From: Prauserella alba
GTDB lineage: Bacteria; Actinomycetota; Actinomycetes; Mycobacteriales; Pseudonocardiaceae
Assembly (NCBI RefSeq): GCF_024171735.1
Contig: NZ_JAMTCH010000009.1
Location: 1-64,000 of the forward strand
Length of the DNA stretch: 64,000 bases
Reading direction: 5' to 3'
Part shown: positions 1 to 64,000 of the stretch, piece after piece
Numbering within the stretch: the stretch's first letter is position 1
Layout: every line of letters begins with the position of its first letter
Position numbers and translations under genes: made by a program
Notes under the pieces: generated by a model
What the model saw: the letters and a program-made list of their open reading frames with translations, nothing else
Databases searched by the model: none
What the model was told of the DNA's origin: nothing

Positions 1-185
<185 letters not shown>

Positions 186-320
186 TGCATTGAAAAATTC
201 AAACCAAGCAAAAAACACACAACCACAACCAACACAACATCAGCCATGGCCCTGCGCTAGCTCAAAGAAACCCCAAAACGAGGTCACAAAAACAACAAAA
301 CAAAGCTCACAAACACACTG

Positions 321-339
321 TTGAGTTCTCAAACAACAC
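321..339 (-). promoter_or_regulatory. rRNA leader boxA-like element
   Basis: On the minus strand this reads GTGTTGTTTGAGAACTCAA, which matches the antitermination/processing element conserved in the leaders of actinobacterial rrn operons. It lies about 135 nt upstream of the mature 16S 5' end. The remaining leader (186-320) is AT-rich for this genome, with A/C runs on the plus strand, and holds no gene. Confidence 0.6.
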
Positions 340-437
340 GCAGTTGGTTATTCGCCCGAGAGCGCCACCGACCACAGTAACTTATCTCGTGGAGATTCGT
401 TGCTCGTGGTTGTGGCCCTTTCGAGGGCCGACCAAGA

Positions 438-466
438 AGTTTACCCGGTCCGTCTCGCGGAGTCAA
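438..466 (-). promoter_or_regulatory. rRNA operon promoter (-35 TTGACT / -10 TAAACT)
   Basis: On the minus strand a TTGACT hexamer (461-466) is followed after exactly 17 bp by TAAACT (438-443). This is a near-consensus sigma-70/HrdB-type promoter, as expected for an rrn operon, and it would start transcription about 245 nt upstream of the mature 16S. The window shows no second promoter of equal quality between here and glnA2. Confidence 0.75.
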
Positions 467-522
467 CCTCCGCCTCGTCCCGTCCGCTCCCTGGCGACAA
501 GAAGAAGATTACACGTCCGCGA

Positions 523-543
523 ACCCCCCTGAAACAGGGGGGT
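523..543. terminator. Terminator after glnA2
   Basis: Perfect 9-bp hairpin ACCCCCCTG / CAGGGGGGT with an AAA loop, 22 nt beyond the glnA2 stop codon. On the minus (glnA2) strand it is not followed by a clean U-run. It separates glnA2 transcription from the downstream rRNA promoter. Confidence 0.7.
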
Positions 544-565
544 CCCCTTTACTTAAAACCGCAGG

Positions 566-1909
566 TCAGAGCACAGGAAGCAGGGTGCGGAGCTCGTACG
601 GCGTCACCGAGCTCCGGTAGTTGTTCCACTCGGTCCGCTTGTTCCGGAGGAAGAAGTCGAAGACGTGCTCGCCCAGCGCCTCGGGCAACAGCTCCGAGTT
701 CTCCATCTCCGCCAGCGCCTCGCCCAGGTTCTGCGGCAGCTGCTTGTAACCGGCGGCCTTCCGCTCGACCTCGGACAGCGCCCAGATGTCGTCCTCCGCC
801 GCAGGCGGGAGCTCGTACCCCATCTCCACACCGCGCAGGCCGGCCGCCAGGATCACCGAGTACGCCAGATACGGATTGCACGCCGAGTCGAGCGAGCGGA
901 TCTCGACCCGGCGGGACGACGCCTTCCCCGGCGAGTACATCGGCACCCGCACGAGCGCGGACCGATTGGCCCTCCCCCACGAGACGGCCGTCGGGGCCTC
1001 GCCACCGACGATCAGCCGCTTGTACGAGTTCACCCACTGGTTCGTGACCGCCGAGATCTCCCGTGCGTGGTACAGCAGTCCCGCGACGAACGCCTTGCCG
1101 GTCTCCGACAGTTCGTACGGGTCCTCGGGGTCGTAGAAGGCGTTGCGGTCGCCCTCGAACAGCGACACGTGGGTGTGCATGCCGGAGCCCGGCTGGTCGG
1201 TGAACGGCTTGGGCATGAACGTCGCGCGCACCCCCTGGGTCAGCGCGACCTCCTTGACCACGTACCGGAACGTCATGACGTTGTCGGCCATGGTCAGCGC
1301 GTCGGCGTAGCGCAGGTCGATCTCCTGCTGCCCCGGCGCGCCCTCGTGGTGACTGAACTCCACGGAGATGCCCATCGCCTCGAGCGCCTCGATGGCGTGC
1401 CGCCGGAAGTGCGTGGCCGTGGCGTGGCTGGCCTGGTCGAAGTAGCCGCCGTTGTCGGCCGGGACCGGTTCCTTGCCGTCCTCCGGCAGATCCTGGAGGA
1501 GGTAGAACTCGATCTCCGGGTGGACGTAGCAGGTGAACCCCGCTTCGCCCGCCTTCGACAGCTGGCGGCGCAGCACGTGCCGCGGATCGGCCCACGACGG
1601 CGACGCGTCGGGCATGGCGATGTCGCAGAACATCCGCGCCGAGTAGTGCCCGCCGTCGGCCTGCTCCCACGGCAGCACCTGGAAGGTCGACGGATCCGGC
1701 TTGGCGATCATGTCCGACTCGTAGACCCGCGCGAAGCCCTCGATGGCGGACCCGTCGAACCCGATCCCCTCGGAGAACGCGCCTTCCAGCTCCGCCGGGG
1801 CGATCGCCACCGACTTGAGGAAGCCGAGTACGTCGGTGAACCAGAGCCGCACGAAGCGGATGTCGCGTTCTTCGAGTGTGCGCAGCACGAACTCCTGCTG
1901 ACGATCCAT
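566..1909 (-). CDS. glnA2: Type I glutamine synthetase, GlnA2 subfamily
   Basis: ATP-dependent ligase fold that forms glutamine from glutamate and ammonia (or glutamylates other amines, as some actinobacterial GlnA paralogues do). The 447 residues match the length of M. tuberculosis GlnA2 (446), and the N-terminus MDRQQEFVLRTLEERDIRF is almost identical to that protein. Glutamine-synthetase blocks seen are GFDGSAIEGF, HPEIEFYLL, HHEGAPGQQEIDLRY, GMHTHVSLF and NRSALVRVP. The adenylylation-site motif of the GlnA1 class (NLYDLPPE) is not seen, consistent with the GlnA2 group. The start at 1909 is fixed by homology. A terminator follows and the 16S promoter lies just beyond it. CaeA and panB downstream repeat the mycobacterial gene order. 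Confidence 0.96.
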   Translation of the reverse strand: MDRQQEFVLRTLEERDIRFVRLWFTDVLGFLKSVAIAPAELEGAFSEGIGFDGSAIEGFARVYESDMIAKPDPSTFQVLPWEQADGGHYSARMFCDIAMPDASPSWADPRHVLRRQLSKAGEAGFTCYVHPEIEFYLLQDLPEDGKEPVPADNGGYFDQASHATATHFRRHAIEALEAMGISVEFSHHEGAPGQQEIDLRYADALTMADNVMTFRYVVKEVALTQGVRATFMPKPFTDQPGSGMHTHVSLFEGDRNAFYDPEDPYELSETGKAFVAGLLYHAREISAVTNQWVNSYKRLIVGGEAPTAVSWGRANRSALVRVPMYSPGKASSRRVEIRSLDSACNPYLAYSVILAAGLRGVEMGYELPPAAEDDIWALSEVERKAAGYKQLPQNLGEALAEMENSELLPEALGEHVFDFFLRNKRTEWNNYRSSVTPYELRTLLPVL

Positions 1910-1932
1910 GAACGTGACCTTATGCGCACCGT

Positions 1933-1948
1933 GTTAACGCGATGTTTC
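1933..1948 (-). promoter_or_regulatory. Possible GlnR box upstream of glnA2
   Basis: On the minus strand GAAAC-N6-TTAAC ends 24 nt before the glnA2 ATG and is preceded by a GTAAC. Actinobacterial GlnR binds pairs of GNAAC-type half-sites separated by 6 nt. The match is short, so this is only a candidate nitrogen-control site. Confidence 0.3.
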
Positions 1949-2034
1949 GCGGGTTACACCGGTTCGGCGGATGCTCGACGTCCTGGGCAGCTGCCGCATC
2001 GGCACACGTCGCCGGCCTTGCACAGCGGCTGCGC

Positions 2035-2637
2035 TCACACCGGCGGCTCCGGGTCGTACTGAATTCCCCGCCGCACGTCGCGGGCGCGTTGCGGGGAAGC
2101 CAGCCGGGAAACCAGGTGCAGCGCCATGTCGATCCCTGCCGAGATCCCCGCGGAGGTGACGATGTCGCCGTCGTCCACGAACCGCTCGTCGGGACGCACA
2201 TCGATCGTCGGGTCGAGTTCGGCGAGATACCCCAGCGACGCCCAGTGCGTCGTCGCCGGACGCCCGCTCAGCAGACCTGCCGCGGCGAAGACCAGCGAAC
2301 CGGTGCACACGCCTGCCAACAGTGGCACCGACCTGCGCTGGGACCTGATCCACTCGACGTGTTCGGCGTCGGCGAGCTGCGGGCGCGTCCCATCGCCGCC
2401 GGGATGCACGAGGACGTCGAGCGCCGGCATGTCGCCGATCGCGTGGTGCGGCTCGACGGTCAGCCCCTTCGAGCAGGTCACCGACTTTCCGTCGGCCGAG
2501 CAGCAGAACACCCGCCACCCGTCGTCCGGGAACGCAGCCGCCCAGAACGACAGCACTTCCCACGGCCCGATCGCATCGAGCTCCTCGACATCCGGGAACA
2601 GCAGGATCCCGATGTTCCGGACCTTCTCGTCGACCAT
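2035..2637 (-). CDS. DJ-1/PfpI family protein (isonitrile hydratase-like)
   Basis: Single-domain class I glutamine-amidotransferase-like protein of 200 residues. The N-terminus (NIGILLFPDVEELDAIGPWE) is the usual first strand of the family. The nucleophile elbow is GVCTGSLVFAAAGLL, with Cys near residue 104, followed by the RPATTHWA segment found in isocyanide hydratase-like and GlxA-type proteins. The substrate cannot be inferred. The start at 2637 was chosen because GGGAG lies 6 nt upstream; a longer open frame upstream only mirrors the opposite gene. It is divergent from a GlxA-type regulator with the same domain, suggesting that the two respond to related ligands. Confidence 0.85.
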   Translation of the reverse strand: MVDEKVRNIGILLFPDVEELDAIGPWEVLSFWAAAFPDDGWRVFCCSADGKSVTCSKGLTVEPHHAIGDMPALDVLVHPGGDGTRPQLADAEHVEWIRSQRRSVPLLAGVCTGSLVFAAAGLLSGRPATTHWASLGYLAELDPTIDVRPDERFVDDGDIVTSAGISAGIDMALHLVSRLASPQRARDVRRGIQYDPEPPV

Positions 2638-2847
2638 CGCCCACTCCCGTCGCACGCACACGTCGCCGCCTCCGGTCTTCCCTGTGGCCACAAGCGTGAT
2701 CCACTCCGCGGGTCTCCGACGAGTGGCAAAAATGCCGATGTGTGAAAAAATCTTGCCATGACAGCAGGGACGACCGCGGGAAGTTCCGTCCCAGCGGGAG
2801 ACAACGGAACGGCGCGCGACAGCGGTACGGCGGGAGATTCCGGAAGG

Positions 2848-3864
2848 GTGGCGGACCGTGGTGCACCGCACCGCGTGGTGGTCCTCGCTCTCGGCGAGGT
2901 CGTCGGCTACGACCTGCAGATTCCGCCGCAGATCTTCGCGTGCGCCGAACGCGCCGAGCAGCGGCTCTACGACGTGCGCATCTGCGGGGTCGACGACCGG
3001 CCGGTACGGGTGTCCTCGGGCTACTCCGCACTGCTCGATCACGGCCCCGAGGCACTCGACGACGCCGACACCGTGATCGTGCCCGGAACCCGGCTGCCGG
3101 GCCCGCGCAGGGACGGCTCGCTCCCCGACGACGTCGCCGCGGCGCTCGCCCGCATCCCCTCGTCCGCCCGGATCATGTCGATCTGCACCGGCGCGTTCGT
3201 CCTCGCGGCGGCAGGCCTGCTCGACCGGCGCCCCGCCACGACGCACTGGGCGCACGCCGAGAGCTTCCGCGCGCTCTACCCCGACGTACGCCTCGACGAG
3301 AACGTGCTGTTCGTCGACGACGGGGACGTGCTCACCTCCGCGGGCCTCGCCGCGGGCGTCGACCTCTGCCTGCACGTCGTCCGCTCCGACCACGGCAGCG
3401 ACGTCGCCAATCGCGCCGCCCGTTACTGCGTCGTCCCGCCGTGGCGCGACGGCGGCCAATCGCAGTACATCGACCGTCCACTGACCGACGCCGGCACCGG
3501 CAGTACAGCCTCCACCAGGGAATGGGCACTGCAGCGACTCCGCGAGCCACTCGACCTGGCAGCGCTCGCCGCACACGCGCGGATGAGCATGCGCACCTTC
3601 AACCGCCGCTTCCGCGACGAAACCGGCCTGCCGCCCCACACGTGGCTCACCCACCAGCGCGTACTGCACGCCCGGCACCTGCTCGAGGTCACCGACCTGC
3701 CCGTCGACCGCGTCGCGGCCGAATCCGGCCTCGGCACCGCCGCATCGCTGCGCAATCACCTCCGCGCCGCCATCGGCGTCTCCCCACTCGCCTACCGGCG
3801 CACCTTCGCCACACCGGCCGACGGCGCAGGCACCCCCGCCGGCAACTCGACCCCAATCCGCTGA
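2848..3864 (+). CDS. GlxA-family transcriptional regulator (DJ-1/PfpI + AraC HTH)
   Basis: Residues about 10-170 form a DJ-1/PfpI domain (VVVLALGEVVGYDLQIPPQI; nucleophile-like SICTGAFVLAAAGLL; RPATTHWAHAE). The C-terminus (about 225-330) is an AraC/XylS double HTH (LAALAAHARMSMRTFNRRF; AAESGLGTAASLRNHLRAA). Proteins of this build are cytoplasmic ligand-sensing activators. The start is uncertain: an ATG at 2758 would add 30 Gly/Thr/Ala-rich residues whose codons have far lower GC at the third position than the rest, so GTG 2848 is preferred. It is divergent from the smaller DJ-1 gene, which is its most obvious target. Confidence 0.85.
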   Translation: MADRGAPHRVVVLALGEVVGYDLQIPPQIFACAERAEQRLYDVRICGVDDRPVRVSSGYSALLDHGPEALDDADTVIVPGTRLPGPRRDGSLPDDVAAALARIPSSARIMSICTGAFVLAAAGLLDRRPATTHWAHAESFRALYPDVRLDENVLFVDDGDVLTSAGLAAGVDLCLHVVRSDHGSDVANRAARYCVVPPWRDGGQSQYIDRPLTDAGTGSTASTREWALQRLREPLDLAALAAHARMSMRTFNRRFRDETGLPPHTWLTHQRVLHARHLLEVTDLPVDRVAAESGLGTAASLRNHLRAAIGVSPLAYRRTFATPADGAGTPAGNSTPIR

Positions 3865-3888
3865 CCGGACCGCCAGCCGAACGGGCCT

Positions 3889-3955
3889 CGCCCGGCAGTA
3901 CCGGCCGGCCCCGCACCCGCCACCACCCAACCTGACGAGCTTCGCCCGGCAGTAC
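3889..3955 (+). repeat. Two copies of a 13-bp direct repeat upstream of a lipoprotein gene
   Basis: CGCCCGGCAGTAC occurs at 3889-3901 and 3943-3955, a start-to-start distance of 54 bp. The second copy is 11 bp before the lipoprotein ATG. It may be a duplicated control site or a chance local duplication. Confidence 0.4.
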
Positions 3956-3966
3956 GGTCTCTAGAC

Positions 3967-4743
3967 ATGTCCCGGCGGATCCTGGTCGTCACCGCATCCC
4001 TGCTCACGTTCGTCGCCGGGTGCACCTCTTCGCCCGAGGCGCCCGACACGGAACCGCCGGGCGCCTCGCTGGTCCGCGACGCCTCAGCCGCGCTCCGCGA
4101 CGTCACCAGCGTCCACTTCGACCTGAGTACGCAGGGGGCGCTGCCCGGGTTTCCGATCAGGTCGATCGAGGGTGTGGCCACCCGCTCCGGCTGGGCCATG
4201 GGCGAAGTCGACATGCAGTTGCCCACCGAACGCGTGCAGTACGAGTACGAACTCGGCCAGCGGGAGGGCGCGTCCGCATCCGGCGCTTCGGCCACGTCGA
4301 CGGTGCCCGACGGCAGCAGCGCCGACGCCGCCAGCGACACGACCGTCACACTCACCGACTCCGACGACGTGACGACCACCGCCGTCATGCCGGAACGGTT
4401 CACACCCGCACACCTGCTCGCCCGCGACGGCGGACTGCGCGACCTGCTCGGCGACGCGACCGAGCTGAGCACCGAGAGCCGCGAAGACATCGGCGACGTG
4501 CCGACGTATCGCGTCAGCGGCACCCTTCCCCAGGCCGACATCTCCGAGCTGCTGCCCGGCGTGCCCGACGACGTGGCGGTCAAGTTCTGGGTCACCGACA
4601 ACCCCGAACGCACTCTGCTGCGCGTATGGCTGCAGGTCCCGCCACGAAGGCCGAACCAGGGCGCCACGATGATCGAACTCGGGCTGAGCGAGCACAACGA
4701 ACCGATCGACGTCTCCAGCACGACGCCGCCGCCGAGCAGCTGA
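3967..4743 (+). CDS. LppX/LprAFG-type lipoprotein
   Basis: Exported lipoprotein of 258 residues. The N-terminus is a positively charged start, a hydrophobic stretch and the lipobox FVAGC (Cys near residue 19). The body (ASAALRDVTSVHFDLSTQGA, then SIEGVATRSGWAMGEVD) resembles the mycobacterial LppX/LprA/LprF/LprG family, whose members bind lipids or glycolipids at the outer face of the membrane. A Ser/Ala/Thr/Asp-rich insertion at about residues 97-130 is likely disordered. It converges on the caeA-like gene, with a hairpin between them. The ligand is unknown. Confidence 0.75.
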   Translation: MSRRILVVTASLLTFVAGCTSSPEAPDTEPPGASLVRDASAALRDVTSVHFDLSTQGALPGFPIRSIEGVATRSGWAMGEVDMQLPTERVQYEYELGQREGASASGASATSTVPDGSSADAASDTTVTLTDSDDVTTTAVMPERFTPAHLLARDGGLRDLLGDATELSTESREDIGDVPTYRVSGTLPQADISELLPGVPDDVAVKFWVTDNPERTLLRVWLQVPPRRPNQGATMIELGLSEHNEPIDVSSTTPPPSS

Positions 4744-4777
4744 CGCCACGCCGCGGCCGCTCACCGCGAGCGGCATC

Positions 4778-4806
4778 CCGCCCGCGGTCCGTCACCGCGC
4801 GGGCGG
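4778..4806. terminator. Hairpin between convergent genes
   Basis: A 9-bp stem (CCGCCCGCG / CGCGGGCGG) with an 11-nt loop lies between the lipoprotein stop and the stop of the opposite caeA-like gene. Its position suits a bidirectional, U-tract-free actinobacterial terminator. Confidence 0.5.
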
Positions 4807-4822
4807 TACCTGCCCGCACCGG

Positions 4823-6382
4823 TCACGCGCAGCGCTTGCCCTCCGGCGGCAGCGTGCCGTCGATCAGGTATCGGGTGCCCACCCCGTCCACGCACTGGTT
4901 GCCCTGCAGGAACACCGTGTGCTGATTGCCCTCGAAGGTGAGCAGCCTGCCCTCGAGAGCCTTCGCCAGCTGCACACCCGCCTGGTACGGCGTCGCGGGG
5001 TCGTTGGTGGTGGACACGACCAGCGCGGGTGGCACGCCGTCGACGTCGGGCAGGTGCGGTTCGGACGTGCTGTCCACGGGCCAGAAGGCGCAGGCGTCAC
5101 GGGCCGCCGACGGGCGGGTTCCCGGGTCGAGGAACGGCGCCACCTCGGCGTACCGCCGCTGCGCCTCCCGGATCTTCGCCTTGTCCTCCACCGGCGGGTC
5201 GTCGACGCAGCGGATCGCGACGAACGCGTCCTGGGTGTTGGTGTACTCGCCGGAGGAGTCGCGCTCGTTGTACATGTCGGCCAGAGCCATCAGGGTCGAA
5301 CCGGTGCCCTGCGACAGCTCGATGAGACCCGACTTCAGCTGCGGCCACATGCGCTCGGAATACAGCGCCTGGATGGTGCCCGTCGTGGCGTCGTCGTAGG
5401 ACAGCACGCGACCGCCGACGTCGACCGGTTCGTCCAGCAGCGGCCGCACCAGGTCCTGGTAGGCCTTCGTCGGATCGCCGGTCAACGGGCATCCCGATCG
5501 CTCCTGGCACCACGCGGCGAACTCCTGGAACGACTTGCCGAATCCTTCGCCCTGGGACACGAGCGATTCCACGGAGTCCTGTTCGGGGTCGAGAGCACCG
5601 TCGAGCACGAGCGACCGGACGTTGCGGGGGAACCGTTCGGCGTAGGTGTAGCCGATGCGCGTGCCGTACGAGTAGCCCACGTAACTGAGCTTGCGGTCGC
5701 CGAGCGCCGACCGCAGCACGTCCATGTCCTGGGCGACCTCGCGAGTGCCCAGGTGAGCGAGCATGTCCTCGCCGTGCTCGGTGCGCTCGGCGCACTTGGC
5801 CGCGAACCGGCGTTCCTCCCGTTCGGTGTCCCGCACCCCTTGGCTGCTGCCGTCGTACTCGACGTCGTGGGCGCGGTCGGCGTCGCGTTCGGTGTCGGTG
5901 AGGCATTCGATCGCCGGGTCGCTCGCGCCGACCCCGCGCGGGTCGAAGCCGACCAGGTCGAACCGCTTGCCGATCTCCGTGTCGGCCGTGGGGCCGGCCA
6001 TCGACGCGGCGTTGAGCATGCCCGACGCGCCGGGGCCGCCCGGGTTGACGACGAGCGAGCCGATCCGGTTGTCGCCGGTGGCCTGGTGCCGCAGCAGCCC
6101 GAGCGTGATCTCCGGGCCGTCCGGCTCGGCGTAGTCCAGCGGCACCGTCAGCCGCGCGCATTCGAGCCCTTCCGCACCGAACGACGAGCGGGCCATGTTG
6201 GAGGTGGCGTACGGCTCGCATTCACCCCAGTCGAGCGCCTGCCCGTAGAACCGCTCCAGGCCCTGCGGAACGGGTCCGACCGGACCCTTCTGCTCGGGCT
6301 GTTCGGACGAGCAGGCGGTCGTCAGCCCGCCCAAGGCGAGTACACAGGTGGCGAGGGCCAGGTAGCGTTCGACGGAAGGCAC
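4823..6382 (-). CDS. caeA: Lipoprotein alpha/beta-hydrolase, CaeA/Hip1-like serine protease
   Basis: 519 residues, against 520 for M. tuberculosis CaeA/Hip1 (Rv2224c), a cell-envelope serine protease or carboxylesterase in the TAP-like alpha/beta-hydrolase group. An N-terminal signal with lipobox LTTAC (Cys near residue 20) predicts membrane anchoring. The oxyanion region is VVNPGGPGASG and the nucleophile elbow GYSYG. The catalytic Asp is expected in TTNDPATP and the His in GNQHTVFL near the C-terminus; the paired cysteines are typical of the family. GTG 6382 is chosen because it gives an intact lipoprotein signal. Only 49 bp separate it from divergent secA2. Confidence 0.9.
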   Translation of the reverse strand: MPSVERYLALATCVLALGGLTTACSSEQPEQKGPVGPVPQGLERFYGQALDWGECEPYATSNMARSSFGAEGLECARLTVPLDYAEPDGPEITLGLLRHQATGDNRIGSLVVNPGGPGASGMLNAASMAGPTADTEIGKRFDLVGFDPRGVGASDPAIECLTDTERDADRAHDVEYDGSSQGVRDTEREERRFAAKCAERTEHGEDMLAHLGTREVAQDMDVLRSALGDRKLSYVGYSYGTRIGYTYAERFPRNVRSLVLDGALDPEQDSVESLVSQGEGFGKSFQEFAAWCQERSGCPLTGDPTKAYQDLVRPLLDEPVDVGGRVLSYDDATTGTIQALYSERMWPQLKSGLIELSQGTGSTLMALADMYNERDSSGEYTNTQDAFVAIRCVDDPPVEDKAKIREAQRRYAEVAPFLDPGTRPSAARDACAFWPVDSTSEPHLPDVDGVPPALVVSTTNDPATPYQAGVQLAKALEGRLLTFEGNQHTVFLQGNQCVDGVGTRYLIDGTLPPEGKRCA

Positions 6383-6431
6383 GGGATCGATCGTGCCATC
6401 GCACGACGAGAAGCGAGATGGGAGACCACGC

Positions 6432-9101
6432 GTGGCGTTGATGAGCCGGGTGAGCAAGCGGTTGCGCAGGATCATCCAGCGTCCGGCGAGCGTGGAACTG
6501 ACGCGGTACGAGGCGTTGCTGCCGCGGATCGAGAAGCGTGAGCCCGAACTGGAGAAGCTCGACGACGGCGGGCTGACGGCCGCCGCCACCGAACTGGGCG
6601 ACGACCTGTCCGCCACCGGGACGTTCAGCGACCGGCAGCTCGTCGAGGTCTGCGCACTCGGCAGGGAGGCGGCGCGCCGCGGTCTGGGCGAGCGGGCGTT
6701 CGACGTCCAGCTGCTGGGCACGATGGGCCTGCTGACCGGCCACGTCGTGCAGATGCAGACCGGTGAGGGCAAGACGCTCGCCGGTGCGCTGGCCGCGGCA
6801 GGCTACGCACTGCAGGGCAAGCGGGTGCACGTCATCTCCGTCAACGACTACCTGGCTCGCCGCGACGCCGAGTGGATGCGGCCCGTCTACGACCTGCTGG
6901 GTGTGTCCGTCGCCTGGGTCGAGCCGTCGCTGGAGACGGCGGACCGGCGCGCCGCCTACGGCGCGGAGATCTGCTACGGCGCCGTCAGTGAGATCGGTTT
7001 CGACGTGCTGCGCGACCGCCTCGTGACCGACGCCGGCGAACTCGCGCAGGCCGAGCCGGAGGTCGCGATCGTCGACGAGGCCGACTCGGTGCTCGTCGAC
7101 GAGGCACGCGTCCCGCTGGTGATGGCCGGGTCCGTGGACGCGGGAGTCGCGGACCTCGAGGTCGCCAACATCGTCCGCAGGCTGCGCGTCGGCCTGCACT
7201 ACGAGACCGACCCCGACGGGCGCAACGCGTGGCTCACGACGGCGGGCGCCTCCGTGGTCGAGAAGTCCCTCGGCGGCATCGACCTGTACGCCGAGGACGG
7301 GGCCGACCGCCTCGCCGCAGTCAACGTGGCACTGCACGCGCACGCACTGCTCACCCGGGATGTCGACTACCTCGTGCGCGACGGCAAGGTGCAGCTGATC
7401 AACGCCTCCCGCGGCCGCGTCGCCGAACTGCAGCGCTGGCCGGACGGCCTGCAGGCCGCGGTGGAGGCGAAGGAACAGCTGCCGCCCTCGGACCGGGGCG
7501 AGATCCTCGACTCGATCACGGTGCAGGCACTGATCGCGCGGTATCCGCAGGTGGCGGGAATGACGGGCACCGCGGTGGCCGTCGCCGAGCAGCTGCGCGA
7601 GTTCTACGAACTCGAGGTCGCGGTGATCCCGCAGAACACACCCAACGTGCGCGAGGACACCGCGGATCGGATCTACGCCGCCCCGAACAACAAGCTGCGC
7701 GCGATCGTGTCCGAGATCGAGGAGGTGCACGCCACCGGGCGGCCGATCCTCGTCGGCACCCAGGATGTCGCCGAGTCCGAGGAACTCGCCGAGAAGCTCG
7801 ACAAGGCGGGGCTGCCGTGCGTCGTGCTGAACGCGCGCAACGACGCCGAGGAAGCGGCCATCATCGCCGAGGCGGGCACCTACGAGCGGATCACCGTGTC
7901 GACCCAGATGGCGGGGCGCGGCACCGACATCCGGCTGGGCGGCGCGGACGGTTCCGACCGGGAACGCGTCGCCGAGCTCGGCGGCCTGCACGTCATCGGC
8001 ACGGCGCGCTACCCCAGTAGCCGGCTCGACGACCAGCTCCGCGGCCGCGCGGGCAGGCAGGGCGACCCGGGCAGCTCGGTGTTCTTCGCCAGCCTCAACG
8101 ACGAGCTCGTGCTCGGCCACGCCCCGGACGTGCCGGACGGCATCGACGCCGATCCCGATACCGGCGAGATCACCGACAACGCGGCGCACCGGCAGATCAA
8201 CCACGCCCAGCGCGTCGCCGAAGGCGTCGACCTGGAGATCCACCGCAACACGTGGCGCTACACCCGGCTGATCGAGCACCAGCGTTCGGAACTGCTGAAA
8301 TGGCGCGACGAGGTGCTGCGCACCGACGCCGCCAAGAAGACCCTCGCCGAGTTCGCCGCTGCGGGCGACGACGAGACCACCGGCGCGGCGGGGAAGAACA
8401 AGAAGGCGGCGAAGGCCGCCGGCGCCGATGCGGACTCCTCCGCGACCGGGGACACAGGAACGGGGGACGCAGGGACCGGGGATTCCGAGTCCGGGGACAC
8501 GGCAACGACGGACACGGCAACCACGGACCCGGCCTCCGAGGACTCCGACGGCGCGGACGCGGCAGCCGGGGACCGCGCGGCCCCCGATGACGCCACGACG
8601 GGCGACACCTCCGCCGACGCGACCACCACCGACGACACCACCGCGGGCGATCCCGGCGACGCCGCGGACGCCGATGCGAAGCGGCTCGACGAGGCGCGCC
8701 TCACCGAGCTGGCCGAGAAGCTCGGCGAGGAGGAGCTCACGACCGGGTGCCGCCGAATCATGCTGTTCCACATGGACCAGCTGTGGGCCGATCACCTCGC
8801 GTTCCTCAACAACGTGCGGGAAACGATCCACCTGAGGGCGATGGCCAGGGAGCAGCCGCTGGACGAGTTCCACCGGGCCGCGATCCCGGAGTTCCACAAG
8901 ATCCGCAGCAGGGTGGAGTCGCGCTCGGCGGAGACCCTCGCGGCGGCGGCCGTCACATCGGACGGCATCGACCTCGCCGCCGCGGGTGTGCGCAGGCCGA
9001 CGTCGACGTGGACGTACCTCGTGCAGGACAACCCGTTCGACTCGGACGCCGAGCAGGCGTTGAAGAAGGTGCGCGGGATGCTGCGCAAGAAGCGCAGCTG
9101 A
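6432..9101 (+). CDS. secA2: Accessory preprotein translocase ATPase SecA2
   Basis: ATPase motor that exports a special subset of proteins alongside SecA1/SecYEG. Walker A is MQTGEGKTLAGAL (about residue 110), Walker B is VDEADSVLVDEAR, and helicase motifs VSTQMAGRGTDIRLGG and DQLRGRAGRQGDPGSS are intact. The protein lacks the long C-terminal tail and zinc motif of SecA1, as expected for SecA2. The GTG start is set by GGGAG 7 nt upstream (6420-6424). At 889 residues it is about 80-110 longer than the mycobacterial protein. The excess is an Asp/Thr/Ala/Gly-rich, almost Lys-free run at residues about 641-752 (DNA about 8355-8690), inside the helical scaffold region. Confidence 0.95.
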   Translation: MALMSRVSKRLRRIIQRPASVELTRYEALLPRIEKREPELEKLDDGGLTAAATELGDDLSATGTFSDRQLVEVCALGREAARRGLGERAFDVQLLGTMGLLTGHVVQMQTGEGKTLAGALAAAGYALQGKRVHVISVNDYLARRDAEWMRPVYDLLGVSVAWVEPSLETADRRAAYGAEICYGAVSEIGFDVLRDRLVTDAGELAQAEPEVAIVDEADSVLVDEARVPLVMAGSVDAGVADLEVANIVRRLRVGLHYETDPDGRNAWLTTAGASVVEKSLGGIDLYAEDGADRLAAVNVALHAHALLTRDVDYLVRDGKVQLINASRGRVAELQRWPDGLQAAVEAKEQLPPSDRGEILDSITVQALIARYPQVAGMTGTAVAVAEQLREFYELEVAVIPQNTPNVREDTADRIYAAPNNKLRAIVSEIEEVHATGRPILVGTQDVAESEELAEKLDKAGLPCVVLNARNDAEEAAIIAEAGTYERITVSTQMAGRGTDIRLGGADGSDRERVAELGGLHVIGTARYPSSRLDDQLRGRAGRQGDPGSSVFFASLNDELVLGHAPDVPDGIDADPDTGEITDNAAHRQINHAQRVAEGVDLEIHRNTWRYTRLIEHQRSELLKWRDEVLRTDAAKKTLAEFAAAGDDETTGAAGKNKKAAKAAGADADSSATGDTGTGDAGTGDSESGDTATTDTATTDPASEDSDGADAAAGDRAAPDDATTGDTSADATTTDDTTAGDPGDAADADAKRLDEARLTELAEKLGEEELTTGCRRIMLFHMDQLWADHLAFLNNVRETIHLRAMAREQPLDEFHRAAIPEFHKIRSRVESRSAETLAAAAVTSDGIDLAAAGVRRPTSTWTYLVQDNPFDSDAEQALKKVRGMLRKKRS

Positions 9102-9156
9102 CGGGCGAAAGCGATCTCACGAGCGGAGCGCTGCGCGGGTGCGCGACAATGACGGC

Positions 9157-10875
9157 ATGCCGCACCTGCGCATCGCACTGGCCCAGATCAACACGACCGT
9201 CGGCGACCTGGCCGGAAACACCGACCTGATCGTCGAGCGCACTCGCGAAGCCGCCGAGTCCGGAGCGCACGTCGTCGTGTTCCCGGAGATGACACTCACC
9301 GGCTATCCGGTGGAAGACCTGGCGTTGCGGGAGACGTTCGCCCGTGCGTCCCGGGGGCAGGTCGACGTGGTGGCACAGCGACTGGCCGACGCAGGCTGCG
9401 GCGAACTGCTGACCTACGTCGGCTACCTCGACCAGGACGAGGCCGGTCCGCGCAACGCGGTCGCCGCGCTGCAGGGCGGCCGGGTCGTGGCGACGCAGTA
9501 CAAGCACCACCTGCCGAACTACGGCGTGTTCGACGAACGCCGCAACTTCAAGTCCGGCACCGAGCTCGACGTCGTGCGCCTGCACGGCGTCGACGTCGGC
9601 ATGGTCGTCTGCGAGGACCTGTGGCAGGACGGCGGCCCGGTCGCGGCTCTCGGCGAGGCGGGCGTGGACCTGATCGTGTCGCCGAACGCGTCGCCGTACG
9701 AACGCGCCAAGGACGACGTGCGGTTGCCGCTGGTCGCGTCACGGGCCCGCGAAGCCCGAGCTCCCGTGGTCTACACGAACTGCGTCGGGGGGCAGGACGA
9801 TCTCGTGTTCGACGGCGATTCGATCGTCGTCGGCGCCGACGGCACGCTGCTGGCGCGTGCGCGCCAGTTCACCGAACAGCTGCTCGTCACCGACGTCGAG
9901 GTGCAGCAGCGCGGCCACACCGCCGACGGCGAGTTCGCCGGGCTCATCGTGCACCGGCGGACACTGAGCGACGGTACGCCGCCCGCGCGCGAACCACTGG
10001 GCGGCCCGGTGATCGGCGAACCGCTGCCGGACGAGGCCGAGGTCTGGTCGGCCCTCGTGCTCGGGTTGCGCGACTACGTCGGCAAGAACGGGTTCGGCTC
10101 GGTGATACTCGGCCTGTCCGGCGGGATCGACTCGGCCGTGGTCGCGGCGCTCGCCGTCGACGCGCTCGGGCCGGACCGGGTGTACGGCGTGGCGATGCCG
10201 TCGGTGTACTCGTCGGACCACTCCAAATCGGATGCCGCCGACCTCGCCGAACGGCTGGGCTGCCACTTCCGGCTCGAACCGGTGGCCGACATGGTGACGG
10301 TGTACGTCGACCGGTTGTCGTTGCAGGGCCTGGCCGAGGAGAACATCCAGGCACGGGTGCGCGGCATGCTGCTCATGGCGCTGTCCAACCTGGACGGCCA
10401 CCTGGTGCTGGCGACCGGCAACAAGACCGAGCTCGCCGTCGGCTACTCGACGATCTACGGCGACGCGGTCGGCGGGTTCGCGCCCATCAAGGACGTGTTC
10501 AAGACACACGTGTGGGCGCTCGCGCGCTGGCGCAACGAGGAGGCCGTCAAACGCGGCCAGACACCGCCGATCCCGGAGAACTCGATCTCGAAGCCGCCGT
10601 CCGCCGAGCTGCGTCCCGGCCAGGTCGACACCGACTCACTGCCGGACTACGACCTGCTCGACGACGTGCTCGACGACTACATCGAAGGCGACCGCGGTTA
10701 CGCGGACCTGCTCGCTGCGGGTTTCGATCCCGAGGTGATCGACCGGGTGGTGCGGATGGTCGACGGTGCCGAGTACAAGCGCAGGCAGTACCCGCCGGGC
10801 ACGAAGATCACGTTCAAGGCGTTCGGCCGGGACCGGAGGCTGCCGATGACCAACCTCTGGCGCGAAACCCACTGA
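9157..10875 (+). CDS. nadE: Glutamine-dependent NAD+ synthetase
   Basis: Last step of NAD biosynthesis: amidation of deamido-NAD+ using glutamine-derived ammonia. It has two domains: an N-terminal nitrilase-type amidase (VVFPEMTLTGYP with Glu; KHHLPNYGVFDE with Lys; GMVVCEDLWQ with the nucleophile Cys) and a C-terminal synthetase with the PP-loop GLSGGIDSAVVAAL and the substrate segment ATGNKTELAVGYSTIYGD. It is 572 residues long from ATG 9157, which starts at the conserved first strand; a GTG 18 nt upstream is possible. It is followed after 4 nt by the alkyltransferase-like gene, so the two are probably co-transcribed. Confidence 0.95.
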   Translation: MPHLRIALAQINTTVGDLAGNTDLIVERTREAAESGAHVVVFPEMTLTGYPVEDLALRETFARASRGQVDVVAQRLADAGCGELLTYVGYLDQDEAGPRNAVAALQGGRVVATQYKHHLPNYGVFDERRNFKSGTELDVVRLHGVDVGMVVCEDLWQDGGPVAALGEAGVDLIVSPNASPYERAKDDVRLPLVASRAREARAPVVYTNCVGGQDDLVFDGDSIVVGADGTLLARARQFTEQLLVTDVEVQQRGHTADGEFAGLIVHRRTLSDGTPPAREPLGGPVIGEPLPDEAEVWSALVLGLRDYVGKNGFGSVILGLSGGIDSAVVAALAVDALGPDRVYGVAMPSVYSSDHSKSDAADLAERLGCHFRLEPVADMVTVYVDRLSLQGLAEENIQARVRGMLLMALSNLDGHLVLATGNKTELAVGYSTIYGDAVGGFAPIKDVFKTHVWALARWRNEEAVKRGQTPPIPENSISKPPSAELRPGQVDTDSLPDYDLLDDVLDDYIEGDRGYADLLAAGFDPEVIDRVVRMVDGAEYKRRQYPPGTKITFKAFGRDRRLPMTNLWRETH

Positions 10876-10879
10876 CGCC

Positions 10880-11461
10880 GTGTCCGGTGTCGGTGTCATC
10901 GTGTTCCCGACGGCGATCGGGCACTGCGGTCTCGCCTGGGCCGGAGAACCGGGCGGTGCCGTCGTGGGCGCCCAGCTTCCCGAGTCCGGCGCCGAGGGCA
11001 CGCGGACGCGGCTGCGGACCCGCTTCCCCGGCGCCACCGAGCACGAGCACACCGAACCGGGTGGTACCGGTGCTCTCGTTCGCGTACCGGACCGGATTCT
11101 CGGGGCGATCGAGGCGGTGACGGCGTCGCTGGCCGGCGAAGATGTCGACCTGTCGACCATTCCGCTGGACCTGCGGTCCGTGCCGCCGTTCCACGCACGG
11201 GTGTACGACCTCGCGCGCACGATCCCGCGCGGCACCACCACCACGTACGGCGAGCTCGCCCGACGGCTCGGCGAACCGGGTGCGGCGCAGGCCGTCGGGC
11301 AGGCGCTCGGCGCAAATCCGTTCGCCCCGATCGTTCCCTGTCACCGGATTCTCGCCGCGGGAGGGAAACCGGGTGGATTCTCTGCGTCGGGAGGAGTGGC
11401 CACGAAGGAACGGATCCTGGCCGCCGAAGGCGTCCACCTCACGCCGCCCACGCTGTTCTGA
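10880..11461 (+). CDS. Methylated-DNA--protein-cysteine methyltransferase family protein
   Basis: Suicidal repair of O6-alkylguanine by transfer to a cysteine. The C-terminal half has the whole signature: an arginine-finger helix (TTTYGELARRLGEPGAAQAV) and the active site PIVPCHRILA, followed by GGFSASGGVATKERIL. The N-terminal half is divergent and Gly/Glu/Thr-rich, so the protein could be an Ogt-type repair enzyme. The PCHR motif argues against an alkyltransferase-like protein lacking the cysteine. GTG start, 4 nt after nadE. Confidence 0.9.
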   Translation: MSGVGVIVFPTAIGHCGLAWAGEPGGAVVGAQLPESGAEGTRTRLRTRFPGATEHEHTEPGGTGALVRVPDRILGAIEAVTASLAGEDVDLSTIPLDLRSVPPFHARVYDLARTIPRGTTTTYGELARRLGEPGAAQAVGQALGANPFAPIVPCHRILAAGGKPGGFSASGGVATKERILAAEGVHLTPPTLF

Positions 11462-11476
11462 ACCGGCACCGGCCCG

Positions 11477-12157
11477 TCAGGCCATGCGGTCGGTGCGATC
11501 GCCTCCGGTTCTGCTGAGGTACGCCACGCCGGCCGCGAGCACGATGCTCGCGCCGATCGTCTGCCCGCGGGAGGCCAGACCCGCGAACTCGCCGGGGCCG
11601 ACGAAGTCGTCGAGCACCAGCAGCAGCCACGCGAGCGTGCCGATGCCGACGCCGACAGCAGGCGCGATCGTCCACCTTCCGTACCACCAGAGCAGCAGCG
11701 CGAGCGGACCTGCCGAGCAGAACACGTTGACCAGGATCGACGCCGCGATGTGGAGCTGGCCGCCCAGCGACGGATCGGGATCCGGCGTGCACCCGCCTCC
11801 TGCGACGACCCGGCATTCCATCGGGAAGATGCCCCGGATCAGATACAGCACGCCGAGCATGCCGAGCAGCACCATCGTCGCGCGGGCGCTGTTGTGCACC
11901 GGGGCGATGCGCAGCAGCGGCGGCACCGCCAGCACCAGCGCGACCCCGGCGAGCAGCTCCGCCGCGCGGAACACGAGCGAATACGGCTGGCCGGGCACCG
12001 CGAGCGCCGACGTGACCGTCCGCAACGGGGACATGTGGGTGTGCAGCACGAGTTCCGCCAACCAGCCGAGCTGACCGATAATGGCGATGACCAGCAGGGA
12101 TATCCCCGCTCTACGCACCGCGGTCAGGGTCGTGGAACCGCGGAGCTCCGGCAGCAT
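11477..12157 (-). CDS. DUF998 family membrane protein
   Basis: 226 residues with about six or seven hydrophobic helices, including SLLVIAIIGQLGWLAELVL, ELLAGVALVLAVPPLL and GVGIGTLAWLLLVLDDFVG. The layout and the GIFPMECR segment between helices 3 and 4 resemble the DUF998 integral membrane family, whose function is unknown. It lies convergent to the alkyltransferase gene and divergent from panB. No strong Shine-Dalgarno sequence precedes the ATG. Confidence 0.7.
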   Translation of the reverse strand: MLPELRGSTTLTAVRRAGISLLVIAIIGQLGWLAELVLHTHMSPLRTVTSALAVPGQPYSLVFRAAELLAGVALVLAVPPLLRIAPVHNSARATMVLLGMLGVLYLIRGIFPMECRVVAGGGCTPDPDPSLGGQLHIAASILVNVFCSAGPLALLLWWYGRWTIAPAVGVGIGTLAWLLLVLDDFVGPGEFAGLASRGQTIGASIVLAAGVAYLSRTGGDRTDRMA

Positions 12158-12379
12158 AGCGAACTACTTATCACGCTATCGGCCGAACCGAAACCCGAAA
12201 TGGTGTCGCACACAGCGTAGTGATCCCGCTACCCAGCAGCGACGTGCGGCCGTCCGCCCTGTGAAGCTGCTCGCACCGAGCTTCCTGGCCCGTCAGCGGG
12301 ACTGCCACGCTCGGTGGGTAACGATCCACGACCCGGGGACCTGCCGCGCAGGCCTCGAGGGAAGGACGGTTCGACGACG

Positions 12380-13270
12380 ATGTCCGTTTCCGAAACACCC
12401 GGCGACCCCGCGGGCGAGCAGCCCGCACCGTACGGCTCCCCCACCGGCCCGGCAGGCGATCGCGCTCCCGAGCGGAAGAAGGTGCGCATCCCCCAGCTGC
12501 TCCGCTGGAAGGAAGCGCGGCAGCCGTGGCCGATGCTGACGGCCTACGACATGTACACGGCGAAGCTGTTCGACGAAGCCGGCATCCCGGTGCTGCTCGT
12601 CGGAGACTCGGCCGCCAACAACGTCTTCGGTTACGACACCTCACTGCCGGTCACGGTCGAGGAACTGCTGCCGCTCGTGCGTGCCGTCTCGGGCGCGGCG
12701 ACCCACGCGCTCGTCGTGGCCGACCTGCCGTTCGGCTCGTACCAGGTGTCGGTCGAGCAGGCCGTCTCCACCGCGGTGCGGTTCATGAAGGAGGGCCGCG
12801 CCCACGCCGTCAAACTGGAGGGCGGACGCCGGTTCGCCCCGCACGTCGAGGCGATCACGGCCGCCGGTGTACCGGTGATGGGCCACATCGGGTTCACGCC
12901 GCAGTCCGAGCACACGCTCGGCGGGTACCGGGTACAGGGCCGCGGTGAAGCCGGTGTCGAACTGCTGGAGGACGCGCTCGCACTGCAGGACGCAGGGGCC
13001 TTCTCCGTGGTGATGGAGATGGTGCCCGGGGAGGCCGCGCGGCAGGTGACGCGCAAGCTGGCGATCCCCACCGTCGGGATCGGCGCCGGCCCGGAGTGCG
13101 ACGCACAGGTACTCGTGTGGCAGGACATGGCGGGACTACGAACCGGCGGCGCGCCACGGTTCGTCAAGCGCTACGCCGACGTCGCGGGTGAGCTCACCCG
13201 TGCGGCCCAGGCATTCGCCGCCGACGTCCGGGACGGGCAGTTCCCGGCCGCCGAGCACACCTTCGACTGA
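12380..13270 (+). CDS. panB: 3-methyl-2-oxobutanoate hydroxymethyltransferase (PanB)
   Basis: First committed step of pantothenate synthesis: transfer of a hydroxymethyl group from 5,10-methylene-THF to 2-oxoisovalerate, giving ketopantoate. The family segments are present in order: [31 protein letters not shown] (Mg2+ ligand Asp), [32 protein letters not shown] (catalytic Glu) and [17 protein letters not shown]. The body starts at about residue 33; the first 32 residues are a Pro/Gly-rich extension common in actinobacteria. The purine-rich GGAAGG at 12360 is rather far from the ATG. The caeA-to-panB vicinity matches Rv2224c-Rv2225. Confidence 0.95.
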
Positions 13271-13289
13271 CACGAACGCCGGTTCTCAC

Positions 13290-13344
13290 CGCCCCCAGGG
13301 GCACTGTGGTGGCATTGAACGCAACCACAGTGCCCCTGGGGGCG
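13290..13344. terminator. Perfect 21-bp hairpin between convergent genes
   Basis: Arms 13290-13310 and 13324-13344 are exactly complementary over 21 bp with a 13-nt loop. It sits between the panB stop and the stop of the opposite binding-protein gene (which begins 2 bp later), as expected for a bidirectional terminator. There is no U-tract, which is common in actinobacteria. Confidence 0.75.
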
Positions 13345-13345
13345 T

Positions 13346-14140
13346 TCACGGGAGGGCGGCCGAGAGTTCCCGGTGGGCGGCCACGAGGGACGGTCCGTAC
13401 CACGTGAGGTACCTGCCGGAGACGAGGACGTACGGCACGCCGGGGAACGCGTCCGGGCCGTCGGCGTCGGTGAACTCCCACGGTTCGTCGGGCAGCACGA
13501 GCAGGTCCGCCTCGCCGTCGGTGAACCGCTGCCGCAGCAGGTCGAGCTTCGGACGCGGATAGCGGTCGTCGGCCCCGGCGTAGACGTGGTCGACGCCGAG
13601 CCTGCGCAGGACGTCGCCGCCGAAGGTGTCCCGGCCCAGCACCACCCACGGTTTGCGCCACACGGGCACCACCGCGCGTGCCCGCACCGGCGGCGGCTCC
13701 GCCGTCCACAACCGTTCGGCCTCGGCCAGCCATGCCGGGACACCAGCCGGTGTTCCGGCATGGCCGGCCGCGAACGGGCCCGTCAGCAGTGCCCGCAGCG
13801 AGGCGAGTGCGGCAGGCACCGTCGCGGGCGCCTCCATCACCCAGACCGGGATGCCGGCCTCACGGAGCGCCTGCACGTCCTCCGGCCGGTTCTCCTCGGC
13901 GTTGGCCAGCACGAGATCGGGTCGCAGCTCGGCCGCGGCACTCGCCGTCGGATACTTCGACCCACCGACTCGGGGGACGTCCAGCTGGGGCGGGTGCGTG
14001 CAGTAGTCCGTCGCACCGACGATCAGACCCGGCATCGTGTGCTCGACCGCCTCGGTCAGCGCCGGAACGAGTGAGACGACCCGGCGCGGCGGGTCGGGCA
14101 GCGGAACCTCGGCGCCGAGGTCGTCGGTGAACGTCGTCAT
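13346..14140 (-). CDS. BtuF-like helical-backbone metal/cobalamin-binding protein
   Basis: 264-residue member of the helical-backbone metal-receptor (class III substrate-binding) superfamily: PRRVVSLVPALTEAVEH, VGATDYCTHPP, LRPDLVLANAEENRPEDVQAL, and a second lobe from VVLGRDTFGGDVLRRLGV. Relatives deliver vitamin B12 or iron siderophores to ABC importers. Unlike those, it begins directly at the domain (MTTFTDDLGAEVPLP) and shows no signal peptide or lipobox, so it may act in the cytoplasm. ATG 14140 has a GGGGGAG 9 nt upstream. It is divergent from a CooC-like ATPase, with a metal-box-like palindrome in between. Confidence 0.75.
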   Translation of the reverse strand: MTTFTDDLGAEVPLPDPPRRVVSLVPALTEAVEHTMPGLIVGATDYCTHPPQLDVPRVGGSKYPTASAAAELRPDLVLANAEENRPEDVQALREAGIPVWVMEAPATVPAALASLRALLTGPFAAGHAGTPAGVPAWLAEAERLWTAEPPPVRARAVVPVWRKPWVVLGRDTFGGDVLRRLGVDHVYAGADDRYPRPKLDLLRQRFTDGEADLLVLPDEPWEFTDADGPDAFPGVPYVLVSGRYLTWYGPSLVAAHRELSAALP

Positions 14141-14272
14141 GCCGCCATGCTCCCCCACCGTGCTGCTCCCCCTCTGTGCTGCTCCCCGACTGTGCCCACG
14201 TACCCCGACTCGATCGCCCCACCCGACTCGATCGGGTCACCGCCCCCCTCGGTACCGTTCCGGCCACAGTTG

Positions 14273-14289
14273 ATGAAAATGACTTCCAT
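14273..14289 (+). promoter_or_regulatory. Zur/Fur-like operator candidate
   Basis: ATGAAAATGACTTCCAT is an imperfect palindrome (12 of 16 paired positions symmetric) resembling actinobacterial Zur sites of the TGAAAATGATTTTCA type. It is strikingly AT-rich in a GC-rich surrounding and ends 12 bp before the CooC-like ATG. The regulator identity is inferred. Confidence 0.4.
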
Positions 14290-14301
14290 TTGGGGGCACA
14301 C

Positions 14302-15246
14302 ATGAAGGTCGCCTTCGTGGGCAAGGGTGGCAGCGGCAAGACGACGCTCAGCGGCCTGTTCACGTCGTATCTCGCCGGTTCCGGAGCTCCGGTGCTGGCC
14401 ATCGACGCCGACATCAACCAGCACCTCGCCGTCGCACTCGGCGCGACCCCGGACGAGGCGGACGCGTTGCCCACGCTCGGCGACAACCTGACCCTGATCA
14501 AGGACTACCTGCGCGGCGAGAACCCTCGCATCCCCAGCGCCGACGCCATGATCAAGACGACCCCGCCGGGACGCGGTTCGCGACTGATGACCCCGCGTGA
14601 GGACAACCCGATCACCGACGCGTGCGTGCGCGAGATCGGCGACACCCGTGTCGCCGTGACCGGCCGGTTCACCGACGACGACCTCGGCGTCGCCTGCTAC
14701 CACTCGAAGACCGGAGCGGCCGAACTCCTGCTCAACCACCTCGTCGACGAAGCAGGCGAGTACGTGGTCGTCGACATGACCGCGGGCGCCGACGCGTTCG
14801 CCTCCGGCCTGTTCACCCGCTTCGACGTCACGTTCCTGGTGTGCGAGCCGACGATGCGCAGTGTCGGCGTGTACCGCCAGTACACGGAGTACGCGCGCGA
14901 GTTCGACGTGCGCCTCGCCGTCGTGGGCAACAAGGTCGCCGACGACGAGGACGTGGCGTTCCTGCGTGAGGAGGTCGGCGACGACCTGATCGGATGGCTG
15001 TCGACGTCGCGGCACGTCCGCGCCGCCGAGCGCGGCAGGCACCGCCCGATCGGCGAACTGGAGCCCGCCAACCTCGCCGTGCTCGACACCATGCGCTCCA
15101 CTGTGGACGCCGTCGAACGCGACTGGGCCGCCTACCAGGCGCAGGCCGTCGAGCTGCACCTGCGCAACGCCCGGGCGTGGGCCGGATCCGAACTCGCCGA
15201 CCAGGTCGACCCGGATTTCGTGCCCGCTCCCCCGGTTCGCGTGTAG
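14302..15246 (+). CDS. CooC/MinD-like ATP-binding protein
   Basis: P-loop ATPase of the SIMIBI class, 314 residues. It has a deviant Walker A FVGKGGSGKTTLSGLF near residue 6, a switch-I-like AIDADINQHLAVALG and the Walker B region YVVVDMTAGADAF. CooC relatives insert metals such as Ni into enzymes; MinD/ParA relatives handle positioning. The DADINQHL segment is of the CooC style. The start is ATG 14302 after GGGGG. It overlaps no neighbour, and is divergent from the BtuF-like protein. The palindrome upstream hints at metal-responsive expression. The client enzyme is unknown. Confidence 0.75.
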   Translation: MKVAFVGKGGSGKTTLSGLFTSYLAGSGAPVLAIDADINQHLAVALGATPDEADALPTLGDNLTLIKDYLRGENPRIPSADAMIKTTPPGRGSRLMTPREDNPITDACVREIGDTRVAVTGRFTDDDLGVACYHSKTGAAELLLNHLVDEAGEYVVVDMTAGADAFASGLFTRFDVTFLVCEPTMRSVGVYRQYTEYAREFDVRLAVVGNKVADDEDVAFLREEVGDDLIGWLSTSRHVRAAERGRHRPIGELEPANLAVLDTMRSTVDAVERDWAAYQAQAVELHLRNARAWAGSELADQVDPDFVPAPPVRV

Positions 15247-15252
15247 ACCGGC

Positions 15253-15486
15253 CTACCGGTCGTCGTCGCGGTCGTGGTCGTCGCCCTCACGCCATTCGGC
15301 GTCGGCCTCGTCCGCGGCCTCGGTGCGCGCCTTCGCAATCTCCAACGCCTGCCGGGCCGTCGCCTCGTCCGGATACGGCCCGAGCAGATCGATCGACCGT
15401 GAGACCTCGCCGTGCTCGATCTCGCCGGTGCGGGTGTTGTACCACCAGCCCGACGGCGGATTCGCGTCCTTCTTGCGCCAGCCCAT
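15253..15486 (-). CDS. Small conserved actinobacterial protein (SPOR-like segment)
   Basis: 77 residues. The first half (KKDANPPSGWWYNTRTGEIE, then RSIDLLGPYPDEATARQAL) matches a small protein widespread in actinobacteria, sometimes labelled SPOR-domain or, probably wrongly, methionine aminopeptidase. The tail is highly acidic (EWREGDDHDRDDD). It is soluble, with no signal peptide. It lies at the end of the T4SS-like operon, 24 bp after the previous stop, and converges on the CooC-like gene with a 6-bp gap. Function not known. Confidence 0.7.
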   Translation of the reverse strand: MGWRKKDANPPSGWWYNTRTGEIEHGEVSRSIDLLGPYPDEATARQALEIAKARTEAADEADAEWREGDDHDRDDDR

Positions 15487-15510
15487 ACCTCGAGCGTGGC
15501 ACAGCCCGCG

Positions 15511-16503
15511 TCACCTGCGAAAGCGGTAGGGAATCTCCGTCGGTTCCGCACCGGTCGGCCCGAACACGGCTTCGTCGCCGTCGGCGCCCGCGGCGTCGGG
15601 CACCCCGGCGCCGTCACCGGGCATCTCGTCGAACCAGTCCCGCTGCGCCGCGTCCGACCGCGCCGTGTCCGACACTGCGGTGTCCGAGGCTGCGCTGTCC
15701 GGCTGGGCGGGGTCCTGCTGCGGCTGCTGGGCCTGCTGCGGCTGCTGGGCCTGCTGCGACGACCCCTGGGGCGGCGTGGCGATGCCGGACGGAGGTGTCG
15801 GCGTGCCCGACTCCGCCGCGGGGCCCTGCGCAACCGGCCCCTGCGCCGCGGAGCTTTGCGCAGCGTGACCTTGCGCAGCCGGTCCCTGCGCAGCCGGTCC
15901 CTGCGCAGCTGGGGTGCCAGGCGGCGGTGCGGCGAAACCCGACGGCGGTGTCTCCCACACCGGTTGCGGGCCGATGTTCATCGGCGCGGCCTTCGCCTGC
16001 TGCGGTACGGCAGGTGCCGCCTGCGGACGGCTCGGCTGCACCACGGGGTCCAAACAGGACACCAGCACGGTCACCGAATCGGGATCGTCGACCTTCCGGC
16101 CACTGCGCTCGCGGTAGACCATCTCACCCTCGGAGTCGATCTCGACGAGATAGCCGGCCTCGGCCAGCTGCTCCTCGTCGAGGTCCACGAGACGTTCGGG
16201 CCGAGAGGGAACGACCCGGTAGGCGGGCCAGTCCAGCCGGGCATGACCGTCGTGGAACTGGGCGAGGAGGTTCACCAGTTGTTGCTGCCACGGCAGCGGC
16301 ATGTCCTCGACGAGAGTGCGCGGCAGCACGACGTAGCCGTCGGTGACTCCGGGCTGCTGACGCCGCAGGTAGTCGGACAGCGGCGTACTCGAAGCGGGCG
16401 GCGCGTTCCGCGGAGCCGGCGGGCGTGCCTGCATCGCGAACGGGTCCACCTGCGCTGCCCCGCGGCCCGCGTTCTTCCCGCGTTTGCCCCACTTCTTGCC
16501 CAC
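15511..16503 (-). CDS. Pro/Gln/Ala-rich protein of the T4SS-like operon
   Basis: 330 residues, not assigned to a family. Residues 1-20 are basic (MGKKWGKRGKNAGRG). Residues about 45-150 look folded (PLSDYLRRQQPGVTDGYVVL, MPLPWQQQLVNLLAQFHDGH, and YRVVPSRPERLVDLDEEQLA). Residues 160-290 are a disordered linker containing AAQGP repeats and QQAQQPQQ. The tail is acidic. No signal or membrane segment is seen. GTG 16503 has AGGAGG 5 nt upstream. It follows the VirB1-like gene by 15 bp, so it probably belongs to the same operon; a cytosolic adaptor or substrate role is only a guess. Confidence 0.7.
   Translation of the reverse strand: MGKKWGKRGKNAGRGAAQVDPFAMQARPPAPRNAPPASSTPLSDYLRRQQPGVTDGYVVLPRTLVEDMPLPWQQQLVNLLAQFHDGHARLDWPAYRVVPSRPERLVDLDEEQLAEAGYLVEIDSEGEMVYRERSGRKVDDPDSVTVLVSCLDPVVQPSRPQAAPAVPQQAKAAPMNIGPQPVWETPPSGFAAPPPGTPAAQGPAAQGPAAQGHAAQSSAAQGPVAQGPAAESGTPTPPSGIATPPQGSSQQAQQPQQAQQPQQDPAQPDSAASDTAVSDTARSDAAQRDWFDEMPGDGAGVPDAAGADGDEAVFGPTGAEPTEIPYRFRR
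15830..15912 (-). repeat. Degenerate 15-bp tandem repeats encoding AAQGP
   Basis: Repeated CCTGCGCAGCCGGTC-like units encode successive Ala-Ala-Gln-Gly-Pro peptides in the linker of the Pro/Gln/Ala-rich protein. Such repeats are prone to length change. Confidence 0.6.
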
Positions 16504-16518
16504 GACACCCTCCTGCGT

Positions 16519-17520
16519 TCACACACCAGGCCGGACGGCCTGCCGGACGAGCCCACCCTCGTCCCACGACACGTCACGTACGTGTACCGGGACGCCGCTC
16601 TGCTGCGCCTCGACAATCTTGCCGTTCCCGAGGTACATCGCCACGTGGTGAATGGTGCTCGGGTCGGCCGTATCGTACGCCCAGAACAGCAGGTCACCGG
16701 GTTGTGCCTGCTCCACCGGCAGCATCGAGCCCGCCTTGTACTGGTCGCGCGACACCCGTGGAATCGTGATACCGGCGGCCTCGTAGGCACGCAACATGAG
16801 TCCGGAGCAGTCGTACGAATCGGGCCCGGTGGCACCCCAGACGTACGGTTTGCCGCGCTCGCCCATCGCGAAGTCGATCGCCCGCTGCGCCGACGAGTTC
16901 GATGCCAGCACGACGTCCCCGCGGGCTTCGCCGCAGCCGCTCACGTTGCGGATCTCGCCGACGTTCTGCACCAGGTGGACGGCCATCGGCTCCCACTCGT
17001 GGTACCGGTCGGGGAACGCGGAGCGCTCGACGGCCTGCGCGGCCTCGCCCGGGCGCATGTGCTGCCAGCCGGGCACCTCTTCGAGAACGTCGTAGAACTT
17101 GTTGACCTGGTACTGCGGGTTGGTGACCTGCTCCGGCGTGCCCCAGCCCATCGACGGCCGCATCTGGAAGATACCCAGCGAGTCGCGGTCGCCGTAGTGC
17201 ACGTTCTTCAACCGCGATTCGGTCATGCCCGCCTGAATGGCGATCTGCCACGCACGGGGTGACATGCCGCGTTCCTTGCCGATCTTGATGACCAGGGATG
17301 CGATCTCGCGCTGCTCGCCTTCGAGGGAGGCGGCGTCGGCCTCGCCGCTACCGGCCTGCCCCGGCCTCGTCGGGCCGATGGCGGCATCACACGACAGTTC
17401 CGTCACGTTGCCGCTCATGGCCTGCTGGCGCGAGCCGTCGATGACGGTGATCAGCCCGACCGCCAGCACCACCGTGAGCGCGGCCGCCATCACGCATCCG
17501 AACAGCAGTCCCCCGCGCAC
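16519..17520 (-). CDS. VirB1-like wall hydrolase: lytic transglycosylase-like + NlpC/P60
   Basis: 333 residues. One N-terminal membrane anchor (LLFGCVMAAALTVVLAVGLI, about 5-27) is followed by a lysozyme/SLT-like domain (about 75-180: QIAIQAGMTESRLKNVHYG, then DSLGIFQMRPSMGWG) and an NlpC/P60 domain (about 215-333) with Cys in DSYDCSGLM and His in IHHVAMYLG. The two activities together cut both glycan and peptide, as VirB1-type proteins of Gram-positive T4SS do to pass the wall. GTG 17520 follows GGTGGG; only 2 bp separate it from the preceding VirB8-like gene. An open frame extending upstream has no support. Confidence 0.88.
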   Translation of the reverse strand: MRGGLLFGCVMAAALTVVLAVGLITVIDGSRQQAMSGNVTELSCDAAIGPTRPGQAGSGEADAASLEGEQREIASLVIKIGKERGMSPRAWQIAIQAGMTESRLKNVHYGDRDSLGIFQMRPSMGWGTPEQVTNPQYQVNKFYDVLEEVPGWQHMRPGEAAQAVERSAFPDRYHEWEPMAVHLVQNVGEIRNVSGCGEARGDVVLASNSSAQRAIDFAMGERGKPYVWGATGPDSYDCSGLMLRAYEAAGITIPRVSRDQYKAGSMLPVEQAQPGDLLFWAYDTADPSTIHHVAMYLGNGKIVEAQQSGVPVHVRDVSWDEGGLVRQAVRPGV

Positions 17521-17522
17521 GG

Positions 17523-18140
17523 CTAGCCCACCCGGCTGTAGTCGGAGACGCGCCACCCCTGGTCGGTCTTGATCACGGTGACGGACAGGTCCGGGCCGTC
17601 GGTGGAGATCGTCGCGTCGACCGAGCGCGAGTACGACTCGCCGGCCTCGGCCTTGCCCTCGACCTTCGTCGCCGGGATGTTCGCCGGGTCGACACTGCGC
17701 ATGACCGGCAGGAACTCGGCGGTGGTGTACGGACGCAGACCGTCGAGCCACGCGTCGACGGTCGTGCCGTCGTCGTGGTCAACCCATGCCGCGGCCCACT
17801 GTTCGGCGACCCGCAGTGCCTGCGGCGAGGCCGGTGCCTCGGTGGGCGTCTCACGCGGCTCGGTCAGCCGCGTGACCGGCGGCAACTCGGAACCGCCGGC
17901 CTCACCGGAACCGTTCGACGTCCCGTACTCACCCGGCTGCGCACCCCCGGACTCGGACGTGGGCGGGGTGGCACCGGAGGCCTGCCCGTCGGAGACGAGG
18001 CGGGGCACGACGATGCCGGTCGCGGCGATCAGCGCGACGAACAGGATGATCGTCCCCACCAGATGCGACGGCGATCGCATCGGCCAGCTCCACAGGCGCC
18101 GGTAGATCGCCGCGCGGCCGCGGTTGGTGCGAATCGGCAT
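17523..18140 (-). CDS. VirB8/TcpC-like bitopic membrane protein
   Basis: 205 residues: short basic cytoplasmic N-terminus, one helix (LVGTIILFVALIAATGIVV, about 27-47), a Ser/Gly/Pro-rich linker, and a C-terminal domain from about 107 (ALRVAEQWAAAWVDHDDG to WRVSDYSRVG). That domain has the alpha/beta layout of NTF2-like VirB8/TcpC domains, which scaffold T4SS channels outside the membrane. Sequence similarity is low, so the assignment rests on topology, fold pattern and operon place between the VirB6- and VirB1-like genes. Confidence 0.65.
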   Translation of the reverse strand: MPIRTNRGRAAIYRRLWSWPMRSPSHLVGTIILFVALIAATGIVVPRLVSDGQASGATPPTSESGGAQPGEYGTSNGSGEAGGSELPPVTRLTEPRETPTEAPASPQALRVAEQWAAAWVDHDDGTTVDAWLDGLRPYTTAEFLPVMRSVDPANIPATKVEGKAEAGESYSRSVDATISTDGPDLSVTVIKTDQGWRVSDYSRVG

Positions 18141-18152
18141 CTCCGCCAGCCC

Positions 18153-20228
18153 CTACCGCACCGCACGGTCGGTGTCGCGGACGTCGTCCGGGCGCACTTC
18201 GAGCCCACGCGACGGCCGGTACAGCACGTACACGGGTTTGCCGGCGACCAGTTCGCTGTCCGCCCGCCGTGGTTCCGGCGCGGCCGGTGCCGGGGCCGGA
18301 GCGGCTGCGGGCGTGGCCTGCGCACCGCGCTGGCCACCGCCCCGCCCGGTGTCGAACGTTCCCGCAGGCTGATTCATCCGCGACGGCACGACGAACGGGT
18401 CCGGATCGTCGGCGCGATCGATCCCGCGGTCGGTCACCGGCGCCGTGTCGACACGCCTGCTCGGCACCACCATCGGCTGCTGGTCACCCGGCGCGCGGTT
18501 CGGCGGGGAGGTACTGAACACCGGTGGTGCCGCCCCGCCGCCCGCGGGCAGTGCCGGGTTCGCACCACCGACCTGCTGTCGCGTGCCCGGCCAGTGGGAG
18601 GCCGGGTGCGCGCCGGTCTGCGGCCCGTCGAGCCGCTCAGCGCTGGCGACCGTCGCCTCCGGGCGGAACCGGCCGCCCGCCCGGGCTGCGCCGGCACCGC
18701 GGGTGGCCGCGCCGCCCTCGGCGTCGTCGTCGCTCTTGACGGTCTGCCAGAACTCGTCCTGCGGGGTCGGCTCGGACGACTTCTTACGGAAGCGGGAGAA
18801 CAACCCGCCTCGCTGGTTCGGCACGGCGGAACCGACGAGGCTGACGGACGTCTCGACCATCTGCCACAGCCGCCGCGCCGGCCTGCCGACGACGAACATC
18901 ATGATCGTCACCAGGCCGGCGATCGCCAGCTGCACGATCATGTCCATTCCGGACGCGGCGAAGATCGCCTGCAGCAGCAGTGCGTGGATACCGGCGAGCA
19001 CCGACAGCACGAGCAGGTTGAACGCCACGCCACCGATGACGCGCCCGATCCTGCGCAACACGTCGTGCTGCAGGATCGCGAGCAGTCCGATCAACGGCGC
19101 GGTGAGCGTGAACAGCCGCACGAGGATCTGCGCCAACAGCACGGCCAGCTTGGCGACGAGCTGGAACAACGAGTAGGCGAGGCTCTGCAACATCGCCAGG
19201 AAACCCGTGCCGGCGCGAGAGCCGTCCTCACCGCTGAAGTAGCCGCTGGAGGCCTGCAGCTCGCCCGCGATGCGGTTGAACTCGGCCTTCTTCTCGTTGA
19301 TGACGCTCTCGTCGCCGTCGTCACCCGCTCGCATCTGGTCCCATGTGAACGCCTGCGCGTCCAGCAGATCGGGGCCGTACTCCCTGGCTTCCTCGTCCTG
19401 CTGGTCGTTGCCGAACGTGCCGCGCAGCCAGTTGTCGTAGACGACCTCCTCGTGCAGTTCGGTCGGCAGGATGTGCCGGACGACGCGGTCCTGTTCCTCG
19501 TCGACGAACCCGGCCTGGATGTTGGTGGTGGTCTGGACGATCGCGTGGTCGATTTCGTCGTGGTATTGCAGTAGCGCCAGCGACGACGCCGCCAGCCACA
19601 GGCCGCCGACGGCGAACAGCGCACGCTTGCTCACCGTCGCGAGGTCACCGCGCCAGATGTTGCGGAACAGGAAGATCGCCAGCAGCAGGGCCGCAAGACC
19701 GAAGAGCTGTGCGTAGACGTTGTTGTAGACCGCTTCCGCGCCCCGTGACACGGCCTCGGTGAGGGGCTGGAGCACGCCGCCGTCGAGGACCTCGTAGTGC
19801 AGCGCGTTGGTGGCGCCGACGATGTTCTTGGCGACGTTGAACAGCTGGTTGCCCAGCCAGGTGTCGACGGTCGTGCTCGGGTCGGTGATGCCGCCCATGC
19901 CGCCGCTGTCGCAGTCGTGGACGTGCCACACCATGCCGGCGTAGCTGTAATCGGCGTAGGCGCTGCCTGCCTCGCCGTTGCCCTCGGGGTTGTCGATCGC
20001 GCCGACCATGCCGGAACCGGGACGTTCCGGGTTCGGCGCCTCGCAGCCGCCGCCGTCCAGCTGCGCTTGTGCGGGCGAGGCGAGCAGCGCCTGGCACGCC
20101 AGCACGGCGACCGTGGCCAGCATCGCCGGCCCGCGCCGGGCGACGCGGGGCCGTCCCGGTTCCCGGCGGCGGGCACGCAGCCACACCCACGCGCACACCA
20201 GTGCGGCGAGCACCGTCATCGTGATCAT
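18153..20228 (-). CDS. VirB6/TrbL-like polytopic membrane protein
   Basis: 691 residues. The N-terminus has a hydrophobic helix, then a signal-like segment ending LLASPAQAQ. An extracytoplasmic domain with Cys (GGGCEAP, VHDCDSGG) follows. About six helices come next (e.g. LFGLAALLLAIFLFRNIW; LVAKLAVLLAQILVRLFTL; FNLLVLSVLAGIHALLLQAI; LAIAGLVTIMMFVVG), then a 220-residue Pro/Gly/Ala-rich cytoplasmic tail. This is the layout of TrbL/VirB6 channel subunits. Its ATG overlaps the VirB4 stop by 4 bases, indicating translational coupling. Confidence 0.75.
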   Translation of the reverse strand: MITMTVLAALVCAWVWLRARRREPGRPRVARRGPAMLATVAVLACQALLASPAQAQLDGGGCEAPNPERPGSGMVGAIDNPEGNGEAGSAYADYSYAGMVWHVHDCDSGGMGGITDPSTTVDTWLGNQLFNVAKNIVGATNALHYEVLDGGVLQPLTEAVSRGAEAVYNNVYAQLFGLAALLLAIFLFRNIWRGDLATVSKRALFAVGGLWLAASSLALLQYHDEIDHAIVQTTTNIQAGFVDEEQDRVVRHILPTELHEEVVYDNWLRGTFGNDQQDEEAREYGPDLLDAQAFTWDQMRAGDDGDESVINEKKAEFNRIAGELQASSGYFSGEDGSRAGTGFLAMLQSLAYSLFQLVAKLAVLLAQILVRLFTLTAPLIGLLAILQHDVLRRIGRVIGGVAFNLLVLSVLAGIHALLLQAIFAASGMDMIVQLAIAGLVTIMMFVVGRPARRLWQMVETSVSLVGSAVPNQRGGLFSRFRKKSSEPTPQDEFWQTVKSDDDAEGGAATRGAGAARAGGRFRPEATVASAERLDGPQTGAHPASHWPGTRQQVGGANPALPAGGGAAPPVFSTSPPNRAPGDQQPMVVPSRRVDTAPVTDRGIDRADDPDPFVVPSRMNQPAGTFDTGRGGGQRGAQATPAAAPAPAPAAPEPRRADSELVAGKPVYVLYRPSRGLEVRPDDVRDTDRAVR

Positions 20229-23200
20229 GCGGCGTCCCTGCCGGTGCCGTTCTTACCCCTGCCGCCTGCACGGGCCGGTTCCTGTCCGCCACCCGTGCCG
20301 CCGGTGTCTCCGCCGTCGTCGGGGCCGTGCTCGTCGAAACCACCGTCGTCGAAACCGGTGTCGTCGAAGGCGGTGTCGTCGAAGGCGGTGTCGGACAGCA
20401 GTTGGTCCTCGGTGAGCCCGACCTCCAGCTCCGCCTCGAGTTCGAGATCCTCCTCCCGATCACCACCGAGCTGCGGCTGCGCGGGCTGCGGCTGCGTCGA
20501 ACGCGCGGTGGTCTGCTCCGCCGTCCGGTAAGGCCCGTCGGTGGCTCCGCCGTCGGTGGCTCCACCGTCGGCGCGGGTCTCCGCCGCGGGCGCCTGCGCG
20601 GGGCGTTCTGGCGTCGCGCCCGGTGTGGTGTCGAGGGTCTCCCGCAGCTGCTGCAGGTGCGGTCCGGTGAAGTCGACGCGGATGCGCTCCACGCCGCCCG
20701 CACCGTCACCGAAGATGAACTGCCGCGGCTCGCGGTCGCGTTCGGCCTCGCGCTGCCCGCCGGGGCGGCGGCCGAGCGCGGACACGACCTGCTCGTAGCC
20801 CGCGCCCACCGGCACCTTGAGCAGCCGCAGCGCGTCGGCCTGCGCCTCGTCGTCGTCGAGCCTGCCGACGAACACCGAGTCCAGCAGCGCGACGAAACCC
20901 TGGATCTTCAGGAAGTCGGCGGGGATCTGCGACGACAGCAGCACCCGGACGTTCCACTTACGCGAGTCACGGGCGAAGCGGTTCATCAACACCCGGCCCG
21001 TCGGCACCTCCGACAGGAAGAACGCCTCGTCGATCCACACGCCCTTGCGCGCCGACTTCGGCTTGTCGTACACCGAGCGCGCCGTCAGCCAGGCGGCGAG
21101 GTTCATCATCTCGACGCCCAGCGCTTCGGCGTCGGTCCAGTGTTCCCGGCCGACGCTCTCCTTCGGCAGGGTCAGTCCCGCCATGGTGAGCACGGTGAGC
21201 CGGTCGTCCCGCTGGTCGGTGTACGGATCGGCGTCGGCTTCCGGGATGAGCAACGACATGCGTTCGCGCAGTTCGTCGAGGAAGTCGGCGACGACGACGG
21301 CGTGGTCGTGGTGCTCACTGGAGTCGCGGCGCAGCGCGTCGATGACCTGACCGGGGTCGGCGTCGTGCCGCCCGCCGACCATGCGGACCGCACGCAGCAG
21401 CACGATGCGGGTCTGCGGCATGCGTGCGACGTCGTACGGCAGCACGCCGGTGAGCACGTCCAGCACAAGCCGCCTGCGCGTGGCCCCGGCGAGGGCGCGT
21501 TCCCTGCGCCACGCGCGTTCCGGGTCCTCCTCGTCCAGGAAGTGTTCGAGCTGCGGCTCGGCGACGACGCGATACGGGTTGAGGATGCCGGGCTGGGCGT
21601 TGAGCAGGTTGATCGGCCGCGCATACGGCCGCAGCTCCGGCAGCTCGCACAGCCGCGACAGCGGACCGGACGGGTCGAGGATCGTCCAGTGCGCACCGGC
21701 GCGGAGCGTCTTGTAGACGATGCCGCCGCCGAGGAACGACTTGCCACCACCGAGACCGGCGACGATCGAGGTCAGCCCGGATCCGTCGCGGATCTCCTGC
21801 GCCATCCACGGGTCCCACGCGACGGGACGGCGGGTGGCGGTGCAGGTCTCGCCGAGCAGGATGCCGCGGCGGTCGCCGACCTCGGCCGTGGCCGTCGGCA
21901 CCGACGAGGCGGCCCAGACCACCGAACCACGGCGCAGATATGCCCCGGAGGCGAGCGACTCACCGGGGATGAACTCCCTGGCCAGCGCGTACTGCGCCTC
22001 GGGGTGCTCGATGGCGATCTTCGGCTTGTACAGGTCGAGCAGCTGCTGGGCGAGCTTGAGCGCCTCGCGTTCGGTGCTGCCCGAGACCGACATGCGCCAC
22101 CACGACCGCACCCGCGTCGCGAGCGCGGTGAACCCCGACGTCATCTCGTCGTCGACCTCGAGCACCCGCGAGGCCTGCCGGGCCAGCGACTGCGGTGGTT
22201 CGAGTTCGTGCTCGTCGGTGTAGTGCTTGACCTGCGAACGCACCTTGTTCATCTGCCGCTGCAACTCGCCGGCGACCTCTTCGGGCCTGCGCACGTAGAT
22301 GCGGGCGGACCACTCCACGGGCGCGGGCAGGCGGTCGGCGTGCTGCACCCACGGATCGTCGACCTCGGGGATCTGCAGGCCGTGCATCTGGCCGACCGTC
22401 AGCACGGCGACGTGGCGCTTCACCCCGGCATTCGATCCGGTACGGCCGCGCACCGTCACCGTGGGCGCGTACGGATCGGCGTGGAAGTCGGCGGCGTCGG
22501 TGAAGCTGGCGAGGTCCTCGGGCTCCCACGTCGACGTCGGCACCGCGGGCATCGTGCGCGGCGCGGGCAGTCCCAGCGAGCACGACCGGTGCATCAGCCA
22601 CGACATCTCGTCGGCGCTGACCGGCCTGCCTTCGAGACCGGACGAACCGATGACCCCGTCGAGGTGCTCGACCTCGGAGTCGAGGGCGGACAGCTCGGCG
22701 TCGACGGCCTCGGGGAGGATCTTGCGCAGCAGGGGCGCGGCCCGTTCGACGGCGCGGTCCATGACGCGACGGGTCTGCACCTGTACGCCCAGGTAGACCT
22801 CCTTCTCCGCCATCGACCGGCCCATCAGCTGCTGCTGCTCCCCGACGAGGTAGTCGTCGAAGGACGGCGCCCCGGGCACGTCGGCGGGCCGGTCGTGGGC
22901 GTTGTGCACGTGCGCCTCGGCCCACATGCGGATCGGGTACGGGCGGGTGGTGACACGCAGGTGCATCCACCGGCCCTGCAGCTCGGCGTACTGGCCCGCG
23001 ATCGCCGCGATGAGGTCCTGGCGCTGGGAGTCCGACCGGAACGACCAACGCTGGGGCGCGAGCCGGTACCAGGCGTACACCTCGTTGCCCGTGCGCAGCA
23101 GATGTCCGTCGATCGAGCGGGCGGCGATCGACGGTGTGTAGGTCGGAATCGCCTGTTCCCCGGGCAGTCTGCGGCCCCGGCCGTCGGTCTTCGTCGACGG

Positions 23201-23251
23201 TGCCGGATGCGCGGCCTTCCTGCTGGTGCCGCTTCGGTCGCGACCGAACAA
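20225..23251 (-). CDS. VirB4/TraC-type T4SS ATPase
   Basis: 1008-residue conjugation-type ATPase that powers assembly or substrate passage of type IV secretion. The N-terminal VirB4 domain has the SIDGHLLRTGNEVYAWYRL opening. Walker A, GLGGGKSFLGGGIV, lies at about residue 500; WTILDPSGPL follows, and Walker B is GVWIDEAFFL at about 740, with LLSSQIPADF after it. The first glycine-rich position reads GLGGGKS instead of the common GxxGxGKS. The last 110 residues are an acidic, disordered tail with FDDTAFDDTGFDDGGFDEHG repeats. It overlaps the VirB6-like gene by 4 bases. Confidence 0.9.
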   Translation of the reverse strand: MFGRDRSGTSRKAAHPAPSTKTDGRGRRLPGEQAIPTYTPSIAARSIDGHLLRTGNEVYAWYRLAPQRWSFRSDSQRQDLIAAIAGQYAELQGRWMHLRVTTRPYPIRMWAEAHVHNAHDRPADVPGAPSFDDYLVGEQQQLMGRSMAEKEVYLGVQVQTRRVMDRAVERAAPLLRKILPEAVDAELSALDSEVEHLDGVIGSSGLEGRPVSADEMSWLMHRSCSLGLPAPRTMPAVPTSTWEPEDLASFTDAADFHADPYAPTVTVRGRTGSNAGVKRHVAVLTVGQMHGLQIPEVDDPWVQHADRLPAPVEWSARIYVRRPEEVAGELQRQMNKVRSQVKHYTDEHELEPPQSLARQASRVLEVDDEMTSGFTALATRVRSWWRMSVSGSTEREALKLAQQLLDLYKPKIAIEHPEAQYALAREFIPGESLASGAYLRRGSVVWAASSVPTATAEVGDRRGILLGETCTATRRPVAWDPWMAQEIRDGSGLTSIVAGLGGGKSFLGGGIVYKTLRAGAHWTILDPSGPLSRLCELPELRPYARPINLLNAQPGILNPYRVVAEPQLEHFLDEEDPERAWRRERALAGATRRRLVLDVLTGVLPYDVARMPQTRIVLLRAVRMVGGRHDADPGQVIDALRRDSSEHHDHAVVVADFLDELRERMSLLIPEADADPYTDQRDDRLTVLTMAGLTLPKESVGREHWTDAEALGVEMMNLAAWLTARSVYDKPKSARKGVWIDEAFFLSEVPTGRVLMNRFARDSRKWNVRVLLSSQIPADFLKIQGFVALLDSVFVGRLDDDEAQADALRLLKVPVGAGYEQVVSALGRRPGGQREAERDREPRQFIFGDGAGGVERIRVDFTGPHLQQLRETLDTTPGATPERPAQAPAAETRADGGATDGGATDGPYRTAEQTTARSTQPQPAQPQLGGDREEDLELEAELEVGLTEDQLLSDTAFDDTAFDDTGFDDGGFDEHGPDDGGDTGGTGGGQEPARAGGRGKNGTGRDAA
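20330..20396 (-). repeat. 15-bp tandem repeats in the VirB4-like C-terminal tail
   Basis: Four to five degenerate GTCGTCGAAGGCGGT-type units (plus strand) encode successive FDDT/FDDG peptides in the acidic tail of the ATPase. Confidence 0.65.
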
Positions 23252-23254
23252 GGC

Positions 23255-23770
23255 CTACCTCCCGACCGACGCCGGCATACGGCCGGTGCGCCGGTGCGCT
23301 CGTGCTGTGCTGTCTGCAGCCGGGCGTCCGGACGTCGGCCCGGCGGGCCGGACCGGATGCGCGACCCCGCGGGGACGGGCCCCGTGAGGGCCGCGCTTGT
23401 GTTTCGGCAGGGGCCGCTCCGCCCGGACCTTGATCTTGCTCGCGCTGACGGCACCGCCGTCGGCGCGGGTCTTCTCCCTCGGACTCTGCAGCTCGCGCAA
23501 CCACATCGCGAACACAGCCGCCAGCGGGCGCTCGTGCGTGATCTTCGCGGTGATCATGCGGGTGATCGCGATGGCGAGGACGAACGCCCATGCGGTGCTG
23601 AAGAACCCGAAACCGATGCCCATCTGGCGTTCGATACCGAGGACCACGAGGAACACCGGGATGCCGACGCCCCAGGCGACGTACCGCGCGCGCCACGGGA
23701 ACGTCGCCTTCGGCGGGCCGAGCCAGACGGCGTCGACCCGGTAGATCTCGTCGTCGGTACGAATGCGCAC
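23255..23770 (-). CDS. VirB3/PrgI-like membrane protein
   Basis: 171 residues. Two closely spaced helices (YVAWGVGIPVFLVVLGI, about 30-46; FFSTAWAFVLAIAITRMI, about 56-74) near the N-terminus, then a long basic cytoplasmic tail (KHKRGPHGARPRG and further Arg-rich sequence). Short two-helix proteins immediately before the VirB4 gene are typical VirB3/PrgI subunits. GTG start at 23770, 15 nt after the preceding gene; 3 bp to the VirB4 gene. Confidence 0.7.
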   Translation of the reverse strand: MRIRTDDEIYRVDAVWLGPPKATFPWRARYVAWGVGIPVFLVVLGIERQMGIGFGFFSTAWAFVLAIAITRMITAKITHERPLAAVFAMWLRELQSPREKTRADGGAVSASKIKVRAERPLPKHKRGPHGARPRGVAHPVRPAGPTSGRPAADSTARAHRRTGRMPASVGR

Positions 23771-23785
23771 GTCCGCGAGCCCCGG

Positions 23786-24052
23786 TCAGCCCGTGAACAG
23801 GCCGGCGAGCCACTCGCCGACGTCGACACCGAGCCCGCTGACGGCGAGACCGATGAGCGCGAGGGCGATCACGACGCCCCCGAGCCTGCGCATCACGCCG
23901 GCGTTGTCGCCTTTGCCGCCACCCAGCCAGAGCAGCAGCAATGCGACGGCGAGCAGCACGAGCGGGACAATGTTGTCGAGGAGCCAGGTGCGGACTCCTC
24001 CGGTGCCGAGCTCGCCTTGCTGCGCCAGAGCCGCAAGCGTCATCGTGGTCAT
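23786..24052 (-). CDS. VirB2-like small two-helix membrane protein (pilin-like)
   Basis: 88 residues with two hydrophobic helices (IVPLVLLAVALLLLWLG, about 28-44; GGVVIALALIGLAVSGLG, about 58-75) separated by a short polar loop (GGKGDNAGVMRRL). Size, topology and position as first gene of the operon fit the VirB2/TrbC class, although no processed signal peptide is evident. GGGAG lies 6 nt before the ATG. As family sequences are poorly conserved, this remains a positional assignment. Confidence 0.65.
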   Translation of the reverse strand: MTTMTLAALAQQGELGTGGVRTWLLDNIVPLVLLAVALLLLWLGGGKGDNAGVMRRLGGVVIALALIGLAVSGLGVDVGEWLAGLFTG

Positions 24053-24083
24053 CGCCTACTCCCGAGTGCTTGGAGTGTGGTGC

Positions 24084-24104
24084 CGGTACGGATGGTCCGT
24101 ACCG
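24084..24104. promoter_or_regulatory. Perfect 9-bp inverted repeat before the T4SS-like operon
   Basis: CGGTACGGA-TGG-TCCGTACCG, 31 bp upstream of the first ATG and downstream of the candidate promoter. It could be a repressor operator or a hairpin in the 5' leader. Confidence 0.6.
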
Positions 24105-24140
24105 CGCGGGTGGTCCAGCACTTCCCGTGTTCGAACAACA

Positions 24141-24169
24141 TCATGGCGTGACGAGGGGTGGCGGTCAAA
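24141..24169 (-). promoter_or_regulatory. Candidate promoter of the T4SS-like operon
   Basis: On the minus strand TTGACC (24164-24169) and CATGAT (24141-24146) are separated by 17 bp, giving a start about 80 nt before the first gene with the inverted repeat inside the leader. The -10 matches consensus at four of six positions. Confidence 0.4.
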
Positions 24170-24589
24170 GACCCGTACACCCGCAGCGCGACCCCGAAGG
24201 GAGGGTCCCGCCACCGTGGGCGTCACGGGCGTGCACGCCCACCTCGTCCGACCTCCATCATGGCTGCCCGAAGCTCCAGGGTTAACGGTGACCACCCGGT
24301 TTTCCTAGTGTGCGGATGGCCTCACTCACACGCCAAGATCGACCTCACGCTGAGTTCCGCCGTACCCGGCCGTGCCACGGGATGCGCCGGCGCGACCAGT
24401 GAACCATGACCCGTTCGGCCGCATCACAGCGCTCCATTGTGTAAAGCCCCTGTGTAGACGTCCAAACCAGGCAATTTGACCAATCCGGTGACAGGCGACC
24501 CCGTCACGCCGCACATCCCAGGCAAAGAACCACTGTAAGTGGTCCAATCACCCGTTCGGGTCGGTTTCGACCACTTGGTGGCGCGACCA
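24170..24589. other. Gene-free region between the T4SS-like operon and the SDR gene
   Basis: No convincing coding frame on either strand; third-position GC bias disappears here. It contains an 8-bp inverted repeat GTGGGCGT/ACGCCCAC (24216-24242, 11-nt loop) and a short palindrome ACCACT-GTA-AGTGGT (24529-24543) just beyond the end of the SDR gene. Their functions are unknown. Confidence 0.5.
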
Positions 24590-25306
24590 TCAGCGCTGCC
24601 CGGCAGGGCGGACGATGATCTCGTTGACGTCGACGTCCGCAGGCTGCGCAAGCGCGTAGGACACCGAGCGCGCGATGGCGTCCGGTTCAATGGCCGCCGC
24701 ACGATACGTCCGCATCGCCGCAGCGGCGCCCGGCTCGGTGATCGTGTCGGCCAGTTCGGACGTCACGACGCCGGGTGACACGGTGGTCACTCGGATCGAC
24801 GGGTCACTCTCCCGGCGCAGGCCTTCCGTGACGGCCCAGGCCGCGTACTTCGTCGCCGAGTACACCGCCGACGTCGGCACCACCTCGTGTGCCCCGACGC
24901 TCGCGACGGTGACGAAGTGCCCGCCGCGCTGTTCGGTGAAGACCGGCAACGCGGCGGCGATGCCGTGGAGCAGGCCACGAACGTTCACGTCGAGCATCCA
25001 CTCCCATTCGCGCACGTGCAGACTGTCCAACCGCGACAACGGCATGACACCGGCGTTGTTGATCAGCACGTCTACCCTGCCGTGCCGTCGCCTCGCGCCG
25101 TCGACGAACTCGGCGACGCTCCCACGGTCGGTTACGTCGAGACCGACAGTCTCGACTCCGGTGTCCGCGGCGAGCCGGTCGAGCCGATCCCTTCGGCGGG
25201 CACCCGCGACGACGCGGTGTTCCTCTGCGGCGAGTCGCCTCGCGACGGCCTCGCCGATTCCACTGCTGGCCCCGGTCACCAGAACGACCTTGGATTGCTC
25301 GGACAT
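24590..25306 (-). CDS. SDR family NAD(P)-dependent oxidoreductase
   Basis: Classical short-chain dehydrogenase of 238 residues. The cofactor motif TGASSGIGEAVARRL sits near residue 12, with NNAGVMPLSRL, the catalytic Ser in TVASVGAHEV, and YSATKYAAWA (YxxxK). Arg in the GARRRDRLDRL segment after strand 2 suggests preference for NADPH. The C-terminus is plain. The substrate is unknown. ATG 25306 was chosen; the open frame extends upstream without support. Divergently transcribed with the adjacent HTH regulator, a common arrangement in which that regulator controls the SDR. Confidence 0.9.
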   Translation of the reverse strand: MSEQSKVVLVTGASSGIGEAVARRLAAEEHRVVAGARRRDRLDRLAADTGVETVGLDVTDRGSVAEFVDGARRRHGRVDVLINNAGVMPLSRLDSLHVREWEWMLDVNVRGLLHGIAAALPVFTEQRGGHFVTVASVGAHEVVPTSAVYSATKYAAWAVTEGLRRESDPSIRVTTVSPGVVTSELADTITEPGAAAAMRTYRAAAIEPDAIARSVSYALAQPADVDVNEIIVRPAGQR

Positions 25307-25429
25307 CTCTCCAGCCCCTTCCTGTCCCGCCGGGAACGTTCGCGGTTCTGGGCGCGACCGGACAGGCCCGAACGATCCTGGGAGTGACACACCCCGGCAG
25401 CGCGGCGGCGTCGGGCCTATCGTGCGGAC

Positions 25430-26257
25430 ATGCCCTCCGAACTCGGCGATTTCCTCACCGGCAGGCGCGCCCGCGTGACGCCCGAGGCCGCGGGTCTGCC
25501 GGCGGCGGGTCCGCGCCGGGTACCGGGGTTGCGGCGGGAGGAGGTCGCGGTGCTCGCGGGGACGAGCGCCGACTACTACACACGGCTGGAGCAGGGCAGG
25601 GAGCGAAAGCCGTCGGCGCAGGTGGTCGAGGCGCTGGCCGCCGCGCTGCGCCTGGACGACGACGAGCGGCTGCACCTGTTCCGGCTGGCGGGGCTGGCGC
25701 TCCGCCCGGTGACCGCGGCCGTCGATCGTGCCGATCCGAGCCTACGCGGCCTGATGGACAGGTGGCCGGAGAATCCCGCACTGGTACTGAACCGCGCCTA
25801 CGACGTGCTGGCGTCGAACGTCCTCGCCGACACGTTGTTCGGCGGCTGGTCGCCGTCCCACAACCTAGCGGAGATCGTCTTCGGCGATGCCCACGCACGC
25901 TCGCTGTACCGGGACTGGCCGGAGATCGCGCGAGCAACGTGTGCGGGGCTACGGATGAGCCATGGCGAACATCCGGGTGACCCGAGACTGGCCGAGGTGC
26001 TGCGCAGACTGCTCGGCCGCAGCGAGGAGTTCTGCGCCCTGTGGGCGCGGCACGACGCACAGGGCAAGAGTCTCGCGCGCAAACGCCTGTATCACCCCCA
26101 GGTCGGCGACCTCACGGTGACCGTGCAGACGTTCGACGTGCGCCATGCACCGGGCCAGCAACTGGTCGTCTACGACGCCGAACCGGGCAGCCCGGCGTCC
26201 GAGGCTCTGCGCCTACTGGGCACACTCGCCGCCACCGAGCGTTCGACGACCGGCTGA
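25430..26257 (+). CDS. HTH transcriptional regulator with MmyB-like ligand domain
   Basis: 275 residues. An N-terminal XRE-type HTH covers about 10-85, including VPGLRREEVAVLAGTSADYY and TRLEQGRERKPSAQVVEAL. A C-terminal MmyB-like domain (about 105-270) follows, with WPENPALVLNRAYDVLASN and the closing LTVTVQTFDVRHAPGQQLVV. MmyB-like domains in actinobacterial regulators are thought to bind small hydrophobic ligands. It shares a 123-bp intergenic region with the SDR gene, which it probably controls. Confidence 0.9.
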   Translation: MPSELGDFLTGRRARVTPEAAGLPAAGPRRVPGLRREEVAVLAGTSADYYTRLEQGRERKPSAQVVEALAAALRLDDDERLHLFRLAGLALRPVTAAVDRADPSLRGLMDRWPENPALVLNRAYDVLASNVLADTLFGGWSPSHNLAEIVFGDAHARSLYRDWPEIARATCAGLRMSHGEHPGDPRLAEVLRRLLGRSEEFCALWARHDAQGKSLARKRLYHPQVGDLTVTVQTFDVRHAPGQQLVVYDAEPGSPASEALRLLGTLAATERSTTG

Positions 26258-26284
26258 ACCCGTCGAGCCGGGCAGCGGGCAGCG

Positions 26285-26956
26285 TCACGGGACGTGGCGG
26301 GGTGCCCGCGTGGCGACGAGGGCCGCATGGGGCCGGTGGCCGGGGTCGTCACGGGTCTCGGTCTCCTCAACGCGGAATCCCGCATCGGTGAGGAGCCGTG
26401 ACATCACGTCGACCGGCCAGAAGTAGGCGGTCGTCACCGCGTGTGGGAACGCCTCGACCTGCGAACCGTCGACCTGGCGGGCCATACCCAGCAGCAGGCT
26501 GCCACCGTCGCGCAGACAGCGAGCGAACTCGGCGAGGACGCCGGGCACCGCATCCGGCTCGGTGTGGATGATCGAGTACCACGACAGGATCCCGCCCAAC
26601 GACCCGTCGGCGACACCGAGTGCGTCCAACCGGGCGACGCGGAACGGATTGACGGGGAACCGCGCGCGGGCGACCTCGACGAACTCCGGCACGAGGTCCA
26701 CACCTTCGATCGGGCCGTGTTCGGCGCTGTCGCCGTTGTCGATGTCGGTGCTGCCGTCGACGTCGATGCTGCGGCGAAGGAAGTCGGTCCACTGACCGGG
26801 ACCGCACCCGGCGTCGACGACGGCCCCGGAGACCGTGGCGGCCCAGCGGGCCACGAGGTTCCGATCCGGTTCCGCCATGAGCTCCGGCGCGCAGGCGAAG
26901 TCGGCGTACTCGACCGCCCGCCTGCCGTAGGCATCACGTACGTCACCCGCCGACAC
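26285..26956 (-). CDS. Class I SAM-dependent methyltransferase
   Basis: 223 residues with the Rossmann SAM motif VVDAGCGPGQWTDFL (about 46), the acidic loop GVDLVPEFVEVARARFP, and the post-I strand LGGILSWYSIIHTEPDAV. The N-terminus (MSAGDVRDAYGRRAVEYADF) fits the UbiE/methyltransferase-11/25 type. The acceptor is unknown. It is convergent to the HTH gene and divergent from a second methyltransferase. Confidence 0.85.
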   Translation of the reverse strand: MSAGDVRDAYGRRAVEYADFACAPELMAEPDRNLVARWAATVSGAVVDAGCGPGQWTDFLRRSIDVDGSTDIDNGDSAEHGPIEGVDLVPEFVEVARARFPVNPFRVARLDALGVADGSLGGILSWYSIIHTEPDAVPGVLAEFARCLRDGGSLLLGMARQVDGSQVEAFPHAVTTAYFWPVDVMSRLLTDAGFRVEETETRDDPGHRPHAALVATRAPRHVP

Positions 26957-27198
26957 GGGCCACCTCCGCTATTACTCGAATCAGTCGACACGGCTCGATC
27001 CCGACCTGCACCGAGGGAGGGCGAGTCGACGGGGTGCCGGATACTCTCGGGAACCGTCCTCCGCCCCGGGATCGTGCGTCGTCGGACTCTACCGTGGTCG
27101 CCGTCGGGCTCGGACGTCGAGCAACCCGCCTCCCGCCACCGTGTTCGCCGGTGACGGAATCAGTGGTTCGGCAAGTCCCGCTCTGCCACGCTGCCGAC

Positions 27199-27984
27199 AT
27201 GGACCTCGGCTTCCGTGGAGAAGTGACAGACTTCTACCACCGTTATCGGCGCGGCTATCCGCCCGCCGTCGTCGACACACTGGTGAACGCGTTCTCGCTC
27301 GACCACGACGACGTCGTGTTGGACGTCGGCTGTGGTACCGGACAGCTGACGTTGCCGCTGTCCAAGCACGTAGGCGTCGCCATAGGGCTCGATCCCGAAG
27401 CGGACATGCTCACCCGGGCACGCGCTGCGGCGAACGAAGACGGCGCGCGGAATGTCACGTGGTCACTCGGCTCGGACGAGGACCTGACCACGCTCCACAG
27501 CTTGCTGGCGCCCAGGGGATTCGCCGGAATCACCATCGCCCAAGCTGCGCACTGGATGGACCACGACGCCCTCTTCCGGTCCTGCGTACCGACGCTCCGG
27601 CCGGGCGGCGGACTGGCGGTCGTCACCAACGGCAAACCACTCTGGCAACACGACACAGCGTGGTCACGCGCCCTGTACGACGTCCTCTCCACCTGGCTCG
27701 GTACACCGCCCCGCGCCACATGCGGCACGGACGACGACAGTCAGGCTCGGTATCGGGAAAGCCTCGGCAGCGCCGGCTTCACCGTTCGAACCGCACACAT
27801 CGAGTACTCCGACGAGTTGACCTTGGAACACGTCATCGGTTCGGTGTATTCAGCGTTCGGAGCGAACTCACTACCCGCTCCCGACCGACGTCCGGTGTTC
27901 GAGGAGATGGTCCGCACCGCACTGGAGCCACACCGACCGTTCAACGAACCGGTACGCGTCGGTCTCGTGATCGGCACCCGCTGA
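27199..27984 (+). CDS. Class I SAM-dependent methyltransferase
   Basis: 261 residues. SAM motif VVLDVGCGTGQLTLPLS (about 40), acidic loop GLDPEADMLTRARAAA, and the segment ITIAQAAHWMDHDALFRSC, typical of methyltransferase-11 family proteins related to trans-aconitate methyltransferase. The start ATG 27199 precedes the conserved FYHRYRRGYPP; no clear ribosome-binding site, so it may be leaderless. The upstream 240 bp hold no further gene. It is the last chromosomal gene before the integrated element. Confidence 0.85.
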   Translation: MDLGFRGEVTDFYHRYRRGYPPAVVDTLVNAFSLDHDDVVLDVGCGTGQLTLPLSKHVGVAIGLDPEADMLTRARAAANEDGARNVTWSLGSDEDLTTLHSLLAPRGFAGITIAQAAHWMDHDALFRSCVPTLRPGGGLAVVTNGKPLWQHDTAWSRALYDVLSTWLGTPPRATCGTDDDSQARYRESLGSAGFTVRTAHIEYSDELTLEHVIGSVYSAFGANSLPAPDRRPVFEEMVRTALEPHRPFNEPVRVGLVIGTR

Positions 27985-28041
27985 GCATCCCTACGGGGCA
28001 TCGTGCCCGTCGTGCCCGCCCGGGGCGGGCAACAGGTGACT

Positions 28042-28068
28042 GGGCCGTCTCCGGCCGTGAGACGGCCC
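28042..28068 (-). terminator. Original rnpB terminator, now stranded at attL
   Basis: Perfect 10-bp stem GGGCCGTCTC/GAGACGGCCC with a 7-nt loop. The corresponding region downstream of the intact rnpB (38464-38491) carries a degraded version with two mismatched pairs. The element therefore separates rnpB from its own terminator. Confidence 0.6.
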
Positions 28069-28158
28069 GCAGGGCCGAGAACCGGCGAGAAGCCCCGAGT
28101 AGTGTTTCCGCTGGTCACGAGACTTTCGCCGCTTCCGGCCGCTGGCGGGAAAGTGCAA

Positions 28159-28189
28159 GGAGGACGAGTTGGCATGTAAGCCGGATTCT
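28159..28189. repeat. attL core (31 bp)
   Basis: Identical to 38582-38612. It is a displaced fragment of the rnpB 3' end. Leftward homology to the right-end flank continues for about 115 bp with scattered differences. Confidence 0.9.
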
Positions 28190-28200
28190 TCCGAGAACCC

Positions 28201-29493
28201 TCACTCACCCTGCGGTTTTGCGTCTCCGGACGCTACTGGGGCCGTCGTCGGGCCGTCCGAGTGATCGCCGGACGGTTCGGTCCATGCCCCGTCGATCGCC
28301 GCTCGCGTCCGTTCGGCGCTGGAGGGCATCAGGTGGGTGTAGGTCTTCAATGTGAAGCCCGGGTCGGTGTGGCCGAGGTACTCCGACAACGCCCGGATCG
28401 ACTCCCCCGCGTCAAGCAGCACCGATGCGTAGTGGTGGCGCAGGGCGTGCATGCCGTCGTCACGGCCCGGGGTCGGGATACCCGCGGCCACCACGGCCGG
28501 GCGCCAGATCCTCTCGTTGAAGTGCTGCCGCCCGACCGGATTCCCGCGAGGTGTGGTGACGAGCAGCTCGACCGTCGTCGGTGTGCCTCCGGGCTCACCC
28601 CACGGCAGCGTCACCGAGACCGGCGGGAACGTTTCCCTGTACTCATCGATCAGGTGCAGGACGGCATCCGAGAGCGGAACGTCCCTGGTTTTGCCCCGTT
28701 TGGGCCGTGCGAACACCAGGCGACCGCGGACCTTGCGCACCTGCCGAAGGACGCGGACGACCCGTTCTTCCCGATCGATCGCATCCACACCGAGGCCGAA
28801 GAGCTCCCCTTGCCGTAGGCCGGTTCCCGCACCGACCGGGACGAGGATGCGATAGCGCGGCGGGATCCCGTCCCGGACCTTGCGCACTGTCTCGCGGCTC
28901 CACGGCACGACCTTGTGTTCGTCCGATTTCGGCCGTTTCACCGACTTCGCGTGGCACGGGTTCGTCTTGATCAGGTTGTCGTCCACCGCCGCGGTGAGGA
29001 TTGCCGAAAGATGGGCGAAGCACACGGCCTGATGTCCGGCCGATCTGCCGGCCTCCTGCATGGACCTGATCCACCCGCGAACATCGGTCGGTTTGATCGC
29101 GCTCAGAACCATGTTCCCGAAGTACGGTTCGATCACCGAGCGGAGACGGCTCTCCGTGGACTCCCTGCTGCTCGCTTCCATGGTCTGGCCCGCGAGCCAC
29201 ACCTTCCCGAAGTCTGTGAACAGGACCTTGCCGGCGTTCGGGTCGACGTAGTCGCCGGCCTTGACCTCTCCCTCTACCTCGAGGAGGAAGTCCTCGGCCT
29301 TCTTGCGAGCCCGGTCGGGAAAGCTCTTGGACCGTTCCTTGCCGTCCGGGTCGAAGTAGCGCGCCTTGTAGCGCATGCCCGTGCCGTAGCGTTCCGTCTT
29401 CTCCATGACGGGTTTACCGCGCTTGTTGAGGACGACCTCCCCGGTGTCGGGGTCTTCTTTCGGCCGGTACCAGCGGTCTTGGATGTGTCCCAT
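28201..29493 (-). CDS. int: Tyrosine recombinase (AICE integrase)
   Basis: 430 residues. Site-specific recombinase that joins attP to the rnpB attB. SAM-like arm-binding domain (about 75-170; VLFTDFGKVWLAGQTMEASS) and a catalytic domain with the full RHRHY set visible: Arg in GAGTGLRQGELFGL, HxxR in MHALRHHYASVLL, the second His in LGHTDPG, and Tyr in LKTYTHLM. The start at 29493 overlaps the xis stop (TGATG). The gene ends 11 bp from attL, which places it at the attP edge as in other AICEs. Confidence 0.95.
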   Translation of the reverse strand: MGHIQDRWYRPKEDPDTGEVVLNKRGKPVMEKTERYGTGMRYKARYFDPDGKERSKSFPDRARKKAEDFLLEVEGEVKAGDYVDPNAGKVLFTDFGKVWLAGQTMEASSRESTESRLRSVIEPYFGNMVLSAIKPTDVRGWIRSMQEAGRSAGHQAVCFAHLSAILTAAVDDNLIKTNPCHAKSVKRPKSDEHKVVPWSRETVRKVRDGIPPRYRILVPVGAGTGLRQGELFGLGVDAIDREERVVRVLRQVRKVRGRLVFARPKRGKTRDVPLSDAVLHLIDEYRETFPPVSVTLPWGEPGGTPTTVELLVTTPRGNPVGRQHFNERIWRPAVVAAGIPTPGRDDGMHALRHHYASVLLDAGESIRALSEYLGHTDPGFTLKTYTHLMPSSAERTRAAIDGAWTEPSGDHSDGPTTAPVASGDAKPQGE

Positions 29494-29681
29494 CAGGCCG
29501 CCTCGATCTGCTCGGCGAACCAGGCGCGGACCTTGGCGGGGTCGTAGCGGAGGTGGCGGCCGATCTTGCACACCGGCGGGCCGGCCCCGCGCCACTTCCA
29601 CTGATACAGCGTCTTGACGGGCACCCGGAGGTAGTCGGCGACGTCGTCGACGGTCCAGAGTTCCTCGATTCGCACGGTCAT
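29493..29681 (-). CDS. xis: Excisionase / MerR-like HTH protein
   Basis: 62 residues of the helix-turn-helix 17 (excisionase) type: LWTVDDVADYLRVPVKTLYQ, WKWRGAGPPVCKIGRHLRY. It probably bends DNA at the attachment sites to favour excision. The start ATG 29681 has GGGGGAA upstream; its TGA overlaps the int ATG by one base, so the two are translationally coupled. Confidence 0.9.
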   Translation of the reverse strand: MTVRIEELWTVDDVADYLRVPVKTLYQWKWRGAGPPVCKIGRHLRYDPAKVRAWFAEQIEAA

Positions 29682-29692
29682 CGGTTCCCCCT

Positions 29693-31414
29693 TCACGCCG
29701 CGGCCTGGTCGGTTGCCGAAAGTTCGGCGGCTTGTTTGGCCTGGTCGTATTGCTGGCGCCATCGGCGTTTCTGGGCGATCGAGTGCAGCAGTAGTTGGGT
29801 GCGGTCGGGCTGTTTCGGGTCGCCGCGCGGGATGGGCACCCATCGGTAGCGGGTGCCGTCCGGGTCGTCGGGGGTGTCGAGTTCCGGCGTCACGCCGACG
29901 ACGCCGAGGGTGCGCATCACGTGCTCGCGGCGCTGCTGGCGGTGTTCGGTGAGGTTCTTGCCCGACCACTTGCGCGAGACGAGGCACCGCCGGCCCCGGT
30001 AGCCGAGGGTCGAGGGCTTGTGGGCCTTGCCCTTACACGCACCGGGCACGAGGCCTTTGCCGGCGTCCTCGGGCTGGATGCCATACAGCAGCCAGTTCGC
30101 ACACCCCTCGGAGCACGGTTCCCACCGCAGCGCCTCGGCCAGCCGGTCATGGTGGCGTTTCTGGGCGTCGGTGTCGGCTTCGTAGCAGGAGCCGAGGTCC
30201 TTGGTCAGGTATTTGACCAGGTAAGACAGGCACTTACCGGCCTGGTCGGAGCCGGCGTTGACACCCTGAATATCGATCCCGCCCGTGCCGAACCGGACGA
30301 CGTGGGCGGGTTCGGCGTCGGGGTCGAAGGTCTCGTCCAACGCCTCATCCCACGACCGCAGTTCCTGGCCGGTGTCGGGGTCGACGTAGGCCTCGGAGGC
30401 CTCGTCCCACACCGGCGCATGTTCCGGCGAGTAGACCGGAGTGTCGTGGGTCGGCCACCACACCTGGTGATACGTGGCCGCGGCGACCTGCCGCAGCAGT
30501 GCTCGCGGGATGGTGCCGCGGACGGCTGCGTGCAGGTGCATCGCGAGGCGTTTCTGGGGCTCGACGGCGGCGAAGTACTGCACGTTCCACCCGCACGCCC
30601 GCCGCAGGTTCTGCCAGAACCGGTCGACGAGCTTGCCGAAGTGGATCGCGTCGCGGGCCGCCCGCCGGTAGTCGTACCGATCCCTGTCGAGGGGTGTGCC
30701 GACGATGCCGTCATCGCGATGGTGCACCCGCCCGCATCGGCAGGGTTTCGGGTGTTCGGGCTTCTTGGACGCCGAGTGCACCGGCCCGTAGGAATCCAGG
30801 GTCAACGTGAGGAACGTTGAGGGGCGGAAGACCTTGCCGTCGGGGGTTTCGAAGGCCCGGCCGACGGTGGTGTCGGCGACCTGCCGCCGCGGCAACTCCG
30901 GAGCATCCTGCCTCCGCCGGGTCGAGCGCACCGTCCGCGGCTTCTTCTCAGCGACCGGCTCCTTCTCCCCGCGCAGCCCATCAGCCTTAAGCAGGGCGTG
31001 CGCGGCGTCGATCTCGGAATCGATCTCGGCCACGGCCCGGTCGTCGCCGATGCCGACGGCCAGGGCGCGGGCCTCGGTGAGGTCGGCGATCTGGCCGAGC
31101 GCGGCCCGCTGCTGGGTCGTGGGTTCTTCGGTCTCGACCTGGGGTTCGTCGGTCAGGTGCCAACCTTCACGGGCCTGGTGCATCCGCAACCGGCGCGCCT
31201 TGTCCGCGCACGAGGGGCACACCGCGCTTTGGGTGGCCCCGCAGGGCACGGGCACGTGGACTTTCTCGCCCGTGGTGGTGTCGAGGCGTTCGAGCACCAT
31301 CGGCCGCAAACAGGCGCCCAGTTCTTCGGCCGTGGATTCGGCCATGTCCTCGAGGGTGGCCGGGATGATCTTCCCGACCGGCGCCGGCATGTCCATGGTT
31401 TCCGTGGTGGTCAT
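29693..31414 (-). CDS. repSA: RepSA-like replication initiator (HUH-type)
   Basis: 573 residues. AICE replication protein that nicks the origin for rolling-circle replication after excision. HUH motif MHLHAAVRG (about residue 290) follows the YFAAVEPQKRLA strand; the candidate catalytic tyrosines are in CLSYLVKYLTKDL (about 410-420). The Cys-rich N-terminus (CGATQSAVCPSCADKARR) and the CRCGRVHH and CSEGC segments suggest zinc binding, as in RepSA proteins. Its ATG overlaps the traB stop (TGATG). Confidence 0.88.
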   Translation of the reverse strand: MTTTETMDMPAPVGKIIPATLEDMAESTAEELGACLRPMVLERLDTTTGEKVHVPVPCGATQSAVCPSCADKARRLRMHQAREGWHLTDEPQVETEEPTTQQRAALGQIADLTEARALAVGIGDDRAVAEIDSEIDAAHALLKADGLRGEKEPVAEKKPRTVRSTRRRQDAPELPRRQVADTTVGRAFETPDGKVFRPSTFLTLTLDSYGPVHSASKKPEHPKPCRCGRVHHRDDGIVGTPLDRDRYDYRRAARDAIHFGKLVDRFWQNLRRACGWNVQYFAAVEPQKRLAMHLHAAVRGTIPRALLRQVAAATYHQVWWPTHDTPVYSPEHAPVWDEASEAYVDPDTGQELRSWDEALDETFDPDAEPAHVVRFGTGGIDIQGVNAGSDQAGKCLSYLVKYLTKDLGSCYEADTDAQKRHHDRLAEALRWEPCSEGCANWLLYGIQPEDAGKGLVPGACKGKAHKPSTLGYRGRRCLVSRKWSGKNLTEHRQQRREHVMRTLGVVGVTPELDTPDDPDGTRYRWVPIPRGDPKQPDRTQLLLHSIAQKRRWRQQYDQAKQAAELSATDQAAA

Positions 31415-32931
31415 CAGGCGGCACCCCCGTCGATCGAGTGCAGCACCGGCCCCGGCCGGAACGTCTGCGCCAGTTGCCGGATGTCGTCGTCGGTCAGATA
31501 CGCCGCCCGCACCCGGGACACGGCCCGGGAGCCGTCTTCGACGACGTAGCCCACACCGGGCGAGGTCTCGGCGATCTCCTCACACCGCGCCCCGCGGTCC
31601 CGAGCACCGTCGCCGAGGACCATGTCCGGCTGGGACGCCTCGACCAGCCGCAGCCCGATCCGCGTCGGGAACAGGTCCCGCCAGCGCACCACCTCCTTGC
31701 GCGGGTCCTGCAACGCGCCGATCACATGCATCCCGGGCGCCCGGCCCTTCGTCAGCAGCCGGCCCAACGCGGCCTCGGCCCGCTTCTGCCGTTTGGAATC
31801 GGAGATGAATGCCGTGACGGAGGCGAGTTCGTCGATGACGACGAGGATGAACGGCATCGCCGTCGAGGGCTCCAACGTCCGCGCGTAGCCGGCCAACAGC
31901 GAGGCACGCCGGTCCGCCTCATCAGCCAGGCCCTCCAAGAACGAGACCGCTTCTTCCTCAGCCTCGCTGCCGTCCATGGTCACCAACTGTCGGAACAACT
32001 CCCGGCCGAAGCCGAGTTCCATGCCGCCCTTCGGGTCCAGGCCCACGACCTGCACGAGGCCGTCGCGGATGGCCGGGCCGATGCCGGCGAGGATCGACCA
32101 CAGCACCGAGCCCTTACCCGAGCCCGTGGCGCCGGCCAGGAGCGTGTGAGTGCCAAGCAGGTTCACCAGCCAGCGGCCGCCGTCGTCACGCTTACCGATC
32201 GGCACCGCCGACAAGTCCACATCGGACCCGGCCGTGGCCGGCGCCTGCACGTGAACCAGCGGATCACCGAACGCCAGGCGCACGAACACGGTTCGCGCTT
32301 TGTCGTCGCGGCGGAACTCCGCAGGCAGCACGCGCGCCATCCAGGCCGGTAGGTGCCAGCGGGGAGCCGGCACGACCCGTGCTTCGCGGGCGTGCATGGT
32401 CTCGGTCAGCTCCTCCAGCCGGTCGCTGAACGCCGCACGGGTGATCCCGGACGGAAGGCGGACCGACAGGACGTCGGAGAACCGGCCATGACGGACGAAC
32501 ACCAGCCGCGGCGCCACCCGCTTGTGCGAGCGCTTCTTCACGGTCAGGTTCGCCGCGACCATCAGGTCCGCCCAGTTGCGGAAGTAGCGGCGCCGACGCC
32601 ACCAGATCCGAAGCGGCGACGTGACCCACCGGTCGAACGAATCCGATGCGATGACCAGCCAAGCGACGAACGTCGCCGCCGTGACCACGGCCTCGGCCAC
32701 GGCCACCCACGTGAGTCCAGCAAGGTGGGTCCACACCGGCACCAACACGGCCGCCACGACCAAGCCGTTGAACACCACGAACGACCCCGCATACGTCAGG
32801 ATCGAGCTCAGCAGCCGCGCCAGAGCGAGCAGGCCCCGCCCGATCCAGCCCGACACACCGTCCGGGCGATGCCGGCGCGGGTGAACCTCGATCTCCTGCC
32901 AGCCGGCGTTCTTATCGATCGTCAGAGACAT
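31414..32931 (-). CDS. FtsK/SpoIIIE-type DNA translocase (AICE transfer protein TraB/TraSA)
   Basis: 505 residues. Single-protein mover of double-stranded DNA between mycelial cells. Three or four N-terminal helices (e.g. LTYAGSFVVFNGLVVAAVLV, WVAVAEAVVTAATFVAWLVI) anchor it. The motor has Walker A GATGSGKGSVLWSIL at about 240, VVGLDPKGGMELGFG, and Walker B FILVVIDELASV at about 345. C-terminal segments (MHVIGALQDPRKEVV) are typical. It overlaps both neighbours by TGATG stop/start junctions. Confidence 0.92.
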   Translation of the reverse strand: MSLTIDKNAGWQEIEVHPRRHRPDGVSGWIGRGLLALARLLSSILTYAGSFVVFNGLVVAAVLVPVWTHLAGLTWVAVAEAVVTAATFVAWLVIASDSFDRWVTSPLRIWWRRRRYFRNWADLMVAANLTVKKRSHKRVAPRLVFVRHGRFSDVLSVRLPSGITRAAFSDRLEELTETMHAREARVVPAPRWHLPAWMARVLPAEFRRDDKARTVFVRLAFGDPLVHVQAPATAGSDVDLSAVPIGKRDDGGRWLVNLLGTHTLLAGATGSGKGSVLWSILAGIGPAIRDGLVQVVGLDPKGGMELGFGRELFRQLVTMDGSEAEEEAVSFLEGLADEADRRASLLAGYARTLEPSTAMPFILVVIDELASVTAFISDSKRQKRAEAALGRLLTKGRAPGMHVIGALQDPRKEVVRWRDLFPTRIGLRLVEASQPDMVLGDGARDRGARCEEIAETSPGVGYVVEDGSRAVSRVRAAYLTDDDIRQLAQTFRPGPVLHSIDGGAA

Positions 32932-33281
32932 CAGGCCGCCACCCCCGAATCAGCCGCCACCGCCAACGCGCGGCGCCAGTAGCCGGCCTCCATCTCGCGG
33001 TAGTTCTCGGCCCTGCGCTCGGCCTCGTGCTCCGCCGCCATCGCCGCCGTGGTGTAAACCCACGGAACGGCCCGCTGATGCGACGTCCACCGCGTCAGCA
33101 CGCCCCACCACCGGGCTTCACGCTCGTAGAGCTCCGCGATCCGGCCCATCTTCCGCGCCCGCTCACACCGACCAGCCGCGCGCATATTCAGCGCCTTCAC
33201 GGAGGCGCGCCGCGTGCGCGCCACACCCTGCTCCACCATCTGCGGCACCGATCCCGCCGCCGCGAATACCCGCGTATCCAT
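32931..33281 (-). CDS. Small AICE protein of unknown function
   Basis: 116 residues, rich in Ala, Arg and Glu and mostly helical by composition (ARKMGRIAELYEREARWWGV, then EHEAERRAENYREMEAGYWR). No membrane segment or known motif. Located where pSAM2-type elements carry short accessory transfer genes. Its stop overlaps the traB start (TGATG). Upstream 130 bp contain a large hairpin. Confidence 0.7.
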   Translation of the reverse strand: MDTRVFAAAGSVPQMVEQGVARTRRASVKALNMRAAGRCERARKMGRIAELYEREARWWGVLTRWTSHQRAVPWVYTTAAMAAEHEAERRAENYREMEAGYWRRALAVAADSGVAA

Positions 33282-33341
33282 CTACGCTCAAGTCCTCTCA
33301 ACACGTTTCAACATGCCTTGCCCGGCAGAAAGAAAGTCGTT

Positions 33342-33388
33342 GGGAGACCAGGGGCCGAGTCCGTTGCCGCGGGCTCGGCCCCGCTCCC
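33342..33388. other. Large GC-rich hairpin inside the AICE core
   Basis: Inner arms GGGGCCGAG (33351-33359) and CTCGGCCCC (33374-33382) are perfect, with outer GGGAG/CTCCC pairing. It lies between the 42-aa gene and the 116-aa gene. Terminator, attenuator or part of a replication/transfer origin are all possible. Confidence 0.45.
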
Positions 33389-33413
33389 AAAAACCGTTGA
33401 TATGCCTCAGAAA

Positions 33414-33542
33414 TCACGACCGGCGCGCATCCGCATCACCCCCAGACCTGCGTTCAGGGGCCGGAGCGCCGCACTTGCAGCACAGCCAGGTGCCCACGAT
33501 CCACACGAAGTAATGCCCATCGCCGGCCGCCGGATCGCACAT
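33414..33542 (-). CDS. Cys-rich 42-residue peptide of the AICE core
   Basis: MCDPAAGDGHYFVWIVGTWL opens a 42-residue peptide that continues with CCKCGAPAPERR. A CxxC-type knuckle (CCKCG) plus Cys2 and His10 could bind zinc. Its ATG overlaps the stop of the pra-like gene as TGATG, the same junction used by the other core genes, which is the main reason to call it real. Function unknown. Confidence 0.6.
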   Translation of the reverse strand: MCDPAAGDGHYFVWIVGTWLCCKCGAPAPERRSGGDADARRS

Positions 33543-34006
33543 CAGGCCGCCTCCGCCGACGACGCGGCCGACTCGCCACCGCGACGAGCCGACTTGCCGG
33601 ACGAAGCCGGCGACGACTGCGCCGCCGCGAACCCGGTCGCGAAATACATCCAGCCCAGCCGCTTGAACTTGTCCTGGCCGGTCACGACCGGCGAGACCTG
33701 CAGCCCTTCGAGGACCACAGGACGCATTCCGCAACCCGGCATGAACTCTTCGGTCGTCGGAACCGGCTGCACGTCCGACAGGAAGATCACCTTGATCGAC
33801 GCCTCGGCCTCTTTCGCGTAGCCCGGGTCCGAGAACACGGCCTTCCAGCGCCGCAGCCCCGTCGCCTCGTCCACCTTCTGCCGCGGCGGTGCGTTGCGGT
33901 TCTCCTGAAACTCGTTGTCCGGCTCCACCTGGCCGTTCAGCACCAAACCCGCCGGAAACGCCTGCTCAAACGGCACCTCGAACCGGTGCCCACGTTCCAT
34001 ACCCAT
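33542..34006 (-). CDS. pra: Pra-like activator of AICE replication, integration and excision
   Basis: 154 residues. The central region (VDEATGLRRWKAVFSDPG, IKVIFLSDVQPVPTTEEF, GMRPVVLEGLQVSPVV) resembles the pSAM2 Pra type, in which Pra activates the rep-xis-int operon. The C-terminal 25 residues are Ala/Ser-rich. GGAG lies about 10 nt before ATG 34006. It is the first gene of the minus-strand core and faces divergent regulator genes across operator-like repeats, as pra faces korSA control in pSAM2. Confidence 0.75.
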   Translation of the reverse strand: MGMERGHRFEVPFEQAFPAGLVLNGQVEPDNEFQENRNAPPRQKVDEATGLRRWKAVFSDPGYAKEAEASIKVIFLSDVQPVPTTEEFMPGCGMRPVVLEGLQVSPVVTGQDKFKRLGWMYFATGFAAAQSSPASSGKSARRGGESAASSAEAA

Positions 34007-34028
34007 CTGACTTGATCTCCTTCGTTAC

Positions 34029-34128
34029 GTTTAGCCCCCTAAACATCTCGATCGCCGGAACCACTCCGGTTGAGGGGGCCTAAACACCAAGGTACACGGT
34101 TTCGCCGACTCGTCAAGGGGGTCTAAAC
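34029..34128. promoter_or_regulatory. Operator-like repeats GGGGG(N)CTAAAC in the divergent promoter region
   Basis: Three sites: 34029-34044 (palindrome GTTTAG-CCCC-CTAAAC), 34074-34085 (GGGGGCCTAAAC) and 34117-34128 (GGGGGTCTAAAC). The last includes a TAAACT -10 whose start point would fall at or next to ATG 34137, giving a leaderless transcript. The first overlaps the likely pra promoter. A repressor covering both promoters is inferred. Confidence 0.6.
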
Positions 34129-34136
34129 TCGCGGAT

Positions 34137-34964
34137 ATGGAACAGGGCGACGACTTCGAGAGTGTCCGCCGCGACAGCGACCCGATTCGCCGAGGTCAGC
34201 GGGCTACGTCGCTCCTGACGCTGTACCAGCAGCGGGCGACGGAACTGGCCCGGCTGCGCAAGGCGGCCATCGAGGAGGCGCACACCGAAGGCGGCATGAG
34301 CTACACGGCCATCGCCGAAGCGCTGGGGCTCACCAAGGGCCGCATCACGCAGATCCGCAGCACCGCGCCGGGCCCGGAACGCGCGTTCTTCGGTGTCGGC
34401 CCGGTTGCCGTCGGCGTGCCGTACCGGTACCAGACCACCGACCGGGAACGACCGTTGATCGCGGCCGAGGACGCCAAGACCGCCGATCAACTGGACGAGA
34501 TCCTCGACGGCCTGTCCCTCACCAGTGCCCGCTACGAGATCGAGCCCGAGCGGGACGAGATTCCGAGTGGTGACGTCGTCGTGGTGTGTGGTCCCAAGTC
34601 GGCGCCGATCGGCGCGAACCTCCTCGCCGCAGACCCCATGCTCGGCATGGTCGAAGACGCCGGCCGGTGGTGGGTCGAACACGAGAAGACCGGCGAGCGT
34701 TACGGCTCACCGTCCGACGACAAGGCCCCGACCAGCGCAGACGTGGCCTATGTGGCACGACACAAGCGCGACGGTCGTGTCGTCGTCCACATCGCGGGTA
34801 TCCACGGGATCGGCTCCCTCGGGGCAGTCCACTACCTGACAACCAACCTCGCCGACACTTTCCACAAGGCCGGTGACGAGTCGTTTTCCCTGGTCGTCCG
34901 CGCCAGCTACGACGGCTTGACCATCACCGGCAGTGAACTCGCAGCCGGCCCCTACGTTTGGTGA
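34137..34964 (+). CDS. HTH regulator with an uncharacterised C-terminal domain (AICE cargo or control)
   Basis: 275 residues. A sigma-70-region-4-like HTH covers about 25-80 (ARLRKAAIEEAHTEGGMSY then TAIAEALGLTKGRITQIRS). The C-terminal half (about 130-275) has a Rossmann-like alternation beginning GDVVVVCGPKSAPIGANLLA and later VVVHIAGIHGIGSLGAVHYL; I do not recognise the domain with certainty. No ribosome-binding site is present and a TAAACT -10 lies 7 nt before the ATG, so the mRNA is probably leaderless. It is 3 nt from the PP2C-like gene. It may replace the KorSA repressor of pSAM2. Confidence 0.75.
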   Translation: MEQGDDFESVRRDSDPIRRGQRATSLLTLYQQRATELARLRKAAIEEAHTEGGMSYTAIAEALGLTKGRITQIRSTAPGPERAFFGVGPVAVGVPYRYQTTDRERPLIAAEDAKTADQLDEILDGLSLTSARYEIEPERDEIPSGDVVVVCGPKSAPIGANLLAADPMLGMVEDAGRWWVEHEKTGERYGSPSDDKAPTSADVAYVARHKRDGRVVVHIAGIHGIGSLGAVHYLTTNLADTFHKAGDESFSLVVRASYDGLTITGSELAAGPYVW

Positions 34965-34967
34965 TCC

Positions 34968-35759
34968 ATGCGCGTCGAAACCGCCCAGCTCCCGCCGATC
35001 GATGACAGCGACGACAAGATCCTCACCACCGACAACGCGGTCATCATGCTCGACGGCGCATCGGCGTTCGTCCCGGTGCAGATCCCGGCCAACACCTACG
35101 CCGACCGTCTCGGCCGCGAACTCCGCGACCTCCTCACCGAGAACGACGAGGCCGACCTGACCGGCATCCTCGCCGACGCCATCCGCACCACCGCGACAGC
35201 CTTCGAACTGCGCCCCGGCGAATCGCCGTCAAGCACGGTCACGATCCTGCGCAGGCGCGGCGACCAACTCGACGTTCTCGTCCTCGGCGACAACCTGGTC
35301 GTACTCCCCGACGAGACATTGACCGACGAACGCATGGACGACCTCGATCTCGCCCCACGGCGCCGGTACCGCGAACGGCTGGCCGGCGGCGGAGGCTACG
35401 ACGACGAGCACAAGATCCTGCTCACCGAGTTGCAGACGCAACAGGCGACGTACCGCAACGTCGAGGGCGGCTACTGGATCGCCGAGGCCGACCCCACCGC
35501 CGCAGCGCAGGCGCTGGTCTGGACCCGGCCGGTAGAGGCCGTGCCGTGGGCCGTCCTCGCGACCGACGGCGCCTACAACACGATGCAGCACATCGGCGCC
35601 GCCGACTGGCCCCAACTCACCACCGCAAGAGCCGACGACCTCGCCGACATCCTCGACCGCTGCCAAATCTGGGAAGCCGAGGACGACCCCACCGGCAAAC
35701 AGCTCCCCCGCGCCAAGCGCCACGACGACAAGAGCATCGCCGTGGTCACGCTCGGCTAG
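34968..35759 (+). CDS. PP2C-like protein phosphatase
   Basis: 263 residues with reduced but recognisable PP2C motifs: NAVIMLDGASAF (first metal Asp-Gly), SSTVTILRRRGDQLDVLVLG followed by DN, WAVLATDGAYN (Asp-Gly of motif 8) and RHDDKSIAVVTLG (final Asp). All four metal-ligand positions appear intact, so it is probably a Mn/Mg-dependent Ser/Thr phosphatase. It is co-transcribed with the preceding HTH protein (3-nt gap), suggesting that it acts on that regulator or its kinase. No kinase gene is in the element. Confidence 0.8.
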   Translation: MRVETAQLPPIDDSDDKILTTDNAVIMLDGASAFVPVQIPANTYADRLGRELRDLLTENDEADLTGILADAIRTTATAFELRPGESPSSTVTILRRRGDQLDVLVLGDNLVVLPDETLTDERMDDLDLAPRRRYRERLAGGGGYDDEHKILLTELQTQQATYRNVEGGYWIAEADPTAAAQALVWTRPVEAVPWAVLATDGAYNTMQHIGAADWPQLTTARADDLADILDRCQIWEAEDDPTGKQLPRAKRHDDKSIAVVTLG

Positions 35760-35998
35760 TTGCGCTCGTTCTGCTCCATGGAGGCGTTGTACTTCTCCAC
35801 GATGTCGATCATCCGCTCAAACGCAGCAGCGGCCTCGCGCGGCATCTGCTCGTGCGCGTCCTCGACCATGGCCTGAACCGCGTCGCTCCGCTCCGGAGCC
35901 TCGACGCCCCGCGCGTCGAGATGCTCGCCGAGCTCGAAGAATGTTGCGAAGTCGACCGGGTCAGGCTCGCCGTGCTTGATGACGCGCGCGAGTTCCAT
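35756..35998 (-). CDS. Small acidic protein of the DUF3558 cargo operon
   Basis: 80 residues, acidic and helical (HGEPDPVDFATFFELGEHLD, AAAAFERMIDIVEKYNASME). No signal or membrane segment. It begins 3 bp after the lipoprotein stop and its tail overlaps the PP2C-like stop by 4 bp from the opposite strand. Function unknown; operon membership suggests it works with the lipoprotein and the ESX-type protein. Confidence 0.6.
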   Translation of the reverse strand: MELARVIKHGEPDPVDFATFFELGEHLDARGVEAPERSDAVQAMVEDAHEQMPREAAAAFERMIDIVEKYNASMEQNERN

Positions 35999-36001
35999 CG
36001 C

Positions 36002-36571
36002 TCAGCCCTCCGGAAGCCTGGAAGCAACAACCTCGCTGACTTCTGAGGCCACCTGGCACGCCCTCTCTGTGCCCGCTGCCATGTTGATCAAGACATCCAC
36101 GCGGGATGCCGTGGTAACGCTGACAGCAACAGTGCAGCCTCCCTCGCTCGGGATGCGAGCAAACTGGCGCCCGCCGTCTTCCGTCTTTTGAATGCCGTAG
36201 CCCCGATCGACGGCATCGTTGATCCCCTGGTCGTCTCGAACAGCCACGCCAAGCGTGAACGAACCCTTGGGCTCAGAGCCGAAGGGCTTCATGAATCGAC
36301 AGTCTCGGCTGCTGCCGATGTCCTCCCGTATGGGCCCTTCGATCTGCTCGCCATACTTGCTCACGTCACTCTTGCTCAGCAGCGAACACGGATCCGTTTC
36401 CGCCAGCTCTGTCTCCGGGATGCGGGCCGGTGACGAGCTGGGCGCCGACGTGCGGGGTTGTTCCGACGTCGGTGGCTCGGTTGCCGCTTCGCCTCCCTCA
36501 CTGGACGAACACGCCGAGGTACCGACTAGAACACCGAGGCAGATTGTCAGGACCGCGCGGTTGATCTTCAC
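36002..36571 (-). CDS. DUF3558 family lipoprotein
   Basis: 189 residues from GTG 36571, which has GGGGAG 8 nt upstream; an earlier GTG at 36592 is possible. The signal ends in lipobox VGTSAC (Cys near residue 21), followed by a Ser/Pro/Thr linker and a domain with conserved Cys and Asp (ETDPCSLLSKSDVSKYGEQI; SSRDCRFM; EGGCTVAV; RACQVASEV). This matches the DUF3558 family of actinobacterial surface lipoproteins, whose function is unknown and which often neighbours type VII secretion-type genes, as here. Confidence 0.82.
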   Translation of the reverse strand: MKINRAVLTICLGVLVGTSACSSSEGGEAATEPPTSEQPRTSAPSSSPARIPETELAETDPCSLLSKSDVSKYGEQIEGPIREDIGSSRDCRFMKPFGSEPKGSFTLGVAVRDDQGINDAVDRGYGIQKTEDGGRQFARIPSEGGCTVAVSVTTASRVDVLINMAAGTERACQVASEVSEVVASRLPEG

Positions 36572-36592
36572 TGCTCTTGCTCCCCGCCTCAC

Positions 36593-37039
36593 TCACTGTT
36601 GACGCATCTTGGCCAGCTCTTCGGCCTCGGCGTACTGGTTCGAGGCACGATACAAGGCCTCCGTGAGCTTCATGAGGGTCTGCTTAAAGTGCTGGAGCTG
36701 CGGAACTACGCCTTGCGGACCATCAGCCGACTGACGCACATGATTCGCGACCTGCAGAGCGTACGGGCCACTGCCCAATTTCGGCGCCTGACTCAACCTC
36801 TCAAACACGTACGATTTGTCATCGATCTGCCCGATCATCCCCTCACAGACCTTGACCAACTCCCGGACGCCCTCCGGGTCGGACCTGAACCCGCCCGACT
36901 TGGCCACCTTGAGCATGTTGTCCGCACCGCTCTGCATCTTGCCGAGGTTCGACATGAACCCGGCTCCGACGGCAAGATCGCCAACCCCGCCCCCAGCACT
37001 GCCTGGCTGCTTCTGAATCGGCGCGTCAAACTCGGGCAT
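36593..37039 (-). CDS. ESX/type VII secretion target-like protein
   Basis: 148 residues. The ATG has GGGGAGG 5 nt upstream. The N-terminus is Gly-rich and loose; two long helices follow (about 55-95 and 105-148: GVRELVKVCEGMIGQIDDKS; LQHFKQTLMKLTEALYRASN). The WxG turn of classic WXG100 proteins is missing. Size, helical hairpin and the tail AEAEELAKMRQQ suggest the EspC/type VII target-like group. It is first gene of the operon with the DUF3558 lipoprotein. No ESX machinery is present in the window, so export would rely on a chromosomal system. Confidence 0.6.
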   Translation of the reverse strand: MPEFDAPIQKQPGSAGGGVGDLAVGAGFMSNLGKMQSGADNMLKVAKSGGFRSDPEGVRELVKVCEGMIGQIDDKSYVFERLSQAPKLGSGPYALQVANHVRQSADGPQGVVPQLQHFKQTLMKLTEALYRASNQYAEAEELAKMRQQ

Positions 37040-37574
37040 CAGATCCTCCCCTGGTCGCTGCACGTAGTCTGGTCGTCACCATAGCGTCTGACGCCAACCT
37101 CGTGGACACGGTTCCAGGAGAATCACGCCGCTCAACCGTCAGCGGCGACCGCGAGGACCTCTCTGCCCACTCTGGCAGCGTCCTCGCGACGGCTCTACCG
37201 GCGTGAGAAGCCACAGCCGACCACCGCGGCACTGTGCGACTGCTGCCGAATTGGCCTCTAAGAGATCAAGGGCGGCGCGCTTCGCGCGCCGCCGCCGGGG
37301 CACGCCCGGCCTCCCGCTGGCGCTCCCGGCCGGCGGCCCCGGCTCGGGCAACGAAGGACGCCACCTGACCCTCAGAGCAGCCCGTCAGCCGCGCCACTCA
37401 CCACGCGCCGGCCCCTTCACGCCCGGTAAATCGTCTGACACCGCGCCGACCGCATCAAGGGCGCCTGCGGCGTCGCTACGCGATGAGCTGAGCTCACCCT
37501 TGACCCGGCCACCACGGTGCACAGCATCGGCACGGACGAAGGGGACGGGCAGTAGCGCCGGTACTTTGGTCTCT
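37040..37574. other. AICE gene-free region with two strong hairpins
   Basis: No convincing gene. It contains an inverted repeat CGCGAGGAC (37150-37158) / GTCCTCGCG (37180-37188) and a perfect 10-bp hairpin GGCGGCGCGC-TTC-GCGCGCCGCC (37271-37293). The second is a strong terminator-like or origin-like structure. Confidence 0.55.
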
Positions 37575-37994
37575 GTGAACTGGCAGGCGGCATCGACAAT
37601 CCTCGTGGCCTGTGCAACTGCCGCGGCTACGGTGTATCAGGCTCGCGCCATGCGAAGCCACGGACGACGACGCGCACGTCTTGACGCAGATGTAGCGCTA
37701 CTCAACGCACTCCCGGACGAGAGCACAGCCAGGGCCGCACTGCTGAGGCACGTTGACGCCGAGGTTGAACGCACCATCCATGACTACACAAGAAGGACAC
37801 GGAACCCCGCAGGCGTAGCCCTCGCACTGGTCTTCCTTCTTGCTGCGACGGCTTGCGGTCTTCTCGCATTGTTTGCCGGCGCGTGGTGGCTATGGTTCCC
37901 AGTCGTCTTCCTCGGTCCTTTTGGCGTTATCGGACTGATCCAGGACGCTTTCCGTCGCGAGCGTGATGAGAACGGCAGCGCAATCGAAACGTGA
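37575..37994 (+). CDS. Small membrane protein (AICE cargo)
   Basis: 139 residues from GTG 37575. A helix at the N-terminus (ASTILVACATAAATVYQAR), a charged central region (RRRARLDADVALLNALPDES) and two helices (ALALVFLLAATACGLLALFA; WWLWFPVVFLGPFGVIGLIQ). Longer open frame upstream lacks codon bias and is not counted. No family recognised. Lower GC than the chromosome. Confidence 0.6.
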   Translation: MNWQAASTILVACATAAATVYQARAMRSHGRRRARLDADVALLNALPDESTARAALLRHVDAEVERTIHDYTRRTRNPAGVALALVFLLAATACGLLALFAGAWWLWFPVVFLGPFGVIGLIQDAFRRERDENGSAIET

Positions 37995-38147
37995 CCAGCC
38001 ATGCATCACGTGCCATGGAGACTGCACGGTCAACAGAACAGCTCGCGGATACCTGCGCTCGCAGGTCAAGGCCATTCCAGGGCACGCGATGAAACCGACA
38101 ACGTACGGCAGCAGGGCGGCTCGGCCCCAGTTGTCGCCCGCGACGGG

Positions 38148-38333
38148 TCAGCCACCATCGGCCGGACGTAGCACCAACGCCCAATACAGTTCGATGAGCG
38201 TGACGACACCCAGGATCCCGGCCACGACGAGCAGCATCAAACACAACACGATGCCGATGAACGCACCCCAGCGGTCTCCACGAGAACTCGACGTGAAGAA
38301 CCGCCCTCGCCGCATCACGCTCATGAGGATCAA
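38148..38333 (-). CDS. Small membrane protein near attR
   Basis: 61 residues; one long hydrophobic helix (GAFIGIVLCLMLLVVAGILG, extending through VVTLIELYWALVL) after a short basic N-terminus. Start uncertain among three closely spaced Met codons. No family recognised; could be an accessory gene or a chance frame. Confidence 0.4.
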   Translation of the reverse strand: MILMSVMRRGRFFTSSSRGDRWGAFIGIVLCLMLLVVAGILGVVTLIELYWALVLRPADGG

Positions 38334-38581
38334 GTCCTCGAGACCAGCTGAGAACCCAGGGCCGGTGAACGAGACCTAATTGTGCCCCGACCATTAGCTT
38401 CCACGCTCTGGTCAGGACCCCCAGCGTCGGCCGCTGCGAGGACACGGCCGTCCCGGGCCGCCTGGGCCGTCTCTGGGCCGTGAGACGTTCCGCAGGGCCG
38501 AGAACCGACGAGAAGTCCCGAGTAGCGTTTCCGCTGGTCACGAGACTTTCGCCGGTTCTGACAGCTGCTGCAAAAGTGCAG

Positions 38582-38612
38582 GGAGGACGAGTTGGCATGT
38601 AAGCCGGATTCT
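38582..38612. repeat. attR core (31 bp) within the rnpB 3' end
   Basis: Identical to 28159-28189. It includes the 3' strand of the RNase P P1 helix and the conserved ACAGAATCCGGCTTACATG-type segment before it, so integration leaves the RNA sequence unchanged. Confidence 0.9.
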
Positions 38613-39008
38613 GTTCCCACGGCCGGGCCGTGGGCGGCGACCATCCATCTCGGCCTGCCGTTGCCGGCAGGCTCCAGCGGTCTACCCGCAGGCCTCGGAC
38701 GGGCCGCCCTCGAACGCCTGCGCAGGAGCCTGGGCTCCCTCTTGACCTTGCTCCGGGTGGGGTTTACCGAGCCGCCCCGGTCGCCCGGGACGCTGGTGGT
38801 CTCTTACACCACCGTTTCACCCTTACCCGGTCGCTCCGCCGGCGCCATCGGCACCGGCGCAGCACCGCCGGGCGGTCTGTTTTCTGTGGCACTTTCCCGC
38901 GGGTCACCCCGGGTTGCCGTTAACAACCACCCTGCCCTGTGGAGTCCGGACTTTCCTCGAAACCACGCCACGCGGGCGCGACGTCGCGGCCGCCCTGCCA
39001 ACTCGTCC
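38585..39008 (-). ncRNA. rnpB: RNase P RNA (bacterial type A)
   Basis: About 424 nt. The ribozyme subunit of RNase P trims tRNA 5' leaders. The ends pair as a 12-bp P1 helix (GGACGAGTTGGC at both ends in complementary orientation). Conserved blocks read on the minus strand: GAGGAAAGTCCGGACTCCAC, GGGTGACCCGCGGGAAAGTG followed by CCACAGAAAACAGACCGCC, GGTAAGGGTGAAACGGTGGT, TAAACCCCACCCGGAGCAAG and CCGGCTTACATGCC. The AICE occupies its 3' end. The gene is complete on the attR side. Confidence 0.96.
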
Positions 39009-39043
39009 TCGAACTCAGGTTACTCCGTGCCCGTTGGCGGCCG

Positions 39044-40303
39044 TCACCGAAGGTGGGACACGTCGTTGAACAGCCGCACGCTGGCGTTGCCGTCCGGATA
39101 GAAGTCGGCGATCGACAGCGAAGCCGGGTCGAGGTGCAGGCGGAACAGCAGCGACGGACCGCCGTCGAGCGCCAGTCGCAGCAGCATCTTGATCGGCGTG
39201 ACGTGACTGACGACGACGACCGTCCGCCCCTCGTACCGCCGGAGCAGCTCGTCGTAGGCCTGCTGAACGCGCGTGTACACGGCGTCGAAGCTCTCGCCGT
39301 CCGGTGGTGGCACCGACGTGTCACGCATCCATCGGCCGTGCACCTCCGGATCGCGCTGCGACGCCTCCGCGAAGGTCAGCCCTTCCCACGCGCCGAAATC
39401 CGTCTCGCGCAACTCCTGCAACGTCTCGACCCGGGTACCGACGGCATCGGCCGCGGCCTGAGCCGTCGCCGCCGCGCGCAGGAGCGGTGACGCGACGACG
39501 ACGGGGTCGACGTCACGCAGACTGTCCATTCCGGCCAGTCGCTTCGCAACGGCCTGCGCCTGCCATCGACCCGTTTCGGTCAGCGCGACATCGCCGAGCC
39601 CGGAGTAGCGCCGGTCGACCGACATCTCCGTCTGGCCGTGCCGGACGAGCAACAGCCGCGTCGGTGTTCCGGTGGCACCCGTCCACCCCGTCGGTGCGCG
39701 ACCTGCGGAATCGACGGTCTGCGCGGCGGCCGGTGTTGTCGCGGCCGTTGCTGTCGTGGCGGGTGCCGCCAGCGGCAGCGCGGTCTGCTCGGCGTCACCG
39801 GCGGACTCCGATCCGCCTTCGCGTTCGGTGCCCCCTGTGCGTTCGGTGCTGCTTTCGCGTTCGGGGTGGCCGACCGGCTCGGTGCTGCCGACTGCGGCCT
39901 GGGTGTCCATGGCCTCGTTCGCCAGCTTGTCGGCGTGTGAGTTCTTCGCGCGGGGAATCCACTCGTAGGTCACCCGCTCGAACCGCCCTGCGAGGTCACG
40001 CGCCTCGAGTGCGAGTGGCTGCAGCGCGGCGTTCTTGATCTTCCACCGCCCGCACATCTGCTCGACGACCAACTTCGAGTCCATTTTGACGTCCACAATG
40101 GACGCACCGGCCGCGACTGCGGCTTCGAGGCCCGCGACGAGGCCGCTGTACTCTGCGACGTTGTTCGTGGCCGTCCCGATACCGACGGCGCGCTCGGCCA
40201 GCACCTCCCCGGTGCCGGCGTCCTTCACCACCGCGCCGTAGCCGGCGGGCCCTGGATTGCCGCGCGAACCACCGTCCGCCTCGACGACGACGTGTCTGCT
40301 CAC
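39044..40303 (-). CDS. rnhA: Bifunctional RNase HI / histidine-phosphatase protein
   Basis: 419 residues. Residues 1-135 are RNase HI (VEADGGSRGNPGPAGYGAVV, NNVAEYSGLVAGLEAA, DVKMDSKLVVEQMCGRWK, KNSHADKLANEAMD; the Asp-Glu-Asp-Asp catalytic set is present), which removes RNA from RNA:DNA hybrids. Residues about 210-419 are a phosphoglycerate-mutase-like phosphatase (LLLVRHGQTEMSVDRRYSG; VVVVSHVTPIKMLL), the CobC/alpha-ribazole phosphatase type. A 75-residue Glu/Thr/Ala-rich linker joins them. This fusion is as in Rv2228c. GTG 40303 overlaps the upstream stop (GTGA). Confidence 0.93.
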   Translation of the reverse strand: MSRHVVVEADGGSRGNPGPAGYGAVVKDAGTGEVLAERAVGIGTATNNVAEYSGLVAGLEAAVAAGASIVDVKMDSKLVVEQMCGRWKIKNAALQPLALEARDLAGRFERVTYEWIPRAKNSHADKLANEAMDTQAAVGSTEPVGHPERESSTERTGGTEREGGSESAGDAEQTALPLAAPATTATAATTPAAAQTVDSAGRAPTGWTGATGTPTRLLLVRHGQTEMSVDRRYSGLGDVALTETGRWQAQAVAKRLAGMDSLRDVDPVVVASPLLRAAATAQAAADAVGTRVETLQELRETDFGAWEGLTFAEASQRDPEVHGRWMRDTSVPPPDGESFDAVYTRVQQAYDELLRRYEGRTVVVVSHVTPIKMLLRLALDGGPSLLFRLHLDPASLSIADFYPDGNASVRLFNDVSHLR

Positions 40304-41037
40304 AGGCCCGACTCCCCGGTACGAACCAGGATCGCGCCGCAGTTCTCGCACGTGATGACGTCGTCGGCGGCGGCGTTCTTGATGTCCGACAGCTGACTGC
40401 GGTCGAGCTCCAGCTTGCACGCGCCGCACTGACGTGAGCGCAACAGGCCGGCTCCCGTGCCGCGCTGCTCACGCACGCGGTCGTACGTTTTGAGCAGCGC
40501 TTCCGGGAGTTTCGGTACCAGCGCGGCGCGGTCGGCGTCGCGCCTCGACTGCGTGGCGTTGAGGTCGGCGAGCGCCTCGTCGCGACGGCTCACGGCGTCC
40601 TCGAGGTCCTGCTCGGCCTTGTCGACCTCGGCCGCCGCGCGCTGCACCTCGATGTCGGCCGCCTCGCGCCGTTCCATGAGTTCGAGCTGGTCGTCCTCGA
40701 GGACCTGCTGCCTGCGCGCGAGTGTCTCCAGCTCGTGTTCCAGTTCGGTGAGCTGTTTCGCCCCGGCCGAACCGGACTCCATGAGCTTGCGATCGCGGTC
40801 CACGCGGGCACGCACGGAGTCGACCTCACGCTCCTGCCGCGTCACCTCACGTTCCAGATCGGACGCCGACGTCTGCGCGGTCACGAGCGCATCGCGCTTG
40901 TCGCGCAGGGTCTTCTCGACGGCTTCGATCTCGGACAGCTCGGGCAGGTTCCTCCGCCGGTGGGCGACACGTGCGAGCTCCGCGTCCACCTCCGCGAGGT
41001 CCAGCAACTCACGTTGCAGGGACGGGTCTGCCTTCAC
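40300..41037 (-). CDS. Coiled-coil zinc-ribbon protein (Rv2229c-like)
   Basis: 245 residues, the same length as Rv2229c. A long antiparallel coiled coil (about 10-180, heptad-rich, e.g. [20 protein letters not shown]) is followed by a C4 zinc ribbon: [11 protein letters not shown] and [13 protein letters not shown] (two CxxC pairs, about 200-240). Relatives (CT398/YbgI-associated family) are thought to act as nucleic-acid or chaperone-like adaptors. GTG 41037 has GGGAG 7 nt upstream; it overlaps nif3 upstream and rnhA downstream by 4 bases each, giving a tightly coupled three-gene operon. Confidence 0.88.
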
Positions 41038-41888
41038 TTCGTACTCCCGTTCGCTCGGACGTTCCACGGGTCGGTGCACCGCGTGGAGACGTGAACCTCG
41101 ACGTTACCCGCCTGCCCGATCACGTCGGCTGCTTGCCCGCACCACGGCCATTCGCTCGCCCAGTGCGTCAGGCCCACCAACGCGGGGACCGTGCCGGGCT
41201 GTTCGAGGTGTTCTCCTGCGGGGTGGTGCCGCAGGTCCGCCGTGACGTACGCGTCGACGCCGGCGGCCGTGGCCATGTCGAGAAAGCCGTCGCCCGCACC
41301 ACCGGAGACCGCCACGGTGCGGATCGGTCGGTCCGCGTCTCCCGCGCCGTACACGCCGGGGGCGGTGGCCGGCAGGGCCGCTCCGACGCGTTCGACGAAC
41401 GCGGCGAACGGCTCCGGCTCCGGCAGCACGGCGATGCGGCCGAGTCCGGTGTCGGCGCCCTCGGTGTGCGGGACGAGCGGACCCTGGACGTCGAGGCCGA
41501 TGGCCGCGGCGAGCGCGTCGGAGACGCCGGGGCTGGCCGAATCGGCGTTGGTGTGCGCGCAGAACAGCGCCACGCCCTCCCGGATCATGCGGTGGACGAG
41601 CGAACCCTTCGTCGTGTCCGCGGGAACGCCGTGCACGCCGCGCAGCAGGAGCGGATGGTGAGCGACGATGAGCTGCGCTCCGAGTTCCCTGGCCTCGTCG
41701 ACAGTGGCGGCGACGGGGTCGACACAGACGAGCACTCGGTCGACGCGATCCGCCGGGTCACCGCACACGAGGCCGACCGCGTCCCACGACTCCGCGAGTT
41801 CGCGAGGATAGGCCGTGTCCAGCGCAGCGACGATGTCGGCGACGGTCGGCGGGACCGCTGCGACGGCGGCCGGACTGGTGGCGGACAT
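41034..41888 (-). CDS. Nif3-like dinuclear metal center protein
   Basis: 284 residues, YbgI/Nif3 family (sometimes named GTP cyclohydrolase 1 type 2). Metal ligands are in [10 protein letters not shown] (two His), [13 protein letters not shown] and, near the C-terminus, [29 protein letters not shown] is the family opening. It lacks the extra central CutA-like insertion of the longer members such as the 379-aa mycobacterial form. GGAGG lies 8 nt before ATG 41888. First gene of the nif3-zinc ribbon-rnhA operon. Confidence 0.88.
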
Positions 41889-41944
41889 GGCGCGATCCTC
41901 CCATGCGGCCGTTCCCGCGCAGGCAGCCACCGAGAGGCGTCCCG

Positions 41945-41975
41945 GCGCCGTCGGATCGTCGGTGTCCGACGGCGC
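41945..41975. other. Perfect 11-bp hairpin in a divergent intergenic region
   Basis: GCGCCGTCGGA / TCCGACGGCGC with a 9-nt loop, in the 357-bp gap between nif3 and the HNH gene, 57 bp upstream of the nif3 ATG. It could be a leader attenuator or operator. The rest of the gap shows only the SOS box. Confidence 0.55.
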
Positions 41976-42195
41976 TTGCCGGCAGCCGGGGCGGCCGTGC
42001 CGAACGAAGCCACCTGTCCGGGCGACACCTGACCGGCCCAGGCAGTCGAGACCGGTAGTCCCGACAAAGCTGAACGCGCTCTCCGAGGTGGACGAGCTCG
42101 ACGCAGTGTCCAGCTCCACCGGAAACGCACGAGTGGTGACACTCGCACCCCACCCGCCGAGGCGTCGCGACCACACACCGAAGTCATCGAATACC

Positions 42196-42209
42196 CGAAC
42201 AGATGTTCG
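42196..42209. promoter_or_regulatory. LexA/SOS box
   Basis: CGAACAGATGTTCG matches the actinobacterial/Bacillus-type SOS consensus CGAACRNRYGTTCG at every position. It lies 36 bp upstream of the HNH-DUF222 ATG, a suitable place for repression by LexA. Confidence 0.75.
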
Positions 42210-42245
42210 CAATTGCGGGTTGGCGCCGGTAGCGTCGGCGGAGTG

Positions 42246-43664
42246 ATGGATGGGGGAACAGAACTGGACGAGATGGTCCGCATCGAACGGGCCGTCGCAC
42301 GATTACACGCACGCTTCGTGGACGCAGCCGCGCGATTCGTAGCCGCACGCGGACGCACGGAGGAATCCGCCGCCGAGGTCGGGGTCGCACTCGGATGGAC
42401 CGGGCGATTCGCCCGGCAGCGACTCGAACTCGCCGAACAACTGGTGAGCCGATTGCCTCGCACACTGGACGCGCTGGCCCGGGGCGAGATCGACCTCGTC
42501 AAAGCGTCACAGGTCGCCGGTCCGACCGCGGCGTTACCGGACACGCTGGCAACGCGGGTCGACCAGCTGGTGGCGGGGCGACTCGACGGTGCCACCGCCG
42601 GGTCGATACAGCGACTCGCCAAGAAGACCGTCCTCGACGTCGACCCCGGCGGGCAGGCCGAACGAGCCCAACAGGAACGCACCCAACGGCACGTCCGACT
42701 CAGCCACAACGACGGCAGCACAGCCACGCTGGCAGCCGAGCTGCCGGCCGAAACGGCTCAAGCTGCATACGCTCGCGTCGACACCGCGGCCCGGACACTG
42801 CGTCGCAGCGGCGACCGCCGGAGCCTCGACCAGCTGCGCGCCGACGTCTACAGCGACCTGCTGCTCGGCCGCAGTGACACGGCATCGGCCGCCGCATTGC
42901 CCGCCGAACCACTGTCACCACCGGCCACGACATCCCCGCCCTCGAAGGCGGACGTGTTCGTTCACATCGACCTCGCGACCCTCACCGGCCTGGCGGACAA
43001 CCCGGCCGAGCTCGCCGGACACGGCCCACTGCCCGCTCCCGTCGCGCGAGCGATCGCACACGACCCGGCGTCGACCTGGCGGCGGATCGTCACGGATCCG
43101 CACACCGGCGTCCCCCTCGACGTCGGACGCACCCGGTACCGACCGCCGAAGGCACTCGCCGACTACGTCAAAGTCCGCGACCGAACGTGCCGTTTCCCCG
43201 GATGCCACCGGCCGTCCGACCACGTCGATCTCGACCACGTGATCCCACACAGCTGCGAAGGACCCACCTGCGCGGCCAATCTCATCGGGCTCTGCCGGCA
43301 CCACCACCGGGTCAAACACACACCTGGCTGGACCTTCCGGCTCGAGGCCGACGGCACGGTCCACATCACGACACCCACCGGCCGGCGGATCGCCGCGCCA
43401 CCACCACACGAGAAGGACCTCGGCACCCGGCGCACGAGGAACGGCACCAGTGGCCGCGCCGGCACCAATGGCGAAAGCAAGGACGGCAACGGCACCCAGG
43501 AGCCGCAGCGGCGCCCCGGTCCCCACACCGGCCGCCGACGACGCGGCAAGGCACGCAACCGACGGGGACGCGGCGCGCGCAGTGACGCCGGCCCACCGGA
43601 CAACACCACACTCGGCAGTACGGCAACCGGCACGACGAACATGCCGGCCGATTCGGCAGACTGA
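42246..43664 (+). CDS. HNH endonuclease with DUF222 (13E12-repeat family)
   Basis: 472 residues. DUF222 region covers about 5-300 ([40 protein letters not shown]). The HNH module is at about 325-365: [20 protein letters not shown], then [15 protein letters not shown], with zinc-type Cys and His. The last 90 residues are basic and disordered. Such genes are multicopy in actinobacterial chromosomes and the mycobacterial 13E12 family includes LexA-controlled members. GGAG is close to ATG 42246. It sits where M. tuberculosis carries cobC and an HAD gene. Function in repair or mobility is not known. Confidence 0.88.
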
Positions 43665-43671
43665 GACCGTG

Positions 43672-44157
43672 ATGGACCAGCAGCAGCCCGACCGGAACCT
43701 CCACATCTGCTTCGTCTGCACGGGCAACATCTGCCGTTCCCCGATGGCGGCGCTCGTGTTCCGGAAACACCTCGACGACGCAGGTCTCGCCAACAACGTC
43801 ACGATCACCAGCGCAGGTGTCGGCCCCTGGCACGAAGGCGAACCCGCGGACTCACGTGCCCGCGCCACCCTGCGCGCCGCCGGCTACCCCGACGACCACA
43901 TCGCCGCGCAACTAGGCAACCGCCACGACGATGCGGACCTGTTCGTCGTGGCCACGAAGAGCCACCTGCGCGACGTCACCGATTTCGCAGGAGACCCGAA
44001 CCGCGTCGCGCTGCTCCGCAACTTCGACCCGTCCGCGCCCGCCGACGCCGAGGTACCCGACCCGTACTACGGCGGCGGCGACGGCTTCACCGACGTCCTC
44101 GACATGATCGAACGCGCCATGCCGGAGCTGATCTCATGGGCACGCACCCGACTGTGA
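43672..44157 (+). CDS. ptpA: Low-molecular-weight protein-tyrosine phosphatase (PtpA-like)
   Basis: 161 residues. P-loop FVCTGNICRSPMAALVF (CX5R, Cys near residue 16), and the general-acid loop VPDPYYGGGDGF with Asp and the two tyrosines typical of the family. Comparable to secreted PtpA (Rv2234, 163 residues) although secretion here is not shown. Starts 7 bp after the HNH stop and overlaps the kinase-like gene by 22 bp. Confidence 0.93.
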   Translation: MDQQQPDRNLHICFVCTGNICRSPMAALVFRKHLDDAGLANNVTITSAGVGPWHEGEPADSRARATLRAAGYPDDHIAAQLGNRHDDADLFVVATKSHLRDVTDFAGDPNRVALLRNFDPSAPADAEVPDPYYGGGDGFTDVLDMIERAMPELISWARTRL

Positions 44158-45044
44158 CCGCTCACGACGCAATCGTCCGTCACGCCGGCTCCGCACCCAC
44201 CGATACCCGGCCGCTGAGCGGCGGTGCCGTCGTCGCACACCTCGAAAACCGGGCGACGACGGTGGTGGCCAAACCCGCAGCGGGCCCGAACGCCACCGCC
44301 GCAGAGGGTGCGGGGCTACGCTGGCTGGCCGAATCCGGCGACGTGCCCGTCCCACATGCGCACGGCTGGGACGATGCCTGGCTCGTGGTCGACTACATCG
44401 AACCTGCCGGCGGCTCCCCCACACCCACCGCAGCCACAACATTCGGACGCGGGCTCGCCGCCCTGCACCTGCGCGGCGCACCCACCTTCGGCGCACCGCC
44501 GCCCGGCGGACCGGTCGATGCCTGGATCGGCCTCGCCCCGATGGCGAACAACACGGCGCGCAGCGACACCACGTGGTCGGACTTCTACGCCCGAGACCGC
44601 ATCGAACCGTACGTGCGCGCCGCTGTCGACCAGGGCATCTTCGACTCGAGCGAGGCCGCCGTGTTCGACGCCGTCTGCAGCCGGCTGCCCGAACTCCAAC
44701 CCGACACGGAACCACCGGCCCGCCTCCACGGCGACCTGTGGACCGGCAACGTCCACTGGGGCGCCGACGGCCGTGGCTGGCTCATCGACCCGGCTGCGCA
44801 CGGTGGACACCGCGAAACCGACCTCGCGATGCTGCGGCTGTTCGGAGCGCCGCACCTCGACCACATCCTCGGTGCCTACGCCGAGGCCGCCGCTGAAGCG
44901 GGCCACCCCCTCGCTCCCGGCCACGAGGGCCGCGTCGGCCTGCACCAACTGTTCCCCCTTCTCGTCCATACGGTGCTGTTCGGCGGTGGCTACGCCCACC
45001 AGGCCTTGGCCACCGCACGGCAAGCACTTCGCGGCACTTCCTGA
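44136..45044 (+). CDS. Fructosamine kinase-like (APH-fold) protein
   Basis: 302 residues of the fructosamine-3-kinase/aminoglycoside phosphotransferase fold. ATP-site Lys in VVAKPAAGPNATAAEG; the VPVPHAHGW motif; the catalytic loop LHGDLWTGNVHWGADG (Asp and Asn); and the metal Asp in WLIDPAAHGGHRETDLAM, which is characteristic of the fructosamine kinase family. Expected role: phosphorylation of glycated amines for deglycation. It overlaps ptpA by 22 bp, so it is translationally linked to a phosphatase. The N-terminal start is the ATG inside ptpA. Confidence 0.88.
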   Translation: MGTHPTVTAHDAIVRHAGSAPTDTRPLSGGAVVAHLENRATTVVAKPAAGPNATAAEGAGLRWLAESGDVPVPHAHGWDDAWLVVDYIEPAGGSPTPTAATTFGRGLAALHLRGAPTFGAPPPGGPVDAWIGLAPMANNTARSDTTWSDFYARDRIEPYVRAAVDQGIFDSSEAAVFDAVCSRLPELQPDTEPPARLHGDLWTGNVHWGADGRGWLIDPAAHGGHRETDLAMLRLFGAPHLDHILGAYAEAAAEAGHPLAPGHEGRVGLHQLFPLLVHTVLFGGGYAHQALATARQALRGTS

Positions 45045-45110
45045 GGCGCACACCGCGCGAGACACGACCACTCGATGAGGCGCCCGGCCTCGCCGCCTAC
45101 CGTGGTGGGC

Positions 45111-46007
45111 GTGCGGTGGAAGTTCCTGCTCAAGCCCGGCTGGCTCGCGTTGACGGTGGTGGTGTTCGTCTTCGCCGCCCTGTGCTTCAGCGTGCTCGCG
45201 CCGTGGCAGTTCGACCGGCACGAGGAACGCAGCGCCCGGAACGACGCCGTGTCCTCGTCAACGGCCGCCGCTCCGCGGCCGTTGACGGAACTGTTGCCCG
45301 GCGACTCGGCTCCCGGCGGCGACACCGAGTGGCGGCGCGTCATCGTCGAGGGCACCTACCTGCCCGACGATGAGGTCATCGCGCGGCTTCGCACTGTGCA
45401 GGGCGAGCCGGCGTTCGAGGTGCTCACACCGTTGCGCACGATCGACGGCCCGACCGTGCTGATCAATCGGGGTTTCGTTCGTCCCGCGAACGACACCGGA
45501 GTTCCGGACTTCGCGGCGCCGCCGCAGGGGCGGGTCACGGTCGAGGCCAGGGTCCGCATCGACGAGAACGATCCGTCGAACCGCGACGCGTTCGCCGACG
45601 AGACCACCGACGGCAGACTCCACTCCTACTCGGTGGACTCTCGGGTGGTGGCGCGCGCGACGGATCTGGACATCAAGCCGGGCTACTACCAGCTCGAGCC
45701 CGGCGAGCCCGGGGTGCTGACGGCGCTGCCCCTCCCACAGCTCCAGGCGGGGCCGTACTTTTCGTACGCACTGCAGTGGATCGCGTTCGGCGCGATGGCG
45801 TTGCTCGGTTGGTTGTACTTCACGATCCGTGAAGCCCGTCCCGGTGGTGTCCTCGCCGGGACGGGCGAGGACGGGTCCGACGACACGGCCGAACCGGCAA
45901 CCGCCGAACCGTCCGCGACGCAGACAGGCAAGCGGCCGGGGAAGCAGAAGCGTAAGTCTGTGGCGCAGATCCTGGCCGAGGACGACGAGGCCGACGCGCT
46001 CCGGTGA
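45111..46007 (+). CDS. SURF1 family protein
   Basis: 298 residues. Cytochrome c oxidase assembly factor of the SURF1/Shy1 type. Two flanking helices (PGWLALTVVVFVFAALCFSV, about 10-30; YALQWIAFGAMALLGWLYFT, about 222-242) enclose the extracytoplasmic domain, with LAPWQFDRHEER after the first helix and INRGFVRPAN inside. The C-terminal tail is charged. Rv2235 is its positional counterpart. GTG 45111 preferred over ATG 45075. Confidence 0.9.
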   Translation: MRWKFLLKPGWLALTVVVFVFAALCFSVLAPWQFDRHEERSARNDAVSSSTAAAPRPLTELLPGDSAPGGDTEWRRVIVEGTYLPDDEVIARLRTVQGEPAFEVLTPLRTIDGPTVLINRGFVRPANDTGVPDFAAPPQGRVTVEARVRIDENDPSNRDAFADETTDGRLHSYSVDSRVVARATDLDIKPGYYQLEPGEPGVLTALPLPQLQAGPYFSYALQWIAFGAMALLGWLYFTIREARPGGVLAGTGEDGSDDTAEPATAEPSATQTGKRPGKQKRKSVAQILAEDDEADALR

Positions 46008-46042
46008 CCTGCTCCGCTCGGTAATGCCTGCGCGCCTTCGGT

Positions 46043-46060
46043 GACTCCCGGAAGGGAGTC
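46043..46060. terminator. Terminator hairpin after SURF1
   Basis: GACTCCC-GGAA-GGGAGTC, a 7-bp stem with tetraloop, 35 nt after the SURF1 stop and ahead of the peptidase promoter region. Confidence 0.6.
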
Positions 46061-46189
46061 GCCCACATTTCACCTAGAACCTTCGTCGGTTTTTTTCATC
46101 ATCCGACCAAAGGACCGGGACAACTCGGGCAGATTGCGTTCCGCGTGCCGATTCCCCCAATGCGGCACATGGACAACTGCGGAGGTCCC

Positions 46190-46936
46190 ATGCGTAAACG
46201 ACTCTTCTCCCTACTGGCCGCTGCGGCCGTTGCAGCGGCAGGCCTCACCGCCGCCACCTCGGTGACCATGCCGGCTCCTGCCAGTGCAGCCTCGTGTCAC
46301 GAGTGGTCGAGCACCCTGTCCCGGGGTGACCGCGGCTCCGATGTGAAGGAGCTGCAGATCCGGGTCGCGGGTTGGGTGAGCCACGGCGAACACCTCGCCA
46401 TCGACGGCGTGTACGGCCCGGCGACCGAGGCGGCTGTGAAGCGGTTCCAGTCCGGCTACGGGCTCGGCGTCGACGGCGTGGCCGGCCCTGAAACGTTCGG
46501 GAAGATCTACGACCTGACGTCCGGCGACTGCACGCCGGCGCACTTCTCCTACTCGGAGTTCGACGACAACTGCGGTGCCAACAACTTCAGCGGCGGCGCG
46601 GTGTCGGCGTCGACCGCGCAGGAGAACACGCGCCGTGTCATGTGGCAGCTCGAAGCGATGCGCCACAAGCTGGGCGACCAGCCGATCGGTATCTCGTCCG
46701 GCATTCGGAGCTACTCGTGCAACAGCTCGGTCGGCGGTTCGTCGTCGAGTCGTCATCTCTACGGCGACGCCGCGGACATGGGGGTCGGCGGGAACGTCCA
46801 CTCCCAGTGCACGCTCTACCACGCTGCCTGGAAGGCCGGGTTCACGGAGATCCTCGGGCCGGGCTACAGCGGTCACAATGACCACGTGCACGTGGCCAAC
46901 GATCCGAGCCCGTTCCGCAGCGCCCCGAGCTGCTGA
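46190..46936 (+). CDS. Secreted peptidoglycan-binding, M15-type D-Ala-D-Ala carboxypeptidase
   Basis: 248 residues. Signal peptide ending in PASAAS (about 1-34). A PG_binding_1 domain covers about 40-100 (LSRGDRGSDVKELQIRVAGW; IDGVYGPATEAAVKRFQSGY). An M15A/VanY-like domain (about 115-248) has zinc ligands in SSRHLYGDAADMG and HNDHVHVAND. It should trim peptide stems in the cell wall. ATG 46190 has GGAGG 4 nt upstream; the 180-bp upstream region includes a T-run but no recognisable riboswitch. Confidence 0.92.
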   Translation: MRKRLFSLLAAAAVAAAGLTAATSVTMPAPASAASCHEWSSTLSRGDRGSDVKELQIRVAGWVSHGEHLAIDGVYGPATEAAVKRFQSGYGLGVDGVAGPETFGKIYDLTSGDCTPAHFSYSEFDDNCGANNFSGGAVSASTAQENTRRVMWQLEAMRHKLGDQPIGISSGIRSYSCNSSVGGSSSSRHLYGDAADMGVGGNVHSQCTLYHAAWKAGFTEILGPGYSGHNDHVHVANDPSPFRSAPSC

Positions 46937-46956
46937 GTTTGCTCGGCGTTTCCTGT

Positions 46957-46998
46957 AGTGAGGGTGGCCTCCGGTTCCGCACCGGGGCCACCCTCACT
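46957..46998. terminator. Bidirectional terminator between convergent genes
   Basis: Perfect 13-bp arms AGTGAGGGTGGCC (46957-46969) and GGCCACCCTCACT (46986-46998) with a 16-nt loop. The right arm reaches the stop codon of cbiB on the other strand. Confidence 0.8.
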
Positions 46999-47951
46999 CA
47001 CTGTCGACGGCGGCGCCTGCCGATGCCGGACAGAGCCGCCAGCACGGCCGACACTCCGACCGCGCAGAGTCCGACCACACGGGACAGTTCGACGGCGCGC
47101 GTGACGTGGCCCGCATCGGGGTTTCGGCCCGCTCCGAGGACCGGCAGTTCCGCCACGCCACGCGGGTAGACCGTGCGGCCTCCGAGTCGGATCTCGAGCG
47201 CTCCCGCGAACGCGGCTTCGGCGCGTCCGGCGTTCGGGCTGGGGTGGGCGGCGGTGTCGCGGCGCCACGCCTGCCACGCACTCGGTGCGGAACCGCCGAC
47301 CACCGGTGCGGCCGCGGTGGTGAGTGTGGCCGTGAGCCTTGCGGGCACGAGGTTCGCGATCTCGTCGAGGCGCCGCGCGACGGGATCGGCCGACCGCGCC
47401 GAGGCGATGTCGAGTTCCATGCCGGGTCGTCTGCCGAGCACGGTGACGGTGCGGGCGCCCAGCATTCCCGGCAGTCCCGCGACGGCGCCCCAGATGAGCG
47501 GGGACACGACCGCGTTGGAGGTCTGGTCCGCGACGACTTCGATCGCCGCACGGGACAGGCCGGGCAGGTCGAGGTCCTCGGTGCAGCGCGGGTCGGCGGT
47601 GGAGATGCGTTCGCGTGCGGTGTCGAAGTCGCCGTTCTCGAGGTCGCGGGCGAGTTCGGTGCCGTCGGCGGCGATCCGGGCCCCGCCGAGGACGGACCAC
47701 GTGCCCGCGGCGACGACGAGCGTGCGCACCAGCCGGTAACGCCCGGCCGCGCGTTCGACCAGCATGCCCGCGGCGACGGCGCCGGTGGTCACCACTGTCG
47801 TGGCGCCGGCGGTCCCGATGCGGCGCGCCAGTGTGTCGGCGGCCTGCGGTAGCGCGGCGACGGGACGGGGCGGACCGGCCCGCCGCGGCTCGCCGATCAA
47901 ACCGTCCGCAACCACCCCGAGCAGTAGCCCGACGGCTCGATGCGCACTCAC
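46998..47951 (-). CDS. cobD: Adenosylcobinamide-phosphate synthase CbiB/CobD
   Basis: 317 residues, integral membrane enzyme of cobalamin synthesis that attaches aminopropanol (or its phosphate) to adenosylcobyric acid. Family blocks: GVVADGLIGEPRRAGPPRPV, IEVVADQTSNAVVSPLIWGA, ARLTATLTTAA, and HPSPNAGRAEAAFAGALEIR. Position matches Rv2236c. GTG 47951 with a GGGGG upstream. No cobalamin riboswitch fits in the 115-bp upstream gap. Confidence 0.93.
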   Translation of the reverse strand: MSAHRAVGLLLGVVADGLIGEPRRAGPPRPVAALPQAADTLARRIGTAGATTVVTTGAVAAGMLVERAAGRYRLVRTLVVAAGTWSVLGGARIAADGTELARDLENGDFDTARERISTADPRCTEDLDLPGLSRAAIEVVADQTSNAVVSPLIWGAVAGLPGMLGARTVTVLGRRPGMELDIASARSADPVARRLDEIANLVPARLTATLTTAAAPVVGGSAPSAWQAWRRDTAAHPSPNAGRAEAAFAGALEIRLGGRTVYPRGVAELPVLGAGRNPDAGHVTRAVELSRVVGLCAVGVSAVLAALSGIGRRRRRQ

Positions 47952-48066
47952 GATCCCGAAACCCCCAAACCGGTAAAGCTACGCAGCAGCCTACCGAGGC
48001 CCGAGAAGCGACCTCGCGGGGTCCGTGACGGCTCCTGCCGCCCGGCCGGCGTGCTCCGGCGCGGCG

Positions 48067-49053
48067 CTACTGCTCCACGGCGGCCCACGAGCGGAGCATG
48101 ACCGACGCGATCGACGTGTTTCCCGGCAGCATCAGTTCGTCGTGCTCACCGTTGATGGCCGCGCGCACGTCGGCGCGGCTGAACCAACGTGCCTCCTCGA
48201 TCTCCCCGTCGGCGGGTGTCAGCGTGGCACCGCTGACGGTCCGTGCCGCGAAGCCGAGCATGATCGACCGGGGGAACGGCCACGGCTGGCTGCCCAGGTA
48301 GCGCGCATCGGCGACCTCGACGCCGACCTCTTCGCGGATTTCACGTTCGACGCAGCCTTCGAGCGATTCGCCCGCCTCGACGAATCCCGCCAGCACCGAG
48401 TACCGCTTCGGCGGCCACACGGGCTGCCGCGCCAGTAGCACGTTGGCCCCGTTGACGCCGATGTCGTCGTGCACCAGGCAGATCACCGCCGGGTCGGTGC
48501 GTGGGTACTCCTCGCGGTCACATCCGGTGCAGTGGGAGGCCCAGCCGAACTGGACCCGCCGGACCGCCGAACCGCATCGGGCGCAGAACTGGCCGCGATG
48601 GTGCCAGTTCCGCAACGCCTCCGCGGTCGTCAGCAGCCCTGCCGACGTGTCGTCGAGCAGCGCGCCGTGACCACGCAGGTCGAGCCACACCTCGTCGGCG
48701 CTGACCGGCACTTGTTGCCGCACGCCCCAGCCACCGTCGAGTTCGATCGTGCCGGATCCGGCTGGTGGATCGACGGGCAGCATCCAGTGGTCTACGCCCT
48801 CCCATTCGCCGAGGAACGACGCCTCCGCGGGCGGTTCGCCTGCGAACTCGGCGGCTTTCCGCGTGCTCACCGGGGCCGCACCGGAGTCGACCTCGGTGCG
48901 CCGGACGGGGGTCCGGCCCCAGCGGTCGACGACCACGATCCGCGCGTCCGGCCACCGAGCGGTGAGACGCTGCGGGGCGGCCCGCAGCATCTCCTGCCGG
49001 TCGACGGTGGACCGTGAGAGCGCGGGAATCTCTCCCAGTTCGAACGGCCTCAC
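48067..49053 (-). CDS. nudC: NADH pyrophosphatase / NAD-decapping Nudix hydrolase NudC
   Basis: 328 residues. Hydrolyses NADH and removes NAD caps from RNA. N-terminal domain, then a zinc ribbon (GQFCARCGSAVRR, SHCTGCDREEYPRTDP; four Cys) and the Nudix box GFVEAGESLEGCVEREIREE. SQPWPFPRSIMLGFAA is the NudC-specific SQPWPFPxS motif. GTG 49053 overlaps the upstream M16 stop (GTGA). Rv3199c counterpart. Confidence 0.95.
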   Translation of the reverse strand: MRPFELGEIPALSRSTVDRQEMLRAAPQRLTARWPDARIVVVDRWGRTPVRRTEVDSGAAPVSTRKAAEFAGEPPAEASFLGEWEGVDHWMLPVDPPAGSGTIELDGGWGVRQQVPVSADEVWLDLRGHGALLDDTSAGLLTTAEALRNWHHRGQFCARCGSAVRRVQFGWASHCTGCDREEYPRTDPAVICLVHDDIGVNGANVLLARQPVWPPKRYSVLAGFVEAGESLEGCVEREIREEVGVEVADARYLGSQPWPFPRSIMLGFAARTVSGATLTPADGEIEEARWFSRADVRAAINGEHDELMLPGNTSIASVMLRSWAAVEQ

Positions 49054-50435
49054 GATTCCGGGTCCGCGACGCGCACCCCGCCGAGGGCTTCGAGCTGCGG
49101 GCCGAGCACCTCGGCGTCCCCGACGACGACCCCGGTGAAACGGGTCGGTGCGAAGATATCCAGCGCTGCCTCGGCGACCTGCTCGGTCGTCACCGCGGCG
49201 AGCCGTTCCGGGTGGCCGAGCAGCCAGTCGAGCCCGAGACCGACCGTGGCGAGGCCGATCAGCTGGTTCGCCAGCCCGGCCTGCGACGCCGCACCGATCA
49301 ACATCGTGCCCGTGGCGTATTGCCGCACGGTCTCGACCTCGGAGTCGGTCGGCGGCACGAGGCCGAGCCTGCCGAGTTCGTAGCGGGTCTCCAGCAGGGC
49401 GGCCGCGGTGACGTCGCTCGCGGTGTCGGCGTCGACCTGCACCGTCGCCTTGCCCCGGGTGAACTCGAATCCGGAGTGGGCTCCGTAGGTGTAGCCCTTG
49501 TCCTCGCGGATGTTCTCCATGAGCCGCGACGAGAAGTAGCCGCCGAACGTCAGGTTCGCCAACTGCGCCGCCGGGTAACGCTCTGCGGTGCGCGGCAGTC
49601 CCTGCGCCGACAGGCGGATCTGCGACTGCACGGCGCCGGCACGGGGCACCAGCACCAGGTCGCCACCGGCCAGGTCGGGCAGCTCGGGCAGTTCCGGCGC
49701 CGCGGAGTCGGAGCGCCACCCGTCGAGAGCCTGCTCGACCTCGGCGACCGCGGCGTGCGGATCGAGGTCACCGACGAGCACCAGCACCGACCCGCGCGGC
49801 AGGACCGCCGCGGGGTGCAGCGCACGCACGGCTTCCGTGGTCACCTGCTCGACGTCCTCGGGCCGCGGCACCTCGCGGGTGTACGGGTGGTCGCCGTACC
49901 GCTGCCGCTGCAGCGCTTCGCGGGCGATCACGCGCGGCTGGGTGCGTGCGACGGCCAGGCGTTCGACCAGCCGCGCCGCCTCCCGCTCCACCTCGTGGTC
50001 GGCGTACGTCGCTTCGGTGAGGATGTCGCCGAGCACGTCGAGCAGCGTCGGCAGGCCGCTCGCCAACGCGCTCGCGGACACGGACAGGTGCTCCGGATCG
50101 ACGGCCACGCCGAGGTCGCCGCCGATGAGCGCCAGGTCGGTGTCCATCGCGACCCGGTCACGCCGACGCGTGCCGGTCGCGATGGTGTCGGCCAGCACCT
50201 CCGCCGTCGCCGGGTGCAGCGGATCGTCACCGGCGAACGGGATCGCCATGCGCAGTTCGGCCATCGGCGCACCCGGCTTGCGCACCGCCAGCACCCGCAG
50301 CCCGTTGCCGATCTCGGTGTCGACGTGCTCCTGCGGGCTGGCCGGCGGCTGCTCGCCCAGCGGCGGCAGTTCCCGCGGCCCTGCCGGGGTCCTGCCGATC
50401 TCCTCTGCGGTGCGGTGGGTCTGCGATGCGGTCAC
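49050..50435 (-). CDS. M16 family peptidase subunit lacking the zinc motif
   Basis: 461 residues with M16 (pitrilysin/PqqF-like) fold segments (EIGNGLRVLAVRKPGAP; SSRLMENIREDKGYTYGAHS, containing the family R/Y pair). The HxxEH zinc motif expected after the first strand is replaced by PFAGDDPLHPATAEVLAD, so this is the non-catalytic partner of the next gene, like the alpha subunit of mitochondrial-type processing peptidases. GTG 50435 overlaps the stop of the catalytic subunit by 4 bases. Confidence 0.88.
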   Translation of the reverse strand: MTASQTHRTAEEIGRTPAGPRELPPLGEQPPASPQEHVDTEIGNGLRVLAVRKPGAPMAELRMAIPFAGDDPLHPATAEVLADTIATGTRRRDRVAMDTDLALIGGDLGVAVDPEHLSVSASALASGLPTLLDVLGDILTEATYADHEVEREAARLVERLAVARTQPRVIAREALQRQRYGDHPYTREVPRPEDVEQVTTEAVRALHPAAVLPRGSVLVLVGDLDPHAAVAEVEQALDGWRSDSAAPELPELPDLAGGDLVLVPRAGAVQSQIRLSAQGLPRTAERYPAAQLANLTFGGYFSSRLMENIREDKGYTYGAHSGFEFTRGKATVQVDADTASDVTAAALLETRYELGRLGLVPPTDSEVETVRQYATGTMLIGAASQAGLANQLIGLATVGLGLDWLLGHPERLAAVTTEQVAEAALDIFAPTRFTGVVVGDAEVLGPQLEALGGVRVADPES

Positions 50436-51718
50436 TGGGTACCTCCCTGCGCGGGCTCGACGAGAAGGACGGCGCGCGAATCCGGCCGCAGCCCCTTCGC
50501 CGCCTGCGAGACCTGGTCGGCCGAGACGGCGGCGATCCGGTCGGCGACCTCGTGCATGAGCGCGGCGTCGCCGTAGAGCAGTTCGAACGAACCGAAGCCG
50601 AGGGTGCGGTTCACGAGGCGGTCGTGCTCGGCGTGCAGCATCGCGCTCCACCGCGCCGTCACCCGGGCCAGTTCGTCGCTGGTGGGCGGCTGGGCCGCGA
50701 GGGACTCCAGCTCCTCGTCGACCGCGCCGAGAATGCGGTCCACCCCGACGTCGGGAGTGTGCATCGCGGTGATCGAGAACGTGTCGGGATCGCGCGCCTC
50801 GAACGGCCCGAACAGGCCCGCCCCGGCGTTGATGTCGGTGACCAGCGGCTGCCCGTGCACGAGGCGCTGCTGCAGGCGGGAGCCGTCGCCGTCGACGAGG
50901 ACGCTGGCGAGTACGAGGTGCGCCAGGTAGGCGTCGATCTCGCCGACCGGGTCGGGCATGCGGTAGCCGACGGCCAGCGCGGGCAGCGGAGCGTGCGGAT
51001 CGGCGTGCGTCTCGCGGAGCTCACTCGTCGGCCGTGGCTCGGCGAACGAGGGCCGCTCGGGACGCGGGCGCGCGGGCACGTCGCCGAAGTGCTTCTCGAT
51101 CAGTTCGCGCGCCCGCTCGACCTCGATGTCTCCCGCGACCGTGAGTACCGCGTTGGCGGGTGCGTAGTAGGTGTCGAAGAACGCGGCGCAGTCTTCGAGG
51201 CTGGCCTGTTCGAGGTCGGTGAAGTCGCCGTAACCGTTGTGGGCGTTGGGGAACGTGTTGTACAGCACCGGCGGAAGCAGGATCCACGGAAACCCGCCGT
51301 AGGGCCGGTTCAGCACGTTGAGTCGGATCTCCTCCTTGACCACGTCGATCTGGTTGGCCAGGTTCTCGGCGGTCAACTTCGGCGCGCGCATGCGGTCGGC
51401 CTCGAGGAACAGCGCGCGTTCGAGCGCCGCGGACGGCAGCACCTCGAAGTAGTCCGTGTAGTCGGGGTGGGTCGAGCCGTTGAACGAGCCTCCGCTGCCC
51501 TGGACGTGCCGGAAGTGGGCCAGCTTCTCGAGACTTTCGCTGCCCTGGAACATCAGGTGTTCGAACAGGTGCGCGAAGCCGGTGCGGCCCTCGGGTTCGG
51601 AACGGAAACCCACGTCGTAGTGCACGCTGACGCCGACGACCGGGGCGCTCCGGTCGGGCGCCAGAACCACGCGCAGGCCGTTGTCCAGGGTCAGTCTGTG
51701 GAGAACGGGTTCGGCCAT
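50432..51718 (-). CDS. M16 family zinc metallopeptidase (catalytic subunit)
   Basis: 428 residues. Zinc motif HLFEHLMF (HxxEH) at about 51, with the downstream Glu region VVKEEIRLNV; LTLDNGLRVVLAPDRSAPVV is the N-terminal signature. Cytoplasmic, no signal peptide. It is translationally coupled to the inactive partner downstream, so a heterodimeric peptidase is expected. Substrate unknown. Confidence 0.93.
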   Translation of the reverse strand: MAEPVLHRLTLDNGLRVVLAPDRSAPVVGVSVHYDVGFRSEPEGRTGFAHLFEHLMFQGSESLEKLAHFRHVQGSGGSFNGSTHPDYTDYFEVLPSAALERALFLEADRMRAPKLTAENLANQIDVVKEEIRLNVLNRPYGGFPWILLPPVLYNTFPNAHNGYGDFTDLEQASLEDCAAFFDTYYAPANAVLTVAGDIEVERARELIEKHFGDVPARPRPERPSFAEPRPTSELRETHADPHAPLPALAVGYRMPDPVGEIDAYLAHLVLASVLVDGDGSRLQQRLVHGQPLVTDINAGAGLFGPFEARDPDTFSITAMHTPDVGVDRILGAVDEELESLAAQPPTSDELARVTARWSAMLHAEHDRLVNRTLGFGSFELLYGDAALMHEVADRIAAVSADQVSQAAKGLRPDSRAVLLVEPAQGGTQ

Positions 51719-51775
51719 GTCGCCACCCTACGGGAGGTCCGCGCGCGGTCACGTCGCCTTCACCGATATCGGGGG

Positions 51776-52687
51776 TCAGCCCCGGCGGCCCGGCTCGAAC
51801 GGGAGTTGCCCGTCCGGGTTCTCGCGCCGCATCCGCTGGTCGAGGTAGAGCAACGCGGTGACGGCGGCGCTGAACGGTACGGCCACGGTCTGGGCGAGCA
51901 CGCTGCCGACGGCGAGCAGCAGCCGGTGTCCGGCCAGGGTGCCGTCGGCCAACGGCGACGTGCCCGCCCCCAGCCGCAGGAGCTGGGCGACCAGCAACTC
52001 GATGATCAGGCCGACCAGGAGCGTCATCAGCATCGCCACGAGCAGCCTGCCGAACACGCGCCACCACGCGCCACGCACCAGGGTCACCGACCGGGTCAGC
52101 GCGGTGGTGACCGTGTGGCGGGGTTCGTACATCAGCGCGGGCACGGCCAGGCTGAGGAACACGTACGCCACGATTCCGGGGACGATCAGCAGGACGAGCC
52201 CGGCGACGGTGATCGCCGTGACGACCGTGGTCAGCCCGAGTACCCGCACCAGCCGCGGTGAGCATTCGGCCCACACGTCGCGGGCCGTCACCGGTTCGCC
52301 CACGGCAGCGCGGCCGACCACCACCGTCAGCACACCGACGACGAGCGCGTGCGCCAGCAGGTCGACGAACGCGAACGCGGCGTTGGCGGCCAGCGCGTTC
52401 GCGGACATCTCCCAGACCCGCCCGGCCGGGGGCAGCACATACAGCTCGGCTATCTGCACCAGCGACACGTGCACCACGGCCACGACCGCGGCGCAGCCGA
52501 ACACGACGCCGGCGTGCCTGCGCAACGTGGCGGCAGCACCGTCGGTGATCTCGGCGAGCCGCAGCGGGCGCAGCGGGATCACTCCGGGCCGCGGTTCCCC
52601 GTCACCTCCCCGCGAGCTGCCGCCTCCCCGGTACCGACGGTGCGGCTGCCCGGCGCCACCGTCCGGCATACCGTTCGAATCGTCCAT
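51776..52687 (-). CDS. Multi-helix membrane protein, paralogue A
   Basis: 303 residues. Pro/Gly/Arg-rich cytoplasmic N-terminus (1-33), then about six helices (VVFGCAAVVAVVHVSLVQIA, LVVGVLTVVVGRAAVG, VVTAITVAGLVLLIVPGIVA, FGRLLVAMLMTLLVGLIIEL, AVGSVLAQTVAVPFSAAV). It resembles the membrane domain of glycerophosphodiesterase-type proteins, but with no catalytic domain. Residues PGVIPLRPLRLAEI and YLDQRMRREN recur in the next gene, so the two are tandem duplicates. Function unknown. Confidence 0.75.
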   Translation of the reverse strand: MDDSNGMPDGGAGQPHRRYRGGGSSRGGDGEPRPGVIPLRPLRLAEITDGAAATLRRHAGVVFGCAAVVAVVHVSLVQIAELYVLPPAGRVWEMSANALAANAAFAFVDLLAHALVVGVLTVVVGRAAVGEPVTARDVWAECSPRLVRVLGLTTVVTAITVAGLVLLIVPGIVAYVFLSLAVPALMYEPRHTVTTALTRSVTLVRGAWWRVFGRLLVAMLMTLLVGLIIELLVAQLLRLGAGTSPLADGTLAGHRLLLAVGSVLAQTVAVPFSAAVTALLYLDQRMRRENPDGQLPFEPGRRG

Positions 52688-52741
52688 ACCACCCAGGCTG
52701 TCATCGGGTGTTCCGCACCGCGGCCGGCCCCTCGGCCGCGG

Positions 52742-53698
52742 TCACATGTTGGCGGCGCGGCGCAGCTCCGGGGCGAGGTTCTCACGGCGGATGCGCTGGT
52801 CGATGTAGATCAGCCCGGCGACCAGCGACATGAACGGGGTGACGATCGTGCTGGTGACGACGGTGCCGATCTCCTGGATGAACACCTCACCACCACTCGG
52901 CGCCTGGCCCGCTGGCGGCGCCGCCAGCGAGAACGGGAGGCCGATGACCAGACTCACGCCGACGCCGATGACCACGGCGACGAGCAGGAATCCGAACACC
53001 CGCCACCATGCGCCCTTGACCAGGGCCACCGAGCGCTTGATCGCCGAACCGATGGTGCCGCGTTCGAGCACCAGCGCAGCCGTGGCCAGGCTGAGGTAGA
53101 CCCACAGCGCGATCACCGGCAGGAGCGTCAGCAGCACGCCGAAGGCCCCCATCGTCGTGACCAGCAGCGCGCCGAACAACCCGGCGACGAGCACTTGGGC
53201 CACGGTGATGACCACGGACAGTCCGAGCACCGACAGCAGGCGTGGTTTGAGTTCGGCCCACGCCTCGCCGAACGTGATCGGCTTGCCGAGCACGGCCCTG
53301 CCCACCACGGTCATCAGCAGACCCGTGAGCACGGCCTGCACCAGCAGCATCACGGCGAGCTGGACGGCGAACGCCGGCAACATGTCGCTCAGCATGTTCT
53401 CCAGCTGCTGCATCTGCCGTTCCGGTGAGGCGGCGGGGTCGATCTCCGCGATGTCGGCGAGCATCGACCGCGTCACGAAGTAGGACACGACGGCGCTGAT
53501 CACCGCGATGACGAACGACGTGCCGAACACGATGCCGGCATACGACCGCATCGTGGTGAACGCACCGCCGACGACCTCGCCCAGCCGCAGCGGTTCCAGC
53601 GGGATCACCCCGGGCTGCCGCCCCTCGTTGGCGCCGCCCGACGACGGGTAGCGCGGCAGCTCGGAGTCACCGTTCGACATGCCACTCGAATCGCTCAT
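52742..53698 (-). CDS. Multi-helix membrane protein, paralogue B
   Basis: 318 residues, same layout as the neighbouring gene: PGVIPLEPLRLGEVVGGAFT, YAGIVFGTSFVIAVISAVVS, LLSVLGLSVVITVAQVLVAG, GAWWRVFGFLLVAVVIG, YIDQRIRREN. Differs mainly by a Gln/Asp-rich loop (SPERQMQQLENMLSDMLPAF) after the first helix. The two genes are 54 bp apart and probably form one transcript; the products may form a heteromer. Confidence 0.75.
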   Translation of the reverse strand: MSDSSGMSNGDSELPRYPSSGGANEGRQPGVIPLEPLRLGEVVGGAFTTMRSYAGIVFGTSFVIAVISAVVSYFVTRSMLADIAEIDPAASPERQMQQLENMLSDMLPAFAVQLAVMLLVQAVLTGLLMTVVGRAVLGKPITFGEAWAELKPRLLSVLGLSVVITVAQVLVAGLFGALLVTTMGAFGVLLTLLPVIALWVYLSLATAALVLERGTIGSAIKRSVALVKGAWWRVFGFLLVAVVIGVGVSLVIGLPFSLAAPPAGQAPSGGEVFIQEIGTVVTSTIVTPFMSLVAGLIYIDQRIRRENLAPELRRAANM

Positions 53699-53809
53699 AA
53701 CGCCGATCCTGCCATCCGGGTTCCACGCCGACCGGGCGACCGCGCCGTCACCACGCCCGTCTCACCTATGCTCTGCCGCGCACGCGATCATCACTGGGGA
53801 GCACACCGC

Positions 53810-54129
53810 ATGACGCAGCCACCGCCCGGCCCTCACGGTCCGCCGGGCCCGTACGACCCGTCCGGTGCAGACCCGCACCGCCACCCGGGTCCACCGGCCC
53901 CGCCCGGTCCGCCCGGTCCGCAGGGTCCGCACGTGCCGCCCGGCAACGGGGGCCATGGCCGGGCACTCCGCCACAGCCAGGCCCGCAACACCAGGGACCG
54001 CAACACCAGGGGCCTCAGCAGCACGGCCCGCCGCAGCAGAGCCCGCCACCGCACGGACCGCAACACCCCGGTGCCCCGCAGTACGGCCCGGCGCCACAGG
54101 GACCACCGCCGTACGGACCACCGCCGTAC
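53810..54129 (+). other. Frameshifted N-terminal part of the metallopeptidase gene
   Basis: ATG 53810 has GGGGAG 8 nt upstream and opens a Pro/Gly-rich frame (MTQPPPGPHGPPGPYDPSG). After the G5 run at 53948-53952 that frame turns into Arg-rich nonsense, while the Pro/Gln-rich reading (PGTPPQPGPQHQGPQ and on) continues in the frame of ATG 54130. One extra G in the run would join them perfectly. Either a real frameshift or a homopolymer sequencing error. Confidence 0.75.
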
Positions 54130-55155
54130 ATGCCTCCGCGTCCGCCGAAGTCGAACGGCCCGGCCGTCGCGGCCGCGCTCGGCGGTGTGGGCGCACTGGC
54201 CGTGGTCGTGGTCCTCATCGCAGCCCTGACCGGTGGCAGCGACCCGTCCGAGCGGTACGCCCACCGCGGCGTCGACGCACCGGCACCGACCACCACCGAG
54301 ACGACGCCGACCACCGAGACCTCCACCGAGGCGACCTCGCCGTCGAGCGAGACCGAGTCCAGCACGACGGGCAGCATCGTCACCTTCACCGAGGAGTCCG
54401 GCGGTGTCGACGCACCCGCCGGTCCCGAGAAGGTCTACAAGCTGGGCCACCACCCGCTGTTCCAGAACACCGACGGCGGTCTCACCGCGAACGCGTGCCC
54501 GCTGCCGGCGTGGCAGGACACCACCGCGGCCGCCGAAGCCTTCCTCACCGCGGCGACCGACTGCCTGAACACCACGTGGGGCGACCTGCTGCGCGCCTAC
54601 AACCTGCCGTTCGAACGGCCGACGCTGCGCTTCCCGAGCGGCCGGTCGTACAGCACACCGTGTGGCAGTCAGCAGGTCGACATCACGCAGGCAGCCCTGT
54701 ACTGCCGGGGCAATCTGTACATGCCGATCGACGGGCTGCAGTTCGACCAGCGGCCGAACCAGCCGGGCGTCCACCTCGCATTGCTGGCCCACGAATACGG
54801 ACACCACGTTCAGCACATGTCCGGGATATCCGAAACGGCCTGGCGGCAGATCGAGAACGCAGGTGGGCTCGGCACGGCGAAGGGCGACAGGGTGTCCCGC
54901 CGGCTGGAACTGCAGGCACAGTGCTTCTCCGGAATGTTCATGGGGTCCCACACCGGGCGCAGCGGCCCGAACGGCATCACCCAGAGCATGCTCGACAACG
55001 CCTGGAACGAGCAGCAGACCCGGGGCGACGACACGTCCGGCACCAACGATCACGGCTCGAACGCGAACTATGCGGCCTGGTGGCAGCAGGGCAGCCGGGA
55101 CAACCGTCTTTACCAGTGCAACACGTGGCTCGCCGAGGCGGGCTCGGTGTCCTGA
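54130..55155 (+). CDS. Neutral zinc metallopeptidase (YpfJ/KPN_02809-like), copy 1
   Basis: 341 residues from ATG 54130; the intact protein probably began at 53810 with a Pro/Gln-rich cytoplasmic leader. One membrane helix (AAALGGVGALAVVVVLIAAL), a Thr/Ser/Glu linker, then the peptidase domain (about 115-335) with the zinc motif LLAHEYGHHVQHMSG (HExxH), conserved Cys (NACPLP, ATDCLN, ALYCRG, CFSGMFMG) and the closing NYAAWWQQG. It should face outside the membrane. A second copy follows 145 bp downstream. Confidence 0.82.
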   Translation: MPPRPPKSNGPAVAAALGGVGALAVVVVLIAALTGGSDPSERYAHRGVDAPAPTTTETTPTTETSTEATSPSSETESSTTGSIVTFTEESGGVDAPAGPEKVYKLGHHPLFQNTDGGLTANACPLPAWQDTTAAAEAFLTAATDCLNTTWGDLLRAYNLPFERPTLRFPSGRSYSTPCGSQQVDITQAALYCRGNLYMPIDGLQFDQRPNQPGVHLALLAHEYGHHVQHMSGISETAWRQIENAGGLGTAKGDRVSRRLELQAQCFSGMFMGSHTGRSGPNGITQSMLDNAWNEQQTRGDDTSGTNDHGSNANYAAWWQQGSRDNRLYQCNTWLAEAGSVS

Positions 55156-55299
55156 CGGTCCGGTTCACGGCGCTCCGACCGGTTTCCCCGGTCCACAATG
55201 ACCACCCGACGGAGCGTCGGCGCCGTTCACACCCGGCCTGCCCCTAGGGTGCCCCGCTATGGTGGTGGAGGCGACCAGCGAGGCGGACGGGGCCGCGAC

Positions 55300-56271
55300 A
55301 TGACAGATCCCGGATCGGACACGCCGTCCGGCGACGATTCCGGCGACACGACCAGTTCGGGACACGCGCGGCGCGGCGGCACCCGCACCCGCGTGCCGAT
55401 CGTCGTGTTCTCCCTTGCGGGGGTCGTACTGCTCGCGCTGGCGACCGTGCTCGCCGTGGTCACCTTCACCGGCGACGACGAACCCGGCGGCGCGCCGTCG
55501 GGTGGCGGCAACGCGGGTTCGGCACGCGCAACGGAAACGGTGCCCGGCAACATCCGCGCCCTCGGCGACCGGCCCGTGCTCAAGGACCCCGACGCCGGGC
55601 TGCAGGCCATCACGTGTTCGCTGCCCGAGTGGCGGAGCAACCCGCCGGCGGCCGAACGCTTCTTCACCGCCGCCACCGACTGTCTCAACCGCGCGTGGGA
55701 GCCGTTCCTGCGCCGCTACGACCTGCCGTTCCGCGAGCCGACGCTGCATTTCCCCGACGGCGCCTCGTTCCGCACGCCGTGCGGCGACATCCGCGTCGAC
55801 GTGACGACCGCGGCCTACTACTGCAACGACCACCTCTACGTGCCGTTCGACGGGCTGCAGACCGACTACTACGGCCGCCAGGCAGGCATCTACCTGTCCG
55901 TGCTGGCCCACGAGTACGGACACCACGTGCAGGAGGTCGCGGGGATCATGGACGGCGTGTGGGCGCAGATCAACGCGGTCGGCCAGCACAGCGAACAGGG
56001 TCAGGACCTGTCGCGCAGGCGGGAGCTGCAGGCGCAGTGTTTCTCAGGCATGTTCATGGGCGCCCACACCGGGCGCAGTGGCCCGCAGGGCGTGACCCAG
56101 CAGATGTTCGACGCCGCCTGGTACGACCAGGACACCCGCGGCGACGACACGTCCGGGACCAGCGACCACGGATCGAACGCCAACTATGCGGCCTGGTGGC
56201 GGGCGGGGGCGGAATCGAACCGCATCGTCGACTGCAACACTTTCACCGCCCCGGCCTCGAAGGTGTCCTGA
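55300..56271 (+). CDS. Neutral zinc metallopeptidase (YpfJ/KPN_02809-like), copy 2
   Basis: 323 residues, paralogue of the preceding gene. Short acidic N-terminus, one helix (IVVFSLAGVVLLALATVLAV), Gly/Ser linker, and the domain with VLAHEYGHHVQEVAG (HExxH), CSLPEW, ATDCLNRAWEPF, YYCNDHLYVPFDGLQ and CFSGMFMGAHTGRSGPQG. It lacks the Pro/Gln-rich leader of copy 1. The start ATG 55300 has only a weak purine stretch upstream. Confidence 0.88.
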   Translation: MTDPGSDTPSGDDSGDTTSSGHARRGGTRTRVPIVVFSLAGVVLLALATVLAVVTFTGDDEPGGAPSGGGNAGSARATETVPGNIRALGDRPVLKDPDAGLQAITCSLPEWRSNPPAAERFFTAATDCLNRAWEPFLRRYDLPFREPTLHFPDGASFRTPCGDIRVDVTTAAYYCNDHLYVPFDGLQTDYYGRQAGIYLSVLAHEYGHHVQEVAGIMDGVWAQINAVGQHSEQGQDLSRRRELQAQCFSGMFMGAHTGRSGPQGVTQQMFDAAWYDQDTRGDDTSGTSDHGSNANYAAWWRAGAESNRIVDCNTFTAPASKVS

Positions 56272-56284
56272 CCCGGCGCGAGCG

Positions 56285-56773
56285 TTACGCGAGCCGTGCG
56301 GGGACGCCGCCTTGCCGGGGTCCCCGGATCACGAGGAACGCGTACATGCCACCCGCCGCGCCGCTCAGCACGAGCAGCGCCATTCCGAGTGGCCTGCCCA
56401 GCTCACTCATACCGGCATCCGTGCTGGCCAGGTGCACCGAGAGTGGCTCACCGGTGGGGTCTGCCGGTTCGTCGGGCACGGCGATACGCACCGTCTCGTC
56501 CTTGTTGTGCCCGCAACCGCTGAGGGTGCCCGTCCTGGTGGTGCCGTCGTCGGTGAACCGCACGGTCTCCCCCGCGGCCCCGTCGGTGCAGTCCGTGGGA
56601 CCGGTGACGGTCGCCTCGACGGTGCGGTGGTCCGCACCGCCGGCCGTGGCGAACAGCGACGGGCCAGCCAGCCACGCCAGGGCCGTGATGACGAGCCCGG
56701 CGACGACCGCCATCCCGGCCGACCGCCAGCCGACGGCGATCGCCGGTTTGCCCGATTCCGCTTGTTGCCGCAC
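56285..56773 (-). CDS. Small two-helix membrane protein
   Basis: 162 residues. Helix 1 about 18-40 (GMAVVAGLVITALAWLAGPS), an extracytoplasmic domain with a Cys pair (PTDCTDGAA, LSGCGHNKDE), and helix 2 about 128-148 (GMALLVLSGAAGGMYAFLVI). No family recognised. Convergent to the second metallopeptidase with a 13-bp gap. Confidence 0.7.
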   Translation of the reverse strand: MRQQAESGKPAIAVGWRSAGMAVVAGLVITALAWLAGPSLFATAGGADHRTVEATVTGPTDCTDGAAGETVRFTDDGTTRTGTLSGCGHNKDETVRIAVPDEPADPTGEPLSVHLASTDAGMSELGRPLGMALLVLSGAAGGMYAFLVIRGPRQGGVPARLA

Positions 56774-56961
56774 GCGCCCAATCGTCGCAGATATCGCGGC
56801 ACCGGCCCAGAAAAGCCGGGGCAGCCAACATCACACCGCGACCGCGCAGCGTGACCACCCGCGGCTCGTCCGGCTCGCCCCACCCGGCGGGCTGTTCGCC
56901 CAGCTCAACCCGCCGACAACGGCAGCGACGGCCCGGATGACGAGCTCAGCGCCCGCCACCG

Positions 56962-58041
56962 TCAGCGTTCCTCGTCGTCACCCGGTCCCGCAGTGTGACG
57001 GACATACAGCAGGCGGTCACCGGGTTCGAGTGCGTCGGCTTCGGGCGCATCCACCCGATAGAGCTGCCCCGCGCGGACGAGTCCGAGCACCGTGTCGGGC
57101 AGATGCCGCGGGGAACCGCCCTCCTCCTTCGGGGTCACCGGCCGCTCCGCGATCGCCAGACCGGTCTCCGGGGTGAGCAGGTCCTCGACCATGTCGACCA
57201 CCAGCGGGGTGCGCGTGGCCATACCCAGCAGCCTGCCCGCCGTCTCACTGGAGACCACGACCTGATCGGCACCCGACTGCTTCAGCAGGTGCACGTTCTC
57301 CGCCTCCCGCACCGACGCCAGAATGCTCGCCTTCGGCGCCAGCTCGCGCGCGGTCAGGGTGACCAGGACCGCGGTGTCGTCGCGGTTCGGCGCGATGACC
57401 ACCGACCGGGCCCGTTGCACCCCGGCGACCCGCAACACGTCGGCACGCGTGGCGCTGCCGTGGACGGTGATCAGGCCGAGCGCGCTGGCGGCGTCGAGCG
57501 CCTGCTGGTCGGTGTCGACGACCACGACCTGGTTCGCCTCGACGTCCTGTTCTGCCAGGAGCGCGTTGATCGCCGACCGGCCCTTCGTGCCGAATCCGAC
57601 GACCACCACATGGTCTCGCACCTTGTTCCTCCATTTCTGGATCCGCAGCGCCTGGCGGGAACGCTCCGTCAGCACTTCCAGTGTGGTGCCGACCAGCACG
57701 ATCAGGAACGCCACCCGCAGCGGGGTGACGACCACGATGTTGATCAGCCGCGCGAAATCGGTCACCGGTGCGATGTCGCCGTAGCCGGTCGTCGACAACG
57801 ACACCGTCGCGTAGTAGACGGCATCGAGGAACGAGATGCCGTCCCCGTTGCTGTCGGTGTACCCGTCGCGGCCGATGTACACGATGATCACGGCCACGAA
57901 CAGGAACAACAGCGCGCCGACGATGCGCCGGACGATCGCGTTGAGCGGGCTGACCTTCGCATCCGGCATCCGGATGACCCCGACCAACGCGTGGCCCGGC
58001 TGTTCGGGCAGCGGCCGCTGCCGGAGCAGTCCCTTGATCAC
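56962..58041 (-). CDS. Potassium channel with TrkA-N (RCK) domain
   Basis: 359 residues from GTG 58041 (AGGG upstream; an in-frame TTG 9 nt earlier is possible). Two-helix pore: VGALLFLFVAVIIVYIG, pore loop with filter STTGYGDIAPV, and a second helix LINIVVVTPLRVAFLIVLVG. The RCK/TrkA-N domain follows (HVVVVGFGTKGRSAINALLA with the GxGxxG pattern; acidic VVVDTDQQAL) and a TrkA-C-like end. Rv3200c counterpart, next to the adn genes. Confidence 0.93.
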   Translation of the reverse strand: MIKGLLRQRPLPEQPGHALVGVIRMPDAKVSPLNAIVRRIVGALLFLFVAVIIVYIGRDGYTDSNGDGISFLDAVYYATVSLSTTGYGDIAPVTDFARLINIVVVTPLRVAFLIVLVGTTLEVLTERSRQALRIQKWRNKVRDHVVVVGFGTKGRSAINALLAEQDVEANQVVVVDTDQQALDAASALGLITVHGSATRADVLRVAGVQRARSVVIAPNRDDTAVLVTLTARELAPKASILASVREAENVHLLKQSGADQVVVSSETAGRLLGMATRTPLVVDMVEDLLTPETGLAIAERPVTPKEEGGSPRHLPDTVLGLVRAGQLYRVDAPEADALEPGDRLLYVRHTAGPGDDEER

Positions 58042-58052
58042 GCTGAGCAACC

Positions 58053-61000
58053 CTAGCCGCTATCGTCCACCGATCGCAGCAACGCGCGCAAACCGTCGGC
58101 GTCGGCCAGGTCGGCCGGACGGACGGTGCGGTCGTGGCGCACGTAGTGGAACGCGGCACGCACCTTCTCCAGGGGAGTACCGGACAGCCCCGCCCAAGCG
58201 AGCCGGTACGCCGCGAGCTGCACCGACACCGCCTGCATCGCCGATTCGTCCGGCACGCCGCCGGTCTTCCAGTCGACGACGGTCCACCCACCGTCGTCGT
58301 CGGCGAACACCGCATCCATGCGACCACGCACCGTGACACCGTCGACGACCGTGGAGAACGGCACCTCGACGTCGTGCGGAGTGCGGTGCGCCCACTCGCT
58401 GCGTTCGAACGCCTGCCGCAGCGCGTCCAGTTCCCCGTCCGGAGCCTCCCCCGGATCGGCCGCGCCGGGCAGATCGTCGAGGTCGAACAACCGGTCCCCC
58501 GCGAACCGGCGTTCCAGCCAGCCGTGGAACGCGGTACCGCGGCGCGCGTAGGCGTTCGGCGGGAACGGCAGCGGCCGCCGCAGCCGCCGGGCGAGTTCGT
58601 CGGGCCGGTCCGCGAGTTCGACGAGCTGGCTCACCGACAGCTGCCCAGGCAGGGCGATGTCCTCCGTGCGGCCGGAGGCACGTTCACGCTCGGCCAGCAG
58701 GACGTCCGTGTCGGCCGCCCAACCCTCCGGATCGCCGTCCTCGGGTGGCGCGTCCTCGGGTGGCGGCGCCTCGGGAGACTCGGCCGGATCCGGGAACGAA
58801 TCGCCGAGTGGCAGCGCGAGCTGATCGTGCTCGTCCGCCGTGGCCGCGGACTCCGGCACGGCGGACTCCGGCGCCGCCCGGGTCCCGGCGGCCGGTGTGG
58901 CGTCCGCGGGGTCGGCGTCCAGTACGGCGAGGGCGTCCAGTACCGCGTCGGCGCCGTCCCGGACGGCGTCCCTGCGCGTGCCGAGAGGGTCGGCGGGCCA
59001 GGTCACCGGTTCGGCGTTCTCCCCTGCGAGGGGATTCTCGGCGCCCTCCTCGGGTGCGTCGGCCCACGTGGTGATCGTGCCGATCGTCTCCTCGGCGCCG
59101 ACGGCCTCGGCGACCTCGGTCAGGAACGCCGACGGCCCCTTCGGAGAGCCGCTGGTCTCGCCCCACCAGTGCCCGGACACGAGCAGGTGCTGTTCGCTGC
59201 GGGTCAGCGCGACGTAGCAGAGCCTGCGCTCCTCCTCGGCGTGCCGATCGGCGAACGCTGCCTCGTGTTCCTTGCAGGCGTCGAGGACCTCCTTGCGGTT
59301 CTCGTCGCCGCGCAGTGGCAGTTCGGGCAGGTCCTGGCTGTCGCCACGCAGCGGAGCGGGCAGTTCGGTGACGGTCCGCAGCCACGAGGACGACCGCCGG
59401 TCTCCCGGGAACACGCCCTTCACCAGGTGCGGCACGGCCACGACCCGCCATTCGAGGCCCTTCGACGAGTGCACCGTGAGCACCTGCACCCGGTCGGCGG
59501 CCACCTCGACCTCGCCGGGCGGCAGCCCGTCCTCGGCGTGCTCGGCGGTGGCGAGATAGTCCACGAACGACAGCAGTGTGCCGGTGGGCGAGTTCTCGGC
59601 GTACTCGGTGACGACGTCGGCGAACGCGTCGAGGTGCGCCCGTCCCGCGCCGCCGGGCCGCGACATCGCCTCGACGTCGAGCAGCATGGTGCGTTCGACG
59701 TCGGCGACCAGTTCGGGCAACGGCTGGTCGAGCCGCCTGCGCAGCGCACCGAGTTCCTTGCTGAGCCGCGTGATGCGGGCGAAACCGGTCTCGGAGTACC
59801 GCCCCGGCTCGCCGGGGTCGTCGAGCGCGTCGACCAGACCGGCTTCCTCGGCGCGTTCGGTGACGATGTCGTCGCCGTCGGCGGAGAGCTCGTTCGCCCT
59901 GCGCCACAGCGCACCGAGGTCGGCCGCGGCGATCCGCCAACGAGCCCCGGTCAGCAACCGTGCCGCAGCGGTGCCGGACAGCGGTTCGGCCAGCACCCGC
60001 AGGGTCGCGACGAGGTCGGCCACCTCCGGTTCGTCGAGCAGCCCGCCGAGACCGACGACCTCGACCGGCAGGCCCCGGGCGCGCAGCCGCTCGGCCACCG
60101 GGGCCATGTCGGCACGGCGCCGCACCAGCACGGCAGCCGTGGGCGGCGCACCCGTCGCATCCCGTTCGGCGTACCAGATCCCGGCGAGTTCGTCGGCGAG
60201 CCACTCGCGTTCGGCCCGCACGTCCGGCAGCAGTCCACATCGGACGTCTGCGGTGGGCGCGCCGTCACGGGCACGGAGCCGCTGCACGCCGAGCCCGCCC
60301 GCACGCAGCGGTTCGGCGACCACGTTGGCGAGGGTCAGCACCTCGGGCGGGTTCCGGAAGCTGGTGAGCATGCCGTATTCGCGGGCAGGCAGACTGCGCC
60401 CGGTCTCGCCGTCCGCGCGCGGGAAGTCGGTGGTGAACCGGGGCAGATTCGCCGCGCTCGCGCCGCGCCACCCGTAGATCGCCTGCGCAGGGTCGCCCAC
60501 GGCGGTCACGGGCAGCGCCTCGGCACAGCTACCCCCGAACAGTGACCGCAGCAGCACCCGCTGGGCGTGGCCGGTGTCCTGGTACTCGTCGAGCAGCACG
60601 GCGCCGTAGCGTTCGCGTTCGGTGGCGACGACCTCCGGATGCCCTTCGGCGAGCCGGGCGGCCAGCGACATCTGGTCGGCGAAGTCGAGTGCCCCTTCGG
60701 CGCGCTTGCGCTGCTTGTAGGCGTCCACGAGGGGCAGCAGCGAGAGCCGGAACCGTTGCGGCGTCAGGATCTTCTGCAGATCGACGGGCATCGCCGCACG
60801 CTGGCCCTTGGCCCGAGGTGCGTTCTCGATCAGTTCGCACAGCCACGTCGTGTGCTCGGCCAGCCGTTCCTCGTCGACGAGGTGCTCCGCGAGTTCGCCC
60901 GTCAGCCCGAGCAGCTGCGCCGTCACACTGGCGGGCACCAGCTCGGTGTCGAGGTCGTGGTCCCACGTCGACACCACGCGGTGCGCCAGCCGCCACGACG

Positions 61001-61439
61001 CGGTCTCCGACAGCAACCGCGCACCGGGCTGGACCGGCAGCCGCAACCCGTGTTCACCGAGCAGCCGCCCTGCGTAGGCGTGGTACGTCAGCACCGTGGG
61101 TTCGCCCGCGAGCACCGCGGCCCGCCGCGTGCCGCCGGGGTCGATGCGGTCGAGCAGACCCGACCCGGCGAGCACGCGCAGGCGGGCGCGTACCCGGTCG
61201 GCCAGCTGCCGCGCCGCCTTGCGGGTGAACGTCAGCCCCAGGACGCGTTCGGGCGTGACGAGGCCGTTGGCGACCAGCCACACGACACGCGCGGCCATCG
61301 TCTCCGTCTTGCCCGCACCCGCACCGGCGACGACCAGTGACGGCTCCGGCGGCGCGGCGATCACCGCGGCCTGTTCGTCGGTCGGCGTCGGCAGGCCGAG
61401 GGCGTCTGCGACCTCGGCGGGGCTCACCAGCTGTGTCAC
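58053..61439 (-). CDS. adnB: ATP-dependent helicase-nuclease subunit AdnB
   Basis: 1128 residues. With AdnA it forms the actinobacterial motor-nuclease that resects double-strand breaks. UvrD-type motifs: Walker A VVAGAGAGKTETMAARV (about 40), LLDEYQDTGHAQRVLLRSLF (motif II), GDPAQAIYGWRGAS (III), TVHSSKGLEWRVVAVPHLV (V), CYVALTRSEQHL (VI). C-terminal RecB nuclease domain with DAVFADDDGGWTVVDWKTGG (catalytic Asp and Lys). A Glu/Pro/Ala-rich insert sits at about 790-930. GTG 61439 overlaps the adnA stop (GTGA). Confidence 0.94.
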   Translation of the reverse strand: MTQLVSPAEVADALGLPTPTDEQAAVIAAPPEPSLVVAGAGAGKTETMAARVVWLVANGLVTPERVLGLTFTRKAARQLADRVRARLRVLAGSGLLDRIDPGGTRRAAVLAGEPTVLTYHAYAGRLLGEHGLRLPVQPGARLLSETASWRLAHRVVSTWDHDLDTELVPASVTAQLLGLTGELAEHLVDEERLAEHTTWLCELIENAPRAKGQRAAMPVDLQKILTPQRFRLSLLPLVDAYKQRKRAEGALDFADQMSLAARLAEGHPEVVATERERYGAVLLDEYQDTGHAQRVLLRSLFGGSCAEALPVTAVGDPAQAIYGWRGASAANLPRFTTDFPRADGETGRSLPAREYGMLTSFRNPPEVLTLANVVAEPLRAGGLGVQRLRARDGAPTADVRCGLLPDVRAEREWLADELAGIWYAERDATGAPPTAAVLVRRRADMAPVAERLRARGLPVEVVGLGGLLDEPEVADLVATLRVLAEPLSGTAAARLLTGARWRIAAADLGALWRRANELSADGDDIVTERAEEAGLVDALDDPGEPGRYSETGFARITRLSKELGALRRRLDQPLPELVADVERTMLLDVEAMSRPGGAGRAHLDAFADVVTEYAENSPTGTLLSFVDYLATAEHAEDGLPPGEVEVAADRVQVLTVHSSKGLEWRVVAVPHLVKGVFPGDRRSSSWLRTVTELPAPLRGDSQDLPELPLRGDENRKEVLDACKEHEAAFADRHAEEERRLCYVALTRSEQHLLVSGHWWGETSGSPKGPSAFLTEVAEAVGAEETIGTITTWADAPEEGAENPLAGENAEPVTWPADPLGTRRDAVRDGADAVLDALAVLDADPADATPAAGTRAAPESAVPESAATADEHDQLALPLGDSFPDPAESPEAPPPEDAPPEDGDPEGWAADTDVLLAERERASGRTEDIALPGQLSVSQLVELADRPDELARRLRRPLPFPPNAYARRGTAFHGWLERRFAGDRLFDLDDLPGAADPGEAPDGELDALRQAFERSEWAHRTPHDVEVPFSTVVDGVTVRGRMDAVFADDDGGWTVVDWKTGGVPDESAMQAVSVQLAAYRLAWAGLSGTPLEKVRAAFHYVRHDRTVRPADLADADGLRALLRSVDDSG

Positions 61440-64000
61440 GGTCCCGTCACCTGCCTGCCCTCGGGACGCGCGGGGCACGACGACCGCGCGGGGCACCGGT
61501 CGCAGTCCTTGTTCTCGCGCGCCTCGTACGCAGGGCCCGCGGTCGCGGCCGCCGCGTCGCGCACCAGCCGCAGCCAGTGCACCTCGCCGTCGTCGTCCAA
61601 CGGCGGCTGCTGCCGTTCACTGGAACCGGTCTTGGTGTGGGACTTGGCGACGTACACGAGCTTGGCACCGCCGGGTTTCGTCGCGGGCTGCGCGGTCGCG
61701 GACTGCGTGGTCCGCAGGTGATGCTCGAACGCGCCGAGCAGCACCGCCAGCTGATACGCCGCGAGCTGCGGGTGCTGCTCCGCGTCCTTGGCGCTCACCG
61801 CGTTCTTGCCCGTCTTGAGGTCGACCACGACCGGCCTGCCCTGGCCGTCCATTTCGAGCCGGTCGACCCGGCCGGTCAACGTGACCCGCAGTTCCGGATC
61901 CGCACCACCGGTGCCCGCGGCGTCCGAATCGGCCCCGGCCGCTGCGTCCACAGCGCCGGTGTCGCCGCCGTCGATGTCGCCGGCTTCGGTGTCGCTGCCG
62001 TCGGTGTCGCTGCTCCGGCTGCCGTCGCCTGCCACGTCGAGCGTCGCCGGCAGCTGCACGGACATCTCCTGTTCCACCGCCAGCTGAGTGAGGTCCTGTC
62101 TGCTCTGCTGCAGCCAGTTCAGGAAGTTCTGCACCATCTGCTCGACCCGCACCCGCTCCCGGCGGGAGAACCACGGCGCACCGGCGTCTACTTTGGTCCA
62201 CGCCTTGTCGAGTTCGGCCGTGATCTCGGCGTGGTCGGCGCCGGACGCGGCCGCCTGCGCGAGCGCGTGCACGAGTGTCCCGGTGACGGCGGCGAGCTGC
62301 GACGGGTCGGCACCGCCGTGGCGTTCGATCAGCCACCGCAGCGGGCACTTCGCGAGCACCTCGACCGTGGACGGCGACACGCGCACGGGTTCGCCGGGCT
62401 TTCGGAGCGGTTCGGCGGTGCTCGGCTCGTGCAGGCCGTACCACTGGCTCGGGTGCGCACCGGGCACGCCCGCACGCGCGAGCCGGGCGAGCTGTTTCGC
62501 GGCACGCCGCTTGCGATCGGCGGGTTCTCCGGGGCGGCACACCACCGAGCGCAGCTCGCCGACCAGTTCCGGCAGCACGAGCGCCCGTTCCCGCCGGTAC
62601 ACCCGCACGTCGGGACCCGCGTCGGCGGCGTCCTCCTCGTGTGCCAGCAGTTCCTCCACGAACCGTGACGGCTGCTCGTCCTCCCCCTGCACCGCCGTGA
62701 CCAGCAGTTCCGAGCGCGCACGGCTCGCGGCCACGTAGAACAGCCGCCGTTCCTCGGCCAGCAATGGTGCGATCAGCGACACGCCGTCGCTGTCCACTCC
62801 GGACAGCAGATCGACGAGTCGCTCCACGCCGAGCAGCGTGCCGCGTGGCCGCAGGTCCGGCCAGCCGCCTTCCTGTGCGCCCGCCACCGCCACGACCGTC
62901 CACTCACGACCCGCGGCGGCGTGCGCCGTGAGCAGCGCGACGCCGCTGCCGCGCGCGGCGACGGGAGCGAGACTGTCACCGGCGATGTGCTGCGAGGTCA
63001 GGTACTCGGCGAAGCCCCCGACGCTCGCTCTCGGCAATCTGTCGACATATCGGCCCGCGGCGTCGAACAGCGCGACAACGGCGTCGAGGTCGCGGTCGGC
63101 CTGCGCGGCGAGCGAACCGCCGCGTTCGATCTGCCGGAGCAACCGCTTCTCCAGGCCGCTGGTCTGCCACACGCGCCACAGCACGTTCTCGACGTCCGTA
63201 CCGCTCTGCGCCGCCTCGCGCGCCGTGGCCAGCAGGCCACCGACGCGGCGCACCGGTGCCGCCTCGGCGTCGGCAAGGCCCGCGAGGATGTCGCCGCCGC
63301 GCAGCACCTCGACGAGCAGTTCGTCGCTCGACCGCTCACCGCCGCCGGTGAGTTCCAGCCGCCGCAGGCCGCGCCGCAACCGGCGCAGTGCCAGCGGATC
63401 CGCACCGCCGAGCGGCGAGGCGAGCAGCATCTCGGCCACGTCGGCGTCGAGCGCGTCGGGATCGGTGGCCAACCGCAGGACCTCCAACAGCGGCCGCACG
63501 CCGGGCTGGCGGGCCAGCGGAACCTCTTCGGCGGCCGACGCGATCGGCACGCCCGCGGCCGCCAGCGCTCGCTGCAGCACCGGCATCGACCGGGTCGGCG
63601 ACCGCACCAGTACCGCCATCTCCTCCCACGGCACCTCGTCGAGCAGGTGGGCGCGGCGGAGCCGGTCCGCGAGCCAGGACGCCTCGGCGGCAGGCGTCGG
63701 GAACAGCCGTGCCCGCACGGAACCGGGAACCACGGCACTGTCCGGGTCGGGTTCCACCGGCCGGGTGTCGCGGGCCGCACCGGCGCCCGCGAACCCGCGC
63801 GCAATGCGGGTGACGGCGTCGTGCACGGCGGGCCCGGGCCGGTGGGTGCGGGTGAGCGTGACGGTCCGCGCCCCGTCGAGCCCCGACAGCAGCGTCGGGT
63901 CCGCGCCGCGGAACGAGAACACGGACTGATCGGGGTCGCCGGCGAGCAGGAAGTCGTCGGCCGTTCCGCCGAGCAGCCGCAACAGCCGCAGCTGCAGCGG
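61436..64000 (-). CDS. adnA: ATP-dependent helicase-nuclease subunit AdnA (5' end missing)
   Basis: Partner of AdnB; the N-terminus, including Walker A, is beyond the right edge. Visible motifs: LLAGDPDQSVFSFRGADP (III), VALLTAHAAAGREWTVVAVA (V), LFYVAASRARSELLVTAV (VI). RecB-type nuclease: DRLEMDGQGRPVVVDLKTGK. An Fe-S cluster set is seen: Cys in LAKCPLRWLIERHGG and three in KDCDRCPARSSCPARP. Both subunits thus retain nuclease active sites. The downstream junction overlaps adnB. Confidence 0.93.
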   Translation of the reverse strand, partial: PLQLRLLRLLGGTADDFLLAGDPDQSVFSFRGADPTLLSGLDGARTVTLTRTHRPGPAVHDAVTRIARGFAGAGAARDTRPVEPDPDSAVVPGSVRARLFPTPAAEASWLADRLRRAHLLDEVPWEEMAVLVRSPTRSMPVLQRALAAAGVPIASAAEEVPLARQPGVRPLLEVLRLATDPDALDADVAEMLLASPLGGADPLALRRLRRGLRRLELTGGGERSSDELLVEVLRGGDILAGLADAEAAPVRRVGGLLATAREAAQSGTDVENVLWRVWQTSGLEKRLLRQIERGGSLAAQADRDLDAVVALFDAAGRYVDRLPRASVGGFAEYLTSQHIAGDSLAPVAARGSGVALLTAHAAAGREWTVVAVAGAQEGGWPDLRPRGTLLGVERLVDLLSGVDSDGVSLIAPLLAEERRLFYVAASRARSELLVTAVQGEDEQPSRFVEELLAHEEDAADAGPDVRVYRRERALVLPELVGELRSVVCRPGEPADRKRRAAKQLARLARAGVPGAHPSQWYGLHEPSTAEPLRKPGEPVRVSPSTVEVLAKCPLRWLIERHGGADPSQLAAVTGTLVHALAQAAASGADHAEITAELDKAWTKVDAGAPWFSRRERVRVEQMVQNFLNWLQQSRQDLTQLAVEQEMSVQLPATLDVAGDGSRSSDTDGSDTEAGDIDGGDTGAVDAAAGADSDAAGTGGADPELRVTLTGRVDRLEMDGQGRPVVVDLKTGKNAVSAKDAEQHPQLAAYQLAVLLGAFEHHLRTTQSATAQPATKPGGAKLVYVAKSHTKTGSSERQQPPLDDDGEVHWLRLVRDAAAATAGPAYEARENKDCDRCPARSSCPARPEGRQVTGP

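Follow-up and report, generated by a model that had tools for sequence, protein, structure and literature searches.

Seven consecutive genes (g1 to g7) were found on the minus strand at 24052-15511 of the stretch of Prauserella alba DNA that was analysed (64,000 nucleotides, here called the window), in the order that the original prediction had read as VirB2-VirB3-VirB4-VirB6-VirB8-VirB1 plus a Pro/Gln-rich protein. The genes, with a promoter-like match before them and a small gene behind them, are as follows.

24140..24169, minus strand: sigma-70-type promoter-like match before the operon, TTTGAC-N19-ATGAT, 17 nt to the CATGAT box
23786..24052, minus strand: g1, 88 aa, candidate VirB2-like pilin in which a short basic loop separates two TM-like segments
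23255..23770, minus strand: g2, 171 aa, VirB3-like candidate by its place in the operon, its size and a pair of TM-like segments close to the N terminus
20225..23251, minus strand: g3, VirB4-type ATPase, 1008 aa, PF12846 match over the cut-off (E 2.3e-19)
18153..20228, minus strand: g4, 691 aa, VirB6-like membrane protein, polytopic with seven TM-like segments, and with an extended hydrophilic tail
17523..18140, minus strand: g5, VirB8 homologue by predicted fold, 205 aa, one TM, Pro-rich linker and NTF2-like C-terminal domain (residues 102-205)
16519..17520, minus strand: g6, VirB1-like hydrolase of the cell wall, 333 aa, in which an N-terminal TM precedes a lysozyme/SLT-like domain and a C-terminal NlpC/P60
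15511..16503, minus strand: g7, cytoplasmic-looking protein, 330 aa, conserved domain at about residues 36-153 and a disordered Pro/Gln-rich tail
15253..15486, minus strand: small protein WWYNTRTGE..., 77 aa, 24 nt behind g7, only a candidate member of the system

Of the predicted spacing, the tiny gaps stood (15 nt between g1 and g2, 3 nt between g2 and g3, 12 nt between g4 and g5, 2 nt between g5 and g6, and 15 nt between g6 and g7), and the 4-bp overlaps came down to a single one, between g3 and g4. Across 80 loci of the family, all seven genes were present and colinear in 75, and the first six in 76, which bears out the predicted order in relatives; the remaining four loci, in which the first six are incomplete and which the colinearity count omits, end at contig ends or contain 100-N scaffold gaps. 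Apparent gene losses in two Saccharomonospora loci (L007, L018) were likewise rejected, as 100-N scaffold gaps lie there. The gene order of the operon is conserved far beyond chance.

Position 24169, at which the predicted stretch ended, is the first base of the promoter match. The pattern TTTGAC-N16-19-ATGAT was found upstream of g1, at a median of 87 nt before it, in 38 of the 78 upstream stretches available (one from the window and 77 from the loci, three of the 80 loci having yielded none), compared with a mean of 0.0 in 100 rounds of mononucleotide shuffles, which keep base composition only. Rfam found no RNA leader near g1, and a conserved upstream block, considered as a conserved leader, was set aside as it was common to the window and L001 and absent in the more distant sequences compared.

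The first two genes were assigned as candidates by their order, their size and their pairs of TM-like segments (residues 28-46 and 60-78 in g1; 28-46 and 51-69 in g2). The Pfam search gave no match for g1, and neither protein had a family match over the cut-off in Pfam or NCBIfam; each gene was found in 79 of the 80 loci, and g2 has relatives in other families. For g3, the Walker A (GLGxGKS), Walker B (WIDEAF) and RDSRKWN motifs were invariant in 19 aligned sequences with a mean column identity of 75%, and the protein matched the TcpF model of NCBIfam at E 2.7e-19, although its 68.6 bits are below the cut-off of 1100. The VirB4 profile had no match among solved structures at E 0.01, a phage search had no match at 1e-5, and padloc had none on five proteins of the locus. 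The g4 protein, encoded at 79 of the 80 loci, matched NF046089 (the CD3337/EF1877 family) at E 3.6e-10, below the curated cut-off. The predicted fold of g5 resembles TraM, TcpC and PrgL and is the basis of its assignment to VirB8; by Foldseek alone, the top rank went to an unrelated protein (E 3.2e-3). Features by which T4SSs are recognised are found here in g3 (a VirB4-type ATPase with intact Walker motifs), in g4 (a VirB6-like polytopic protein, from the NF046089 match below cut-off and the seven TM-like segments) and in g5 (a VirB8 with an NTF2-like domain).

The NlpC/P60 domain of g6 (PF00877, E 3.4e-25) carries DCSG and HHVAMY motifs and has the Tn916-like hydrolases 4hpe and 9ubf among its matches, and residues 70-183 were matched by the muramidase 8b2e (E 5.4e-8). 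The tail of g7 ends in an FGPTG...PYR motif in several genera (26 aligned rows). A fold search with its weak predicted model (mean pLDDT 61) gave no credible match, a search with its profile turned up nothing at the non-family loci examined, and kinship with a 201-aa gene behind the operon of another family (f3) was rejected at an hhalign probability of 0.3%. The 77-aa protein had a tblastn match in 63 of the 80 loci and no family match over the cut-off in Pfam or NCBIfam.

VirB4 was present in all 249 sampled Pseudonocardiaceae genomes, spanning 46 of 46 genera, rather than in the mobile or patchy distribution of a conjugative system, and the VirB4s of the family form one branch (SH-aLRT 99). 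We take this family to be the Pseudonocardiaceae because the relatives that bear a genus name belong to it, the tree annotation printing the family name for four of them. Flanking genes recur, with an RNase H-like gene at 50 of the 80 loci, an RNase II-like gene at 47, a MinD-like gene beside the operon at 33, and tblastn matches to troA at 58 and to panB at 36 (loci cut at 10 kb). In two genera (g241, g292), a VirB4 of 60-64% identity occupies a different site, which adjoins dnaK in two of the three loci. In comparisons with three Prauserella, dN/dS was 0.10-0.13 for VirB4 and 0.07-0.24 for four flanking genes, and the three values for g1 were 0.00, 0.04 and 0.14. The operon is under purifying selection, with VirB4 present family-wide, and the proposal of a resident chromosomal apparatus is supported by that presence and by the recurring flank genes. 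Chromosomal codon bias had been claimed as well; the codon usage of the operon does correlate at 0.993 with ten pooled window genes, but this measure is a weak discriminator because an integrated element in the same window also scores 0.978.

This element, which the original prediction did not mention, is an AICE at 28201-32931 with an integrase (28201-29601), RepSA and FtsK, and the end of the integrase gene lies some 4.1 kb upstream of g1. The combination that defines an AICE (integrase, Rep and FtsK, no T4SS) describes this neighbour and not the operon. An AICE integrase match lay upstream in two of the 80 loci (L004, L010) and an AICE FtsK match in two (L010, L037), so that relatives do not as a rule have the cluster flanked by element boundaries, a finding that would have told against a resident system.

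The absence of an adjoining relaxase or coupling protein, also predicted, held in profile searches of the locus, where no relaxase was found among ten proteins at 13.3-24.1 kb. In the window, an HMM for plasmid coupling ATPases matched nothing but the AICE FtsK; its sole match at the 80 family loci was likewise an AICE FtsK, that of L010 (6e-4), among reading frames the prediction of which was crude enough for a neighbouring frame to escape detection. No coupling ATPase was thus found adjacent to the operon. The P. alba genome had no match to PF12696, PF08751 or PF03432 and none to PF02534 over the cut-off. Among 25 genomes of the family, all with VirB4, PF12696 matched in 14, TrwC in 11 and PF03432 in five, with none of the three in eight; a relaxase or coupling protein that always accompanies the operon was therefore not seen with these profiles. 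Such Pfam profiles miss some types, as is shown by a separate, unrelated ICE on another contig of the P. alba genome, with VirB4, a VirD4-like protein and Replic_Relax, that escapes them: the VirD4-like protein, at 19.8 bits, falls short of the PF12696 cut-off (22), and Replic_Relax is outside the families searched genome-wide. With the FtsK-family complement of the genome searched in part, a coupling ATPase for the operon may be encoded far away.

Plasmids carry close counterparts of the operon. Five plasmid stretches share the gene order of the operon, judged by position and size, and plasmid T4SS operons (Streptomyces pSM17C and 891-h, Pseudonocardia p1, Rhodococcus and Gordonia) likewise have two small genes, VirB4, VirB6- and VirB8-sized genes and a wall hydrolase, with VirB4s 32-42% identical to that of the operon in the 30 rows listed. 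They differ in being plasmid-borne, in their longer tree branches and in that at least 42 of the 60 records listed have an FtsK/TcpA-type ATPase near VirB4, at a distance of 3.9-5.6 kb. Of 87 plasmid records, 35 were typed as mobilizable, and the R. qingshengii one has MOBP relaxases. In the VirB4 tree (a quick search with SH-aLRT support alone, from which L229 and L230 were excluded as no VirB4 frame was predicted), the plasmid branches sit between the Pseudonocardiaceae and other chromosomal families with modest support (92/82). Given this intermediate position, loss of the ATPase may have happened on more than one occasion, or the plasmids may have acquired it.

We lean, with somewhat better than even confidence, towards reading the operon as a domesticated part of a conjugation machine of the Gram-positive type, namely its membrane channel and pilus module, fixed without the loading parts in the chromosome of the family's ancestor and vertically inherited since. 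The missing parts would be a coupling ATPase of the FtsK/TcpA or VirD4 type and a relaxase, which the plasmid relatives have nearby. Without such DNA-feeding parts, the machine probably either assembles a fibre on the cell surface or carries something else across the wall; conjugation of the operon's own DNA is unlikely. In the mechanism that we propose, VirB4 (g3), docked on VirB3 and VirB6 (g2 and g4), would draw the VirB2-like subunit (g1) from the membrane and push it along a channel across the envelope that is built with VirB8 (g5), g6 would open the peptidoglycan, and the product could be a wall-spanning pilus or conduit for adhesion or cell-cell contact. Alternatively, chromosomally encoded cargo might be exported, handed to VirB4 directly or via g7.

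The same parts could serve ComB-like DNA uptake, in which a VirB2/VirB4 pseudopilus pulls DNA through the wall and a separate ComEC-type channel crosses the membrane; we consider this unlikely. Whole Amycolatopsis mycelium takes up DNA without protoplasts. Direct transformation of Amycolatopsis is mentioned in papers, although it may be purely physical, and a VirB2-3-4-6-8 set without VirD4 resembles the H. pylori ComB set as outlined in the cited text (PMC12857230), but ComB also has VirB7-10 parts. It is distinctly unlikely, in our estimate, that an EccC-like FtsK ATPase with small coiled-coil partners is the real coupling motor and that the T4SS channel secretes those small proteins. In family f3, such an ATPase gene, with EccC models as its best NCBIfam matches, follows the operon after two intervening genes at five of eight fetched loci (L162, L171, L172, L185, L186), but it was not seen at the other three (L170, L190, L207). 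Unlinked homologues occur in all 15 listed Pseudonocardiaceae genomes, on another contig than the operon in P. alba; no T7SS family was found among the ten proteins at 13.3-24.1 kb or three AICE proteins. In family f105, nine of 12 listed genomes having both carry the ATPase on the same contig as a distant VirB4, at about 12-18 kb from it, yet three of four fetched genomes have their own TcpA-like ATPase within the cluster. At least 15 genomes of family f103 have VirB4 and no ATPase match, and at least 14 of family f104 have the ATPase with weak VirB4-profile hits (best 2.9e-12) or none, so the ATPase was rejected as a universal partner, there being linkage in part of f3 and f105 and a failure of strict co-occurrence both ways. 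The WXG100 matches of the small proteins were below the cut-off. On mycobacterial plasmids, T7SS genes and a MinD-type ATPase are employed alongside VirB4 and VirB8, according to the portion of the report cited (PMC12803027), and the MinD-like gene adjoining this operon at some loci is in keeping with that. If true, this would be a chromosomal hybrid T4/T7 system, a conjugation channel with an EccC-like (type VII) coupling ATPase whose gene lies away from the operon in Pseudonocardiaceae and close to it at some f3 loci.

We regard it as very unlikely that the channel is a helper, exploited in trans by plasmids, ICEs or AICEs that visit the cell equipped with a coupling ATPase of their own. The plasmid relatives do carry one near their own channel operon, and an AICE with an FtsK translocase lies upstream here, with AICE integrase matches also upstream in L004 and L010; however, the passage cited (PMC3218068) reports that one FtsK-like protein suffices for AICE transfer and that a T4SS is not needed, and service to parasites would not explain purifying selection across the family. 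Scarcely credible is a decaying or cryptic integrated conjugative element, to which the missing relaxase and coupling protein and the nearby AICE might point: it was rejected because of the distribution of VirB4 and the selection on it, is also contradicted by the intact reading frames, and sits poorly with the conserved promoter match and with the tracing of both apparent gene losses to scaffold gaps.

The preferred reading, a domesticated channel and pilus module, would matter in that Gram-positive T4SSs are known mostly as the conjugation machines of mobile elements, and in this case a large actinomycete family has one fixed as a core operon. It would offer a natural test of what VirB4 and a channel alone can do (pilus, export, uptake) in a monoderm cell, and bears on how conjugation machines become cellular organelles. 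No prior account of this system was recognised in the literature at title and abstract level, subscription journals being mostly outside that coverage. Guglielmini et al. 2011 recognised a class of relaxase-free virB4 clusters on chromosomes, the MOBless T4SSs; in the sections cited, their survey reports few T4SSs in actinobacteria and does not describe family-wide fixation (PMC3158045). A single conserved or lone chromosomal virB4-like gene was remarked on in Frankia and Micromonospora lupini, a likeness by description, and the cited excerpts do not present it as an operon, as the core of a whole lineage or as a machine devoid of coupling parts (PMC2266912, PMC4182475).

T4SSs without VirD4 export protein, take up DNA and may make pili, and ComB, Ptl, Brucella VirB and Bartonella Trw resemble the operon in having a channel and VirB4 with no coupling protein, as described in part of one review (PMC12857230); those systems span two membranes, whereas the operon serves a monoderm envelope. 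The T4SSs of Patescibacteria are, by the extracts cited, also resident, chromosomal and of monoderm type, with VirB2-like genes, mostly no relaxase and a presumed repurposing, but they belong to another phylum, have an epibiont role and come from genomes of which many have coupling homologues, mostly far from virB4 (PMC12102498). Systems of the MPF_FA/MPF_FATA type (Tn916/ICEBs1, pCW3 Tcp, pIP501, pCF10) differ from the operon, which has no adjoining coupling protein or relaxase, is not on a mobile element and is core to its family; they are alike in the VirB4 match to TcpF (below the cut-off), in the TraM-, TcpC- and PrgL-like fold of VirB8 and in an NlpC/P60 hydrolase related to those of Tn916-like elements.

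Conservation of the operon was examined in a first scan of 80 loci, the best 80 of 264 relatives, which came mainly from Prauserella, Saccharomonospora, Amycolatopsis, Lentzea, Saccharothrix, Kutzneria and their kin. The gene order that the original prediction had proposed to look for across actinobacteria was found, with all seven genes present in 75/80 loci (colinear in all 75) and the first six in 76/80 (colinear in all 76), the other 4 loci falling at contig ends or scaffold gaps. Across genera, one flank carried what we read from the sequences as an RNase H/phosphatase-like gene (50/80 loci) and an SCO6745-like gene (39/80), with a presumed RNase II-like gene on the opposite flank (47/80); by tblastn, in flanks ending at 10 kb, troA was matched in 58/80 loci and panB in 36/80. 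A VirB4 profile, scored alone rather than as the whole operon, matched in 249/249 sampled Pseudonocardiaceae genomes from 46/46 genera. Judged from colinearity, recurrent flank genes and this family-wide VirB4, the operon is resident, not visiting, in the family, as originally suggested. Relative to three Prauserella, dN/dS was 0.10-0.13 for VirB4, 0.00-0.14 for the VirB2-like g1, 0.12-0.25 for the Pro/Gln-tailed g7 and 0.07-0.24 for four flanking genes. Two genera (g241 and g292) carried a VirB4 version 60-64% identical at a different chromosomal site (L175, L176, L188), next to an Fe-S oxidoreductase-like gene; dnaK was a further neighbour in 2/3 loci (L176, L188). A MinD/CooC-like ATPase gene (14176-15246, plus strand), convergent with the operon in the window, was present in 33/80 loci.

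Upstream of g1, the promoter-like motif TTTGAC-N16-19-ATGAT was matched in 38/78 stretches (the window and 77 loci), against a mean of 0.0 over 100 rounds of mononucleotide shuffles; its outer boundary in the window coincides with the end coordinate, 24169, first assigned to the operon. Features located in the window were:
24169-24140, upstream of g1, promoter match TTTGAC-N16-19-ATGAT
28201-32931, with more genes to ~35.8 kb, AICE (FtsK-type actinomycete ICE) with tyrosine integrase, RepSA and FtsK translocase
38584-39005, minus strand, RNase P RNA (class A), far above gathering score
No tRNA genes were found in the window. L004 and L010 also had AICE integrase matches on this side of the operon, and the location may be a shared insertion spot.

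Among 41 relatives, the relaxase and coupling profiles PF12696, PF08751 and PF03432 matched in 23, 15 and 6 genomes, and in the family subset (counted by hand from the result rows) in 14/25, 11/25 and 5/25. None was constant, 8/25 family genomes matching none of the three, so that no constantly co-occurring partner of the kind the original prediction had asked about was seen with these profiles. The P. alba genome also lacked matches to all three, and nothing exceeded the PF02534 cut-off. These profiles miss some types: the VirD4-like protein of a separate ICE on contig C3 of this genome (L140, 386000-405999) scored 19.8 bits against the PF12696 cut-off of 22. That ICE also carries VirB4, Replic_Relax, TrbL-like and NlpC/P60-looking genes, its hydrolase resembling g6 by eye.

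VirB4 was matched at E <= 1e-20 in 87 plasmid records (Rhodococcus 62, Prescottella 11, Streptomyces 6, others 8), and five annotated plasmid stretches had the operon's order by position and size. Unlike the operon, 4/5 had an ATPase of ~690 aa adjoining the VirB4 operon or a few genes off, FtsK/SpoIIIE by Pfam in three; the fourth, on pSM17C, matched nothing in Pfam at 0.01, its annotation being T4SS DNA-transfer protein. In the fifth, from Pseudonocardia, only a weak 665-aa P-loop candidate was seen, ~9 kb behind VirB4. The ATPase lay 3.9-5.6 kb from VirB4 in at least 42 of the 60 VirB4 records listed, a lower bound since 13 were absent among the ATPase rows listed; in 5/60 the only listed ATPase stood at some other place in the record. 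A profile HMM for the ATPase matched plasmid-like loci of G866, whose sequences helped build it, and chromosomal loci of three genomes of family f105 (E 2e-34 to 3e-32). Among predicted ORFs of the 80 family loci it matched an AICE FtsK alone (L010, E 6e-4), as it did within the window (E 9e-7), and the remaining 11 matches (E 4e-6 to 5e-4) were VirB4s or EccC-like proteins.

A bolder reading is that a type VII-type, EccC-like ATPase serves as the operon's partner. In family f3, an FtsK/EccC-like gene stood behind the operon, two genes between, in 5/8 fetched loci (L162, L171, L172, L185, L186) and was not seen in L170, L190 and L207; homologues occurred in 15/15 Pseudonocardiaceae genomes listed from one draw, that of P. 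alba lying on another contig (C2), and in f105 9/12 genomes with both had the ATPase ~12-18 kb from a distant VirB4 on one contig. A plasmid precedent also favours it, VirB4/VirB8 being described together with T7SS and MinD-type genes in mycobacterial T7/T4 clusters (PMC12803027, as excerpted). However, 14 f104 genomes had the ATPase but weak or no VirB4 matches, and 15 f103 genomes had VirB4 without it, and we rank this reading below a domesticated conjugation channel/pilus module. Such a module most likely retains the channel-assembling part, which in other T4SSs also assembles pili, and misses the DNA-loading part. Considered with diderm VirD4-less systems, which serve in protein export, DNA uptake or perhaps the formation of adhesive pili (PMC12857230), this leads us to infer that VirB4 would power the building of a VirB2-type fibre or conduit that crosses the wall where it is locally opened.

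Beyond the family, VirB4 matched in 121/298 genomes of an order-wide draw, and a narrow profile in 5/396 phylum-wide. A broader profile matched 56/197 in a class-level draw, many weakly around the P-loop, with clear relatives in Pseudonocardiaceae, f3, f103 (15 genomes, E 6e-117 to 1e-79), G956 and G139. The operon's gene order recurred in most fetched f3, f85 and f87 loci and in L225 of f103. In the VirB4 tree Pseudonocardiaceae, f3, f85+f87 and f103 each formed a single branch, with plasmid sequences between the first two at modest support.

MOBless T4SSs are already described as a class (PMC3158045), actinobacterial ICEs have been surveyed (PMC3218068), T4SS repurposing is reported in Patescibacteria (PMC12102498) and lone conserved virB4 genes are noted in Frankia and Micromonospora lupini; a literature search on VirB4 together with Pseudonocardiaceae found no paper. 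EccC/FtsK-like ATPases of ~890-1010 aa were also seen at L198 (8265-10997), L199, L201-L203, L233 and L234, with small helical, coiled-coil-looking proteins near most of them, possibly forming an actinobacterial secretion system of their own. Another chromosomal T4SS was observed in f105 loci L220-L224, with a TcpC-like protein (PF12642), an FtsK/TcpA-like ATPase, a CHAP hydrolase, DnaJ-like proteins and, in some, a thioredoxin-like gene nearby.
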